From Xylogone sp. PMI_703 (lineage: Eukaryota; Ascomycota; Leotiomycetes), in contig JAJTUQ010000002.1 in the NCBI GenBank assembly GCA_021399445.1, positions 7,688,001-7,752,000 of the forward strand: a stretch of 64,000 bases of DNA, read 5' to 3'. Of this stretch, positions 1 through 64,000 are shown piece after piece. Under the pieces are notes generated by a model, which was given only the letters and a program-made list of their open reading frames with translations, had not been told where the DNA came from and did not search any database. Each line of letters opens with the position of its first letter. Position 1 is the stretch's first letter. The translations under genes and the position numbers were made by a program.

Positions 1-208
1 CTGGGGAGATGAGCTAAGCTGTGTGGAGGAAAGAGCCGCAGTCTAACTGGGAATCACACAGATTTAGGTTGGCCTTCAGCTTCTCCTCGCCCTAAGCCTA
101 AGAATATTGGTGTAATCATACTGTAAATTGTCTGTATCATCAGCAAGGATGCGCCGTCCTCGCATGCCCTCCTCAAATAGAGAGGATCTGCTTGGACTCC
201 GGGGAATT

Positions 209-216
209 TATATAAA
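209..216 (+). promoter_or_regulatory. TATA box of the GH3 gene
   Basis: TATATAAA lies about 110 bp before the ATG at 325, a normal distance for a fungal core promoter. No other gene is visible in the first 324 bases. Confidence 0.45.
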
Positions 217-324
217 TCCCTGGAGTGACACCCTGACCGTCTGCCTACTCTTTCCACCTTCCCATCGTTATTACATCTCCTCCGGTGTGAGGAATAATCA
301 CCCGCACCTATCGTGCTCACAACG

Positions 325-2987
325 ATGCAGCTTATCACGACCGTCTTGCTCCTCTCTCCGCTCGCCCAGGCATTTAGCCCGAGGCAGGTGGCTCGAGCAG
401 ATGTCATTACCGATGACACCTACTTCTACGGCCAATCGCCGCCGGTGTATCCTACCCGTAGGCTTAACCCTCTCATCAATCTCGGTTGATTGATTCGGAA
501 ATGTCAATGTTAGTATTAATGCTAATATAAACCTGCAGCCAAGATGCGCAAGAACGGGTCTTGGGCAGCCGCGTATGCCAAGGCGATGGATCTCATCAAC
601 AGAATGACTGTTGAGGAGAAAGTGAATGTCACTCTTGGCCAGTCAGGCACGACACGCACTGACGCCACTGGGGGAGTGCCTCGCCTTGGTTTCCCCGGTC
701 TCTGTTTCAACGGCGCCACGGCGGGCATGAAGCAACAGGAGCTGGTCAACGGTTACCCAGGCAGTATCCACTCTGGCGCTTCCTGGAATAGGGAGATGAA
801 CTATGCGCGTGCTGCTACCATGGCTCAAGAATTCAAAGTTAAAGGTGCCAACGTTTAGGGCGCACCTCTTGTTGGCCCTCTCGGCCGCCTGCCGCGTGGT
901 GGGAGAAACAATGGAGGCTTCAGCAATGACCGTACGTTAGGGAAGCTTTCTTCCAATTTAGACGGAGTATAGTAGAGAGACATCTACTGACAGAGTTTGG
1001 CGTAGCATATCTTGCCGGACAGTTGGCGGTTCAGATGACAGAGGGCATTGGTTCTGTAGGCGTCATGTCAACCGTCAAGCATTTTATTGGTTACGAGCAA
1101 GAGAGCTTCCGCCTGAACTCAAACTACAATGGGACTGCGACCTTTCCAGTGTCTTCTAACATCGACGACAGGACCATGCATGAGCTTTACCTTTGGCCGT
1201 GGGCAGATGTCATCCGTGCTGGTGCCCCCTGCCATCATGTGCTCCTACAACCGCGTCAATAACTCGCGGGCTTGCCAAAACAGCAAGACCATCAATGGTC
1301 TTCTGAAAGGCGAACTGGGCTTCCAGGGCTGGGTCATGACTGACTGGGGTGCTCTTTCTGCAGGTTATGCAGCCGCTGAAGCTGGCCTCGATGCTGTCAT
1401 GCCCAGTCCTGGAACTTGGTGGGGAACCAATGGCAACCTGATTGTCGAAGCCGTTAAGAACGGCAGCATGGATAAGTCTCGACTAGATGATATGGCCGCC
1501 AGGATCCTCACACCGTGGTACTATCTTGGTCAGGACTGGGGATATACGCCTGAAGGCTACGGAACAACCACCGATTTCGCTGCTCCCCATCGTAAAGTTT
1601 ACGCCCGTAATCCGGCGTCCAACTCCATCATTCTGCAGAACGCAATGGAAGGACATGTCCTTGTCAAAAACACCAACAATGCGCTGCCGCTGAAGAAACC
1701 GCAAATGGTCTCTGTTTTCGGCTATGACGCCGAAACTCCACGTATGATGAATATTCCAAACCCAGCCAACGGTCGTGGTTGGTTGAGTGGTACCGAGTCA
1801 GTAGATCCGAACGGCCCAAGAGTCAGTATCTTCTCACCAGCGTGCGCATATAACGGCACATTGGTTCACGCAGGTTAGTCTCTAGTCTAAATTTTATCAA
1901 ACTCTTCTGTTCTGAGGATGACAGCTAAATGGATATCAAGGTGGATCCGAAACGAGTGCTCCTGCCCATATGCATTCCCCATTTAACGCTATCATGGACC
2001 AAGCTTACATCGACGGCACTTCTCTCTGGTGGGAATTTACTTCTGAAGATCCTTGGGTTAATCCTAACACAGATGCTTGCCTCGTCTTTATTAATGCCTG
2101 GGCTACTGAAGGCTCGGATCGGCCAGCTCTGCAAGGTAGGTTGGGCACGGCTTCTTCTGCCACGACTGAACTAATATTAGCTTTATACAGATGAATTCTC
2201 GGATAATCTAGTCAATAATGTCGCTGCAAACTGCTCTAACACTATGGTCTTTATCCATAATGCTGGTATCCGGCTTGTGGAAGCTTGGATTGACCATCCA
2301 AACGTCACTGCTGTGATGTTTGCCCACCTCCCCGGGCAAGACAGCGGTCGCTCCTTGGCCAAGTTGATTTACGGAGAAGTCTCGCCTTCTGGAAAACTTC
2401 CCTACACGGTAGGGAAGAGCGAGGATGATTACGGCCCTGTTCAGCCAGATTTCCCTGAAGGCAAATACGCCAAGTTTCCTCAGAGTGACTTTACGGAGGG
2501 TTTTTATATCGACTATCGGTGGTTTGATAAGCACGACATTACCCCTCGCTATGAATTCGGTTTCGGAATGACCTACACTGCTTTCAAGTATAGCAACCTC
2601 CAGGTCAACAAACTAGTGAAGCTCTCTAGTCTCCCTGAACGTCCACCTGTCCATGCAACGCAGCCAGGCGGTAACTCCAATCTGTGGGAAGTTCTGATGA
2701 AGGTCTCTATCGATGTGAAGAATACTGGTAATGTTGATGCTGCCGAAATCGCACAGCTTTATGTTAAGATTCCTGGAGACGATACCCTAAAGCGACAACT
2801 CCGAGGCTTTGATAAGAAGGATATCGCTCCTGGTCGTACCAAGACAATGACTTTTTCGTTGACAAGAAGGGATCTTTCCGTCTGGGATGTTGAGAAACAG
2901 GATTGGGTTTTACCAAGAGGATCATATAGCATCTATGTTGGCTCGAGCAGTCGTAAAACCCCACTGACCGCTAAGTTTAACATTTAA
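325..2987 (+). pseudogene. Broken GH3 beta-glucosidase gene
   Basis: This is a secreted glycoside hydrolase family 3 beta-glucosidase gene, a family that releases glucose from cello-oligosaccharides outside the cell. A signal peptide starts at 325. GH3-N motifs follow (GGVPRLGFPG, TVKHFIGYEQE, MCSYNRVNN and the nucleophile region VMTDWGA), then GH3-C (AHLPGQDSGRSLAKLIYGEVSPSG) and a C-terminal fibronectin-III-like domain. Introns are seen at about 456-538, 932-993 and 2135-2190. Two lesions interrupt it: an in-frame TAG at 856-858, inside the conserved block GAN..GPLGR, and an extra base in the five-C run at 1225-1229, after which homology continues in another frame. The junction near 1874-1924 also does not keep frame with the obvious splice sites. 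The rest is well conserved, so the decay is recent, or there are assembly errors at these points. Confidence 0.85.
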
Positions 2988-3599
2988 AATTCATAAAGGT
3001 GTTAATATATGTGTCTTTAAAATTAACGTAACCCTTTCCTCTTCGTTCTCTTCTTAGATCCGTAGAACAAACATGTCACATCGTGCTATCTGTATTTGCC
3101 TTTGAGATTGCTCTGAATACTATACCTAGGAGATATCTCATAGTTTTGCCCACATGTAAGCGTGAGTATCAACCTGGAGGCCATTTGAGTGATGTTGTGT
3201 TATTTGGTTGAACAGAAAACTGTCGATCAGCAAACGGTATACATGGTACCTAGAAATTTTGTCAGTTATATAGATTATTAGCCAAAGCCATATGCTTAAA
3301 TGACGGGTTTCCGCGTGCGTGGTTTCTAGTTAAGTCATCTTATCTCACGAATAAGACTAACTAAAATTTATATAAGACTGGTACTTCTGGACTGCATAAA
3401 TGTGCCATCACATTCTGGAAGTCCATGAAATTTTTATGAAATCAAATAGCAAACTAGCCGTGAAAATGAAACCACAATGGAAGATAAGTATTATTACTAT
3501 CCTACATTCACTACAGCAGTTATCTCTATCTCTGGCTATACCGGTCAATAAGTACTTTCTGGAAATGAATATTCTACGCTGAAATATCTAACTACGTGA
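2988..3599. other. Intergenic, no gene seen
   Basis: This spacer lies between the 3' ends of the GH3 pseudogene and the CoA-ligase gene, which converge. It is AT-rich. The only open frames are short and without recognisable content. Confidence 0.6.
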
Positions 3600-5444
3600 T
3601 CATAGCTTTGATTTCAAAGGATCGACGTCTTCCTTCGCCTTGGCACGTAAAGCAGATCGGAGAATCTTTCCGGAGGCTGTTTTAGGGATTTCATTCACGT
3701 ACCGAATGCCTCCTCTCAATTGCTTGTGATTGGCAACTTTCTCCCCCATCCACTTAGTGATCTCCTGTGTGGTTGATTCATTCTGCTCTATGCCTGGTGT
3801 GGTCACCACGTATGCTCTTGGGACTTCTGTCTGTCTCTGACTATCATACACACCAACTACAGCTACATCCGCAATCTTAGGATGTGACATCAAAACACCT
3901 TCTAGCTCTGCTGGTGCAACCTGAAAGGCGTTATACTTGATAAGTTCCTTAAGTCGATCAGTGATAAAAGCATTCCCATCTTTGTCTTGATATCCTATAT
4001 CGCCCGTCTTAAACCAGCCGTCGTCGGTAAGCGCGTTCTTTGTTGCTGCTTCATTATTTAGGTAGCCCTTGAAAACGTTGGGCCCTTTAACCCAGAGCTC
4101 GCCGGGTTCACCGTCAGGTACTTCTTCTCCGGTTGGAGAGACAAACTTCGAGCTCTGATTGGCATATAGGCGTCCAATCGAGCCAACTGGGAGACCGTTA
4201 TCTTCCCATGTCTGGATAGTATATATCAGCCTTGGATAACATCAATAAAGTAGTAAAATATGCTTACTTGGGCATGTGTAACTGGACTCGTCTCACTCAA
4301 CCCATAGCCCTGTATGACGGTGATGTTTAATCTTTTTTGGACATCATTCACAAGCTCCTTAGTTAGTGGTGCTGCCCCTGAATTAAACAGACGCACGGAG
4401 CTCATGTCATATTTGTCAACGATTGGCGATTTTGATAGCAAGAGAAGAACTGGTGGTACTACAGAGTGGAATGTCACTTTCCGCTGTTCAGTTACAGCGC
4501 AGAACTTTTCGAGATCGAATTTTGGCATCACAATTATCTCGATACCGATATACGGGGCAAAAAGAACTAATGCCGTGAGTCCTAAGGTGAAGGATATTAG
4601 TAAGGATCTTATACTATTTAATTGCTATATTTTGTGTTGTGCTTACCATAGCTATGGAAAAAAGGGAGAAATCCGATCATACTATCTCCCTTACCAGCTG
4701 GCCCACCGTTCCAAGTCAAATTGTGATTAAGGCAGAGAGCATGCATCAAAACATTTGAAATTATGTTGGAATGGGTAAGCATAACTCCTTTCGGTTTACC
4801 AGTCGTACCAGAAGAGTAAATTAAGAATGATATATCGTCTTTAGGGCTGACCGTAGCCTTAACTAATGGAACAGGGCTGGCTAGAGATTTGTAGTGCTTG
4901 AAAGATTTTGGCTGGACAAGTCTCTCATCCCCTAACAAGAAAATCTTTGTCGTTGGAAATCCGATCTTCTTGGTAGCTTTCAGTACAGTCGGTAGAAGAG
5001 ATGGATGAGTGACCAAGAGCTTCACTCCTGAATCCAGGAGTTGGAATTCCAGCTCAGAAGCGGTATAATTGGGATTGATGAGAGAGGCTATACCCCCAGC
5101 CCAGTGTGTGCCCCACATTACTACAGGATAGTCAATATCATTGGGCGTAAAAAGACCTAATACGTCTCCCTTTTGCCAGTTTTCTTTAGCTCTCAGACCA
5201 GCTCCAAATTTAATGGACAAATTTCGAAGATCTTGATAGGTGTATGCACGGCTTGTATCAATATCGGAAAAAATGACTATATTCCAAATTAAATCAACAT
5301 AAGCCTGTAGAGAATATGCATCAATAAAATCATTGAACTCCCACCTTTGTTATCCGGAAACTCTCTGTCCGTTCTAGAAAATAAAAAGTCCCATAGGTCT
5401 ACATTTGGAATTTCAACGTCTGGATACTTCGATTTTGTGGGCAT
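3600..5444 (-). CDS. Peroxisomal acyl-CoA / 4-coumarate-CoA-type ligase
   Basis: The gene encodes an ANL-superfamily adenylate-forming enzyme of about 551 residues, which activates a carboxylic acid with ATP and joins it to CoA. Visible core motifs are YSSGTTGKPKGV (A3), GYGLSET (A5), GWFKTGDIGY (A7), DRLKELIKYN (A8) and TASGKILR (A10, catalytic lysine). The protein ends in SKL, a canonical PTS1, so it should act in peroxisomes. Four exons fit exactly: 5444-5345, 5276-4647, 4581-4268 and 4211-3600. The start MPTKSKYPDVEIPN is the usual start context of fungal 4CL-like proteins. Its neighbours (hydratase, thiolase) suggest it feeds a beta-oxidation-like pathway. A CCTCGG site lies 186 bp upstream. 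The substrate (fatty acid or phenylpropenoic acid) cannot be told from sequence. Confidence 0.93.
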
Positions 5445-6121
5445 TTTGGTAAGGGACTGCACGACTTAGATCGCGAGATTTGTATAGCTCAAATATGATA
5501 CAGTACATACAGCAAGCAAGATATTATATACAGATACTTAAAAAGCCAATTATGATCAAAACTACTGGTACGTAAATAACCGTTGAGGCGCAGTGGCTAG
5601 GAATATCGGCCAGGTACGAAGGTGCTTTTCCTCGGATATCATCAATTGCTCGGACATGAGAGAAACGGGGCACAATGTAATATCCGGAAACAGTAGACTC
5701 CATTAACATATAATTACCCCGTGCAGCATTACCCCGGATCACCCCAGAATATCGATTGACTAATTGAGTATATGTATACTAATAGAATCGCTTCCTTCAT
5801 CGAATATGTTACTAATCAAACTTGGGGGTTTGTAAGGCTGTTGTATAAAATAATGTCTTCATCGAAGATATACACCTTTTAGATTATGAAAGTATGTAAG
5901 TGTCAAAAGGGTCATAACGCGTATTTCAACCATGATAAAGCCTGATGCCAAAAATTCTGTAATCATAAACTCTTAAGTGTTGCATAATTGTGGACATGTA
6001 AAATGGTTGAGCAAGACTCAATGAAGGTGTACATTTACATTTGTCGTTTGTGTTAATCAAATATTTTAACTCTTTCTACCATTCCAAATGGGACTAGAGA
6101 TGCAAATGACCTATTTTCCTT
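5445..6121. other. Intergenic, promoter of the CoA ligase
   Basis: This AT-rich spacer holds the ligase promoter and the 3' flank of the hydratase gene. An open frame at 5524-5742 on the minus strand resembles nothing recognisable and is probably chance. Confidence 0.5.
5630..5635 (+). promoter_or_regulatory. CCTCGG, FarA/FarB/CTF1-type site
   Basis: One CCTCGG lies 186 bp upstream of the ligase start. CCTCGG is the established core site of the FarA/FarB fatty-acid activators of Aspergillus. The assignment here is by analogy to the neighbouring CTF1-like gene. Confidence 0.5.
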
Positions 6122-7304
6122 TTAAACTTTACTCTCCCTAGCGGTCGAGGGTTTTATCAATGCTCTTCCGTTTGTTAATACCGCTTTCCCATTTACGGAT
6201 GTTACGAATCTGATATCCTCATATTCTCCCTCAAATGTTCCTAACTTCCAAATCTCAGTAATAAGTTCATCCCCTGGCCGAACAGGGGCAGCAAAGCGGG
6301 CACTGAATTCCTTTAAATTTGCTGGATTGCTGGCTCCAATGGATTTAAGAACGGCGTGTGCTGCGCAGTTGTATGTGAAGAGGCCGTGCATGATGGGGCC
6401 TCCGAATCCAAGTGATTTACCAGGCTCTTGGGTAACGTGGAGACGATTATAATCTCCGTTTAGACTGATTCAGAAACTGTCAGTTGTGCAAATAATGCGA
6501 TCATCTTATTTCTGGTTTACTACTTACCGATAGAATAGAGCAGCCTGGGGAGTAGTCTGGTATCTATAGATCGCGTCTGGCTGCTTTCCTTTGGGTGGTG
6601 GAAAGGCCTGAGAAGCCGGGCCTAATTGAGATAGTATCTGGTTAATATTTAATATACAAGGGCAGTTCAGGGATAAATACTTGCCTTTAGGACCGTTCCA
6701 GTTTCCTTGACCCAAGTAAAACATACTTCCAACTATTTTGACGTATTGCTCTCCAGTATCACTATCCACCAAGATTTTCTCATCTTCAACGACAGTACCA
6801 ACTTTGCCCTTATCATACACCCCCACAATTCTAGATTTAAATTTGAAACGCTTACCGGCGGAGGTCGTGGGAATCTGACGGTAGAATGTCAAAGTGCGAC
6901 TGCCATCAATGATTCGGTCGGTGTTAAACTTTGGGATACCAGGAATCTCGGGTGGCGCAAATCTACTATTGAAATCGACGACCTCCTGATCGGTTAATTT
7001 GAATGCTATCGATATGCAAAACAACAGGTTAGCCAAAAATTATATCAACTAAGTGTTGTTATAGTTTTATGAAAGTGAGCACTAACGCAAAACAGTTGGA
7101 TATGTAGGAAAAGCTTGGAAAATGTCATTTTGCTCCTATGTCAATTAGTATCGTTATTAGATTTTGTCATTGAACTAGTCTTACAAAGACAAAATTGAGC
7201 TCATCTGTTTTGATACCAATGCTCGCTGCAAACAGTAGAAGATCGCGCTGCAGCCAAGTGACCTCAGTCGATGGCAGCTGAAAATTCTCGCCGGGTGTTG
7301 GCAT
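6122..7304 (-). CDS. MaoC-like enoyl-CoA hydratase 2
   Basis: The product, about 310 residues, is a double hot-dog protein of the MaoC / hydratase-2 family, which hydrates trans-2-enoyl-CoA to (R)-3-hydroxyacyl-CoA. The hydratase motif reads YRLNGDYNRLHV, keeping the catalytic Asp and His, and is followed by GFGGPIMHGLF. It replaces the usual Pro after Asn with Arg. Exon 1 starts at the ATG at 7304 (MPTPGENFQLP). Five exons are read, and the third intron begins GCAAGT, a GC-AG intron. The C-terminus is SKV, which resembles but does not match PTS1, so peroxisomal location rests on context. It is transcribed in the same direction as the ligase. Two CCGAGG sites lie 137-182 bp upstream. Confidence 0.88.
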
Positions 7305-7440
7305 TTTGAGTAAAGTTGTTGACAGTAAAAGGAGTGCAGAAATCAGAGTAACCTCAATAAATTATGTCTGTGGTATGGTCTAAGTTGATATTAGAGGTAG
7401 AAGACTGGTTTTCTTAAACGCGTGGCTCCTTTTTGTGATG

Positions 7441-7485
7441 CCGAGGATAAGTGCGTCGTCAAAAACTACATGAACACATCCGAGG
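7441..7485 (-). promoter_or_regulatory. Two CCGAGG sites before the hydratase gene
   Basis: CCGAGG occurs at 7441-7446 and 7480-7485, 33 bp apart. This is the same core hexamer as in the promoters of the ligase, hydrolase and thiolase genes, at a similar distance from the start codon. Confidence 0.55.
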
Positions 7486-8202
7486 ACGTCTAGTGGCGTC
7501 GTTTGGGGTTGATAATTAGGGTTCATTGGCAGAAATTTATCTAAATCTTTTTCTACAGTTTATGAAATATACCATCATTCTTTTTGTGGACAAAAATAAG
7601 GGAAAAGCCCTCGGGCCAAAGGTTTTGAAAGCAAGATACCACTTCTAATAGAAACTCATCTCTCTATATTGATTAGTAATCGCATCAATGTTTGTCCCCA
7701 GCGAGCAGCAATTTACGAACATAAATCAGCACTTGCAAGTTTGGGGGAGTAGAACAGCGGCAATACCGAAGGAACCAAATTACTAGGGCTTCTGGTAAGT
7801 AGCTCAATTATATGCATAAATACGGTTTTGAAAACGAGTTCTCTGACAGTAATACGCTTCCTTTACGATTAATAGTTGAATATGAATAACTGTTTTCCTA
7901 CCCTATATCAGTGATTTTAAAGAATGCCAGTACTTGTATTCAACCTCTATTTTCCTAGAAAACTAGTTCTCATGGTGTGATTTGTACTGCTCTCAGTAAT
8001 AAAGTATATATCGTTGAGATTAAGGGTTCTCTGAGTTTAACATATCTTAGCGGAATTCATACGCATACACACCAAGGGATTATTAACCATCAGAGCCCAG
8101 AATATTGATTCGATAAGCCGTACCGATAGCTTGTTTTGTGGATTACTGAACTAAAGACCGAATGCCGCATCTCCGCATTATTCACAGCCAATTAGGATAT
8201 AC

Positions 8203-8208
8203 CCGAGG
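8203..8208 (+). promoter_or_regulatory. CCGAGG site in the activator's own upstream region
   Basis: A single CCGAGG lies 774 bp before the activator ATG. It could serve autoregulation, but a lone distant site is weak evidence. Confidence 0.25.
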
Positions 8209-8976
8209 CTACATATTAGTAGAGAAGTATCCGCGGAAAAGACCAGAGCCAATAGCCACTTAGTCTGCCTAGATCCCCAGACACCTCTTGCAGCCACCCG
8301 GAACCCGATTATCAGTTTTACCTTACGAAACTGGTTGTAGTAGTAGCTGCAACATTTGTGATCTCATAATCAACTCCGTGTACGTGTAGTTTCCCTGTAG
8401 ATCCAAGGTTGTACATAAGTACTTTATGGTTTCTCTAATATATCGCATTTCAAGTAGTAGACAGTGAAGAACTGCCAGCATCAGACTGTATATGTAAAAA
8501 GATGAGACTCACCTAATACCAGTTCATTGATAAAGCAGAAAGCTAGTATATGCATTCTTACAGTTAAGAGCGTCGGTTATGATACGTGTCGTAGTGATTG
8601 AAACCAATTGCTCAACGCAGCTAATACCGGAACCCTCTTAGGAGGATAGTCTCCCTGCAAACTTATGCTCTCGGACCCTTTCCGGACAAGCCGTATACTA
8701 GTTAGATTTAGTGGCTCAATTTAGGGTGGCACCGGTAGTTCTATACCCCACATTTCGGATTGCGGAGAAGACAAAGCTATCTACTTCATTCTCAGTTGTC
8801 TTATTGCTAAACTCATCATATCCCTCCACTACTCCTCTCTTTATACCAAGGCGCTGTGCTACCGCCGGCTCTCTTGATCCAACCTGTTTCTGATTATTGG
8901 TACATTTTAAAGCTGATAAGCATTCTTGGAATTTCCCCTTCAACGTTAATAAGCTTGGTTTTACATGTAACGCGTT

Positions 8977-11463
8977 ATGTCTGTGCCTTATCCTGATAGC
9001 CGCATCTGGGAGACAGCCAGCGGAGTGATTGGTCCCGCCCACCGCAAGAGGTCGTCTAGAGCATGTCGCAGCTGCAGAAAGAGAAAGGTTAGGTGCGATA
9101 TGGTGGTGCATGGACATCCGTGTACAAATTGTACCTTAGATAATCGGCCTTGTTATATCCCGGAGACTGATCGCAGAAGGTAAAATGCATTCATCTACTC
9201 TTCCATTCTAGCTATCAAGCCTTATTTTACTCAGGACTCACAGAGTGAGAACAGGCGTGATAGCGGAAATATCCAGAAAGGACGTCAGACGTTGCTGGAC
9301 GGGCGAAGACAAGCCCAGGATACAAATCAAAAACCACCAGAGCCGGTAGAAGGAGACGCTCAGTCACAGTTGACACCGAGCAACTCACCTTCGTATAGAA
9401 TTTGTGCCGAATCTCAACCCCAACAGCAATTACTCGAAGAGAGATCAGATATCATTGACACCACTCACGCCCAGCTTAATGTTCCTGCATATGCAGAGAG
9501 CCCTCCATCACTAATGCAAACCCCTCCGGATAGTACGGCGGAAGACTTTCTGTTTGAACCTCACTCAATATGTGAGTTTGCCCTCCCTATCCTCTAGATT
9601 GTTCGGCCCTGAGCTTTTTACCCAGACGAAACTCAGGATGGTGTCCCCAATTCCAATACCGGGAGACCATTAAATCTATGCTCACCAGCGGAATCTTGTC
9701 GCAATCTTACATTACCTCCATATTTCAAACCTTTTCCTTCTTCAATCTCAGAAGAAGATCTTGACTATCTCGCGAATAAAGGCGCTCTGAGCATCCCTCC
9801 CAAAGAACTTCGAAATGCATTATTGAAGAGCTTTATTGATTTCGTCCATCCCTACATGCCTATTGTTTCTTTAGAGGAGGTAATAAGTGCGATCGAGCGA
9901 GAAAATGGAGAAGGCGGGACAATCAGTCTATTATTATTTCAGTCTATCATGTTTACAGGTGTTGCCTTTGTTGACACAAAGTCCCTTGAGAAAGGGGGAT
10001 TTGAGACACGCAAGATCGCACGGAGGGTTCTCTTCCATAGAGCAAGGGTAAGATATTGGTAACCTTAAACTGTATTAAATTAACGTACTGCCTAGACACT
10101 ATATGACTTCAGCTGCGAGCACGACGACATAACTTTAATCCAATCATTTCTCCTCCTGAGTTATTGGTTTGAGTCCCCGAATGATGAAAAGAACACCCGA
10201 CACTGGCTAGCGCTTGCAGTATCACTCGGTCAGATCATAGGATTACACCGAAATCCGGAGCAGCGAAGCAATCGGCACCTGTTAAAGAGAATCTTTTGGT
10301 CATCCTTCACTCGAGATCGACTAGTCACCCTGGCTACAAAACACCCAGTACTAATTAGATATGGGGAGTGTGATGTACCTATGCTTACGATGGATGACTT
10401 TGAAATCTTGGATATTTCGTGGAATAAGTCCTGCGTTAGCGGATGTCGTTTCCTCGAAAATGAAGCATTACAGCGACGCTTAGCGCTGATGTTTATTGAA
10501 TCGGCCAAGCTTTGCATTCCTCTCGGGCAGATACTCGAGCCAGCTAGTTCTCCGAGAAGCATTAATCAGGGCTACGATACTCCGAACAGCATTCGTAGAC
10601 GCATGATACTACTTGCATCAAACAATGGGACTCCGTTGTCCGTGTCTCAAAAGGAACATGAAAGTCTAGCCAAATGGGCTGAAAACTTGCCGGATGGAGT
10701 AATATATAGACGTCCGAGTGGCGATAAAATCAACAAATTACTTACAGTACACGCAGCACTTTTACAAATGATATATTATGCTACTGTAATTTCTGCAACA
10801 AAAAAACTATCGGCAAGTCATCAATTACATCGCCCCGGTTCTCTGGATGTCTATGTTGCTGTTGAAAAGATTTCCCTCGCTGCAATGGAGATCACAAAAG
10901 TTGCACAAGATCTACAAGAGCTTGATCTCATTCAGTATCTGCCTACAAGTGGCGTTACACCTATAATGATAGCCTCAATTGTGCACTTACAACTCGTCAA
11001 GGAAGGTGGGAGAAGCATTAGGAAGACTAATACGAGTGCATTCCACCGATGTATGCAAGTTACGCAGAAGCTGAGAGAGAGCTACTTTTCCGCCGATGTT
11101 GCCTATGCTCTCATGACCAAAGCGGCCAGATGGATAAGCGCAGGAGACATCCACTCATCACTTCAACGAGAAGAAGAGGCTCAAAATACAGATGCAAGGG
11201 CAACCAATCTACACTCCCACGAGAGTATAAATAATATGTCAACAAATGTTCCGCTGCCACAAGAATTCAGAACACAATCATCGGAATTTTCTCAAACCAC
11301 CTTGTCCCCTCTTGGCTTGAGCCTTGATTACAATGCTCCAGATAGTCAACTATCTGGATTTGATCCGAGCGATATAATGTTTGAGGATCTACTAGATGAG
11401 GACAGTATAGACAACCTATTCGTAAATGGTCTACACCCCAAGCCTTTTGCTACGAGTGTATGA
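8977..11463 (+). CDS. Zn(II)2Cys6 activator, CTF1/FarB-like
   Basis: This is a fungal binuclear zinc-cluster regulator of about 769 residues. The cluster near residues 29-60 reads CRSCRKRKVRCD followed by the second cysteine set of a CTF1/FarA/FarB-like domain. A fungal-specific transcription factor domain follows, with blocks matching that family (FVHPYMPIVS, LYDFSCEHDDITLIQS, LAVSLGQIIGLHRNP). The C-terminus is acidic and could activate. Four exons keep frame exactly: 8977-9179, 9255-9571, 9626-10047 and 10096-11463. In Fusarium and Aspergillus this family switches on fatty-acid use and cutinase. Here it sits inside a ligase-hydratase-thiolase group whose promoters carry the family's site, which makes it the probable pathway regulator. 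Confidence 0.92.
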
Positions 11464-11664
11464 TGAATTGAAAGTACTCGGTCTTCTTGATTTGATCTCA
11501 GCCTAGTGTGTAGTGAGCTTTGTTAAGGGTTTGTAATATAAGTTTATTCACCTCTTTATATATGTATCTCATCACATTGTCGTTCTAGTGTAAAATCTGA
11601 TAGAGTTGAGGACCGTATTTGTCTAAAAGTTACGTATCATATAAGATGGAAGATCTAGTAGTTA

Positions 11665-11680
11665 CCGAGGATTACCTCGG
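11665..11680 (+). promoter_or_regulatory. Inverted pair CCGAGG-N4-CCTCGG
   Basis: CCGAGG at 11665 and CCTCGG at 11675 form a 16-bp inverted repeat 171-186 bp before the hydrolase start at 11851. It is the most complete candidate operator of the series and would suit a dimeric zinc-cluster protein. Confidence 0.6.
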
Positions 11681-11850
11681 AAAAACCAGTATTGGATCAT
11701 ATGTCATATGAAGCCCGGACTTAGGAGATTAATCAACTATTAACAATAATCATATAAATAATACCTGCAGATTCAAGGCATTTCCACGGTTTCATGAAAC
11801 CTTATCCTTATCTTCAGAAACGCTCTTCACATAACAAAATACAGGACAAC

Positions 11851-12717
11851 ATGCCTATTATCCGAGCAGATGTCTATGTTGCTCCTCCCATCCCGTGGTT
11901 CAAGCCCAACGGCAAGGAAGGCGGGCTATGGTCCCCCATTTCATGCACACTTATTCATGGAGAAAATGAGGCAGTTTTGGTAGATACTCCTATTACAACG
12001 GCACAGACAGAAGATTTAGTCAATTGGATTAAAAAGCGAATCCCTGGAAAACAACTCAAAGCTATATATATTACACATGGTCATGGAGATCACTTCTTTG
12101 GAATTCCAACACTCCTACGCCATTTCCCAACCGCACGCCCTATTGCTACTATAGGAACGATAGAGCACATGAAGCAGCAGACAGAGGAACCAGTCTTTAG
12201 CAAGACTTGGGGTTCGCAGTTTCCAGGCTCAATCGATCAGCCATTTCATCTCGCCGAACCACTGCCGTCTAACAATGAGATCTACCTGGAGGGACATGTA
12301 TTAAGAGCGATTGAAGTGGGACAAGCAGATACCCACGCATCCACCGTTCTATGGGTTCCTGACATTAAGCTCGCTGTCTGCGGGGACGTTGTTTACGGGG
12401 ATGTGCACCAGATGCTCGGGGAGTGCAACACGAAAGAGAAGCGGGATGGTTGGCTGGCTAGCATCAGAAAAGTGGAAGCCCTTAACCCTGAACTTGTTGT
12501 TGCCGGCCATAAACAAGAGAGTGAGATGGATGGAACCTTTCATCTGAAAGAGTCAAGAAGATATATCGAGACTTTTGAAAAGCTTCTTGCACAGTCGAAG
12601 AACTCTCGTGAGCTTGCCCAAGCTATGCTAAAAGAATTTCCCACTCGGTTTAACCCTGGTGCACTTTATATGGGCACTATGGCGGCGTTTTCTTCACCAA
12701 AAAATAACAAACTATGA
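11851..12717 (+). CDS. Metallo-beta-lactamase-fold hydrolase
   Basis: This single-exon gene encodes a 288-residue protein of the MBL superfamily. The metal-binding signature THGHGDHFFG is present, followed by the downstream His and Asp positions (ADTHAST, CGDVVYGD, AGHKQ). I chose the start MPIIRADVYVAP at 11851; an in-frame ATG at 11794 would add 19 unconserved residues. Members of this fold hydrolyse thioesters, lactones and other esters. In this setting a CoA-thioesterase-like or intermediate-releasing role is an inference. The C-terminal NKL is a weak PTS1-like tripeptide. The promoter has an inverted pair of the cluster's hexamer. Confidence 0.85.
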   Translation: MPIIRADVYVAPPIPWFKPNGKEGGLWSPISCTLIHGENEAVLVDTPITTAQTEDLVNWIKKRIPGKQLKAIYITHGHGDHFFGIPTLLRHFPTARPIATIGTIEHMKQQTEEPVFSKTWGSQFPGSIDQPFHLAEPLPSNNEIYLEGHVLRAIEVGQADTHASTVLWVPDIKLAVCGDVVYGDVHQMLGECNTKEKRDGWLASIRKVEALNPELVVAGHKQESEMDGTFHLKESRRYIETFEKLLAQSKNSRELAQAMLKEFPTRFNPGALYMGTMAAFSSPKNNKL

Positions 12718-13214
12718 ATGTCTCTATACCATTAGCTCTAGAAAATTATGGTTGTGCGCCCAAAGTAGATATACGCATTGACATAGAATGGAATGTGATT
12801 AGGAAAGTGGCTAAATTTGGCCAGGTCTATAACGTTTAAGATCATACCATCCAATTTCCAATTTAATATAATGATGCACGCTATATTCCACATATCAGTG
12901 TAGCTTACTTCTAGTTGACCAATTTGGATAATGAGCTTTCCTTCGCAGTTTTAGTCTACCCTATAAGATCTTTTTAAAACCACCATTATCTCTAAATAGT
13001 AATGAAATGCATGACACAAATTGAACTGGAAAGAGAGTGTGTTGAAATTAGTAGCGCTGACTTATTTGATGTGGCGTATAATATAAGAAGACGGCATTAC
13101 GTAGGCAAGTAATCTTCAGTTATAAATTTTAGATTGACTCAATTCTACGTAGATGATTTGGATTATCAATTCTTTTATGATGTAGTAGTTAGTTATCCGG
13201 TCTGCTCTTGAGTT
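12718..13214. other. Convergent 3' spacer, no gene seen
   Basis: This AT-rich spacer lies between the converging hydrolase and thiolase genes. I see no gene and no clear repeat. Confidence 0.6.
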
Positions 13215-14657
13215 TTACTGTTCATTCACAAAGAGACCAGCCATGCCCTGGCCGGTTCCAGCACACATGGTAGTCAACAAAGTCTTCGCCTTCTGTCGTC
13301 TAGCTTCACTCAATCCAGTGACAACTTGCCGTACGCCAGTTGCCCCAAGTGGATGGCCTAGGGCAATGGCTCCACCACGTACGTTGACCTTCGCGGGGTC
13401 CAATTTTAAAACGTCATGACAGTAGACCGCCATGGAGGCAAATGCCTCGTTCATCTCAATGAGGTCAATATCATCTAAGCTCAAGTTCAGTTTACGGAGT
13501 AGTTTAGGAATTGCAATAGAGGGTCCAATTCCCATAATACGTGGGGCCAATCCCGTCACAGTTGCACCACAGAATTTGGCCATAATTGGAAGACCCAGCC
13601 TTTTAGCAGTCGATCGTCTCATCAAAATCACAGCAGCAGCTAGGAAGTACCCGTGTCAGCTTATGTCTGTAATTCAAAGGTCAAGCATTGCCCGGCCACC
13701 AAGACTTACCGCCATCAGTAACCTGGCTGGAATTACCTCCAGTACTATGGACGCCCCACTGAGGGAACGCTGGCCGAATTTTGCTCAAAGACTCATATGT
13801 GGTTCCCCAGCGTGGACCCTCATCCTTAGTTAGAGTAATCTTCTGGATCTCCCCTGTCTTAGGATCCTTTATCTCGACGGGAATCGGAACAATTTCGTCG
13901 TCAAACCAGCCAGCCTTCTGAGCAGCCTCGGCGCGGCGGAAAGACTCCGTCGCGTAACGATCCTGAGACTCGCGAGAGACGTTAAAATCGTAACTAACAT
14001 TCTCAGATGTCTGTCCCATGGGCTGCAAGGTATCTGCTGCGCACTGAACTTTCATCACATCCTTGGGCAGGTTGGGGTTGATATTAACGTCTTTAGTCAT
14101 GGATTCGGCGCCAACAGCAACACCAATATCAATGCTGCCAAGTATGATCTGACTTGCCACGTCCTGTATTGCCTTCAATCCGGAGGCACAAAAACGGTTA
14201 ACAGATGAAGTACCTGAAGATTCAGGAAGGCCAGCTGCTAGAGCAGCCGCGCGCGCAACATGAGCGGAAGGATCGTTGGCCACCTACAGCTCCCGCCAGG
14301 TTATCATTCTGACTCAAGGGGATTGAGATGCAAAGTAGGTAACACATACATTTCCAATACAGATATCTTCTATCAAATTAGGATCAAATCCAGCTTTCTC
14401 ACGAACGACTTTGAGTAACTCATAGACTATAGAAATGAACTCAGTATCCTTGAATCCGCCTTTAAATCCTCTTGTAAGTGGGGTTCGAAGTGCTAGGGTG
14501 ATCACAACGTCGTCAGGATTTTTTTGTAGCCTAATATTTGTTACTTAGCATCCTTTTTTTATCCTCTGGGTATAAGTACCGTGACATACACTTCTGATAA
14601 GCCATTCGGCACAGGCCTTAGGTGTTTGAGAACAGAGTCCAATCTTTGGGTAGCCAT
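13215..14657 (-). CDS. Peroxisomal 3-ketoacyl-CoA thiolase
   Basis: The product is a thiolase that splits 3-ketoacyl-CoA with CoA to release acetyl-CoA. All catalytic elements are visible: the nucleophilic Cys in NRFCASGLKAIQ, NEAFA, the His in GGAIALGHPLGATG and the second Cys in CAGTGQGMAG. Near the N-terminus RLDSVLKHL fits the PTS2 pattern R-L-x5-H-L, typical of peroxisomal thiolases. The start is the ATG at 14657 and three short introns are read (near 14530-14590, 14284-14350 and 13640-13710). Two sites of the cluster hexamer lie 139-166 bp upstream. Together with the PTS1 ligase it supports a peroxisomal chain-shortening pathway. Confidence 0.95.
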
Positions 14658-14795
14658 GTTTAATAGTTGCATCTGAAGATCTGAAATAGATTATGGAATC
14701 CAATTCTCTCCAATAATTTGAATATTTATATATACTAATAAAGAAGCCTTGGAGACTCTACAAATTAGAATTGCAGCAATACTTTGCTTCTCCGA

Positions 14796-14823
14796 CCTCG
14801 GGTAGTCCAGTACTTATCCGAGG
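14796..14823 (-). promoter_or_regulatory. CCTCGG and CCGAGG before the thiolase
   Basis: CCTCGG at 14796-14801 and CCGAGG at 14818-14823 lie 139-166 bp upstream of the thiolase start in inverted orientation. The spacing from the start codon is close to that of the hydratase pair. Confidence 0.55.
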
Positions 14824-15002
14824 AGATGCGCATACAAACGTCCATCCCGTCCCTCGATCGGTTTATTAATCGCTATTTTCCTCGTGACCTCTTTTATAAT
14901 CATTTGGTGAATTATCAAGCTGATCGATAACTCTTACTGAGATAAGTCACATGTGTAAATTGTCACTTCATGTGGCTGCCCAGTGACTTTTACCCCCCGA
15001 CC

Positions 15003-15066
15003 TGTCAGAACCCAGATATAGTAGTATAAGCAGCCAGCCAACTGGAGATTTCCTTTTGCTCTGAGA
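15003..15066 (+). mobile_element. Small LTR-like element, copy 1
   Basis: This 64-bp unit begins TGTCAGAACCC, contains a TATA-like stretch (GTATAAGCAGCC) and ends CTCTGAGA. It is flanked on both sides by CGACC (14998-15002 and 15067-15071), a perfect 5-bp target duplication. A near-identical unit with a different duplication lies at 50932-50997. TG...CA-like ends and a 5-bp duplication are the marks of LTR-retroelement integration, so this looks like a solo copy of a very short LTR or a non-autonomous derivative. Confidence 0.7.
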
Positions 15067-15544
15067 CGACCGTAGATACCACCTAGACAAATATAATGTA
15101 CTAATCAAATCCTCGCCAAGAATTTCCATTTCGATTCTGACTCCAAGGTAGACACGAACGGGCGGTGGGAGTGTAGCCTCAAGCTACGTCTCGCTGCGTA
15201 ATTAGATCTAGCGTACATGTAGCCCGGACTTACAGGTTATTGGAACCAACACTATGTGAGTGCTACGTTTAGTTAAAGGCAGTCTTTGCTAGAAACAACT
15301 GAGCGATATAGAGTATGAGAACCAGATTCAAAACGAACAATTACACAGAGCTCATATCGACTTTTGTTTAATAGTCAAGGTACTTATATCACGTGCAGGC
15401 AACACGTATTTGCTTGAAATGATACAATGTATTGTTCTATAAATAAACATGGGCTGTAGAATAGAAAACTATATACTCCTTCCCTCCTTGTTTGCAAATA
15501 TAACCAGATGGGGCCCATTTCACACTAGGTCAGATGTGTCCACC

Positions 15545-16552
15545 CTACGGTCTGAAGACATCGTTGGTGGTAAGTGGACCTGTTCCCCTTATATTGGTTC
15601 CGCCCGGAATATAGACGGCGCCGTTGACAGCCACGCCGTTGGTGGAGGCTCTAGGGTGAAGCATAGGAGTGAGGCTGGTCCATGTATTCGTCGCCGTATC
15701 ATATGCTTCGGACTCGCTGAAGACGAAAGTGGAGGGATCGGAATTGCCTTGGCCACCGAAGGTATATATGGTTTCTCCAATAACGCCAGAGGAAGGATTA
15801 TTGCGTGGAGTAATCATGTCAGCCTTAATCTCCCAAGTTGTTAGCTTCGAGATATCGATGGCCATGGTAGTATTGGCTGGATCGGTTTGCCCAACAAGAC
15901 TGCCAATCACATAGAAATATCCATTAATAACTGCTCCAATTACATGGTCGCGGGGGACGGGGAGAGGTGGTAGGGTGGTCCACACTCCGGTCTCGGTGTT
16001 GTAAGAAGAGAAGGTGTCAACGGAGACAACCATCTCGCCTGCAGCAGGCTGTCGGAGCCCACCAGCCATATAGATAGTTGGTCCGGAGACGCCAACTGCT
16101 GAAGCACCGCGGTCCAAACCAACTGGAGCGGGAGGAAGGGTGGTCCAGGTGTCAACTGCCGGGTCATACATAAAGGAATCGCCAGATGCTTGGAGAGTGC
16201 TAGCGTTGTTTAAACCACCAAGGACGTATATCTTGCCGTCAACAACCGCGGTGTTGGGATGGTTCAGGGGAACTGGAAGGGGAGCAGCCAAGGACCAGGT
16301 ATCATCAGGGACTGAGTATACTTGGACGACAGGGGTGCCGCTAAAGTTCGGCGCAGAAGTGGATGTAGGAAATGTAATCCCAGCAATAATGTAGACATCG
16401 GTTCCGATTGCTGTTACACCACTCTCCTGCTGAGGTCCGAAGGCAAGGGGAGCAAGCGAAGTCCAAGTACCACCACCGCTGCGAGGTTGGAGAGGCGTTG
16501 ACAAGGCAGGAGCCACAACTAGAAAGACACTGAATATAGCGGTGGACTTCAT
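15545..16552 (-). CDS. Secreted Kelch-repeat beta-propeller protein
   Basis: This single-exon gene encodes 335 residues. A signal peptide (MKSTAIFSVFLVVAPALS) is followed by about six Kelch motifs with the usual GG and spaced Trp, for example KIYVLGGLNN, TIYMAGGL, TIYTFGGQG and AVYIPGG, each preceded by a W-T-L-P or W-x-S-L stretch. It should be an extracellular beta-propeller. No catalytic residues of galactose oxidase (Cys-Tyr pair) could be identified, so an enzymatic role is not claimed. The ATG at 16552 is chosen because the longer frame would need a TTG start. Confidence 0.85.
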   Translation of the reverse strand: MKSTAIFSVFLVVAPALSTPLQPRSGGGTWTSLAPLAFGPQQESGVTAIGTDVYIIAGITFPTSTSAPNFSGTPVVQVYSVPDDTWSLAAPLPVPLNHPNTAVVDGKIYVLGGLNNASTLQASGDSFMYDPAVDTWTTLPPAPVGLDRGASAVGVSGPTIYMAGGLRQPAAGEMVVSVDTFSSYNTETGVWTTLPPLPVPRDHVIGAVINGYFYVIGSLVGQTDPANTTMAIDISKLTTWEIKADMITPRNNPSSGVIGETIYTFGGQGNSDPSTFVFSESEAYDTATNTWTSLTPMLHPRASTNGVAVNGAVYIPGGTNIRGTGPLTTNDVFRP

Positions 16553-19289
16553 CTTAAAGTAGGTCGTTTGCAATAGCTAACTGATGAACTTATTTCGCGT
16601 AGAGTAGAAATATAAAACTTGATGATGAAGAATCAAGGAAGGAGAGGATATGAGGAAGGGTATTTGGCTGAGAAAGCCTATGCTGTTGCTGTTAAATGAA
16701 AAGAACGAAAATCTAGACCTCTTTATATCTTCATTCTTGAGTTCATCGCCCCGTAAGATTGCCTCTTCACGAGCCATATAGGCTGTGTTCAACCTGTTCT
16801 ATCTAGTCCTTCTATTTGCTAGTCAACGCATCATAACCCTGTTACGCGTAACTATAAATTTGGTGAGTATTGCCGTCCGAAAGAGGAAATACGTGTCCCT
16901 GTGTATTACACGAGGGTCTGGTGACGTTGACTATGGTGAATTCCCATTCCAACGTAGCTAGCATGAACTTACTATGATGATATTATGCCTTTGGTGCGCA
17001 CCAACCAACTAGTAGTACAGGACCCAAAGATCTTGGCTATATGAGTGATATTTTCTACGAAGAATTGCCATCACTAGTTCTTACGAATGAATTTCCTATA
17101 ATGTTCTAGTATGATCTGTATTACTGCGCCTACCAACAGCATAGGATGGTAATCCTGTAGTCGTCACCAGGCTGCAGCATTATAGTAAACGCAGTTGAGT
17201 TCGGACCGGTAGGTGCATTGGTGTGGAGTTATTTTAGATTGTCACGCAGCTAATCGAATGATTTGTTTATTGTGTACTGTTGCATTTATTCCTTGTTATA
17301 GAAAGCAGGAGTATCGGTGACCCCTTGAGCAGTTAAAGTCGGCCAACGGATTTGTTTTGACCGATGAGGCATTGCCCCTTTTTTAGGCGGAGGCCGGCTA
17401 CTTGTAAATCCGGAGCAATCCACTCCTTCCCACAACATCTCTCGCTGATATTGTGTGTCCTCCTTATTAATTAATTTGCGCTCTTCCCATTTATGCATTC
17501 TTAGTGATCACTTTCCAAATGCGATGACTTGATTATTTCAATCTGATCTCACCTCATTGTAGGCGCTGTAGGCTCTGTAGGCACCGGATTAGCCCCTTTG
17601 GCCCCTGCTGAAGTTTGGTAAAAGTTTCTCCAACACCGGCCGACCTTTTCGCCGAACGCTTCGCTACTTTCTCGCGCTGAGAAACTTTTAACCCGCGTTG
17701 AACCGGCACAACCCACATAGGCTGATGGCTGTATCCAATTCAAATCAACACCCTTGATCAAATGTAACGAGTAAATCAGTATTTATGGCTAACTGGAGAT
17801 CCTCGAGCAGAATGGGTGTTTGTAGCGTGGTAATAACAGGAAGAACTAGAAATGTCATTAGAACCAATGCCAAGAGGCAGTTGTGGTGACTTGATTCGAC
17901 CTTACTTTTTTTATGGAATGCTTTTGCTACTGCGTGGCCGAAAACCGCTGGAGGAATACATTCACCAGTTAGTGTTATGACAAGTGCTATTGGGGTCAGT
18001 ATGTTGATATACCTAGTGACCGGAGAAGACTCTTCTCTCACTTTATACATTGGCGCAGTGTTTATATTTCTCAGCAGTAACTTGTGTGTACGCTTTGTAA
18101 CTTTTGCTTGCTAGATAGCACATATGTCATAATAGTGGCATCTGGATAAGCTACCGCGCTGGCCGGGTCTAAAGTTGCCGGCTAAGAAAATAAAGCGAAG
18201 GAGTTCTTGCTCCGCCTGAGATTCTGACTCTGGCGATCCAATGGCCGGTGAATGCAGCACGTAGAGATCCTAATTGGAGACTAAGCCTTCAAGTTGAACT
18301 TTGGGGGTTTCCGGGCATTTGAGGGGTTCAGTAGGGTACTCTATCTGACGCTAATGTCAGCTGCTTGCAGCAAACTAGCTGGGATCTTAGTACAAATATG
18401 CAACCTCACTGGCCATTTAATCATGAAGGTGTTATTTATAGCCATCTCGCACAATATCATGTCACAATATAGGAACTTTACTAGCAAGTCATGTACTCCC
18501 ATTCTTGAGCCTCTCTTCTATTATATGGATTGACGAGGGTAGAAGTAGTCTTTCTCCGACTTATCGCCGCAGGTGCATAAATCCGACTAGTTCAATGGTA
18601 GAACATAAGCGGATTCCTAGCTGTCTTGCCAATAAGATATTGTAATTTACGCTTTCTTGTCCCTTGCTTCAAGCCTTTCAACCTAACCCTGCTTGCCTAG
18701 ATCTTAGGCATTTTCCGTAGATACACCTCTAGAGAGATAATGAACATAGCCTGATGCAATTCCCCGTGTAGGTAAGTATGCCAGAATAGAGAACCGATGG
18801 CATACCTATTGGCAGCACCCTCTTTTGTAAAACCGCCGACATTGACTTGATCCTAACTATTTACCATTTTTTGGGGGGGGATTGTATTGCAAGAGAAACA
18901 CATCCATATCAAATTGCCGTTTTCATTTTGGTTCGCCTTTCCCGCGTAAGCCATTTTACCGCATTAGTTAGAGAAGAGGATATATCACCGCTAGCAAAAT
19001 AAAGGCAATTTGTATGCGTGTACGGAGTAGTAAGATGTAGCTTCAGGGATACGGCCGTATGCCTGCAGGTAGTAGTTAGTAAGCTGTGTTACCTGTCAGC
19101 ATTCTAGTGGTTGGAAATTGCCAAAGTGGGAAATATGCCGGGATCGATGCCGGGATCACGTGTATATTAGCTCTTACTACTCTCTCTTATGCTGACAAGC
19201 AGCTGTTTACTTGGAACCTTATTTTAGATTATTTCAGCATTTTCTTCTCTCTCAAAGCCATCAAATTGAAATAATCAACTTCATACACT
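16553..19289. other. Gene-poor region
   Basis: No gene could be supported in these 2.7 kb. Short open frames (for example 17745-18050 on the minus strand, with a hydrophobic stretch) have no recognisable family. A 12-bp perfect palindrome, GTTACGCGTAAC, lies at 16841-16852, about 290 bp upstream of the Kelch gene. Confidence 0.5.
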
Positions 19290-20030
19290 ATGGATACATT
19301 ATTAGGTTCTGATGGAACGAGAAGAGCTGTAGCAGTGGCTCAAATGACCAGCTTAGTGAAGCGTGAGCGTTGGTATAGAGATACTGCCCAGTGGGAGAAT
19401 CTTCGCAATGTCTATCATCCCGATGGATCTAAGACTTCAATAAAGATAACCTGGTACGTATAGCTCATTCTGAAAGTTTCATGTCTTTCATAGAACACAT
19501 TATGCCCACAACAAATTTCGCCGAAATATGAACCTGCTGATGGCTTCCTCAGGTTTAATGGGACTATTGATGACTTTATACTCCGGTCTGTGGATATGGC
19601 TGGCCGCGGTACTCATGCCATTCACACAATACAACCAGTTGAGATATCTGTATCAAATGATTTTAGCCGCGCAATTTCAGAATCAATGAGTAGTATTATG
19701 ATTCGATTTTCATACGGGAGTGTTCAGTATGATTGCACCAGCTGGGTCCGGTTCATCTCACGCTTCGAGTATTTGGAAAATAAGTGGAGAATGTGCACCT
19801 TGGACGCCATATATATTCGAGATCAGATTGCACCCGCTATTCCTGGATATAGAGACGAAGACCAAAAAATAAAGGAAGAGATCGAGATAGCCGGCTATAG
19901 AGACTCGTATAAAGGCATTTCTTTTACGTTAGAAAAGTCTGGATTCATGGTAGCTCAGGATCTCCCTGGTGTTGACAAGCCGGAAAGTGTCACAGAGTTT
20001 ATGGAACAGCAGCGTCATTGGCTGAAGTAA
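19290..20030 (+). CDS. SnoaL/NTF2-like protein
   Basis: Two exons (19290-19453 and 19553-20030) give a 213-residue protein. Its pattern suits the SnoaL-like (NTF2-fold) family often met in fungi: an N-terminal helix with KRERWYRDTAQWENLRNVYH, then WFNGTIDDFI, the His-containing HTIQPVEI strand and a WRM strand. Members include polyketide cyclases, dehydratases and many proteins of unknown function, so the activity is left open. It stands alone in a gene-poor stretch. Confidence 0.7.
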
Positions 20031-22075
20031 GGGAGTACACAACTGACGATGTCTATTGTCTATAGTTCTATTATGTTATTTGAATACAAAAAGAAAAGCT
20101 CCGTTACCATCTTGGAAGAGAAGTTGATGTGAAGAAGTAAGGAATGGTGATACACCGTAATTAGCCCACGATAATTCTGCTTCAATAGGCGCCTAATCGT
20201 CGTATGCATCGTAAATCTACCAATAACTTTACTGCATATTATGCATAAATTAAATATATCATTTGGGTTCGGGTGGGGTGGGAACACTAGTTGATGCAAT
20301 GCAAGCGGTCATGGCTTCGGTGCGTTTTATTTCTGCCTTTTGTATTTTATTGGCCTTGCAGTAATCGGCTTTCATAGAAAACATGTACACAAAGCGGTCT
20401 GACTGGATATACACTCAATAGGAAAGCTGCAAGCTCCTGGATTAGTCTCGTCAGAGAGGTGAGCATTCGTTGGAATTGGTAAGGCTACTGGAATGCCTCG
20501 ATGCTTTGCCCGTTCCACATAGCAAGCCCTATATTTCTTTGTTCTTCTTATTTTAAATTTACACATGCTTCTATCCTTGTGGCTGGCTAGCTCAGTAAAT
20601 CAGGTAAGAGACATTTTGAAACAGCCACTATTTTCAGCATATCTTACATCAAGTCGCCAAAATTTTGAATTTCAAGAACGATGTGGCCATATATAATCAC
20701 AACATTGCTGTATTATCCATGCTGTATTACTATGTAAAGATTCTTGTTGGAAAGTACCTCCGTAAACACCAGAGGAATTTATTATTGGCACTCTGTGCAA
20801 AAATCTGGGGTCTCGAAGTTCAATGGGATGTCGTTTTGTGCAAGTAATGCTCCTTATGCAAGTTATGCAAAGAATACGCGGAACGGGGCGCTCAACCTCG
20901 CTCGCCTCGTACCTGATCGACGCAACCACTGATGATCCTGATAAGTGCGCGAGTTACGATAACCTTACCAACACTTCGATGATTGCAACTATGTGACGAA
21001 GCTGCGATCGCCATAGCAAACCCATAGAGAAGCTGCGGTCGCGGTGCGTCCTCCGCAAAGAAAATCCGATTAGCCAAAATAAGAGGGAGTGTCACAGCGG
21101 TTGAGCTCTTTTGTTCTTGGGAGATCCACCGGCCTAACTGCTACTGTAAATACTCGGATGTTAGCCTCCAGCCACAAAAAGCCACACACTGAAAACGATC
21201 AGCCCAGCCCCAACTGAGCGGCTGCAAAATATCAGCAGCTCACCCAAATCCCCTTCTTACGTGGCAGCTGTGGGTCTGGGGTCTGGTTTTGACACGCGAT
21301 GGGAGGATCTCGAAGAGCTTGTATGGTATTAACACTGGAGAGAGGTTTCACGGTGAAGCCCGAGGATGTGGGAGAGACTATTGGTGTCCGCTTTGGCGGG
21401 TGGCTGGGACCCTGAAAATCGCCAGGGGCAGGCGCACTATTGACGCTTTTCTGGAGCAAAGCGCTGCGCTCCTCCGCATGCGCCATCACCGCCTCCAACC
21501 AGTGAACTGCAATCCCCTAAGAGGCTCTGTTGGCAGGTGCTGGATCGGGCAAGGGCTGCTTCTGCATCGAGCATCATGGCTCAATAGTGCACGCCAAGGC
21601 GGTCCGTCCAGACGACGATGTAATTACCACCGCATCGTCTGTGGCCTGCACCATACTCTTTTTTCACCGTGCTTACCACGTATGCAGGTCCACGCCAGCT
21701 TAGACACTACTTTAACTGGTTGACAGCACCGCCTTATGGGCCGTTGGGGCCCTAAGCATCTGCCAAAATGGCAGCTATACGGGCTACGGCTCAATGTCTT
21801 CGTGTTCACGATGGTCTCGCGTGGCTTGTCAAACGCCGGACGGGATAATCGAACTGTAGGAACTATCGAATTTAGCAAATTTGCGCTGTTGGTTATGGCT
21901 GTTTGTATCTCAGCTGAAATTTCCGTAGCTCAAGAGTACTGAATGGGAAGTATATTTAATAGACAAGCTTCGCCCAGAAGTAAATCCTCATCATCACATC
22001 AAACCTCATCCTCTCAATATCTCAATACCAAACACAACACAATTCCTCACATAATCCCACAATACTCTATTCACC
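20031..22075. other. Gene-poor region
   Basis: No gene could be supported. The part from about 20870 to 21900 is richer in GC than its surroundings and has several overlapping frames without recognisable content, perhaps a decayed element. A short imperfect direct repeat (GAAGCTGCGATCGC / GAAGCTGCGGTCGC) lies near 20998 and 21029. Confidence 0.45.
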
Positions 22076-22550
22076 ATGAAGGTCCTCGCTCTCTTGGTCG
22101 CTGCTGTCAGCGCTGTCAGCGCAACTGCTACACCTGGATGCAATGCCGATAACTGCCTCCGTGGTAAGGAAAGCTCATCCCAAACCATAGCTGCTTTTGT
22201 CATTGACACTTTCTATAGGCATTCGTGCATCTGCTTTCCCATCCGTCCCAGGTACCCAGGACTGCTCTGCCTACTTCGTTTCCACCTCCACCCCAGCTCT
22301 CTCGTAAGATTAACTCTGAGCCCCTCTTCCATTTGATCTCGGTCTCTAACTAGCGCCTAGAACCACTACCTCCACCGTTTTGGTTACCGTAAGCATCCCA
22401 ACTTACGCCTCTGCCTGCTCCGGCTATGAGCGCTACTCCTCGGCCTGTGCCTGCCTTGGTGTCTTTGAGACCACCGCCACTCTCCCAACTCCAGTGTTCA
22501 CTGCTACTGTCACCAGCACTGTTACCCTTGGTCTCCCAACTACCGTCTAA
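22076..22550 (+). CDS. Small secreted cysteine-containing protein
   Basis: Three exons (22076-22163, 22219-22303, 22361-22550) give 120 residues. A clear signal peptide (MKVLALLVAAVSAVSA) precedes a short mature chain with six cysteines: GCNADNCLRG, DCSAYF, ACSGYERYSSACACLG. The rest is rich in Thr, Val and Pro (TSTVTLGLPTTV). The motif C-N-A-D-N-C followed by D-C-S recurs in small secreted proteins of many ascomycetes. An effector-like or cell-surface role is possible but not shown. The second acceptor must be the AG at 22359-22360, because the nearer AG gives a stop. Confidence 0.75.
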
Positions 22551-23214
22551 TTCCGGCGTTTATAATTCAGCAATGGGTGCTTCAGCATTATACTATTGCT
22601 AGGTGTCGCATAAGCGGTGTAGGTGTTTTCATTTCGTTCTGAAGGCGTGGGTCCTGGATTTTAGATTTCTGGCGGGTAATATATACAGGGTGTGGAGGCG
22701 AGCGATGTTTATGATTCATGTCCGATTAATTCCATCCAGTTAAGCAAAGTATTTAAGTGATATTAGAGTTTTTACGAAGAAAAAGATATTTTGCAATGCG
22801 AATGTGAATGATTGGCCCGTGGTGTTTACAAGATCCGTTCCCATCATAGACTGAATTATCAGGCGTAGTATGCATTGCAGGTGGTTTTCTTTCAGGAATC
22901 TACTATTAACGTTACAGAATTTAGAGAATTTGATATCTATGCAATACTTCACTCTAACTCATGCCCTCACTGTTATACACCTATCTCCTAGCTTTCCTCC
23001 CAAAATAGCCGTCAAAACATTTGATTATCACGCAGCGGCATAATCATAAAACACAACTTTGTCAAACAGCCTGAGAGTGCTTTGGGAATCTGGATGTTTA
23101 TATATCCAATTTTTAACTATCTCAGTGTTATTGCAGCTATCTGGGTGTGGGCTGAGGTATCTTTTGTAGCAAAATTCCGCCATGGCCCGTCGTAACTGTG
23201 TTTCCTCCTCTTTT
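22551..23214. other. Intergenic, no gene seen
   Basis: This AT-rich spacer lies between converging genes. Nothing recognisable was found. Confidence 0.55.
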
Positions 23215-23994
23215 CTAAAATGCAGCCTCTAGCTCTGTAAAATATTCTGCAAGGAGTCGTTTCATATATAGACTAAGATTCGAAATGCTACGAGCGACAT
23301 CAGTGATTTCTGGGTGTAAATCACGAGCTTGAAAAATGGCTGAAAGCATGCCAAAGACCACTGCATCAAAAGAAGTTGGCTTCTCTGTGCCTAATACAAA
23401 TTCACTGTCCCCTAGAATCTGGGACACGGCGAGCAGATCATTTTTGGCCTTTTCAATGATTTCTTGAGGTGTATAGCGGCCGGTTCCCTGGTTATATACC
23501 CGTGCAACGTAATCATCCCTGATGGCCTCTGTCACAGCGGACTGCCCGCCGCGGGTGGCTTTGAAAAAGAAGGTGGAGCCAGCATCATCAAAGAATTCAT
23601 AGTAGAGAATTATCCAATAAAAGTGATCTTCCAATGTCCTCTGCACTAAGTGGCCTACTGTAATCTGTTTGGGAGTGAGAATTGAATCAGGATTCGAAAA
23701 TTTGGTCTTTAGGAAGTTGATGATCAAGTCAGAGTCGCTGATCGTAACACCATCGACAGTGATAAAAGGAATTTTATGGCGTGGAGCGGCGTCCAAGTTT
23801 GGTTCCAAAATTGTGGTATAATTGATGCCAAAGAAGCGAAGGTAAGCCTCGAGCTTTAGAGGGAATGGAGAAAGGTTCGGTATGAATCGTTTTAATTCGG
23901 AATCAACAATATCAAAACGATGTAGTCCGATTACTGTGGAAGGAGTGACAGAACACTGGTCATAAGGGTTATCATAAACAGGATATTTTTCCAT
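23215..23994 (-). CDS. GST-like protein, metaxin/failed-axon-connections type
   Basis: This single-exon gene encodes 259 residues. An N-terminal thioredoxin-like domain (IGLHRFDI, SPFPLKLEAYLRFFGINY, HKIPFITVDGVTISDSDLIINFL) precedes a helical GST-C-like domain ending in LGTEKPTSFDAVVFGMLSAI. This order is that of the failed-axon-connections/metaxin-like GST group, common in fungi, some of them detoxification enzymes. The Pro before the helix is kept, but a clear catalytic Ser or Cys is not evident. The ATG at 23994 is used because the longer frame starts with TTG. A MITE lies 0.3 kb upstream. Confidence 0.8.
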   Translation of the reverse strand: MEKYPVYDNPYDQCSVTPSTVIGLHRFDIVDSELKRFIPNLSPFPLKLEAYLRFFGINYTTILEPNLDAAPRHKIPFITVDGVTISDSDLIINFLKTKFSNPDSILTPKQITVGHLVQRTLEDHFYWIILYYEFFDDAGSTFFFKATRGGQSAVTEAIRDDYVARVYNQGTGRYTPQEIIEKAKNDLLAVSQILGDSEFVLGTEKPTSFDAVVFGMLSAIFQARDLHPEITDVARSISNLSLYMKRLLAEYFTELEAAF

Positions 23995-24295
23995 TTTCAA
24001 CTCTGGAGTATATTGCGTGTTATTTAGAGCTGATAGTAGAGGAATCTATCTTCATTTTTATATCGAAAAGTTCGGGCTGTTTGCTCGTATAGGCTTACTA
24101 CAGGTGCCCACCATTTTGAAAAACGGCCACTGCCGCTTTCACGAGCCGAATCCTTCTAGCTTACAAATATACATATTGGTTTTGGGAGGCTGTCAAATTG
24201 CAAAGCGATATTTCGAGTTAGGAGACTGGGCAACTCTGTTGAATAAACTCCCGGTTGATAGGGACTGCTTAAATCCGCGGACAACGACAGAGATC

Positions 24296-24547
24296 GGCCT
24301 GTTTGGTAACAACAAGTCGGCTTCCAGTTTCTCCAGTTTCATATTGATCACCTCATCAACATGGCGCCAATGCCAAACACCTCAATTCCCCCTATTTTGC
24401 TTCACTTCCATAAGCTTCGTCTAATGTAATATTCGGACGAAAAAGAAGTGCTGACTCTAAGCTCCTGAGTCAAGTCTCTGAATTTCGATTACCTGGTTAA
24501 TATGAAGTCCGGAAAATGGAGGCCAACTTGTTGTTACCAAACAGGCC
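24296..24547. mobile_element. MITE-like element with 30-bp terminal inverted repeats
   Basis: The left arm (24296-24325) and right arm (24518-24547) are inverted copies, identical at 28 of 30 positions, beginning GGCCTGTTTGGTAACAACAA. The 252-bp unit has no coding capacity. Size and arms fit a miniature inverted-repeat transposable element. No convincing target duplication could be read. It lies between the GST-like gene and the first UstYa gene. Confidence 0.75.
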
Positions 24548-24731
24548 CTAAGTCACACGCTAGTTAATCAATGGATGCTCACTGCATATGAATTGACATA
24601 TGATCTATCCGATACGTAAACAGGACCCATTGGCCAATGTGCTAGCCATACAAAGTCAACTGACTTGAGTTAGGTGCAACTCTGCTTCAAAATATCTGCC
24701 TTTGTGACGTGAATGTGACTGGTCACTTTAT

Positions 24732-25790
24732 TCAAGACTCAAACCTCAGAGCATCATTTTCTTTGGCCCATGAAGCGAACTTGTCGAAATTTCGGCACAT
24801 ATGTACCGCCCCCCAGCCGCTAGATCCCTCACTTTTAAGTGTCCTACCATCACTCTCTAAGAAAGGCTCTAATGTTGTATCGCTATAACACATGATAGTC
24901 TGTCGAAGGTAATCAAAGCAATGTTCCACATGTTCAGTCACTATATGACCTGGTGGATTGTTAGCAATATGAACGGGGTGATTGAGAGCTTCAGTTCCGC
25001 CATCTAACACGGTATGCCAAGCTGCACGCATTAGGGCACTATAGATCTAGTCAGCGTATTGGATGCGCATATAGTATGGGAAGTTAACTAGCTAACAGGC
25101 AGTGCAGTTGGTGAAAAGCAGCTAGGGCATATATCTGTTTGCCAGTCTCGGCTTGAATGTGAGACGCCGGCAGCCCAATCGTCTGCGGATTTTCAACTAG
25201 AAGATATCCTGAAAATTGTAAGAAAGTACTGCTCTGTGCATTGAAACAAATAAACTCAAGCAAGTCGCTTTCAAATAATAACGTACGCCCATGCTGAATA
25301 TTGGCCCATGCCAAGTCACTTTCGACAGTGCGATTTGTTGGATTAAAAAGATCGTCTGGCATGAAGAGTGTAGAGACTCGAGAGTCTACAATGGCTAGAG
25401 TAAAAGACGTAAATTAAGTCTACAGTTAGATTTGTTGATTTGTAGAGTGCGCTCGATCATTTACTGAGAATATAAATTCTGAAAAGGAGAGTACTCACCT
25501 GTAGGTATGACTGGATCCGGTATCGGTTGATTATTGAATTGCCAGATCATTAGTCCTACTGTGGCTATTGCAATCACAATGATTAGGAACCTGCACAAAA
25601 GGCTCCAGCGGGCCCGAGGCCTAGACTGTTGGCTGTGGGAGACATCGGGACCTTCTCTATATCGTGAACGCAGAAAAGGCGTTACAAGAAATTGACCATG
25701 TTCTAGAATGAGGCTACTGGCCGCAATATCCTCGTCTTCACAAATGAGCGGATTATTTAAGGCGTCTGGCACGGGCTTGTATTCATTCAT
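24732..25790 (-). CDS. UstYa-type (DUF3328) oxidase-like protein A
   Basis: This three-exon gene encodes a membrane-anchored UstYa-family protein. A cytosolic N-terminal part is followed by one membrane segment (LLCRFLIIVIAIATVGLMIW) and a lumenal domain with both family motifs, FHQLHCL and HVEHCFDYLRQ, then MCYSDTTLEP and MCRNFDKFASWA. UstYa homologues carry out oxidative tailoring, including macrocyclisation, of ribosomal peptides and some other metabolites; the paired HxxHC motifs are thought to bind metal. One intron splits HC from the next residues, as in the other UstYa genes here. It marks the left edge of the candidate RiPP cluster. Confidence 0.9.
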
Positions 25791-26850
25791 GATACCGTTT
25801 CTTCATGTGAAAGAGATTTGCCTTGAGTTGGGCTGATTATCAAAGCATTTCATAAGCACATAGTATCAAATATAAACATTAATAAGGGTATAGCTTGCAT
25901 GATATATATGATGGGATGCGGTATTTTGTTTTATATCTCTCCCTCTTCTTTTCCATCGTGCCAGTCACCTGCAAACCGGTAGCTCCGCTGATTAGTACAA
26001 CTGGGGATTAGGATAGCGATTCGAGATCGCATACCCAAATTGGAAGTTTGGCGCTGATCTTGATAATGGATCATTTATTCCCACCAATGTATCTAGACTA
26101 AACAAAGTGAGTATTTGCAGATTGCTATATCGATAGGTTATAAGTTATAATTAACAAAAATGTGCACTAGGTCGATACTTTCTACTCTACTCTAGTCGGG
26201 CCGATGGTTACTGTTTGGAATCATTCACGTTAAACTATGGTAGGGCCGTTTGGATACTGGGTGCTGGCTTGCAATGAAATGATTTAGAATCCAGAGAATA
26301 GATAGATAATAGGAATTAGCCAACACATAACGTAGTAAACAAATTTGCTATAGGATATTACAGCATTGCAATTTCCGTAAAGTAAGAAACATTACTTTCT
26401 ACATATTTTACAAAGTATCTGCAATGAATTCCTTCCCGAGGACCCACTCTAATACTTCTAATCCGGCTGACTGCTTGTAAGATGGGCTGAGGAGATTAGT
26501 AGTTTAGAAATAAGGATCATTATTCGTTTCGTAATATATTGTTGAGAAGAGTACATAAAAGAAACGTACTAGGTTATATGGAGACTAATCACACATCCGT
26601 CTCGGAGAGTCTCATTTTCTCTACATTATATCCACTGAGATTTCGAATGCATAACCATAGCGATTATAGTATTTCCAATGTTCTATTAATAATTCGTTAC
26701 CAGAATGGAATCATCTTCTCTAAGACTGGAATTTTAAAACCAAGAGCTTTATCCCCCGATTCTATAGCATGTGATTGTTGCCTAGCTTACATGCTTTCCC
26801 TAAAACGCCATTCAAAGCTATTTAACGCCATCCTCCTCAATCATGTCTTG
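25791..26850. other. Intergenic, no gene seen
   Basis: This AT-rich spacer holds the promoter of UstYa gene A and the 3' flank of the regulator gene. The frame at 26539-26859 on the plus strand has no recognisable content. Confidence 0.55.
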
Positions 26851-29023
26851 TTAAATTAAGGTTCTTTTACAATCCAGGCTCGCCATCGCATCAGTCCAAT
26901 CCACACACCCCCCTTCATCATCTCGCATTTGCCAGCATCGCTTCGCAATGCGCATTACTGTACTACACTTTTCTTTTGTTACCAGGTTATCTATTCCATC
27001 ATTCTCTAGTATTTTCTGAAACGCGAGCCTTTGATCAATAGTCTCGACCATGCAGCCGGTTACACATAGCGGCCAAACAACATGTTGGATTAAGTCTTCG
27101 TTGGCGACGGTCTCAAGAATTTTCATAGACTCGACGATATTGGTGCGAATCTCATCTAGGTGAGGATGTGGACCGGAGACAACAACATAAAGAAGCGTGA
27201 GAGCCGATCGAGCAAAGGTTTTGGTGACGAGCAATACTTCATCAGGAGATATGCTATCAACTAAATCGTTGCAATGATGATTTTCGTTCTCAGCTTGTTC
27301 AGCTGTCCCATCCAGCCATGCAATAATCATATCTTTAATTTTTGTCGCTTTTACCACCAGCTCGATGAAGCTCAGACTAGTACTCTTTTCCGCATCTATC
27401 TTCCAGCGATCAAGCTCGAGGATCTTGCTCAGTGCAATGATGACCCAGTTTTGGCAGCCGAAAAGGGCTTCGATATGTACGTTGTGTACTTCAAGGATGA
27501 GTTCTAGTGTAGAATGAAGAAGTGGTGCTGATCTTGTAGAAGCGCCCCAAATTATGTCGAAAAAGACAATGCCACTTGTGAAAAAGCTTAGGGCGTAGCT
27601 GCTTGAGTTCCTTGGTGCAGTGGGTGGTGGTGAAACGCTACTGGGACTCCTGGTAGACTCTTCGGAAATCTGGCTTGGTTCATCAATAGAGGGCCTGCTT
27701 TCCGATGTAGTCGCTATAGATTCTGACCTGTCTTGAGCCACAAAGGAATATAGCTCGAGTGATGGGTCAAATGTAACCTGGGAGAGAAGTTCGATACCTG
27801 CGGTCATATGCAAGAGCCAATTTTCCAGGCTGCCTTGGAGAATCTGAACAGCCTATCAGCAACAGTACACATGAGAGCACCGTCTGGTAGAGACAACGCA
27901 AGAATAAATCTAGGTGCTAAGAGATAAACCTTACCTGGAGCGAGATCAGGTGTACCACACAGCCGAGAGCTTCAAGATGTGCTTTGAATTTCTCGGTATG
28001 ACTAAGATTATCAAAGATCTGAATCCTCTCAATATGATTTCTGAACTCTTGCAGGGCTAACATATGGAAAGTCCACCATCGACTTTGATGGCTCACTTTC
28101 TTTGAATTTTTATTATTCTGATGTAGTGGCTGAACTAAGCTGTACGCTCCTAGACTCAGGACTGCGTAATGGAGAGCAACAGATCGAGAAATTAAGACTA
28201 AGAGCCAGCCTCTAGGACCACTATTATTGCTGTTGACTGAGTGCTGCGTATAGAATGGGAAAAGTAAGTGGAATACATGGTCAAAATAATACATTAGTGT
28301 AACAATCTGTTCATCGTCAACTATTAGTGGTGCTGACGGACCAAACAAACCCGGCCTGCTGATATCGGTAGGAATGAAGGCATCCTGTAGCACTCCAGTA
28401 GACCAAAGCGATGCAGTTTCTATAGCTGACTCGAAGACTATCGGCATCGAGATCTTGGTTGCATCCTGTTTTAAGGGGCTTTCCAAGACTGGAATATTCC
28501 AGGCAGTTTCCGGTGTTGTGTTTAGGGAATATTCATCCAGCTCCATCTCACCGGGGGTATCTCCAGCATGCTCGTCACCTCTGAGAAGTACGGAGTGTTG
28601 CGAGTATGAACTAATAACGGATGACTGCTTGGATATAGAGGGATTTTCTGGATCCGGAGTCAGACTTGAACTCCAGATTGAGGACAAAGAGGAGGAGGAT
28701 GAGGGAAGATCCTTTTCTGCGGATTCAGTTCGCCAATCCTTTGGAACGACGTCGGGCGTAGTGGTAGCCATCCACGTGATTGTCCCAATAGAATCTTGTC
28801 TCAAGCGGCTTCTCTGACCACGGGCACGCTTGATTGAACGCTTCAACTCCTCAAGATGGAGACGCTCCTTAGCACCACCATCCATCCAATCCGGCTTTGG
28901 TCCATAACCGTCACACTCGATTTCGAGATTTCGACAGGCTGAGCAACAAGGATGCACCTCGTCACACTTTTTTCGGCGTAGTCGACATGTCCAGCACCCA
29001 AGAGTGCTGCGATGATCAGGCAT
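26851..29023 (-). CDS. Zn(II)2Cys6 transcription factor
   Basis: Two exons (29023-27935 and 27852-26851) give about 696 residues. The N-terminal zinc cluster reads GCWTCRLRRKKCDEVHPCCSACRNLEIECDG, a complete six-Cys binuclear cluster of the class often found in fungal gene clusters. A low-complexity Ser-rich linker and a fungal-specific transcription factor domain follow (LMYYFDHVFHLLFPFY; C-terminal MRIAKRCWQMRD). It lies inside the UstYa-rich region, next to UstYa gene A. It is therefore the best candidate for the cluster regulator that would bind the CCGCGCGG sites, though this pairing is inferred. Confidence 0.9.
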
Positions 29024-29771
29024 GTTAGAGCAGGGAAAGTGGAAGGGAGCCGTGGAGAAAAAAGGAGGAGGGGGAAAGAGAAGAGACAGTGAGGATGCTG
29101 GCTACCACAAAGATCACGGTGAGTCGTAGTCCGACATGAGTAGAACAAGAAGTGATTGACTGGTAAATTGGTTATTGAAGGAAATGCTTTGTCATATTTA
29201 GATGCCACAGCTTGCTGACTACAGGATCAAGGCTGACTGCTTAGCTTACTCATGGAAAGAACGGGAGTGGACAACTGCGGGGTAAGGGCAGGAATACGAA
29301 TCTAGATCACAATCGGGATGAGAATTAGCATTGGAACCTGAATGGAAATCTTCCATTCCTTGGCATCTAGTGTGTTTCGGCCAATCCAACAGTGGCTGTA
29401 CGCCGTAAGATGTGCAAGTGGGGGGTGGAATCCCCAGAGGGATACAGGTCCGGTCCGACAGACCCCTAGTCAGCCCTGTTATCTTGATCATTTTGATGCT
29501 TGTCACATGGTGATTTCAGATATTTAGGATGGTGTTATTTATGGGCAAAATGCAACTGCAGCATGAGGTGAGCCGACATCCGTAAGACGGACCAGCATCG
29601 GGGAACCGCCGCTGTAGTTGTACGTATTATCCACGCTCCAGGTATTGCTGCTAGCTCCCGCAGCCACCCGTGAGCCGTTGGTATTGGCGGGAGATTTCAA
29701 TTATCGTATCCTATACGACGGAAGCATCTCCGGCGGCGCATAAGATGGGGTTATTATGGTATGTTTCCTCA

Positions 29772-29791
29772 TCCTCCTCCTCCTCCTCCTC
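29772..29791 (+). repeat. (TCC)n microsatellite
   Basis: About six and a half uninterrupted TCC triplets. It is a simple repeat with no evident function. Confidence 0.7.
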
Positions 29792-30122
29792 AGATGGAAA
29801 TGCATACTGGACGGCACGGCATTTCAGAGATGTGGAATGGGTTTCTCTCAGCCCGGCTAATACGGAGTAATACTTGAGCAGTACACCTTTCACAGAACGA
29901 CCCACCAGCTCCACTAGAGAACATTAGTGCAGCCGAGCCGTTCTGATATCAAGGCGCTACCAAGCAGTTTCAGAGGTCCGCCGAGGTTCGGTGCTGATTC
30001 CAAATCCTACCACCGTTACTGCGAGCGAAAGGAAACCCACAAAGCAGACTAGACAGGGGCCTAGAGTTACCGTGACTGCCCCGCGGCTACCAAATCTCCA
30101 CAAAGATTAATGATTACCTATC

Positions 30123-30282
30123 TACCGTATATTCTCAAATCTACCAGAGTTATACCATCCGGGGGGACGGACCTTGTGTCAGCAGCCACCCATACAAAAG
30201 GAGTTCAAGATCCTTGTATAATTGACACAATCTAATACATGTTAGGCTAGTCTTACTCTGGTAGATGTGAGAATATACGGTA
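30123..30282. mobile_element. Short MITE-like element with 28-bp inverted ends
   Basis: The arms at 30123-30150 and 30255-30282 are inverted copies with one mismatch in 28. The outermost bases are TA on each side of CCGTATATTC, which fits Tc1/mariner-type insertion at TA, although TA alone is weak proof. The 160-bp unit is non-coding. Confidence 0.65.
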
Positions 30283-31347
30283 CTCTACGATAAAGGGCTT
30301 GAGCTTTTGGATTACTGAGATTTCACAAAGACCAAGCCTTCCCACGGCTCAGAGAGAAGAATTAGACTTTGATCACTGCTAGTACAGATGTGGATGCCCA
30401 CCCCTCTTACCAATTACCTTATAGAGGAACTATCACTCAAGTACCGTGCAAGAGGGCCAGGGGTACTTCGACAAGGCAAGGGTTCGATGGCCCCACGTGG
30501 AATGCAACTCCTTGGCTTGCTTATCTTAACTCCCCGTGCTCCTATTCAAGATAAGGTGGATGTCTCCTTTATTACGGTATCTAATGTATCATCAGACCCG
30601 GTACGACTCGTGCTCACAGCGTTCCCCATTCTTGATCCTTACAACTCTCAAACTCCACCCCTCTACTACACGGATGTGTACTGCCCACCAGTAAACACGG
30701 CCATATCCCACTTGGCGGGGAAAGGAGCTGCGCTTATGCAGCTATGCGGTAGTTTTTACCCGTCACAGTAGTTCTCACATATTCAAAATAAGCATAATTC
30801 CGGAGCTTCTCTGAAGAAAGTTTCCACACATTACATAAGTGCTAGGACCGGGACTTTAGTAAACTTCGGACTTGACTTTTAAATTACAATGCGATGTATA
30901 TTTATAGAGAACACATTTGTGCGCAAAATTTAAGTGTTTGGCAAAGTTGCTTGAATGCAACTCATTAACATGTTGCCACTGACGTCATCAAAGGGGGCTT
31001 CCATGTTTTCGATGCCTTTGATCACAATATCTGATAGAATTATACAAGTACTTTATGTGAGCCAATATACAACTGCTAAGCCACTGTCGTAGTTCTTCGG
31101 GTGTCTTCAGCGTGGAAGTGAGGCATTCCGACCCGCCAGCGGGACAGAACTAGAAAGTAAGAGCTAGCAGTTTGCCTTGCATATACGGCATATTACAAGC
31201 CCTCTCGAGTCTCGGGCAACAACTGCTGCCGAAACGCTAGGGTGAATGATAATGTAATCTCAATGCAGGTGATGGGTGGCTTTAATTGCTTGAAGTACAG
31301 ATAGTAAACAATGGGATTAGAATACAAATTGCCATAAGAGGCTGAGT

Positions 31348-32601
31348 TCAAAAGCATACTTGTGTAAACCACTCAAGATCACCATGAGTCTCGTGACACC
31401 AAACATCATCCTTGTAAACAAAGTCTTCCAGCGACTTTAAACAATGATCAATATGTCCGATACTGAGATCACGAGGACACACATGCGTGTTGGAGCGTTT
31501 AGCCTCCAGGTACCGTCGTATTGCAGCTACACAATGCGCAATATGGAAGCGGCCATCAACATTAAGATAGCCTTCCGAAGTTGTAGCAAAACCAAGGAAG
31601 CCCGCATCCAGATAACGAGAGGATGTGTAGACCCGTTCCACATGTGGATACCGAGCCTTAAACCAGTCTTGTACACCAACTTCCTGACTTGTCAGCATCG
31701 CTGTGGGGATGAGAGTTTGATCATCCAGCCGCAAAGTATAGTTATCAGGGTTGTGATCGGCCCGCCAGTAGCTTACGTTGGAAGAAGTTAAAGTTAATTG
31801 ATACCGTAAGCCGGACGAAGAGGCGTCCGTTGGGAACTGCACCCACGGTTCTTGCTGCTTAGCAGATTGTGCCTGCGTATAGCCATGGATTGCTCGGAAG
31901 ATAAGTCCAAAAGAGAGCATGAGAGCGGCTACTATGGCGAGTAATGTAATCCAAACTAGCCTAGTCCCGCTTTTCAACGGCAGATAATCTGATCCCGAGA
32001 AAACCGCCCGCGAACCTGCTAGTTTTCGTGAGTTTAGACATGATTCAACTGCTGACCTCTCGGCGTATGACAACTCAAGCTTCTCCAAAATCGTCTGGTC
32101 GACAGCCTGGAGTGAGACTACGTAACTATGATGCGTCTCATCTGGCTTATCATCAGCTGGAGACAGATAAGGGTGAGGTTGTCCGTAGATCCTGGTTACT
32201 GACGAGGAGCCCTGGAATAATGCAGACTCCAAGTCATGTACTGTCTGGCGGAGTGCCCCGTCGGATCTTTGCGAGGTGCGAAGGACCCAGAGCGCGTAGA
32301 GGCTGAAGTTCTTAGGCTTGGGCCACACAACCCACTTGGAAATTCGTTTCGAAACGCAATGCTTGACGGATATGGGAAGTTCAAAAATCGTTACTCCGTC
32401 GTACTGTTGCTGAACTACATCGGAAATGAGGTCTGTAAGGCCAATTTCCCCCTTGCTGAGCTTTTTCAAGCGGGACACGCGAATGATGATTTGTAATGCG
32501 TTTGCTGCGTTTGTCAATAAAGGAGCTGATTCAGGCCCGTCCATTATGGTAGTTTTTGGGTCCAACTTGGAAATTCGTATTGAAGAGTTGGCTGGGTGCA
32601 T
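31348..32601 (-). CDS. UstYa-like HxxHC membrane protein B with long N-terminal part
   Basis: This single-exon gene encodes 417 residues. The first 210 or so are not recognisable. A membrane segment (LVWITLLAIVAALMLSFGLIF) follows, then a lumenal domain with two spaced motifs, FHIAHCVAAIRRYLEAK and HIDHCLKSLEDFVY. The pair of HxxHC motifs after one membrane helix is the UstYa plan, but the N-terminal part is far longer than the family's usual 30-60 residues. An alternative start at 32544 would shorten it slightly. Two CCGCGCGG palindromes lie 293-490 bp upstream. I infer an oxidative tailoring role in the RiPP pathway; a domain fusion or a separate subfamily are both possible. Confidence 0.75.
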   Translation of the reverse strand: MHPANSSIRISKLDPKTTIMDGPESAPLLTNAANALQIIIRVSRLKKLSKGEIGLTDLISDVVQQQYDGVTIFELPISVKHCVSKRISKWVVWPKPKNFSLYALWVLRTSQRSDGALRQTVHDLESALFQGSSSVTRIYGQPHPYLSPADDKPDETHHSYVVSLQAVDQTILEKLELSYAERSAVESCLNSRKLAGSRAVFSGSDYLPLKSGTRLVWITLLAIVAALMLSFGLIFRAIHGYTQAQSAKQQEPWVQFPTDASSSGLRYQLTLTSSNVSYWRADHNPDNYTLRLDDQTLIPTAMLTSQEVGVQDWFKARYPHVERVYTSSRYLDAGFLGFATTSEGYLNVDGRFHIAHCVAAIRRYLEAKRSNTHVCPRDLSIGHIDHCLKSLEDFVYKDDVWCHETHGDLEWFTQVCF

Positions 32602-32893
32602 GGAGGGTCAATTCCGACTTTTATACTGCAAATTCTGTTATTCATGGGCTGTAGTATTACGTTCCAACTAATAATCGCTTACTGCTTCCGTAAACAGGCG
32701 TTTTTACATCGAAACCCCGTCACTTTGCCCAGTTGCTCCCCATTATACAAGACGCCGCTCAGCCTTGTAATATAAAGAATAATTTGAATGGTATATCGAC
32801 ACTAGTTCTATACACGATAGGATTATCAAGCTTATCCTGGACTAATAATAATTGCTAATAACGTAAGTACTGCATGTTACTGCGTTTTGTCAT

Positions 32894-33090
32894 CCGCGCG
32901 GCATCTAAAAACACAATGGGAAAGAGCGGGAACTTTATCCATGATTTCGTGTTCGTTTAGAAGCTTGGATGTACTATGGCGGAACTATAATTTAATGATA
33001 TCGATGTAGTTTGCGCATCATACGTAAGCTTGGATAAGAAATCCCATCATTGTTGGATCTACATTTGCTTGATACATCCTAGCCGCGCGG
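32894..33090 (-). promoter_or_regulatory. Two CCGCGCGG palindromes upstream of gene B
   Basis: Perfect copies lie at 32894-32901 and 33083-33090. CCG-N2-CGG is an everted pair of CGG half-sites, the type bound by Zn2Cys6 dimers. The same octamer recurs before the precursor and between UstYa genes E and F. Confidence 0.55.
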
Positions 33091-33883
33091 TATACGCATC
33101 CGGAAGTTGGTGTACAACTTTGTACGCGTAGCATGTGTGTGGTACGTATGTAAGCTGCACAAACAAGGAACAGCGGCAGTTTATACACTTTCGGAAGGTG
33201 TCATTCTAAGATAGCAGATGCGTCTAACGAGTTTTAAGGGGTCACTTGAAAAAGCTTAGTCTTCAAGTAAGCTAGGCCAACAAGGTACTTGTATAGTTGC
33301 TGTACTAACAGATACCATAATTATTGATAAGGCCGAAACCCAGCTGGAGGAACTTCGATTACGGCAGAGTACATTGAGATTCCGAGCACATTGAAAGAAG
33401 ATCCGCGTCTTCCAGTGCCAGACACCAGATTTAATTCTTAAGTTTTCCATGGCGTTGTCTACACAGTATCTGCACAGGTGTTAAGGTTATTGTTGGTATT
33501 AGCAATATAGTCAATGGAAATTGATTCGCTAATTTCAATGCATTTAAATCTTTTGTACAACCAGTCTCCAGTCTAGGCAGATTTTCGTATCATATTCATA
33601 GATGTTAACGAGGTATAAATCTTGAAACATAACGTTAGTTCTGTGGTAAACTACATGTCCACTAGCTACATCATCTTCTCACGGTAACGGGTGACGGAAA
33701 ATCAAGTGGAGCATGACAGAACAAAGTAAGCAAGAAGATCAAATAAACAGTAATCTGGCGTTTCCCACATCCATACTCGTTATTCACAATCGGCACTGAT
33801 CAGATCCACTCTTATCTACTCTTATCCAATCCATAGGCATGAGCAAGATATTTGCCGAGAAGCAATTACTTAGCATGTGTCCC

Positions 33884-33974
33884 CTAGTTTAACGTTAGTA
33901 GACAATACCTACTATAATAAAAATAATTTCCACCAGTTTTATGGACGCAGTAAATTTGAAATTTTGATACTTAC
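33884..33974 (-). other. Probable 3' UTR intron of the precursor gene
   Basis: A strong donor (GTAAGT) lies 23 bases after the stop codon. A perfect TACTAAC branch site and an acceptor TAG follow 91 bases from the donor. The short stop-to-junction distance would not be expected to trigger nonsense-mediated decay. Confidence 0.5.
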
Positions 33975-33996
33975 CGACAGATACAAAAGTAGCCTC

Positions 33997-34518
33997 CTAT
34001 TCGTCGGCATCATATTTGACCATTACTTGGCGCTTTTCCAGAGCCTCTTCATCAGCGTCATATTTGACCATGACCTGACGCTTCTCTGCAGTGTCCTCAT
34101 CCGCATCGTACTTAACCATGACCTGACGCTTCTCAATGGCGTCTTCGTCTGCATCGTATTTAACCATAACTTGACGTTTCTCTGTAGTATCTTCGTCTGC
34201 GTCATATTTGACCATGACTTGTCGTTTCTCTGCAGCGTCCTCCTCCGCTTCATACTTCACCATGACCTGACGTTTCTCCTGAGCATCTTCATCAGCGTCG
34301 TACTTGACCATGACCTGACGTTTTGCAACGGTGTCCTCGTCAGCATCATATTTAACCATGACTTGGCGTTTCTCTGGAACATCCTCGGCATCATATTTCA
34401 CCATCACCTGCCGTTTGATGTAAGCTGGGGCAGCGGAGATGCCAGATATTGGCACGGCGACGGCATTTTGCATCAAAACTGCAAGGCTGAAAAAAGTAAA
34501 AGTGCTGGCTCCCTTCAT
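33997..34518 (-). CDS. Repeat-containing secreted RiPP precursor (dikaritin type)
   Basis: This intronless gene encodes 173 residues. A signal peptide (MKGASTFTFFSLAVLMQNAVA) is followed by nine repeats starting at residues 35, 50, 66, 82, 98, 114, 130, 146 and 162. Each begins with the dibasic Kex2 site KR and the invariant hexapeptide QVMVKY. An acidic stretch (DADED or close) and two variable residues follow, usually then Glu before the next KR. The last copy ends at the stop. This plan (signal peptide, KR-separated near-identical cores each with one Tyr) is that of dikaritin precursors such as those of ustiloxin and phomopsin, and six UstYa-like genes surround it. Only the linkers vary, so selection appears to hold QVMVKYD. 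Which residues form the final product is unknown. A general Kex2-processed repeat protein is the alternative. Confidence 0.9.
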   Translation of the reverse strand: MKGASTFTFFSLAVLMQNAVAVPISGISAAPAYIKRQVMVKYDAEDVPEKRQVMVKYDADEDTVAKRQVMVKYDADEDAQEKRQVMVKYEAEEDAAEKRQVMVKYDADEDTTEKRQVMVKYDADEDAIEKRQVMVKYDADEDTAEKRQVMVKYDADEEALEKRQVMVKYDADE

Positions 34519-35744
34519 TTTGTCAAGTTGTGGTGTAAAATGGGCTATACTTTGGTGTATCGGAGATGTTAAGAATTAAATAGATGGATCGGAGATGTGT
34601 CTTGAAATGATGAAGAGAAAGGAGATGGAAATGCTGGACAGGATATATAGAGGTGCTCTAGAACGCTTACGCGTGGTATCTTGGTAGAAATTTGTGTAGA
34701 CGTTAGGATTGAATTACAGGTTAATACTTCTCTTGATGCTTTCAGTTTAGTTTGGATATGTCTATGGCTGAAATCAGTCGCTGACCGCGCGCGTAACGTT
34801 TCTCACTATTGCCGTATGGAAAGTTTGTACCACGATTAAGAGTTGAAGCGATCATTACCTCAAGGGGCTGTTACTTCAAAAAAAACTTGCGTGCTTACGA
34901 AACACGGAATCTCCAGTTTACTCAGGCCTATTACAGAGAGGTGAAAATGTCACGAATGCGTTAACCGCGCGGAATGTATGTACAAATGTTTGAAGAAATT
35001 ATTCCTTAGCTTAGTGCTGCTCAGACTGTAGATGTAATGATTAGTTTGTGCTCTGGGCCGCGCGAAACAATTTTCGGAACTAAGTGCCAGTTAACTTCCT
35101 CAATGTAGTCGAGGGTGTACTCAAACCAAGCTCTGCAGTTATGTGATTTATCCTCCCCGTGTAGCCAATGGAAACCAAGGCTGCCGCAGATGAACTGAAG
35201 TGTGAAGATGCATTATGGACAAAATTTTTGTCTATTCATGTATAATTAAATTACCGTGCTAGTTTGCATGTTAGTCTCAAGAGACCACCTGTGAATAGAG
35301 GGTGTTGAATGTCAATTTTATGATTTTAACAATAACACGATTAATGTTTTCATAAATTACTCGTTTCATAAGAGCTGAGAGAAAAGTCCAAAAACTCGGG
35401 GGTTCACAAAACAAGACCCTCTTCAGTAGTATGTAACAATCTCAGAAGCTTTTTATGGCCTTATTGGTCGAGCTTCACCCTGTTCAAGAGCTTGTCCGAC
35501 GTAATACAAATCGAGCTCATTTCATTTAATAGAGTATTTAGATATTGAAATTTAATATATACAATCTCCGGCACACCCATAAGCTCGCGAGTAAATGAGT
35601 CTTCGGGAGAGACGGTAAAACGATTCAACAAACAAAGCATATATTTGATAAGGATGCGATATCGTGCAAGTAAAAGTCATATCTCAATGATTTAAAATAG
35701 AAAAACTTCTGACCAGATATGAGCAAAGTATCGGCAAAATCATA
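34519..35744. other. Intergenic, promoter of the precursor
   Basis: No gene is seen in this 1.2-kb region. Besides the CCGCGCGG-type sites it has a direct repeat CGGAGATGT at 34561-34569 and 34590-34598, close to the precursor start. Confidence 0.55.
34795..35065 (-). promoter_or_regulatory. CCGCGCGG-type sites upstream of the precursor
   Basis: A perfect CCGCGCGG is at 34965-34972. One-mismatch copies are at 34795-34802 (CCGCGCGC) and 35058-35065 (CCGCGCGA). They lie 277-550 bp upstream of the precursor start and probably mark the binding region of the cluster regulator. Confidence 0.55.
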
Positions 35745-36461
35745 TCATTCGCTCCCATTATCTACACGACAACTAGAAAACCAGGGGTAGTTCTTCGTGA
35801 AATATCGGTTTAGTACTTCCTCGCTTGCACCGACATACTTCAAGAGAAAAGCAGTACAATGCTTCGTATGCCCATAGCTTCTTGTGACATCATCTGTTAT
35901 TCTCCAACCATTGTCCAAACCCCAATGTAACCTACGCCAAATGAGTGCACAATGCACCACGTGTTCCCTTATTGTAGTCCAGTATGGCTCCTCTGACATC
36001 TCATCTAGACTTAGTATCTGCGTACCCTGACGGTCTCTGGATCCCATCCAAGGGGTCAGAGACATATATTCCTGGATTTCTGCGTCATTGAAGCATGGTG
36101 CCGGTACCCAGCCAACTGTTAGAGGGTCATATTTGCATCCTAGTATTCGTGCTTCAGCAGTGGAGTTACCGCAGTGAAGGATGGAGGTTGCGGAGGAGTA
36201 ATTGTCAATCTGATCAAGACAGATGGTAGATTTGTAGTGCTGGAAAAGGTACAATCCAAACGTCCATACGATGGAGGTAATGACGGTTGTTGCTATGATA
36301 AGAACAGCTTTGCGGTATAAGGATAATCTCGCGTCGCCACGGCTATCAGTCTCTGTATTATCGGGCTTCTCGCCGATTAAGCTATAAGTTGGATTCGCAT
36401 CGTCTCTGGAAGTGTTAATTGGAAAAATGAATTTAAACATTCTGTGATGAAATCGAGCCAT
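35745..36461 (-). CDS. UstYa-like HxxHC/HxxHC membrane protein C
   Basis: This single-exon gene encodes 238 residues from the ATG at 36461; the longer frame would need GTG. One membrane segment (VLIIATTVITSIVWTFGLYLF) leads to a lumenal domain with EHVVHCALIWRRLHWG and, about 40 residues later, GHTKHC. The spacing and the WRR context differ from classic UstYa, but proteins of this plan (HVxHC..MWRR..HTxHC) recur in fungal secondary-metabolite regions. The role as tailoring enzyme is inferred from the motifs and from its position between the precursor and UstYa gene D. Confidence 0.75.
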   Translation of the reverse strand: MARFHHRMFKFIFPINTSRDDANPTYSLIGEKPDNTETDSRGDARLSLYRKAVLIIATTVITSIVWTFGLYLFQHYKSTICLDQIDNYSSATSILHCGNSTAEARILGCKYDPLTVGWVPAPCFNDAEIQEYMSLTPWMGSRDRQGTQILSLDEMSEEPYWTTIREHVVHCALIWRRLHWGLDNGWRITDDVTRSYGHTKHCTAFLLKYVGASEEVLNRYFTKNYPWFSSCRVDNGSE

Positions 36462-37090
36462 GTGTATTTCACATATCACCCTAGAATATCTTTCAAGTGG
36501 TGATAAAGCTATCTGGCAGAAATTACGGAGAGATTGGGACGCTACTTAGGCCAGCTATTGATATTGCAAGGTGATGGCAGAAAACAAGGACTTCTAAGTG
36601 TCTTAATGCCTCATCCTACTTGACTGGACTACACTGCAAGCAACGCTTTACCCATGTCATATCACTGAATATGGCAATGGTGTGAGAGCCAGAGCTCAGC
36701 GATCCGCCTTGAGGCCTTATCGGGAATGGATCTCCGAATATTTGATTGGGTGATACTATACTCAGAGCCTGTTGAGCTTATGAGATTCTGGGAATGACAG
36801 AGTAGATGATTGTAAGATTAGGGTATTACGAGGTTCTTCTCAACGTGGTCGCTGTAAGTCTATTTTGGAATTTAAGCATTTTCTATTCCTCTACATTTGC
36901 TACCCATTTGTATCCAAGGGAACAATGTTTGAGGAGCTGATTATATTGACTGTACTCCGTAGGCTTCAGTGACAGATAAACAACTTCTCACTCAAACGTG
37001 GTGCTTATTACAATATCAACAGGAAGTATTCGATTAATGTTTTCCGTATTGGATATAACCCCATCTCATATTGCCCTATATTCTAGCTTC
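36462..37090. other. Intergenic, no gene seen
   Basis: Promoter region of gene C and 3' flank of gene D. No cluster octamer was found here. Confidence 0.5.
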
Positions 37091-37910
37091 CTACCTAGAA
37101 TGGTGATCATGAGCAGAAGTATGTACCATGGTAGCTGCCAGTGACTTCTCATATAGTTTGTTAGGATCTCGGCATTGATGCTGTACCATTCCATCGATAA
37201 GTAGGTCACCATTACTACCGACATGGACAGTCTCTAGAGTATCATCGGCGAGACAAAGAATGCTCTGTTCAATTTTAGTATTAGATACCAAATATCTCAA
37301 CTTCAGCAAACATCATTCATACCTGTCGTAGATAATCAAAGCAGTGCAGCCAATGTGCGGGACGCAAACTCCCAGCCTCTGAGTGACCTTGATGTTTTCC
37401 GCCGCTGGACTCTTGTAAGGCACTGCGAATCATCTGAAGGCAGTGAAGCTGGTGAAACATTGAAATTCCCCGAACGCGAGATGCAAATGCAATGTCATCA
37501 GTTGTACCATGATGAGACTCAATGATATGTGGCTCTTCAACTATCACAAATCCTCCGTTTGGAGTTAACAAATCTTCCCAGTATTTATCATCGGCTGGAT
37601 CTAAACTTTGATAATTGTTGTACTTTTGGAATGTAACTGATGTATCGTATATTTGAGGGCAAGTATGCTGGTGACCTCCAAGTGGTCCTGTAGCACCCCA
37701 AGAGCGCACATGGGAAGTAATAGGCTGACGGTTGAAGACTAGAGCTGAGAATAGAACGATGCTTACAATAACTGCAGCGATTGTGCGACCACGGAAAGCT
37801 GAATGAAAAGATGAACCCATGATGTCGATTCGAAATTCTTCAACATTTGAGCTTCGAAATTTAGTATAATTTTCAATTGATATGCTTTCGCGGTCAGTTG
37901 AAGCTAGCAT
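37091..37910 (-). CDS. UstYa-type (DUF3328) oxidase-like protein D
   Basis: Two exons (37910-37323 and 37264-37091) give about 253 residues. The order is cytosolic tail, membrane segment (TIAAVIVSIVLFSALVF), then a lumenal domain with FHQLHCLQMIRSAL and HWLHCFDYLRQ, the two family motifs. The usual C-terminal HTCRNW block is altered to VQHQCRDPNKLYE. The intron follows DYLRQ. A second in-frame ATG at 37820 would leave a short tail before the membrane segment. It probably takes part in oxidative modification of the precursor-derived peptide. Confidence 0.9.
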
Positions 37911-38544
37911 TATGTCTCTTCAAAGGAGTTACGAGCTTAAGGTGCAGCCGGGGTACCTGGATCACTTGTCGGGAAAGCATCGTCAGTAAAAGCTGCAGTA
38001 ACCCAAAGTAAATCCTGGTGGCGGCTCGCCATCCTCGGACAAAGTGCAGCCAATTACAAGCTGATCGAATTAGTATTAATCGTATCGCTAGAATCTGATC
38101 AATCACTTGGAATACACAAGTCCCTTCATACTGTAGCACGGTTATGGCCGTGATTATTGGAATGTATTCTGTTTTCAATGCAAGACAGGTGGTCGTCGTA
38201 CGCGTAATTCTCTATTGTTACAGGATTTTCACTTCAAAAGCACAACCCCGATTGGCTACTTTTTTTAATTGTTATAAGTTAGTATGTATGAATAGACATT
38301 CTTTGATAATGTGCTTTCTGTTGAATTATACCATGTTTATGTTGTAGATGTTCGTTTTATCGTTAAATCTCAAGATTACCAGGCTTATAGTAGTCCCGAG
38401 TCTCTGTACTTCGAGACACCTCGGCTAAGAAACCATACGAGCACAGCTACCCTGAACAAACACTGTCACTCGCAAAAACCTAAGAAGTCGGACAAACTTT
38501 TGTTGTAGCATCTGATTTGTGTATTTGACATCGTGGGTTTGCTC
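37911..38544. other. Divergent promoter of gene D and the peptidase
   Basis: No gene is seen. UstYa gene D and the S33 peptidase diverge from this AT-rich spacer. No CCGCGCGG was found in it. Confidence 0.5.
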
Positions 38545-40419
38545 ATGCAGACCATTGCAGTTCTTATCGCGCCCTTTCTCGCGCACATCGGCCTTTCGAG
38601 AGCAAACACGGGAGCTGATGACATCGCAGACCAATGGTCGCTCTGGGATCAGATATCACCGTCTACGGATCTGAATTTCTCCTCCTGCTACGATGGATTC
38701 GAGTGCGCGCGTCTGATACTACCACTTGATTGGGATGCTCCAGATGACCTATCTACTATCTCGATCGCTATTATCAAGCTTGCAGCTTCAGTGCCACCGT
38801 CACACCCAAGTTACGGTGACGCTATAATCACTAATCCTGGAGGACCGGGTGGCTCAGGAGTTCAATTTCTGCTCCAATTCGGGAGGCAAGTGCAGAGTAT
38901 CATCGAAACGGGTAGTCTGGCCACGCCAGATGCGGAAAGAGAAGCACCTAATACGGATCCTCGCCGGTACTTTGATATCATTTCCTTTGATCCACGGGGT
39001 GTATTATTCTCGTCCCCAAGTGCACTTTGCTTCACTGATCCTATAGTCAGAAGGATATGGGAGACCCAGAAGCATGCCCAGGGCAATCTCGATGACAATC
39101 CTGCCACTCAGCGGTCGATGTGGGCTAGGGCACGGGCCATGGGGAAGTTCTGCAATGCGAGCGGAAGAGAAGGAGAAGGACAAGCAGCCGAAACGGATAT
39201 CCGAAGGTTCATGAGCACAGAGCTAGTTGCTCGCGATATGCTGGCGATTACTGAAAGATTGGAGAAGTTATCTCACAGTTGCTGTGCTCTTTCAGATGGC
39301 GCCCAGTTTCCAGTAAAGCAAAAAGGAGATTCGCAGGTGGAAGCCAAAGGACCTATGCTCAATTACTGGGGAGTTTCATATGGCACGATTTTGGGCATGA
39401 CATTTGCTAGCATGTTCCCTCATAAAGTTGGTCGGATGGTGCTTGATGGTGTTATGGATCCTTATGACTACGTACGACAAGAGTGGAAACAAAACTTAAA
39501 TGATGCGGAAACAGTGATGAAGGCATTCTATCAACAATGTTTCAATGCCGGAGAGACTTGTGATTTATTTAATCCGCTTGGGCCACATGCTATCGAAGAC
39601 AACCTACTGGAAATACTGAAGAAATTGAAGGACCAGCCTTTGCCAGTATTAGGATCTTCGGATGCAATGGTGCCCGAAATTATCACCTATAGTGATGTTA
39701 AATGGCTGATATTTTTCAGCATATATGATCCAGTCGACAAGTGGCCACTCATGGCTAGGGCCCTATCACAACTACGTGAAGGAAATGCCACAGATTTAAT
39801 CAACCTCCTTGGATTTAAACGTCCTCTGCAACTGTCAACGTACTGTGGGCAAAATAATAAGACCAAAATCTCATATGAAGGATCCTTTGACGAGGTTGGC
39901 ATGGCCATCCTCTGCAGTGACGGCGATGATATGTCAAAGCAAACATTCGAAGATTTTCAGCTCTATCAGCAGCAACTGGAGCACCAGAGCCCTTCAATTG
40001 GAGCGATCTGGGCACGTATTAGGCTAGCTTGTACAGGATGGAAGATCAGATCTAAGAGTCGATTCACAGGACCATTTGAAGGAAATACATACTGGCCAAT
40101 ACTTTGGTTGGGTAACAGAGCTGATCCAGTGACACCAATCTCAAACGCGAAGCGTATGGCAAAATCTTTCCCGGGATCTGTGGTCTTACAACAGGAATGT
40201 GAAGGACATAACTCGTTTGCCGCACCATCAAAGTGTGTAAGAAGATATGTTAGTCAATATTTTAGCAGCGGCCGGCTCCCTCCAGCGAATACTGTGTGTG
40301 ATGTAGAAGCTAGGCCATTTCATAAGTCGGATGCAGTAAATCGTATGATGCATCCTATGCAATGTGATGGATCTTGCTCAAATATCTTAGTTATTGAAAA
40401 ACCCAGATTAGGCTGGTAA
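38545..40419 (+). CDS. Secreted S33 tripeptidyl-aminopeptidase-like hydrolase
   Basis: This single-exon gene encodes 624 residues starting with a signal peptide (MQTIAVLIAPFLAHIGLS). An alpha/beta-hydrolase domain shows the oxyanion segment NPGGPGGSG and the nucleophile elbow GVSYGT. The C-terminal TAP-like domain supplies the acid in GNRADPVTP and the His in CEGHNSF. This is the layout of tripeptidyl aminopeptidases of family S33. The gene lies among the UstYa genes, so it may trim peptides after Kex2 cleavage; that role is inferred. The ATG at 38545 is used since the frame upstream begins with GTG. Confidence 0.88.
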   Translation: MQTIAVLIAPFLAHIGLSRANTGADDIADQWSLWDQISPSTDLNFSSCYDGFECARLILPLDWDAPDDLSTISIAIIKLAASVPPSHPSYGDAIITNPGGPGGSGVQFLLQFGRQVQSIIETGSLATPDAEREAPNTDPRRYFDIISFDPRGVLFSSPSALCFTDPIVRRIWETQKHAQGNLDDNPATQRSMWARARAMGKFCNASGREGEGQAAETDIRRFMSTELVARDMLAITERLEKLSHSCCALSDGAQFPVKQKGDSQVEAKGPMLNYWGVSYGTILGMTFASMFPHKVGRMVLDGVMDPYDYVRQEWKQNLNDAETVMKAFYQQCFNAGETCDLFNPLGPHAIEDNLLEILKKLKDQPLPVLGSSDAMVPEIITYSDVKWLIFFSIYDPVDKWPLMARALSQLREGNATDLINLLGFKRPLQLSTYCGQNNKTKISYEGSFDEVGMAILCSDGDDMSKQTFEDFQLYQQQLEHQSPSIGAIWARIRLACTGWKIRSKSRFTGPFEGNTYWPILWLGNRADPVTPISNAKRMAKSFPGSVVLQQECEGHNSFAAPSKCVRRYVSQYFSSGRLPPANTVCDVEARPFHKSDAVNRMMHPMQCDGSCSNILVIEKPRLGW

Positions 40420-40548
40420 ATCCTAGCATCTATTGCTAGTGAGACCTTTAGATGATAGGTCATAAGTTTAATCGTGATCAAAAGTCCAGGTATTACTGCC
40501 CTCTACTGCATACAAGGTTTGATTCTAGTTATATTAAAGCTAAATTAT

Positions 40549-41740
40549 TTATATACCGTATCCCGTATCGTTCCTCTGCAATGCCCATTCATGTAGCTTG
40601 TCGTAGTTGCGACATGTATGGTGAATTTCCCAATTTGTCCTCCACTTTGGTGGATCATGTGTATAGTCGTGATAGACAGTTATGGGGGTCGTGTCTCCGT
40701 GGCACATTAGCACCTGGCGGAGATAATCGACGCAGTGGTCTATGGAGAAAAGTGGATTAGAATGTATTACATGACTAAAATGACACGAGTGGATGAGGCT
40801 TGAGGCTATTTCATTACCGAGGTGCATCTTTACTACGCTCTCCGGTTCATTGTATGGATTGACGTCACCATAGGCGACGTGACGAATTTGATCCTGCAAA
40901 CCCGGTTACAATGTAAGCAGATTAATTCAGACTGTAGTAAAAGGCGTGATAGTATTATCCAAAGCTATAACATACCAGACACTGATTGAAAGGTTAAGAT
41001 CATGTTAGCGGGAGTATAGCTAGAAGCTTATATACCCAGGACGATTTACGGAAGGAGGACTCACATGGATTTGATGGAACATGGCAATGACTACAATGTA
41101 ATTATCAGGATGTTCTAGGTCAAATGCTGTACTTGTCGGCAGTTGGGCATTCTCTGCTGCCGTCAATCGATAGATACCAACTATAGGCCACAGTTAGACG
41201 AGAGAGCAATTAATATGCCGAGTCGCTGATAACAGTAACCGACCATCTTGGAGCTGAAGCCATTTGCTGTTCGTTTCTGGAGATAGAGGGCCTTCGTAGG
41301 GATCAACGCTTATGTTTTGGTCATGAAAACCGCTACTTTTGAAGACAATATCCTCATACTCAATCCAACCTTCCACGGATTCTAAGGCTTTGTTAGCTAT
41401 CAAAAATCACTATGACTAATGCAGCATCCTCACTGTATAAGCGACAGTTTATCAGTTATACGTGCTGAAAGAAATGGCGAAACTCACCAAGCTCAGTGGG
41501 AAAGGCTTTGGGACACTTCGGACTCTCCTTGCTGAATAACAATGTGGTGTACATGGCGAGAACCACAAGATGAAGAAACCAGGGCAGATATGAACCCATA
41601 GTGCCACGCCGCGGTTTATTAGGGAATAAACGAGTCTGGTCAATCTCTTCGTCACGGTCGAGCCCGTGAATGTCCTTCAACAAACCAATCTCAGCAGATG
41701 ATCCAGACTCAGAAGACGTTCTATCGTTGAAAGCACCCAT
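40549..41740 (-). CDS. UstYa-type (DUF3328) oxidase-like protein E
   Basis: The gene is split into six exons. The product has a cytosolic tail, a membrane segment (LPWFLHLVVLAMYTTLLF) and a lumenal domain with both motifs, FHQIHC and HLDHCVDYLRQ. MCHGDTTPITVY and HHTCRNYDKLHEWA follow. The Cys-Leu of the first motif lies on a 6-base micro-exon bounded by good splice sites, and the second motif is restored only by removing an intron starting GTAATG. The C-terminus (RNDTGYGI) resembles that of gene F (RNTTGLLI), and the two genes diverge, so they are probably a duplicated pair under shared control. Confidence 0.88.
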
Positions 41741-42247
41741 AATATTGATGGAAACGAGGTTCTAACTCTCTTGGTAATGAATCGATGGTGAATAAGCCAG
41801 CAGCAACGGGTTTTATTAAGAGTTAACGACCCTTGATAGAAAACCACGAAACAGCTACACATCGCTTCAGGGGCAACACCCTCAAAGCATCTCAATTTTG
41901 CACCCTACTCGTGATCGGCGCCATAATAAGCTATCATAAGGCAGAGCGTATGACCAGCCTTTCAGAATACAAAGCTTTCCGCGCGGTTCTTGTTGAGGTA
42001 TAAAGGTAGTGATCTGCATTGGATATTGCCGAATTTATCAGTGGTAGGTTGGAACGAAGAACCCCTGTCAAGGGAAAGTCGAGCCGAGCTATTATTGAAG
42101 TCCAAGCTACTACATACAGTATTCACATATCGGTTCAATATGCTCGAATGCCATCTCTTGTATTGTCATCTCTTGTATTGTATTTTATTCGTGGTTATAT
42201 GGACTTATTCTGACCTTTTGTGGTCAAATTTGAAAACAAATTTCACC
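41741..42247. promoter_or_regulatory. Divergent promoter of UstYa genes E and F with CCGCGCGG
   Basis: The two start codons are 507 bp apart on opposite strands. A perfect CCGCGCGG lies at 41979-41986, nearly in the middle, placed to serve both genes. Confidence 0.6.
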
Positions 42248-43256
42248 ATGGACTCCGCTGCCACTGGACTTCTAGCGGATGAGGACCAGAAAACTAAAGA
42301 AGAAGCCTGGATCTACGATTTTGAGCAGAGGTTACTACGGCAAGAAGATATCCCTCTTTGGGGACGGATCGCAAATAATATATTCGCTTGGAAATGGCTG
42401 ATTCTAAACATGACTATTCTCATAGTCAACATCACACTCGTTGTGATACTTGTGCTAAACCAAACCATTCGATATCAACGTCTTGGACATGTCTCAGTGA
42501 GCAACTTCGGAGAAGATGAAATAATCTACGAAACTAGGAGGATGCATGCAAGTGGCTTTGAATTTCACTGGGCTGTCGAAGATAAGTCATACAACCTGTA
42601 TGAGGGACCTCCAACCCCTGAAAAAGACAAAGCATGGGACGACTTGATTCAAGGTTCGTCTTTCGATTCGTCCTCATCATTCTTACTCTATAATCATTTC
42701 GTCGATAAACGCAAACAAATATAATTCAGTACTAACAAGTGATTTTGCAGTTGGTATTGTGTCCCTCACCAGCGACGAGGCCGGACAGCTTGCCAATAAG
42801 ACGCTAGAAAATCCATTAGTCGAAGGAGAATATATGGTTGGCGTTGAGGTATTCCATCAGATACACTGTGTCGTAAGTCTACTTGCATGCGAAATGAAAA
42901 ACTTGATGTGCTGTGTCAGTACTAAACCACCTTGAACAGAATATTCTGCGCCACCAGGTCTATGAGCAGGCAACACCCTATAGCCAGAGGCCACGGAATG
43001 AGCGCGCACATATTGGTTGGTATTCTCTCGTCACTATTCTGAGACATAATCTAACGTTATAAATAAAGATCACTGCGTTGACAGTTTACGCCAGGTGATT
43101 ATGTGCCACGGCGACACAACACCGATGTCCCTAGTGAGAGATGAACGTGAGTCGCCACCATACTTTGTAATTTTTGAGACAGTTCACACTTGTCGAAATT
43201 GGGACTCAATATGGAACTGGGCAGTGAAGAGGAACACAACAGGTCTACTTATTTAG
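42248..43256 (+). CDS. UstYa-type (DUF3328) oxidase-like protein F
   Basis: Four exons (42248-42653, 42751-42872, 42940-43015, 43069-43256) give 263 residues. The order is cytosolic tail, membrane segment (LILNMTILIVNITLVVILVL), then a lumenal domain with YEGPPTPEKDKAWDDL, FHQIHCVNILR and HIDHCVDSLRQ. MCHGDTTPMSLV and HTCRNWDSIWNWA follow, the full UstYa pattern. The ATG at 42248 is preferred over in-frame upstream ATGs in the promoter. It forms the right edge of the UstYa block. Confidence 0.92.
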
Positions 43257-43464
43257 ATGTCAGTTATAATAATACAATGAAATTGGTGGTGATTCCAGAT
43301 GGCTGCGGCATATACCATCAATCAGACTGGATGATCAAAACATTTTGCAAGGTTTACAGCCATGAATATAATTATAGCATGCTCTGGTTTATAACACGCA
43401 TCTTGTAGCTGATATAACAAGCCTATTATTGCTGCCTACCTCATTACAATGGCAAATTTGTTCA

Positions 43465-44271
43465 CTATTTTGATAACCATTCATCCACAGTCAAGACCTC
43501 TTCCACAATAATTGGCCAGATGAGATCCGTTGCCGCGTCCTTGAGAGCGTTACTAAAACCGGCAGTTGCATCCTTACTTCACCAAAGTTAGAATCTCAAA
43601 TTGTCATTATCGGAACGTGCAACTTACATCAACGTGACAGTGTAGCCCCTAGAATTTGATCATGATTAAGTGAGCTCCTATGCAATAAATTTAAGAGCAC
43701 AGAGTAAAGAAACTCACAGTTCACCAGCATGACGTGCTGTGCTTTCTATGCAAGTATTCGCTACCATACCGGCGCATACAACGTGGGTAATATCGTGTTG
43801 GCGTAGCTCATATTCAAGGTCCGTATTTGCGAAAGAACTGAGATTGGTGCATCGAGGCATTAGCCAACACACTGATCAGAATAGTATATAATAGTGCACA
43901 ATGCTCCATGATTTGACTTACTTGCTGTTCCAGTGGCGAGCGACGACAGTGTCTCCATTTTTTAGGTCCGGCTTCAGCTCCTCAAGCACATCACCGCCCC
44001 AGGCGCCCACTTCGAACACATGGTCTCGCTGAATCATAACATGATTCTTCTTCATGTGCTTCCAGCCGGAAAACTTTCCCTCTTGGTAACCTTGATGGAG
44101 GCAATAGAAAATTGGGATATGTGCTTGACGCGCCTTTTTGATAAGCCTGAGCAGATTGGGCACGGCGTTTGAGGTCTCAATACTCTCCTTTAGCAAACCG
44201 TAGAGCTTCCCCTCGGGATGGACGAAGTCGTTAAGGGGATCAATAAGGATAAGAGCGGTATTCTGAGCCAT
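43465..44271 (-). CDS. Isochorismatase-like cysteine hydrolase
   Basis: This four- or five-exon gene encodes roughly 190 residues. The N-terminus (TALILIDPLNDFVHPEGK) holds the catalytic Asp, and CAGMVANTCIESTARHAGEL holds the nucleophilic Cys; the Lys of the triad is probably in the DHVFEVG to NSK segment. The C-terminal part includes DATAGFSNALKDAA. The family hydrolyses amide or vinyl-ether bonds in small molecules. It borders UstYa gene F, but no cluster motif was found upstream, so membership of the cluster is uncertain. Confidence 0.85.
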
Positions 44272-45108
44272 GATAACTGAGTAAGGTACAGTATAATATT
44301 TGTCACAAGAAATGCTTATAGTTGCAGGATTCTTTTTTATTGCATCTCTTTCGAGGGTAGATTGCCGTACTTATATTGATGATAGCAGTACAGAATGAGC
44401 CAGCTAAAAGCTGAGTAACTAATTACTATTTAGTTTAATACGTTCTAGTATCATAATCATGAACCATTTCTTCCCATGTGTCTGAAGCCATCAGCTTTAA
44501 TTGGGAGTGAGCCCACAACTACGCAAGGGGCCTACTGCCCTGAAAAGGAAACGGCTGCTTACTAACTGAAAGTGCGTCGGAGAAAAACATGGGCTGGCCT
44601 GTTAGCGCCCGCGAAACTTTAGTTAGGTATGATCCCACAGGGGTCCTACTACCCAAAAAAGGCTAGGGCTCTTAACGGATCGATTTTGAGCTTCATCTGC
44701 TTATATAATAAATCTGGTTTAAATCTCTAGATTTTGAATTAATCAGATCCATGGAAACAGATCGAATTCAGATTTACCCTAAATCTGATTCGACCCGGTT
44801 CGTTAGGAGCCTTAAAAACGGCGTCAAGATTTGCTATACGTCATTATATGCCTCTGAGACCATCTCCATTGATAGGATAACTCCTCACATCTGTAATATG
44901 CTGATTATCATGTGCATCATACGTACGTGGCGGTTTCTTCATTGCCACATCTAATGAATCACGTAAGCCTTCATACAGGTGGGCTGGCTTAGGATCTCTT
45001 TATAGTGATTTCTCAAGATGGCCACGGCAATTGAGATACAGTATTCTTATGACTTATCCTGCTTCCTGTTGACACTGAAGGCTGCCTCTGTAGATGTGTA
45101 TCTGAATG
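44272..45108. other. Intergenic with a degenerate inverted-repeat element
   Basis: No gene is seen. Two diverged 35-bp direct repeats (near 44526 and 44639, sharing GGGG-CCTACT-CCC) and an imperfect inverted repeat lie here. Confidence 0.45.
44666..44812. mobile_element. Degenerate MITE-like inverted repeat
   Basis: GGGCTCTTAACGGATCG at the left and the inverted counterpart of CGGTTCGTTAGGAGCC at the right are flanked by TA. The match is only partial, so this may be an old element or chance. Confidence 0.3.
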
Positions 45109-46924
45109 TTACATTTCCGGTACCCTCCTACCTATTGCCTTGCACCAGGCCTCAAATGCCGACCTGCCTATCATCCCCGTAGCGTTCTTATTCGAAACCT
45201 TAGTACCGATCAAACTCTCGCTCCAGATTTCCCGTGTCTCAATGATCCCCTTAGCCATCCACAGGGTCTCAGTTAGAAAAATACCGCTATTAAACCTTTC
45301 GTCTTCATAGCTTGCAAAGTCAGCTTTCATCCTCATAATCTTATCAGCCAATCCCTGGCATTCCACCTCCATTTCATAGAAACGAAGCGGCGATAATGCA
45401 GACAGAAGCCGCATCTTAATCATCCCACATAAGATAATGGTCCCCTGGAGCACTCGCCAGGGGTTATGTTGCTCTACTGGGGAATGCGCACAATTACAGT
45501 CCGGCGAAAAAGCAGGGGTGGAGAATTCGTCGTACCACGGTCCCTGTCGATATTGCGCCGCTAGAGCCAGCCATTCCTTGTGGAAATCCAGCTCCTCAAG
45601 AATGTGGCCTATCAGATCCTGGACGGCTTCTGGCTCAGGGGAAGTCGAGGAACATATCAAATCTGTAGCGCTTTTGAAAATATTTGGCTCTTTACTAAGA
45701 TGCACCCACAGCTTGATGATGAGGTCCATCTGGTCTTCGGGGAGGTATGTCTCGTAGTGTATCGCTGCGCTAATAACCTTGTGCCAGCGGCTTTTTGTCA
45801 GAAAGCAGTTCTTACCGCTCAGGAATGCCTCTGTAATCTAGGAGAAATTGTCTTCATCAGTTACCTTTTTCAAAAATGTAGTTCTTCAAAGCTAATTATC
45901 ACGCGTGCATACAAAGGCTGCTTACTATAGGTCCAATGTGCGCCTTAAATAACGCCAGCTCAAAGTCAGACTTGATGTGATCTGGTCCGCGAAGCTCAAT
46001 AAGGCGTGCAGCAGCTCCTGCGTGGCGTTTCCAAGTCTCGGCGTCCATTGTTCCATTCAGCACCTGTAAACAAAGTAGATGGGGTCTGATTAGCCAGCAT
46101 TCCATAGTACAAGAAATAAAAAAGACATTGATGACCGTAACTCACTTGAGTTGGTAAACACGACATACCTCAAAAAGTCCCAGAAGCTCCACCGTACACA
46201 GCGTCTCCGGCGTCATACGTAGCGCACTATCATCAATTGCCTCCTGTAGTGACCTCAAAGCCTTGATATACGGCTTTAAAGTGTCCGCGCCACCTGCAAC
46301 AGGCTGCACCACCCCATTACGCAGGATCTCTTCCAGACTCGCTACGAGACAGTCGGCAGCATGTGTGATTGAGGGTACATGTCCATATCGACAAGGTACG
46401 TATGAAAGTGTTCTTTTCTGGCAAAATATACCCTTCAGCGACCTGAAAAAGACGTTTCGAACATGGCTGGTCCCGGACGTGAAGTTTGATAACGTAGGGA
46501 TACCGAGATACAGTACGGTTAGTGGAGCCATGAGATTGAGCATCGATGAACTACGAGATAGGGCCGGATCGGGATAGCATAGTGTGGATAGAGGGAGCTG
46601 CATGTGTCGGCTGTTCTCTGACGAAGACCTTGTTGGCTCATCGTTTGAGACCACACAGGTGGCTTCGTCTTGACCATCATGGGAGATGAAAGTACCATCG
46701 AATTGCGATCTAGAAGCCGCACATGAACCCTGATCGACATCGCTAGATTCTTGGATCGACGGTGGATATTGGCCGATATTGTGCTTGCTTTGACCCCCGT
46801 TCTGTTTCTTGACCGCCGCAACATGTCTCATAGCACGCCGGTGGATAATGTCACGTATTTTAGGGTCCCGCGGCAGTTTCGAGCCCTCATAGCTGACAAA
46901 GTCGTATTTCTTCACGTTCACCAT
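45109..46924 (-). CDS. Fungal transcription-factor-domain protein without visible zinc cluster
   Basis: Three exons are read, with introns near 46171-46070 and 45925-45835. The N-terminus MVNVKKYDFVSYEGSKLPRDPKIRDIIHRRAM matches a common fungal family whose members carry a fungal-specific transcription factor domain (Fungal_trans_2 / DUF3468 type) but often no Zn2Cys6 motif. Central and C-terminal blocks follow this plan, such as WKRHAGAAARLIELRGP, TEAFLSGKNCF and LLSALSPLRF. It may be a co-regulator or a relic of a zinc-cluster protein. The ATG at 46924 is used, as the longer frame starts with GTG. Confidence 0.75.
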
Positions 46925-47477
46925 GATTTTCTCATGTTGTCCGAGGGGAGTTCGGACTGAGATCTTTGACACGCTTTAGCTTGCACTGTTCTGGCTAGTA
47001 GAATCCGATGAGTAATCCTCGTGAGCAATCGACGGATTGTGCAACTTCATCAGCTCCACAATTTTGAGCTTCAGAGAAGTTGTAGATGTTTTTCTGGTCT
47101 GGAATATATATTAATATCTCAGTAGAAAAATTCATGTAATGCGATCTTGAGATACTAATAAATTCCTCCAGCACACAATAGCAGCCAATGGTTCTTATCC
47201 AATAGCCAAGCTACACCATCATCACATTACTAGAGGAAAAAGGCGAAGTACTAATAGTAATATCATTTTAATTCTGAGTTACTTGTACATGGGCAATCGG
47301 CTCATCAATCAGCCTCGATTGCTAGTGAACATAAGTAGCAAGGAATTCATCACCATTGCCGCCCATGAACCTTGCAGTGTCGATACGACTACCGCTGAAA
47401 CACCACCCAAGGATATCGTCCTTATCCAAGCAATGCTGAAAGAAACGCAAATTTCTAGAATCAACTGTTTATCCAAC
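46925..47477. other. Intergenic, no gene seen
   Basis: Promoter region of the preceding regulator and 3' flank of the amine oxidase. The plus-strand frame that begins here is the complement of the amine oxidase gene. Confidence 0.6.
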
Positions 47478-49743
47478 TCACAACTTTCCTTTCTGCACGA
47501 CCACGGTACTACTCTTCTTATCCAAGACTGCCGGCTTCGAGGTACAATCGACGTCCACATTCGTAGGTGGAACCCACAAACAAGGATTCTGCTTGAAGAA
47601 ATTGCTCGCGCGTATCATGATTCCCACTGGCTCAGCAGGCATGATAGGGAAGTCCTCAGTACGAGGGAAGTGCGTGATACCAAACTGCAGATAAGCCACA
47701 ATATCAGTATTCTCGATGTTTTCGCCTCGTGCAACCCAGTCAGCGACGCTGGTATTGTCGACATAACCTGGTGCACCAGTGGATTGTGGGACGTAGTTTC
47801 CTGCGGGGAAGAGCTCATAGTCACGATGAGGCGTGACCCATAGAGTATGTCTGGCGAAAGCGGCGCGGTTGTGGACGATTGAGCCAGGCTTTGCGAGAAG
47901 TGGCGTCGATTCACGGGTTACAATCTTGTATCCGATCGGCTTCTTTGCAACTGGATGCAAGATGTTGGGGTTGATGATGTCCCAGGTACGTCCGGTTTCA
48001 TGGCAGTAATCGACGCCTTGGCTCGTAGTTAATGGAGTCTTCTGGCAGTAGAAACCGTTGCCATAAAAGTTAGCTTTTGAGCCAACGGGTTCTGGAGAGG
48101 CAACGGCATCATTCTGGACAACTGTGTTGTTGGACCCATCGATAGCTGGGTCAATGCGAAGCGAGAAAATGTGTTGATGGTTGTGAGCATTGATGCGCTC
48201 TCCGACTTCAGTGCCATATTTTCCGGCTTCCTCTGATGCGTGGAGAGGATAGGTGTTTAACATTCCAGTCAACTTCACTTCCAACTTGTATGTGCCGTCA
48301 AGGGTGAAAGTGTGGTAGAAACCATATTCGTAATTAGCCGCTGTAATTATTTGGGAAATGATGAGTTTGCGATCTCGTGCTGATATAACCTTGCCGTCGC
48401 GGAAATCGGTGTGTTTATAAAGAAGACCGTTGTCCTCTTCATGAATGCATACTGCGTTGGGAATGACAGCAGCATCGCCATTACCCATACCGACAACAGC
48501 GTCGAGGTAGTGGATGGCACCCTTGCAATCACATCCCAACTTGAGAGAATTGGTCATGAATCCAGTACCATACTCACCGACGTCAAAGGCATGTTTCTTG
48601 TGATGAGGGGGTTCCGGTTCTCCATAGGGAACCACCATCTCGACAATGGAGATGCGGTCGAAAATTTGGCGCTCCCGGCCCTCATACGGATCATCAACAC
48701 GAACATCAGAAAGCACAATTCCCTCACGATAGTTGAATCCGATATGCATCTTATATCCTGCCCAAGAAATCTCGTTTCCGTTCATAGTGAAGCTCACGCC
48801 CTCAGGCTGGGTAATCGAGATAGGCTTCAGCCGATCATGTTTGTACTCGCTCGCCACGAATTCAGGCAAAAAGTTGTGTTCGGCGAGGTTGACTGGTGTT
48901 CGCTGGCCATTTACACGGCGGATATCGACGGACAAGACCTTCTCGCGCTCGGTATCGACGACGACGCTGAAGTCCAAGGGGTGTGCATACTGGTTGTCGT
49001 ATGGCGAGTTTCGATAGTAGGCCAAAGCTTGCTGCAGACGGGTCTCAAAGCCCCAGCGATCATCGTGGCCGATAGCCCAGCCATCAAAGAACACCTTGCG
49101 CATGTCATAGATGCCAATCTCGCGACATGCTTCGATGACTTGAGGATCAGCTCGAGCAACTCGTTCCGAGATGTCAAGGTCCTCGAGCGTTAGAGTCGGG
49201 AAGACGTCTTTCAATTCCTTCCATGATTCCACAGACTTGGTGGTCAAGTTCACGATCGATTCGGCAACTTGAGAGGAACCCAGCTCGAGGGTGATGACGA
49301 AGGCCTTTCGGTCGGGACGAGGACCTGATCCATTTCGGAAGGCGGTGTAGACGGCTTTCGGCGGCTCGTGCAAGGTGATAGAGTTGAATTTGAAAGACGT
49401 CTTAGGTTTGTAGCTGCGTACCAGAGAGGCAGCGAGGGGAATTTCGGCGATGGACAACTGATCTGAGAGCATGCAGTGGTCAGCGTGACTTGCTTCGCTG
49501 CAGATGCAGCACGGAGGTAGCTACCTCCGTACTGATAGGGAGACAGTAATGCGGGGCTCCTGCACTGGCGATGGACCCCAAGGATCACACGCGGGCGGGC
49601 AGCTCCTGCGCTGTGCACTTACCTAAGGGATGTGGGATGGAGCTGGCGGATTTGGAGCAGCCACAAGATGACTTCGCTGGCTCGGGGACGTAGCCATCGC
49701 GATATATCTCGTAGCCAGCAATTGACGTGGTGTCTATCGACAT
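47478..49743 (-). CDS. Copper amine oxidase
   Basis: Two exons (49743-49623 and 49462-47478) give 701 residues. The enzyme oxidatively deaminates primary amines to aldehydes, with release of ammonia and hydrogen peroxide. The tyrosine that becomes the topaquinone cofactor lies in AANYEYGFY. The copper ligands are the HNHQH pair and the distant His in GITHFPRTEDFPIMP, and the catalytic-base region is YLDAVVGMGNGD. Length and domain order are normal for the family. The C-terminal GKL is not a standard PTS1. It lies 4 kb beyond the UstYa block, so a link to the peptide pathway (a Lys is present in each core) is only a thought. Confidence 0.95.
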
Positions 49744-51671
49744 CTTTGCGTGGAGTTTCTGCTCACGGTACGAGCCAGGGTAGCTTTTCCAGCAAGGAGC
49801 TGCGATAACGATAAGAGAAGGATCGCAACCTTGGTGTAGTCTCAGTGTAACGACAACCACAGTTGCAATTGATGGGTATCAACGAGTATGGCTCGTCCAG
49901 AAGGAGATTGAATAAGAGGAGAGGAGAGTGAATACAGGAAAAGAGAAACTCCAGAAAGATCCCATACGGTTGCTCCCAGACTGTCTTATACTCCACAAAG
50001 TCGCGGTAGTAAGCATCGCTATCTCCACGTGATCTCGCATGGACTTGCCCAAAGCAGCCTGGCGGCCGGCTCGCTGCCTCTAGCGACAAACACCAAGGAC
50101 GAGGCGGCGAATAAGGCAGCGCGGCGCTCTGTGCGTATCCCTCCATCCGCCTCCAGCAGCAAATGATTATAGCCGAAGCCAGATCGCTGCGGCCTCGCAC
50201 AAGTATGTGTGGATTACCATTCGTCCTTTAGCTGCATTAGCAACTGCCTTCTCCGCCTTGATCTGTCAGCTTCCTGTTTGGAGACAGAGCCGCGATGAGT
50301 GGGCAGGGCGGGAGTTGTCATCGCTTACTTTTCAACGAGTAACCGTGGATGAGACGTTTGCTCCATGGTAGGAGGGGCTGGGAACGAGCTTTGGTGAAGG
50401 TCGAGTAGCACCGGATTTCGTGTTATGTACTAATACTGGTGAGCGAGAGCCTAGATTGTTCACTCGTACAGTCATCATTCTATCCTCATCATATACCGGT
50501 TTTCCGTTTGGCGAGGCAGATACGCATCAGCAACCCTTTCTAGCCATTCAACAAACCGATATGTCATGTGATTGCTGCTGATTTTTGTGGTTAGTCATTT
50601 AACTGCCGTAACTTTGAACTCCGCATATCTCTGCCGCAGTGATACAGCAATAATAATGGGGAGGAGTTCACGCGTGTGGGTCGTGTTCCTAAAGAGGATG
50701 TTATTGCGGCCTCACTTCTGAGGCTAGTGAAGCCACTCTCTGCTTAGACTTGCCTCATGCGGACAAGCCTCGAGGAAAGCCACACTTTCCTACAGTGCCC
50801 TCTTATCTCGATCTATAGTTTTAGCATTTTATGCAAAACCTCAACTTTCATACTATTCCTGCCTCTTTCTCTCGCGATTAGGATTAATACTTAGGCATCC
50901 TAGACAAAAATGTAAAACGGTTATAAGGAATTGTCGGAACCCAGATATATAGCAGTATAAGCAGCCAGGCAACAGGAGATTTCCTTTTGCTCTGACAGGA
51001 ATTCAAAATACAATGATAACAAGATGATATTATATGTTTGAGATTAACAATTCCAACTACAAAAAGATAATACACCAGAAGTCAACTAGAGGAATTATTT
51101 GGATGCTTAAAGCTTGATAGAAAATAAGTTTTCAATGGACTACTAATTTTGAAGCTCGCCCATCTATTCCCTTGTATTTCTTACGTACATTCGGTGCTGC
51201 GGGTAGCATGTGACCCGTAGACATCTGGATAATTCTGTTGCATATAACTTTCTCCGCTAATTATTCTCGCCTTCTAAGAGTAGTAGCCAAACTTGGATAA
51301 TGAGGCCCCTTAAGAGTTTCTGTAGGTGAGAGACCGCGCACTCGTTCTCGCACACATCCGTGACAGCAGGATTGTCATCGAGAAAGTTCGTAGCATCCAT
51401 CTAATACGGGACGAAAGGAGACCGGCTGTCATTAGATGAGGCCCTATGCAGGAAAAGGGCGCTGGTCACACTCCTACCGCTTTTAATCACTTTTCTAACA
51501 GACTAAGACATATTAGTCATGCATTTAAGGATGGTGCAAACACAAAGCGTAACTTACGTCACGATCTTTCAGAGATAGTGGAAGTCTAATAGGTGGCCAA
51601 TCTAACAACTTTGACCACATCTCACATCACCCTGCAAGACCCTCCAATTTCTAGATCTTCCACTTAATAGA
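49744..51671. other. Intergenic with an LTR-like insertion
   Basis: No gene is well supported. The frame at 49763-50200 overlaps the amine oxidase promoter and is unrecognised. The small LTR-like element lies at 50932-50997. Confidence 0.5.
50932..50997 (+). mobile_element. Small LTR-like element, copy 2
   Basis: This 66-bp unit runs from TGTCGGAACCC to TCTGACA, with matching TGTC/GACA ends, and is flanked by GGAAT on both sides (50927-50931 and 50998-51002). It is closely similar over its whole length to the unit at 15003-15066, in the same orientation. Confidence 0.75.
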
Positions 51672-52814
51672 CTAGGTTATACCTATTGCACTCCGGATTT
51701 CGGCGATTCGATAGTGATAGTCGAGGAAAACTGGGTTAGGGAGAACGCCATCTTGTCCCTCAGCCACATTGTGTAGTCTGACTATCCCATCGTCTGGAAG
51801 TAGTTTACGGTCTGATGTAGGATACCTCTTGTAAAGTTTGAGATGATATACATTTGGGGTATCCTGGGAATAGTACGTGTTAACAAAAATCCATCATGAT
51901 CTGATAGATCATGTAAATACGTACCGTGGCTTCGAAGGCGCAGCGAAAGCGCCTAAATTCCCTATGTATGGTATTCCTTAGACAAAGCCCATTTGAGAGA
52001 TTATTAATGTGCTCAAGGCTCATACCGGCGCGCCGGACAGCGGGAAAATATCGAAAGAGCGTCTGTCGGGCCATCCATTTGTAATCAGTAAGTAGACCTG
52101 GATAGAAGTGCGTGACCGAAGCCATACCGACTCTTCTTTCAACAAAGCATATGCGAATGGGATTATATGCGCAGCTAATACATTACCATATGCTACTCCA
52201 TCGGGTTCCCCAATCTCTTGCCAGTGTTTTGTATCCATGTCTTTGGTTACAACGCATCGATAATCATCTCTCTGTAGACATGCGTGACGGAAATCACAGC
52301 CACGACGGCTAGACTTAGGAAATGCATCATTCGCTGTGTCTATTGCACGCATGACAGAGCTCCCCTTTGCAGATGTACTCGCTATACCAGATTCGGTACG
52401 TACTCTGCGCTTGCCTGTGCTAAGTAAGCCTGTGTAAATGCTTGCAAAGACCGTATAAAGCTCGTCGTCGTTTGCACAATGCACAATATCATGTACAAGT
52501 GAGTCTCTGCCACTCTCTGGGAACCATTTCATGCAAGCATTCAGGCAGACAGATAGCTTGTCCTCCGGCTTTCCTCTCTCTGCAGGTTGGTATCGGTCGA
52601 TTCTCTTCTCAGCTTGTTGGACAAGCTTATCAAGTAACTCAGTTTGAGTGCATAAACCTGGCGCACCACTCATGGCCCTTTTTTGTGAAGCTGGAACAAA
52701 AGTAGAAATAATATCGTTCGTATGACTCTGGTTTAAATCAGTTTGTTGAATAGTCGGTAAACAATGGTGAATCTTAAAGAAGCAAACTTGTGGTTGCAAC
52801 CCTGTGATCTGCAT
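51672..52814 (-). CDS. HNH-nuclease-domain protein
   Basis: Three exons are read; the first intron runs from GTATGG near 52119 to GACAG near 52060, the second near 51924-51868. The central region has the fungal HNH pattern: a cysteine and Arg-rich lead (FRHACLQRDDYRCVVTKDMD), the first His in NVLAAHIIPFAYALL, then NLSNGLCLRNTIHREF with Asn and the final His. Such genes are common and numerous in filamentous fungi, and their biological role is unsettled. The start is the ATG at 52814; a later ATG at 52673 (MSGAPGLC) is also possible. Confidence 0.75.
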
Positions 52815-53553
52815 TCACTCGATCCAGGTGGTACACTAGCTAGTCGAAAATGCTTGGTGCTATCAGGTACCGTACTTCATCCAGTATTCACTAGATCACT
52901 AGTTCCTCAATTATATACTTTAATTAAGACTTGTATACTGCGTATAGCTTGTCATAGTTTCGGATAGTGGAAATACATGACTGTGATTCAATCTGACTGG
53001 GGTTCCGAGGAGGTGATTATTTATCAACTGTTGGCGGGCTGAACGGTATGGGGCTTTATACCTTACATATCTAGACTAGATTTATGGGCCAGATTTCACT
53101 GCTAAACAAGTGAAAATGAATTCAATAGCTATGCGATGTCTATTAATTCAAGTTGAAAGTATCACCCGATATATAGTGATTAATTCTCTGCTTTAGATGG
53201 TGGTGTGCAACGTAGATGTATGCTTCAAAACGCAAGGCTGTCGACCGTTGAATCCAAGGAGGTCGCGCTTGATGATGTTAGCGACTGGGTCATTCAATTT
53301 CCGATACTATGAAGTCACGATAGCCATATATCGGGATTTCCAAGCTTGTCCGAATATATTGGAGCTACTACTTTGCCAGGGCGAGGGATAGAGACCCCCC
53401 CGCAACCCTTTCTATTCACACCTGGATCTTCGATTTGGGGCGGTAATATAGAGTCCCGTATTGGTTGTATTCTGTGTAACCGTCAAGGGACAGCACCTCA
53501 GGCTCCGAGCGCCAGCTCAGCACTTTCACCCATACTCTACAACGTCGATAAAG
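52815..53553. other. Divergent promoter region
   Basis: No gene is seen between the divergent HNH and RBR genes. Short frames here show no recognisable content. Confidence 0.55.
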
Positions 53554-56279
53554 ATGACTCCGTGCAAGTATTTCGCGCAAGGGAACTGCAGATTTGGAGA
53601 CCGATATCGAGATAGCCATGAGCTGAATCCAACCGCTCAAAACAGCTTTGTAGCCTCGACTCTAGCCGTTTCGGCCATCGAGACGCCCAACATCGATCCT
53701 ACAACGCATCCCCTTAACATAGGAGACAGGCGCAAACCAACCCAAAATTGCACCTATTTCTTGAAAGGCTTGTGCAATAAGGGGGGTACCTGCCGTTATG
53801 CTCATCCTTCCGGTTTACACTCGCTGCAGCCGCCCCTCCAGAGTACGGTCCACCTGGACCCAACTGCAGCTAAACACGAAGAATACTCCTCTCAAGCATC
53901 ACCAGATTCTCGGGCAAAAATCCCATGCAGGTATTTCTTCAAAAATGGAGGCTGTACAAATGATCCTTGCCCATATCGCCACGCAGAAGATGGCCAACAA
54001 ACTGAAGGGACCAACGATGAAGGTTTCGAGATAGATGAATATAGGGTAGGACTAGTTATACTGTTTAATAATTTAAAACTAGGCCCTAACAGTATGAGCA
54101 GGACCAAGAGCCTGATGATGATTTCACGCGTGACATTGCAGGGGCGTCAGTCTCCTTCGACGAGTTCGGCCACGTTCTCAAAATCTCCCTGCCGACAGAT
54201 TTCTCTGTTGCGTTAATTACAGGTCTTGAATCTGGAACTACTTGTGAAGCTGTTGTCAGAATCCTTCGCGACTTAGGCTTCCACTTGAATATCGACAGTG
54301 TTCGCATGCTTAAGCGGCCGGGATCACCACAAATGGAAGCTACGGTGAAAATGGAAAATCCATTGTTTGCCAAAGAGCTGAGCTCTAAGCTTAGCAACCA
54401 AAGATCAAACATCAGTGCAACGCCGGTATCCATCAATTCTAAGGGAATAAGTTGCAGGAAAGCTTACATATCTTGGCATAAAGCTACTCGACGTGCGTGG
54501 TTGAACTTCGGCAACGGTGAGATTGCAGACCATGTTGCACAGAAATTCAAACAAGGCAAGTATAAATGTTTAGGTCAGACTGTTAAATCAACTATGGCAA
54601 AGAAGAGTCTGAGTCGAGGTTACTCGCACAACCCTGTAGCTTGGACTATTACATTGAGCGATGTGCCCCGCGACGCAAGTTCTGAAGATATCAAAGCATC
54701 CATCATATCAATAGATAAACCACGACATGTAGAGATGGGAGCTATCAGCTATCGAGCTGCTGATGCCGAAGTAAGCGTCGAGGTTCGTTCACTCCTAGAA
54801 GAGCATGGTCCACTGGAGAACTTTTGTATGGCCACTCCATCTAAAGGGAAGCGAGTAAAGGCTACAGCTTGGTTTCGAGATGAAGCAAACGCTAGGTCGG
54901 CATGTTCACTGTACAACAATAAGCCGTTGGATATCCTCAATGGTGGTAGATTAACCATAACACTACTCCAGTCGGTAAAGATCAAGGTTTTCACAAATGT
55001 GTATCTCGCCTTAAAGAGCTTAATCGAAAAGGAAAATAAGACGTGGAAAGAACAGCATCTGCAGTTCCATGTTTATACCGATACGATGAAACGATTCACG
55101 ACATTGAAGATTGAAGGCGAAAATACAAAAGATGTTGCCAACGCACGCAAGATACTCAATACTATTTCGAGTGGTGTTATCCTTACAAGTGATAAGGAAG
55201 AGGCACTTTGGCACTCGGATTTCAGCAGCAACGGAGCCACGTATGGGAAGCTTAAGTTAATTGAGGAAGCACTCCATGTAGTCATCATTAGAGACAAATC
55301 AAAGCGCCAGCTCCAATTTTATGGTCCTCATGAGAAATTACAAGAGACCAGTAATAGGGTTATCGACATAATCGGAGAATCATCTTCCACGAGCTATCAA
55401 ATCGATCTCGGTCCTAAGCAATTCTCTTGGGTGATGCACGGTGGTTTCAGGAACATTGAACAAGTATTAGGGAAGAACATTGCCGTGTTCAACGTGATCT
55501 CGAAGAAAATAATAATCAACGGGACAAGATCACAATATGAGACAGCATTAGCATTGATGGACGGTAGACGTGTTGTTGAAGCCCGTTCCCTCTCGGATAG
55601 TGCGTCTGGTATCCAAGACTGTCCAATATGCTTCAGCGAAGCCGAAACTCCCATCAAAACCTCGTGCAACCATCTCTACTGCCTCGAGTGCTTTGAAGGA
55701 CTCTGTAAATCTGCTGGATCAACTGATAAAGATGGATTTCACATTAAGTGCCAAGGTGATGGAGGAGCTTGCTCAACAATTTTCAATCTGAAAGAATTGA
55801 AGGATCACCTCTCGTCATCCGTTTTTGAAGTGGTACTCGGGTCATCCTTTGAAGAATATATTCAGCGTCACCCTGATGCTTTTCGCTACTGCCCAACTCC
55901 AGATTGTGGCTATATTTACCGGTGCAATACAAACCCGAAGTCAGTAGTTATGCACACTTGTCCAAATTGTTTTGAGCCGATCTGCACTTCTTGCCACGCA
56001 AGACACGGCGATTACACGTGTGCAGAGTACAAAGATATCGCATCTGGTGGCGTTGAAGCGCTCAAGAAGTTGAAGAGGGAACTTAATATAAAAGACTGCC
56101 CGAAATGTACTACGCCGATGGAAAAAACCGAGGGGTGTAACCACATGACATGTGGAGGGTGCAAAGCGCACATCTGCTGGGTGTGTATGAAAGTGTTTGA
56201 GACCTCAGATCCTTGTTACAGCCATATGACTAAGGAACATGGTGGCATTGGACTTGGGCTTGAACGATATATGGATTAG
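53554..56279 (+). CDS. CCCH zinc-finger / RBR E3 ubiquitin ligase
   Basis: Two exons (53554-54045 and 54093-56279) give 892 residues. Three CCCH fingers come first: residues about 4-22 (CKYFAQGNCRFGDRYRDSH), 66-84 (CTYFLKGLCNKGGTCRYAH) and 125-143 (CRYFFKNGGCTNDPCPYRH). In the first, Tyr replaces the third Cys, so it probably does not bind zinc normally. After a long middle part come RING1 (from CPICFSEAE, about 673), the in-between-RING (CPTPDCGYIY to CTSCHARHG) and RING2 (CPKCTTPMEKTEGCNHMTC). The Cys in EGCNHM is the position that carries ubiquitin in RBR ligases. The combination suggests an RNA-linked or nucleic-acid-targeted ubiquitin ligase, but substrates are unknown. Confidence 0.92.
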
Positions 56280-56705
56280 TGGTTCACGTGGGATAGGAGA
56301 GTTAGTTTGCACGCCTCAGGAATATTCTAATCTAGGGTTTCTCATCGGCTTAGTTTTTCCATATTTGATAGTATCCAAAGCTATGTTGTGATCAATAATA
56401 CACACATTCTACGAGAATATTCTTTTGATGTTTCTCCTTCGACGGTGCCATTTTCAGTTAGAGTAACATACTAAGGTATAAGCATATGAATACATCTGTT
56501 ACTAACCCACAGTCTCTAAAACAGTTACCATACAAAATAATACATTGGTCCATGGATGCGATCAGATAATCAAGATACTGAGATGCATAGCCTCTAACCT
56601 AACGCCATCCCACTAGCAGCCCACCTGGACAGAGAAGTAACTGTTACTCGTAGCTGCCTTTGTGCCTATTTCTCTAGAACTGAGACCCTCCTTACAATCG
56701 GATTT
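56280..56705. other. Convergent 3' spacer
   Basis: AT-rich spacer between the converging RBR and RTA1 genes. Nothing recognisable was found. Confidence 0.6.
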
Positions 56706-57707
56706 TCAGGGAAGCTTTCTAAATTCGCTGTCTGGGCCGACGAGAACTGTTCCTGGATGGACAACATTCAAGAGCACAAGGGCCACAAACAGCGGAAGTG
56801 CATCGAACACGTAAATGTAAAATTCATGCCCTTCGATATTGGCTGTTAGAGAACTATTCACCCCGGCGGAAAACTCTATAATTCGGAATATAATACGAAT
56901 CTGACAAACTATTAGACGATCTTATGCATCAATAGATGAGGTGGAGTTACTTACCATGATCACGAAGGTCGATAAGTACATAATAATCACCATTCTTTTG
57001 GCTTCTCGAGCTCCGCTGCGATTAAATCCTTGAGATACCTGCTTATCAAAAACAACCACAAGTCCTATGAAGATAATAACGACAACTGCTTGAAGGACAC
57101 ATCCTGCGGTATATATTCGGAAACCTGCCGAGCTTTTGGATTTGATGATCATAACACCGCCGAAAAGTTGGGTAATAAAGGACCTTTTGGAAGTTAATCA
57201 TGCAAACATGAGTTGATACATAGATCGTAAGGAAATAATGTCTACCCTATGTCGCCGAAGACGAAATATCTCCCTACTTTCCTGGCTTCGATACCTAGTA
57301 TCTGCTTGCTCGGCAGAAAGAAATGTATCATGCGTCCCAACAACATGTACTCGAAGGCATTGATCCAAAGCGGTGCTAGGAGGACCAATAGCGTCGATAT
57401 CTCATACCATGAATTGTTTGTCGGGTGTTCAATGGAGAAGTAACGGGTTACGTATGCTAAAAACTCCCACGCTGCCCCCATAATACACACCCAGCAGAAG
57501 GTCTTGACAAACTTGACCGCTTGGTAGATATGCATTCCCATGGTGAGTCCGAAGAGTATAGAAAAGATGACGGCGGCAGCAACTGAGGGACAATACAAGT
57601 TCCACTTTGTGTTGGGATCGCCAAAGGCTTTATGGAAGCATAAGGCGTTAGTTAATAAGACTTGAAGGCTAGTGTATCTGTTCAGACTTACGCAGACAGA
57701 TTGCCAT
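56706..57707 (-). CDS. RTA1-like seven-helix membrane protein
   Basis: The product is about 300 residues with seven hydrophobic segments. The RTA1-family landmarks are visible: an opening PSVAAAVIFSILFGLTMGMHIYQ, then GAAWEFLAYVTRY, LLVLLAPLWINAFEYMLLGRM, a QLFGG motif and the RIIFRIIEFSAG block. The tail reads LLNVVHPGTVLVGPDSEF. The family is linked to lipid flux and resistance to toxic compounds, such as 7-aminocholesterol in yeast. Four exons are read, the first only six codons long (MAICL plus a split codon). A 32-bp tandem duplication lies immediately before the ATG. Confidence 0.9.
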
Positions 57708-57708
57708 A

Positions 57709-57781
57709 GTGAAGTGTATATTTGGCTCGGTTGACACTATGTGAAGTGTATATTTGGCTCGGTTGACACTATGTGAAGTGT
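57709..57781. repeat. Tandem duplication of 32 bp in the RTA1 5' leader
   Basis: Two exact copies (57709-57740 and 57741-57772) are followed by 9 bases of a third. On the gene strand the repeat ends one base before the ATG, so it lies in the leader or core promoter and may alter expression. Copy number could vary between strains. Confidence 0.9.
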
Positions 57782-59116
57782 TTGAAAGGCAACAGTGAGG
57801 GAATGAGTGTTTGAAAAGAGCGTAAGTGGATCTAACAAAGACAATAAAATGAAACGGAAAGAAGAGGAGGCAATTGTCACCGTTGAAAACCAAAGATATA
57901 TAAAACATCGAAAGACAAACCCACAATTTCCTCTCACCAGCACAATGCTTTAAAGCTCGCAGGATCATTGCCGCCTCGGAGTTACGAGGTTTATCCAGGC
58001 TTATACCACAATGTTTCGCTTGACGCTCAGGGGAACCGTCTTTTCAAGCTTCACGGGGGCTGTGTAGGTTAGTATTCGCAAATTCAACCTTAATTACAGT
58101 CCGAGGAGAGCAAAGACAACCGTAAGCGAGCCTAATTACCCCTTGCTTACGCACAGCATCTCCAATGAGCCTCGGCCGCAACATTTCGAAGGGCAAAGCA
58201 GCGTATAACAACGCGATTTGCTCGAACGGCTCTCCTGCATGGGCTGCGCCACGCTGTCTGTTCTTCATCTAAGTAACTTCTCTCTTGGGAAAGGGCATGC
58301 TCGTACCCGCTTCAGCTCGTCCAGGTATGGGCTCTACGTCGTATTGTATTAGCTCTTAGCAGGTTGAAGGCGTATCTGAAACTGGCCCATTGCTTAATAT
58401 CACAACAGTCTTTTGCGGCCGCACAAGCGCGAGCTTTGAGGACTGCAGATTGCGGATTGCAACGTACAGTATCAAGTCGGGTAGGCCATCGATACCTGCT
58501 GCGATCCGCTGTCTCTTGCACAAACAAACTCTGCATTATCAATTACCGCCCTCATTGCCCACAAACACATCAGATCTGACTGGCTACGCGCCAGCCACAG
58601 AGGCCAATCATACCAAGATAAGATATAAGGCCGGAAAGGATCCTGTGGAAAACCCTGGTTTCCAATGGCACGGAGTTTCCACACAGCCACCAGACGTAAG
58701 CTCGTTTCCCAGACGCGGCCGAATATAACATTACACAGCTACTACTAGTGACTAAGGGACCTTAATTTCCCTTTAGAAGATTTCTTTTGCACCCCTCCCT
58801 AGAAGCTTAGGTATTGGTTTGGGAGCCATCTCTCGTGGACCGACCGACCGAATATTCTTCCACGTTTGACACAGCACACCCATGGGCTTTTCCGCTGTAG
58901 GAGATATACAGTTATTTCAAGCAGTCTTTGGAATGAAACCGTCACAGCAACCGAGTAGCAATGGTAATTGGACTTTGATTGTCAATACTTATAAGAATAC
59001 ATACATGGCTCATAATCAAAGTCCAGTTTTTTAAGGACATTTGTTATTGTGGTTCAAGTTGCTAAATTTGAATTGCAAGTCCACTCAGAAGAGATGCTTT
59101 ATCTAGGTCTCCTCTT
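57782..59116. other. Intergenic, no gene supported
   Basis: Several short overlapping frames (58044-58740) are unrecognised. The stretch 58040-58720 is richer in GC than its surroundings and could be decayed sequence. Confidence 0.45.
58966..59028. repeat. Inverted repeat, potential hairpin
   Basis: AATTGGACTTTGATT and its inverted counterpart (14 of 15 positions) are separated by 33 bases. It lies just after the 3' end of the transporter gene and may act in transcript ends, or be a small element. Confidence 0.5.
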
Positions 59117-60900
59117 TTAGAGAGCATAGCGCCACGCGGGATGAAAATCACATAGATCTTCGAAAGTCTTGCTTGACATCTCATCAACTTCGCCTCTTGC
59201 TTCCAGCTCCTGAGCTCTTTGATCACGCTCCTTGTTTGCTCTCGACATGATCACATACAGGGCTACCGTGCTCAGCATTGCAACAAAGCAAAGAGCTAGT
59301 CCTACACCGTGACCCTTGTAGAATCGTGGAGGCGTCGTATATACTTGAGTTGCAATAATGCTATAACCTTGAATGAATATCTGGCTGGCCCAGATTGCGG
59401 TAGCGCGCTTGGTGAAGCCTCCGTGAAAAGTCACGGTCCAGGCTACTGATACAATAGTGCCGGGATATACTCCAGTCAAGACAAGACAAAGCCCTGCTAT
59501 CAAGGCTACTTTATTTGTAGTCGCCAAAAGAATGATGAAACCTAAGATAGTGGTGGCGTAGCTTCCGAAGATGATGAAGGCTCTGTGATTGAGGTAATCG
59601 GATACAAAGCTCATGATAATAAGAGCAACAAATCCAAAAGCGTAAGGAATCATGGAATAAAGCTGCGTCTCAAGCGGGCTAAAACCAAATTCATTGATGA
59701 AAGTGGGAAGGAAGACGGAGAATGCACCGACGCAAACGCCCCATCCACCCATCATGAGACTGCCCAAATATAACTTAGGATCTTTGAACGCAATAAGGAT
59801 CTGGTGATAGCGAGGTTTGGCTCCCTCAGTATTCTGGGCTACATTGAACCACGAAGTCAATATTGTTTCTTGATGAAAGCAAGCGAACCTTAGGGTGATA
59901 TTTGTAGCGAATGGGGATGGAGTATACCTGCTCGTAATCTCTGAGAAATAATTCTACGTTCCCCCTCTCCGCGGAACAGAAAGTGTCCCTTTTCGACTAC
60001 CGTATCTGGCAGTTGGGGTAAAAGTATAATTATTAGCAAGGCAAAGAAGATGGTAATCACACCCTCAATAATGAAGAGCCATTGCCATGAACGATAACCA
60101 TTAGCCCCATCAAGATTTTTGTCTACTCCATAAGCAATGATCCCACTAATAGCTCCAGCAATGGGACTCATTCCGTATACAGCGGCTAGAGAGTAACATA
60201 GTTTAGAAAGGTCATTTGATAGAGAACTATGAAGTGGAAACTCACCAGTGCGTCGTCCCATCTCATGAGGTTTGTACCACTGGCTAGTATATAGATAGAC
60301 GTTGTAACCAATGCCTTCAGCAAAGCCCAGAAGAACACGTAGAACCATCAAAGGCGCATAATTCTTAACAGCAGCAATCGAAGCTGCAAAGATGCCAAAA
60401 CATAATGAAGCTCCGCCGATAACATACCGAGGAGGGGCAACACGAAGCAATATCCCAGCTGGAAGTTCCACAAGCATGTAACCAAGGACTTCATAGTAAT
60501 TAGTCACAGAATTCTGGTGTAAGAATCGAGCCTAGAGCTTTACTCACAAAACATCATCAGACAGTTGAAGTATTGCTGATTGCTTAGTCCCAAATCCTTT
60601 TGCATACCCATGATACGAGCATTTCCGATCTGCCCACGGTCCTATTGTCCCTATCAGACCAAAACTTTGTAGACATGAGGTTTATAGTATGTCACCTACC
60701 AAATAAGCAAAGAAGATGCTACCTGACAGCAGTGGAAGAAGAAGAAGATCCTGCTTACGGACCAGCCTGCGTTCCTCTTTTGAGCCTTTTTGACGGACTC
60801 TGACATCAGTCTGAACTTCGGGTACTTTATCAACAGCAGCAGTGGCACTTTCACAGTGCTCTATCATAGCTGCCCCATTCTTCTCGTCTGTGTCCATCAT
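59117..60900 (-). CDS. MFS transporter, Dal5/allantoate permease-like
   Basis: The product is a twelve-helix major facilitator of the anion:cation symporter (Dal5, Tna1) group, about 490 residues. Family features are KQDLLLLPLLSGSIFFAYLDRGQIGNAR at the first helix, LGYMLVELPAGILLRV, LRVLLGFAEGIGYN, SWQWLFIIEGVITIFFAL, and the C-terminal FHPAWRYAL, close to the usual HPDFRY ending. Five exons are read, all introns short. Substrates of this group include allantoate, nicotinate, vitamins and other carboxylates, so the precise cargo is not assignable. The ATG pair at 60900/60897 is chosen as start. Confidence 0.88.
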
Positions 60901-61639
60901 AAGTGAACTATGGAGGTCCCGATGAAGCAACTGGTGAATTGAATAGACAAGTTTATGACAAAACCTTTCTTCAATGTTCGACCTCCTTATTACTGCATGG
61001 CTATAATACAAAATATATACGAAGTCGATATATCAACCAAAAGATGCGGGGCCCCAGATACAAGCCTCGAGACTTACCGCTTGCCACAGAAACCCGGGCG
61101 CTTTAGACCCAAAGCGGAAATTTTGGGGGTTACTTGCCTCGCTCGGATGTATTTTTTTTTCTCGGAAACAGATTTTCTGAGGAGGTGCATCTTTCGGATT
61201 CAAATAAGCACGACTTGGAAATAGCTCCATCTTTCTTAGCTTAATAATTATGAAATATCAAAGACTCTTGCGCTGTGGTCCTGTATTGTCATACAATATG
61301 CTGTAAATTCGCACCTCTATTCGGTGTCGCTGCCGCTATAGTGATAAACATCACGAGGCAAATCTTGATAGTAACGCATTGAGGTACGATTGTCCTACTG
61401 TCAATCCAATATCTAATGGCTTGTGCTAAGGTGGCAACTCTTGTTTCTGTACCATTAATATCAAATCAATCTACAATTGTGCTTCAACAGGTTTTATATT
61501 GTTTGAATCACATGAGATGGATGCAGTTACTCAAACCTCCCACCTTTCGTAGTCACCAAGCATTGTCGTAATGCATTCTGTAGTTAAATTTCACAGCATA
61601 ATTTGGCCACAGCTATTGTGAATTCAGCGATGAGCTTAA
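60901..61639. other. Intergenic, no gene seen
   Basis: Promoter region of the transporter and 3' flank of the esterase gene. Short frames only. Confidence 0.55.
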
Positions 61640-62944
61640 CTACCAATATTGTGCCCATCTAGAGCTCCCTTTGGTGATATTCACAAATGCATCCGCGATA
61701 ACCTGGAACACCCGTACGCTCGGATGAACTTCATCCCACCTAAATAAACCAAATTAGTGTCTAGATTGCCTTCCCTCGTAGAGTTGCCATACCAATAGTA
61801 TGAGTCAAAAGAGGCTGTAGCGTTAACGCAAGTACCAGTAGTTATATTGCATTGATGATATGGATTTGTCACATCTAACGGACTTGTACCGTTCAGATAC
61901 TGTGATGGATTGTTGAATATATCCGTCATGAGTGAATTGACATCAAACAACGCAAAACCTGCATCTTTAAAGCGCTTACTGACGTGTACCTCATAAGGGA
62001 TCTGTAATCGGAAGATTTCGTTGACAAGCGAAGTATACTCCCACATTTTATATCCGACTGCTGTTATGTTTGATGGCTGAAATGACCCATTAATATTTAG
62101 TGCTAGAAATACATACCGGATGCATACCTTATTCTGCCAGTACTGGTTTGGGCCTACTCCATCCAAAATTCCGTATTCTGGACTGAGCTGTAAAGGTGCT
62201 GTATTCATCAGGACAAAATTACGACCCCCAGCAGCATAAATTGCATCAAAAGCATCAAAGACACATCTTGTATAGTTTACAATTGTAGTCCCAGCAAAGG
62301 TACTGTCCGTGAAAAACGAATCAGAACCCAAGTCATTAGTACCTGCATTGAAGATCAGCATGCGAGATTTTAGAGTAACAGAATAAATACCTATCCAGAT
62401 GGCGTATACACTATTGTCGGCTTTTCTATTGCGTCCATATACCGTATTTGTTCCCGTAGAGGAGTTAATATACTTAGTATCGCCAATAAATGACGGAATC
62501 TGCGACCCTAGGACATCTGGAATTGGATTGGCAATACCAGACACATACTTTTTAACAATGTTATTGGAACACACTGCTCCGGCTGTGGCATAATCAAAAA
62601 GCTGAGCTTTGGTATAGATTGATACCCAGCGATCCCAAATGATCCCCCCATCCGAGTCTACTTCAGAAAATGGAAGAACGGTACCAATGGGGACGGCGTT
62701 GCCATTGTGGCCCCAGAAGTATCCTAGACGTCCTTCGTCTGTATAGCTATATAATAGACTTATGTTAGGGCTAATCTAGTATAAGTTAATGAGGATTAAT
62801 GGTGTTAGACCTGTCTCCGAATGTAATCAGATTCTCAAACTTGCGGAGTTTCCAGTTCGTGCCTCTCGCTGATGATCCACCGCCGACAGAATTTCCCACA
62901 GCTATACTCCCCAGAGTAATAAGAAGAATTAAAGATCTCATCAT
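61640..62944 (-). CDS. Secreted GDSL esterase, CE16-like
   Basis: The gene encodes a secreted GDSL acylhydrolase resembling carbohydrate esterase family 16, which removes acetyl groups from sugars and oligosaccharides. A signal peptide (MMRSLILLITLGSIAVGNS) precedes LITFGDSYTDEGRLGYF, in which the catalytic Ser codon is split by an intron. The block GTNDLG supplies the conserved Asn, and WDEVHPSVRVFQ near the C-terminus gives the catalytic Asp and His. Several introns are read, including ones near 62750-62810, 62070-62130 and 61740-61790. All catalytic residues are intact, unlike the GH3 gene at the other end. Confidence 0.85.
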
Positions 62945-64000
62945 AGCTATAGGAGGATGAATAACATAGTTAGATTGAGACACTCTAGCTTAGGTTTTAT
63001 TATCACAGGTATCGAGTACAGTCAGACGTCGCTTCCGTGCCTTTTAACCACCTCCTCTTAAGCTAATGTATGATTCATAATCCCAACAGTGAATATGTGT
63101 AATATTACTTTCTTCTTGAACCTAAACGGGCAAGTGTGATGTACCGATTCATTAAAATCCACTTAAAATGCATCATGACATAGCTGTCAGGTGCCGTGTC
63201 GGTATATTTAAAGTAATATTCCGGGGAGAATATCGGGTCCTATAGTTGTCTTCCATATGATTGCATCAATATACGAGAGCATATGAAAATACCCCGCATT
63301 AACTGTGAGTACCGAGAAACTTTCCTATTTGTTATTTTGCAAACCTATCAATACAAATTAACTACAAATTGAAAGCTTAAGTGGAGATCCTTGTCATCTT
63401 CGTACAATAAAAGCTGCTATTCATTTATGAACTGTAAATTTTGAAATAAAAGCCCATATATCGCAGGTATGTAACATCATCTTCGTTACAATGATCAATA
63501 TTGAGAAACAGCCTAGCAAAATGTCGTATATCATGAATCCGGCACTCTCTTTGCATAAGGTGACGGCGTAACTGCATCAGTATATCATTTGATAGTAGGT
63601 AACTCATACCTATAGGAGGTCATATTGTAGCAAAAGCTCGTATTCTGCGAATGGTGTCCGTCTACTGTAGCGAGTATACGAAGTTGTTAAGGCTTGGTAT
63701 TACGAGCGCGCTATCGGGTGACTAGCTAGCTCTGTATCAATTATAAAGCCACAACATGATGGGTTAACTCCGGAAGCGATATAATTACCTTAGATCCAGA
63801 ATAATACAAATAAGTACCTTACCGAGAGATTGAAGAAGCTTCCAAAATCAAGGCGCTAGCCTTGTAACTGATCACATAATTAGGTGTTTATTACAACAGG
63901 TCAAGATGTATAATTATTTCAAGAACGTGCAACGAGAATTTTATTGGCATGGAATGCCTCATCAGGTAGTATTATCATAATGAAAACAAATACAAAATAG
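62945..64000. other. Terminal intergenic region, no gene seen
   Basis: AT-rich sequence with only short frames; the frame at 63425-63607 on the minus strand is unrecognised. Confidence 0.5.

Follow-up and report, generated by a model that had tools for sequence, protein, structure and literature searches.

A gene in a 64,000-base stretch of the Xylogone sp. PMI_703 genome (hereafter the window) encodes a Kex2-processed repeat protein that, with a probability of about 0.84, serves as the precursor of a fungal RiPP modified by UstYa enzymes, much as ustiloxin and asperipin are. The predicted protein consists of a signal-like start and nine units built on the hexapeptide QVMVKY, and its gene lies among six UstYa-like genes (Table 1). 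The product would most likely be a cyclic peptide that is itself undescribed but whose general type is known; the core is new, and we infer both the product and its cross-link.

Table 1. Features of the window, numbered from its first base, with the precursors found at other loci of the same genome in the last row
Feature	Position	Strand	Basis or remark
Precursor gene, Kex2-processed repeat protein, 173 aa	33997..34518	minus	uninterrupted single-exon ORF, ATG to stop
Predicted signal peptide, residues 1-21, MKGASTFTFFSLAVLMQNAVA	34456..34518	minus	cut between A-V-A and V, placed by eye
Nine units KR-QVMVKY-[DE]A[DE][DE]-linker	34000..34416	minus	KRQVMVKY invariant, 9/9
UstYa-family gene a, 272 aa, HQLHC + HVEHC	24732..25790 (exons 25499-25790, 25287-25394, 25097-25208, 24732-25038)	minus	PF11807 E 9e-19 on last exon; spliced model
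Divergent UstYa-like ORF b, 419 aa stop-to-stop, HIAHC + HIDHC	31351..32607	minus	PF11807 16.5 bits (cut-off 25); motifs
Divergent UstYa-like gene c, single exon, 238 aa, HVVHC + HTKHC	35748..36461	minus	no Pfam match; likeness to L005
UstYa-family gene d, 253 aa, HQLHC + HWLHC	37091..37910 (exons 37323-37910, 37091-37264)	minus	PF11807 E 1.4e-14 on first exon; model
UstYa-family gene e, six exons, 264 aa in model, HQIHC + HLDHC	40549..41740	minus	PF11807 above cut-off; exons set by hand
UstYa-family gene f, 263 aa, HQIHC + HIDHC	42248..43256 (exons 42248-42653, 42751-42872, 42940-43015, 43069-43256)	plus	PF11807 above cut-off; spliced model
Zn2Cys6 transcription factor, Zn_clus + Fungal_trans_2, two ORF pieces	26854..29101	minus	Pfam
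TAP-like alpha/beta hydrolase, hydrophobic N-terminus	38509..40416 (stop-to-stop frame)	plus	PF08386 E 2.4e-20, PF00561
GST-like gene, GST_N_4/GST_C_6	23218..24045	minus	Pfam
Isochorismatase-family ORF, cluster membership uncertain	43921..44370	minus	Pfam
Copper amine oxidase ORF, 680 aa, cluster membership uncertain	47481..49520	minus	PF01179 E 3.1e-157
Seven further Kex2-repeat precursors, other loci	L019:8175-8786, L021:2844-3098, L025:3499-4104, L027:1045-1323, L030:2012-2287, L031:1862-2455, L034:1-324		KEP scan

The architecture of the gene agrees with the original prediction, which had described an ORF with a signal peptide and nine Kex2-site units but had given no strand. MKGASTFTFFSLAVLMQNAVA is followed, after the predicted cleavage, by VPISGISAAPAYI and then by the units, each of 12-16 aa including the KR that precedes all nine of them. 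QVMVKY had been called invariant, and together with its KR it is indeed identical throughout; the acidic stretch D/E-A-D/E-D/E varies slightly and the linker drifts. Tandem Repeats Finder recovers the same array with a period of 48 and a score of 330, and finds a DNA identity of about 74% between units, so that the description of the units as near-identical stands for the protein but not for the DNA. The precursor is a KEP by Umemura's criteria, its signal peptide being judged by eye only: the start looks typical, and the units exceed the required three or more tandem repeats of at least 8 aa between Kex2 sites. Such an ORF is not a matter of chance. Eight KEP-type ORFs were found in 26 fetched loci (seven distinct, one being a second frame of L031) and one in the window, and ten dinucleotide shuffles of all 27 sequences yielded none.

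Searches with the precursor returned no relative. At E <= 1 its own locus was the sole match in the genome, and among 7091 word-sharing candidates of the protein database none reached E <= 0.01; it was also not found among the annotated Xylogone sp. PMI_703 proteins of the size range searched, though the protein of gene e is present there. Gene c as a query gave one match among 112 candidates, the window itself, and all six UstYa-like proteins gave 11 protein matches, including P0002 (window) and P0003 of the same genome and others named from Phlyctema, Colletotrichum (two), Penicillium, Xylaria, Astrocystis and Beauveria. The Phlyctema vagabunda protein, P0004, shares 44% identity with gene e. 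Since fungal proteins turn up with these queries, the null search with the precursor is not powerless and fungi are covered at least partly. VMVKY, MVKYD and QVMVKY occur in no main text of the literature searched, and among the matches listed none links Xylogone with RiPPs. Five Pfam matches to the precursor, fvmX3-analog among them, were put down to its repeats and set aside; for four of them the threshold was not reached by any single stretch.

The core KRQVMVKY is under strong selection. Across the 36 pairs of units there are 146 synonymous differences at 158.7 sites (pS 0.92, saturated) and no difference at 705 non-synonymous sites. For the DADE codons pS is 1.00 and pN 0.083, and for four linker codons of units 2-8 the values are 0.75 and 0.29; this looser constraint beyond the core gives the best indication of the make-up of the mature peptide. 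Sorted by codon position of the minus frame, the variable columns of KRQVMVKY number 0/8, 0/8 and 7/8 at positions 1, 2 and 3. Because synonymous sites are saturated, variation is confined to third positions and no amino acid changes, the array is not a recent expansion and the minus frame is coding.

The six UstYa-like genes span 24732-43256, that is 18,525 b, and the earlier count of six within 18 kb was right: a, d, e and f pass the PF11807 cut-off, and b, which scores under it, and c, which has no Pfam match, are recognised by their two HxxHC motifs. The precursor is flanked by such genes on both sides at 1.2-2.6 kb, with b and c, at 1.4 and 1.2 kb, being the nearest of 12 genes measured. 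By hydropathy and motif, all six combine a strongly hydrophobic helix with a pair of HxxHC motifs, a count that is partly by construction in the spliced genes: models a, d and f come from a splice search requiring motif-bearing pieces, the exons of e were set by hand, and b and c are single ORFs. For a and f, motif-bearing models were picked from several candidates; in f, one without motif 2 scored slightly higher on splice signals. Columns W130, H171, H174, C175, R180, H200, H203, C204, L208 and C244 are invariant in alignment A1. ORF b has its membrane helix near residue 218 and is given as a stop-to-stop frame. Genes e and f share 43% identity over 176 aa, and gene c shares 37% over 124 aa with L005, which itself scores 110 bits to PF11807. 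A search of the PDB for UstYa relatives gave none at E <= 1, and an AlphaFold model of c alone (pLDDT 42.6, pTM 0.24) was too low for use.

Two further observations concern individual UstYa-like genes. In gene e, a microexon of 6 b (40976-40981) codes for the Cys of the first HxxHC and the next Leu. Over its length of 259 aa, the deposited protein P0003 (F5884DRAFT_779139) matches gene e at 98% identity, but five residues of our model are missing from it where exons 1 and 2 join; the microexon is supported because P0003 has the same junction there. Relatives of c, which are invisible to PF11807, are picked up by tblastn in L022, L024, L025, L026, L028, L033, L034 and L035, eight of the 26 pieces taken from the surroundings of UstYa loci, and a profile for this subgroup could help mining.

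Around these genes, the Zn2Cys6 factor is likely the cluster regulator, the TAP-like hydrolase may be a trimming peptidase, and the GST-like gene possibly marks the cluster edge. The copper amine oxidase ORF lies 13 kb from the precursor, and the genome carries about 8 genes of this kind (15 matches). Two ORFs at 45112-46975 have no Pfam match. Elsewhere in the window, ORFs for AMP-binding, MaoC, Fungal_trans regulator, metallo-beta-lactamase and thiolase proteins adjoin at 3603-14283, perhaps as a separate metabolic cluster, and a perfect 32-base tandem repeat of 2.3 copies stands at 57709-57781.

How far the locus may be called a dikaritin locus depends on the definition. The strict set of five genes comprises a repeat precursor with leader, multiple DUF3328 proteins, a tyrosinase, a methyltransferase, and a peptidase or transporter (Ding et al., via PMC12048977), of which the first two are both present. 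None of the 13 tyrosinase (PF00264) matches in the genome lies in the window, which places the locus outside the strict set; nor do any of 5 S41 peptidase matches or any of 50 Methyltransf_25 (PF13649) matches (50 of 121 genome candidates scored, this family only). For the peptidase or transporter, the window holds the TAP-like hydrolase and, some 25 kb off, MFS ORFs (59120-60531), besides lacking S41. In the looser sense a dikaritin is made from a KEP precursor cyclised by UstYa homologues (PMC10512285), and the locus fits this sense in having a Kex2-repeat precursor beside UstYa genes, with cyclisation of the core a prediction. The label "dikaritin-type" of the original prediction is therefore kept for a Kex2-repeat precursor with a new core among UstYa genes, and dropped in the five-gene sense. 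Failure on the strict list is no argument against the mechanism, since functional clusters without one or more of the five genes were reported later (PMC12048977, a 2025 lichen study). It does mean, in view of the tyrosinase, S41 and Methyltransf_25 results, that ustiloxin or phomopsin chemistry is not simply transferable.

Several known systems come close to this locus. Asperipin-2a of Aspergillus flavus (AprA/AprY) also has a ustiloxin-type repeat precursor, a Tyr-bearing hexapeptide core and a UstYa enzyme, and no tyrosinase appears among the four genes named (PMC6514808). Its core FYYTGY contains three Tyr and it has one UstYa protein, whereas QVMVKY contains one Tyr and is accompanied by six UstYa-like genes. 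Phomopsins and ustiloxins share the signal peptide, the KR-separated repeated cores and several UstYa proteins (five and two), the phomopsin type also has a zinc-finger regulator, and the ustiloxin core is flanked by ED motifs (PMC7329392, PMC6514808). They differ in that a tyrosinase is needed and that Tyr is N-terminal in the core and bonded to Ile (PMC9233826, PMC6514808). In epichloecyclins (GigA), KR sites likewise flank the repeats, an internal Tyr follows an aliphatic residue, and there is a Lys, which is methylated (PMC9233826, PMC6514808). Their sequence is another one, and four imperfect repeats give rise to several cyclic peptides. Victorin reportedly has a Lys-containing hexapeptide core, and its cluster is said to include a copper amine oxidase. 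This peptide of Cochliobolus victoriae comes from a multi-core Kex2 precursor and is classed with the dikaritins (PMC10512285, PMC9233826), but it is cyclised via Phe and Leu and chlorinated, and the amine oxidase here may not belong to the cluster. We rejected that oxidase as proof of kinship with victorin, given its distance from the precursor and the number of such genes in the genome. The UstYa-linked KEPs surveyed by Umemura in 2020 resemble our precursor in that at least one of the 15 nearest genes encodes a DUF3328 protein, with an average of 1.7 such genes against six by motif, or four by Pfam, at this locus (PMC7329392).

On these grounds a pathway can be proposed. The signal peptide would take the precursor into the ER, and Kex2 in the Golgi would cut after each KR, to judge from the sites, to release as many as nine peptides of the form QVMVKY-[DE]A[DE][DE]-linker. 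The acidic tail may serve in recognition and as a removable spacer, later trimmed, with the TAP-like hydrolase as a possible agent. In these compartments, membrane-bound UstYa enzymes with a binuclear copper centre would oxidise the core, most likely, by analogy, by joining Tyr6, its only Tyr, through an ether to the beta-carbon of either Val4 or Val2. In the rings of ustiloxin and phomopsin the bonded residues are two apart, and a Val4-Tyr6 bond would have the same spacing but with the aliphatic residue first. The remaining UstYa-like enzymes could desaturate, hydroxylate or cyclise further; as a guess, the N-terminal Gln left by Kex2 may become pyroGlu, and the copper amine oxidase could conceivably act on Lys5. 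Such steps have precedents: the DUF3328 protein CctR is described as a membrane-associated binuclear copper enzyme whose HxxHC(x)nHxxHC binds two coppers and which uses O2 and electrons (PMC12435403), Tyr cyclisation with UstYa proteins is reported for ustiloxin, asperipin-2a and phomopsin cores (PMC7329392, PMC6514808), and phomopsin UstYa proteins also desaturate residues (PMC10512285). Tyr occurs in 65.6% of the repeats of KEPs beside DUF3328 genes, compared with 38.2% elsewhere (PMC7329392). A bolder version, in which the six enzymes act in sequence on a six-residue core with one Tyr and the amine oxidase oxidises the Lys before it to give a multiply cross-linked, tyrosinase-free Val/Lys/Tyr scaffold, is unlikely in our view; if true, such a scaffold would be one not described for fungal RiPPs, and six UstYa-family enzymes would exceed the numbers seen for characterised cases (five in phomopsin).

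Other readings of the ORF were weighed against that of a UstYa-modified precursor. Kex2-cut peptides might be secreted unmodified, for signalling or as wall or surface components like Ustilago Rep1, with the UstYa genes serving another product. Most KEPs (6120 of 7878, or 78%) are reported to have no DUF3328 companion (PMC7329392), structural roles have been speculated for some (PMC6339444), and UstYa proteins are also reported to serve non-ribosomal peptides and polyketides (PMC12048977). This is nevertheless distinctly unlikely with UstYa-like genes close by on both sides and a core that offers one Tyr and two Val; moreover, no synthase-type Pfam match was found in the 19 larger ORFs of the 23-50 kb stretch, and the KEP scan gave no second precursor in the window.

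Signal peptide, KR sites and repeats are equally the architecture of alpha-type mating pheromone precursors, an identity that is very improbable here: the core has no Cys, where pheromones of the Leotiomycetes/Sordariomycetes-like kind are described as keeping two (PMC6339444), and pheromone KEPs, three exceptions aside, are without DUF3328 neighbours as far as that survey reports (PMC7329392). A pattern search for the genome's own mating pheromone gave one match, a 35-aa frame without repeats, and two in a reversed control, and was dismissed as chance. That the array is a low-complexity or mis-read repeat, with the real frame being the antisense ORF at 33877..34572 (+), has next to no probability. 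Starting at a GTG, the opposite strand does hold an open frame of 231 codons, and the Pfam matches on the repeat look spurious, but an in-register plus-strand ORF would place the variation of KRQVMVKY at its first positions, and no ORF of this kind arises in the shuffles.

The UstYa-modified precursor has company in the same genome. A PF11807 search gave 108 exon-level matches, which fall into 52 loci (gene a of the window counted apart from d, e and f), and 17 of the 50 others were sampled in whole or part as 26 pieces of 221,580 bases in total. Seven of the 17 have a KEP precursor of their own with a different core, a share that may be biased upward, as 11 of the 17 had at least three PF11807 matches, and that misses intron-split precursors. 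The cores are QSPDLGYYVYF, NPLIASGAYGTY, QTTGDKSPKYEDYEVS, PQYRNADW, DEDGIRAGDF, PHHTEAQIAAKEAA and PQFRNTDF; between their units pS is 0.40-0.92 and pN 0-0.067, the latter lowered by the picking of units by motif. As weak controls for the genome background, KEP scans found nothing in the window outside 23-50 kb or in L010-L013 and L040 (19.4 kb; L011 lies inside the window; UstYa content unchecked). In three of the eight precursors, namely that of QVMVKY and those of L019 and L025, most units have Gln immediately following the dibasic site. The L025 precursor (QTTGDKSPKYEDYEVS; L024-L026, G000 C1:8093598-8114283) is near several UstYa-like genes and near tyrosinase matches at C1:8096533 and C1:8102267, and its locus resembles the classical dikaritin gene set more than the QVMVKY locus does.

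With KEPs at these seven loci, and with 1758 of 7878 KEPs (22%) counted as UstYa-linked in 2020 (PMC7329392), the QVMVKY locus is less exceptional than the original prediction held. Only five dikaritins had been reported by late 2022, according to a review (PMC10512285), few when set against the 22% of KEPs beside UstYa genes. The QVMVKY locus is a clean case for finding further chemistry, its core limits being well marked by an unvarying core with saturated synonymous sites. With at least seven further UstYa-linked precursors of different cores in one genome, the fungus itself would be a useful test bed.
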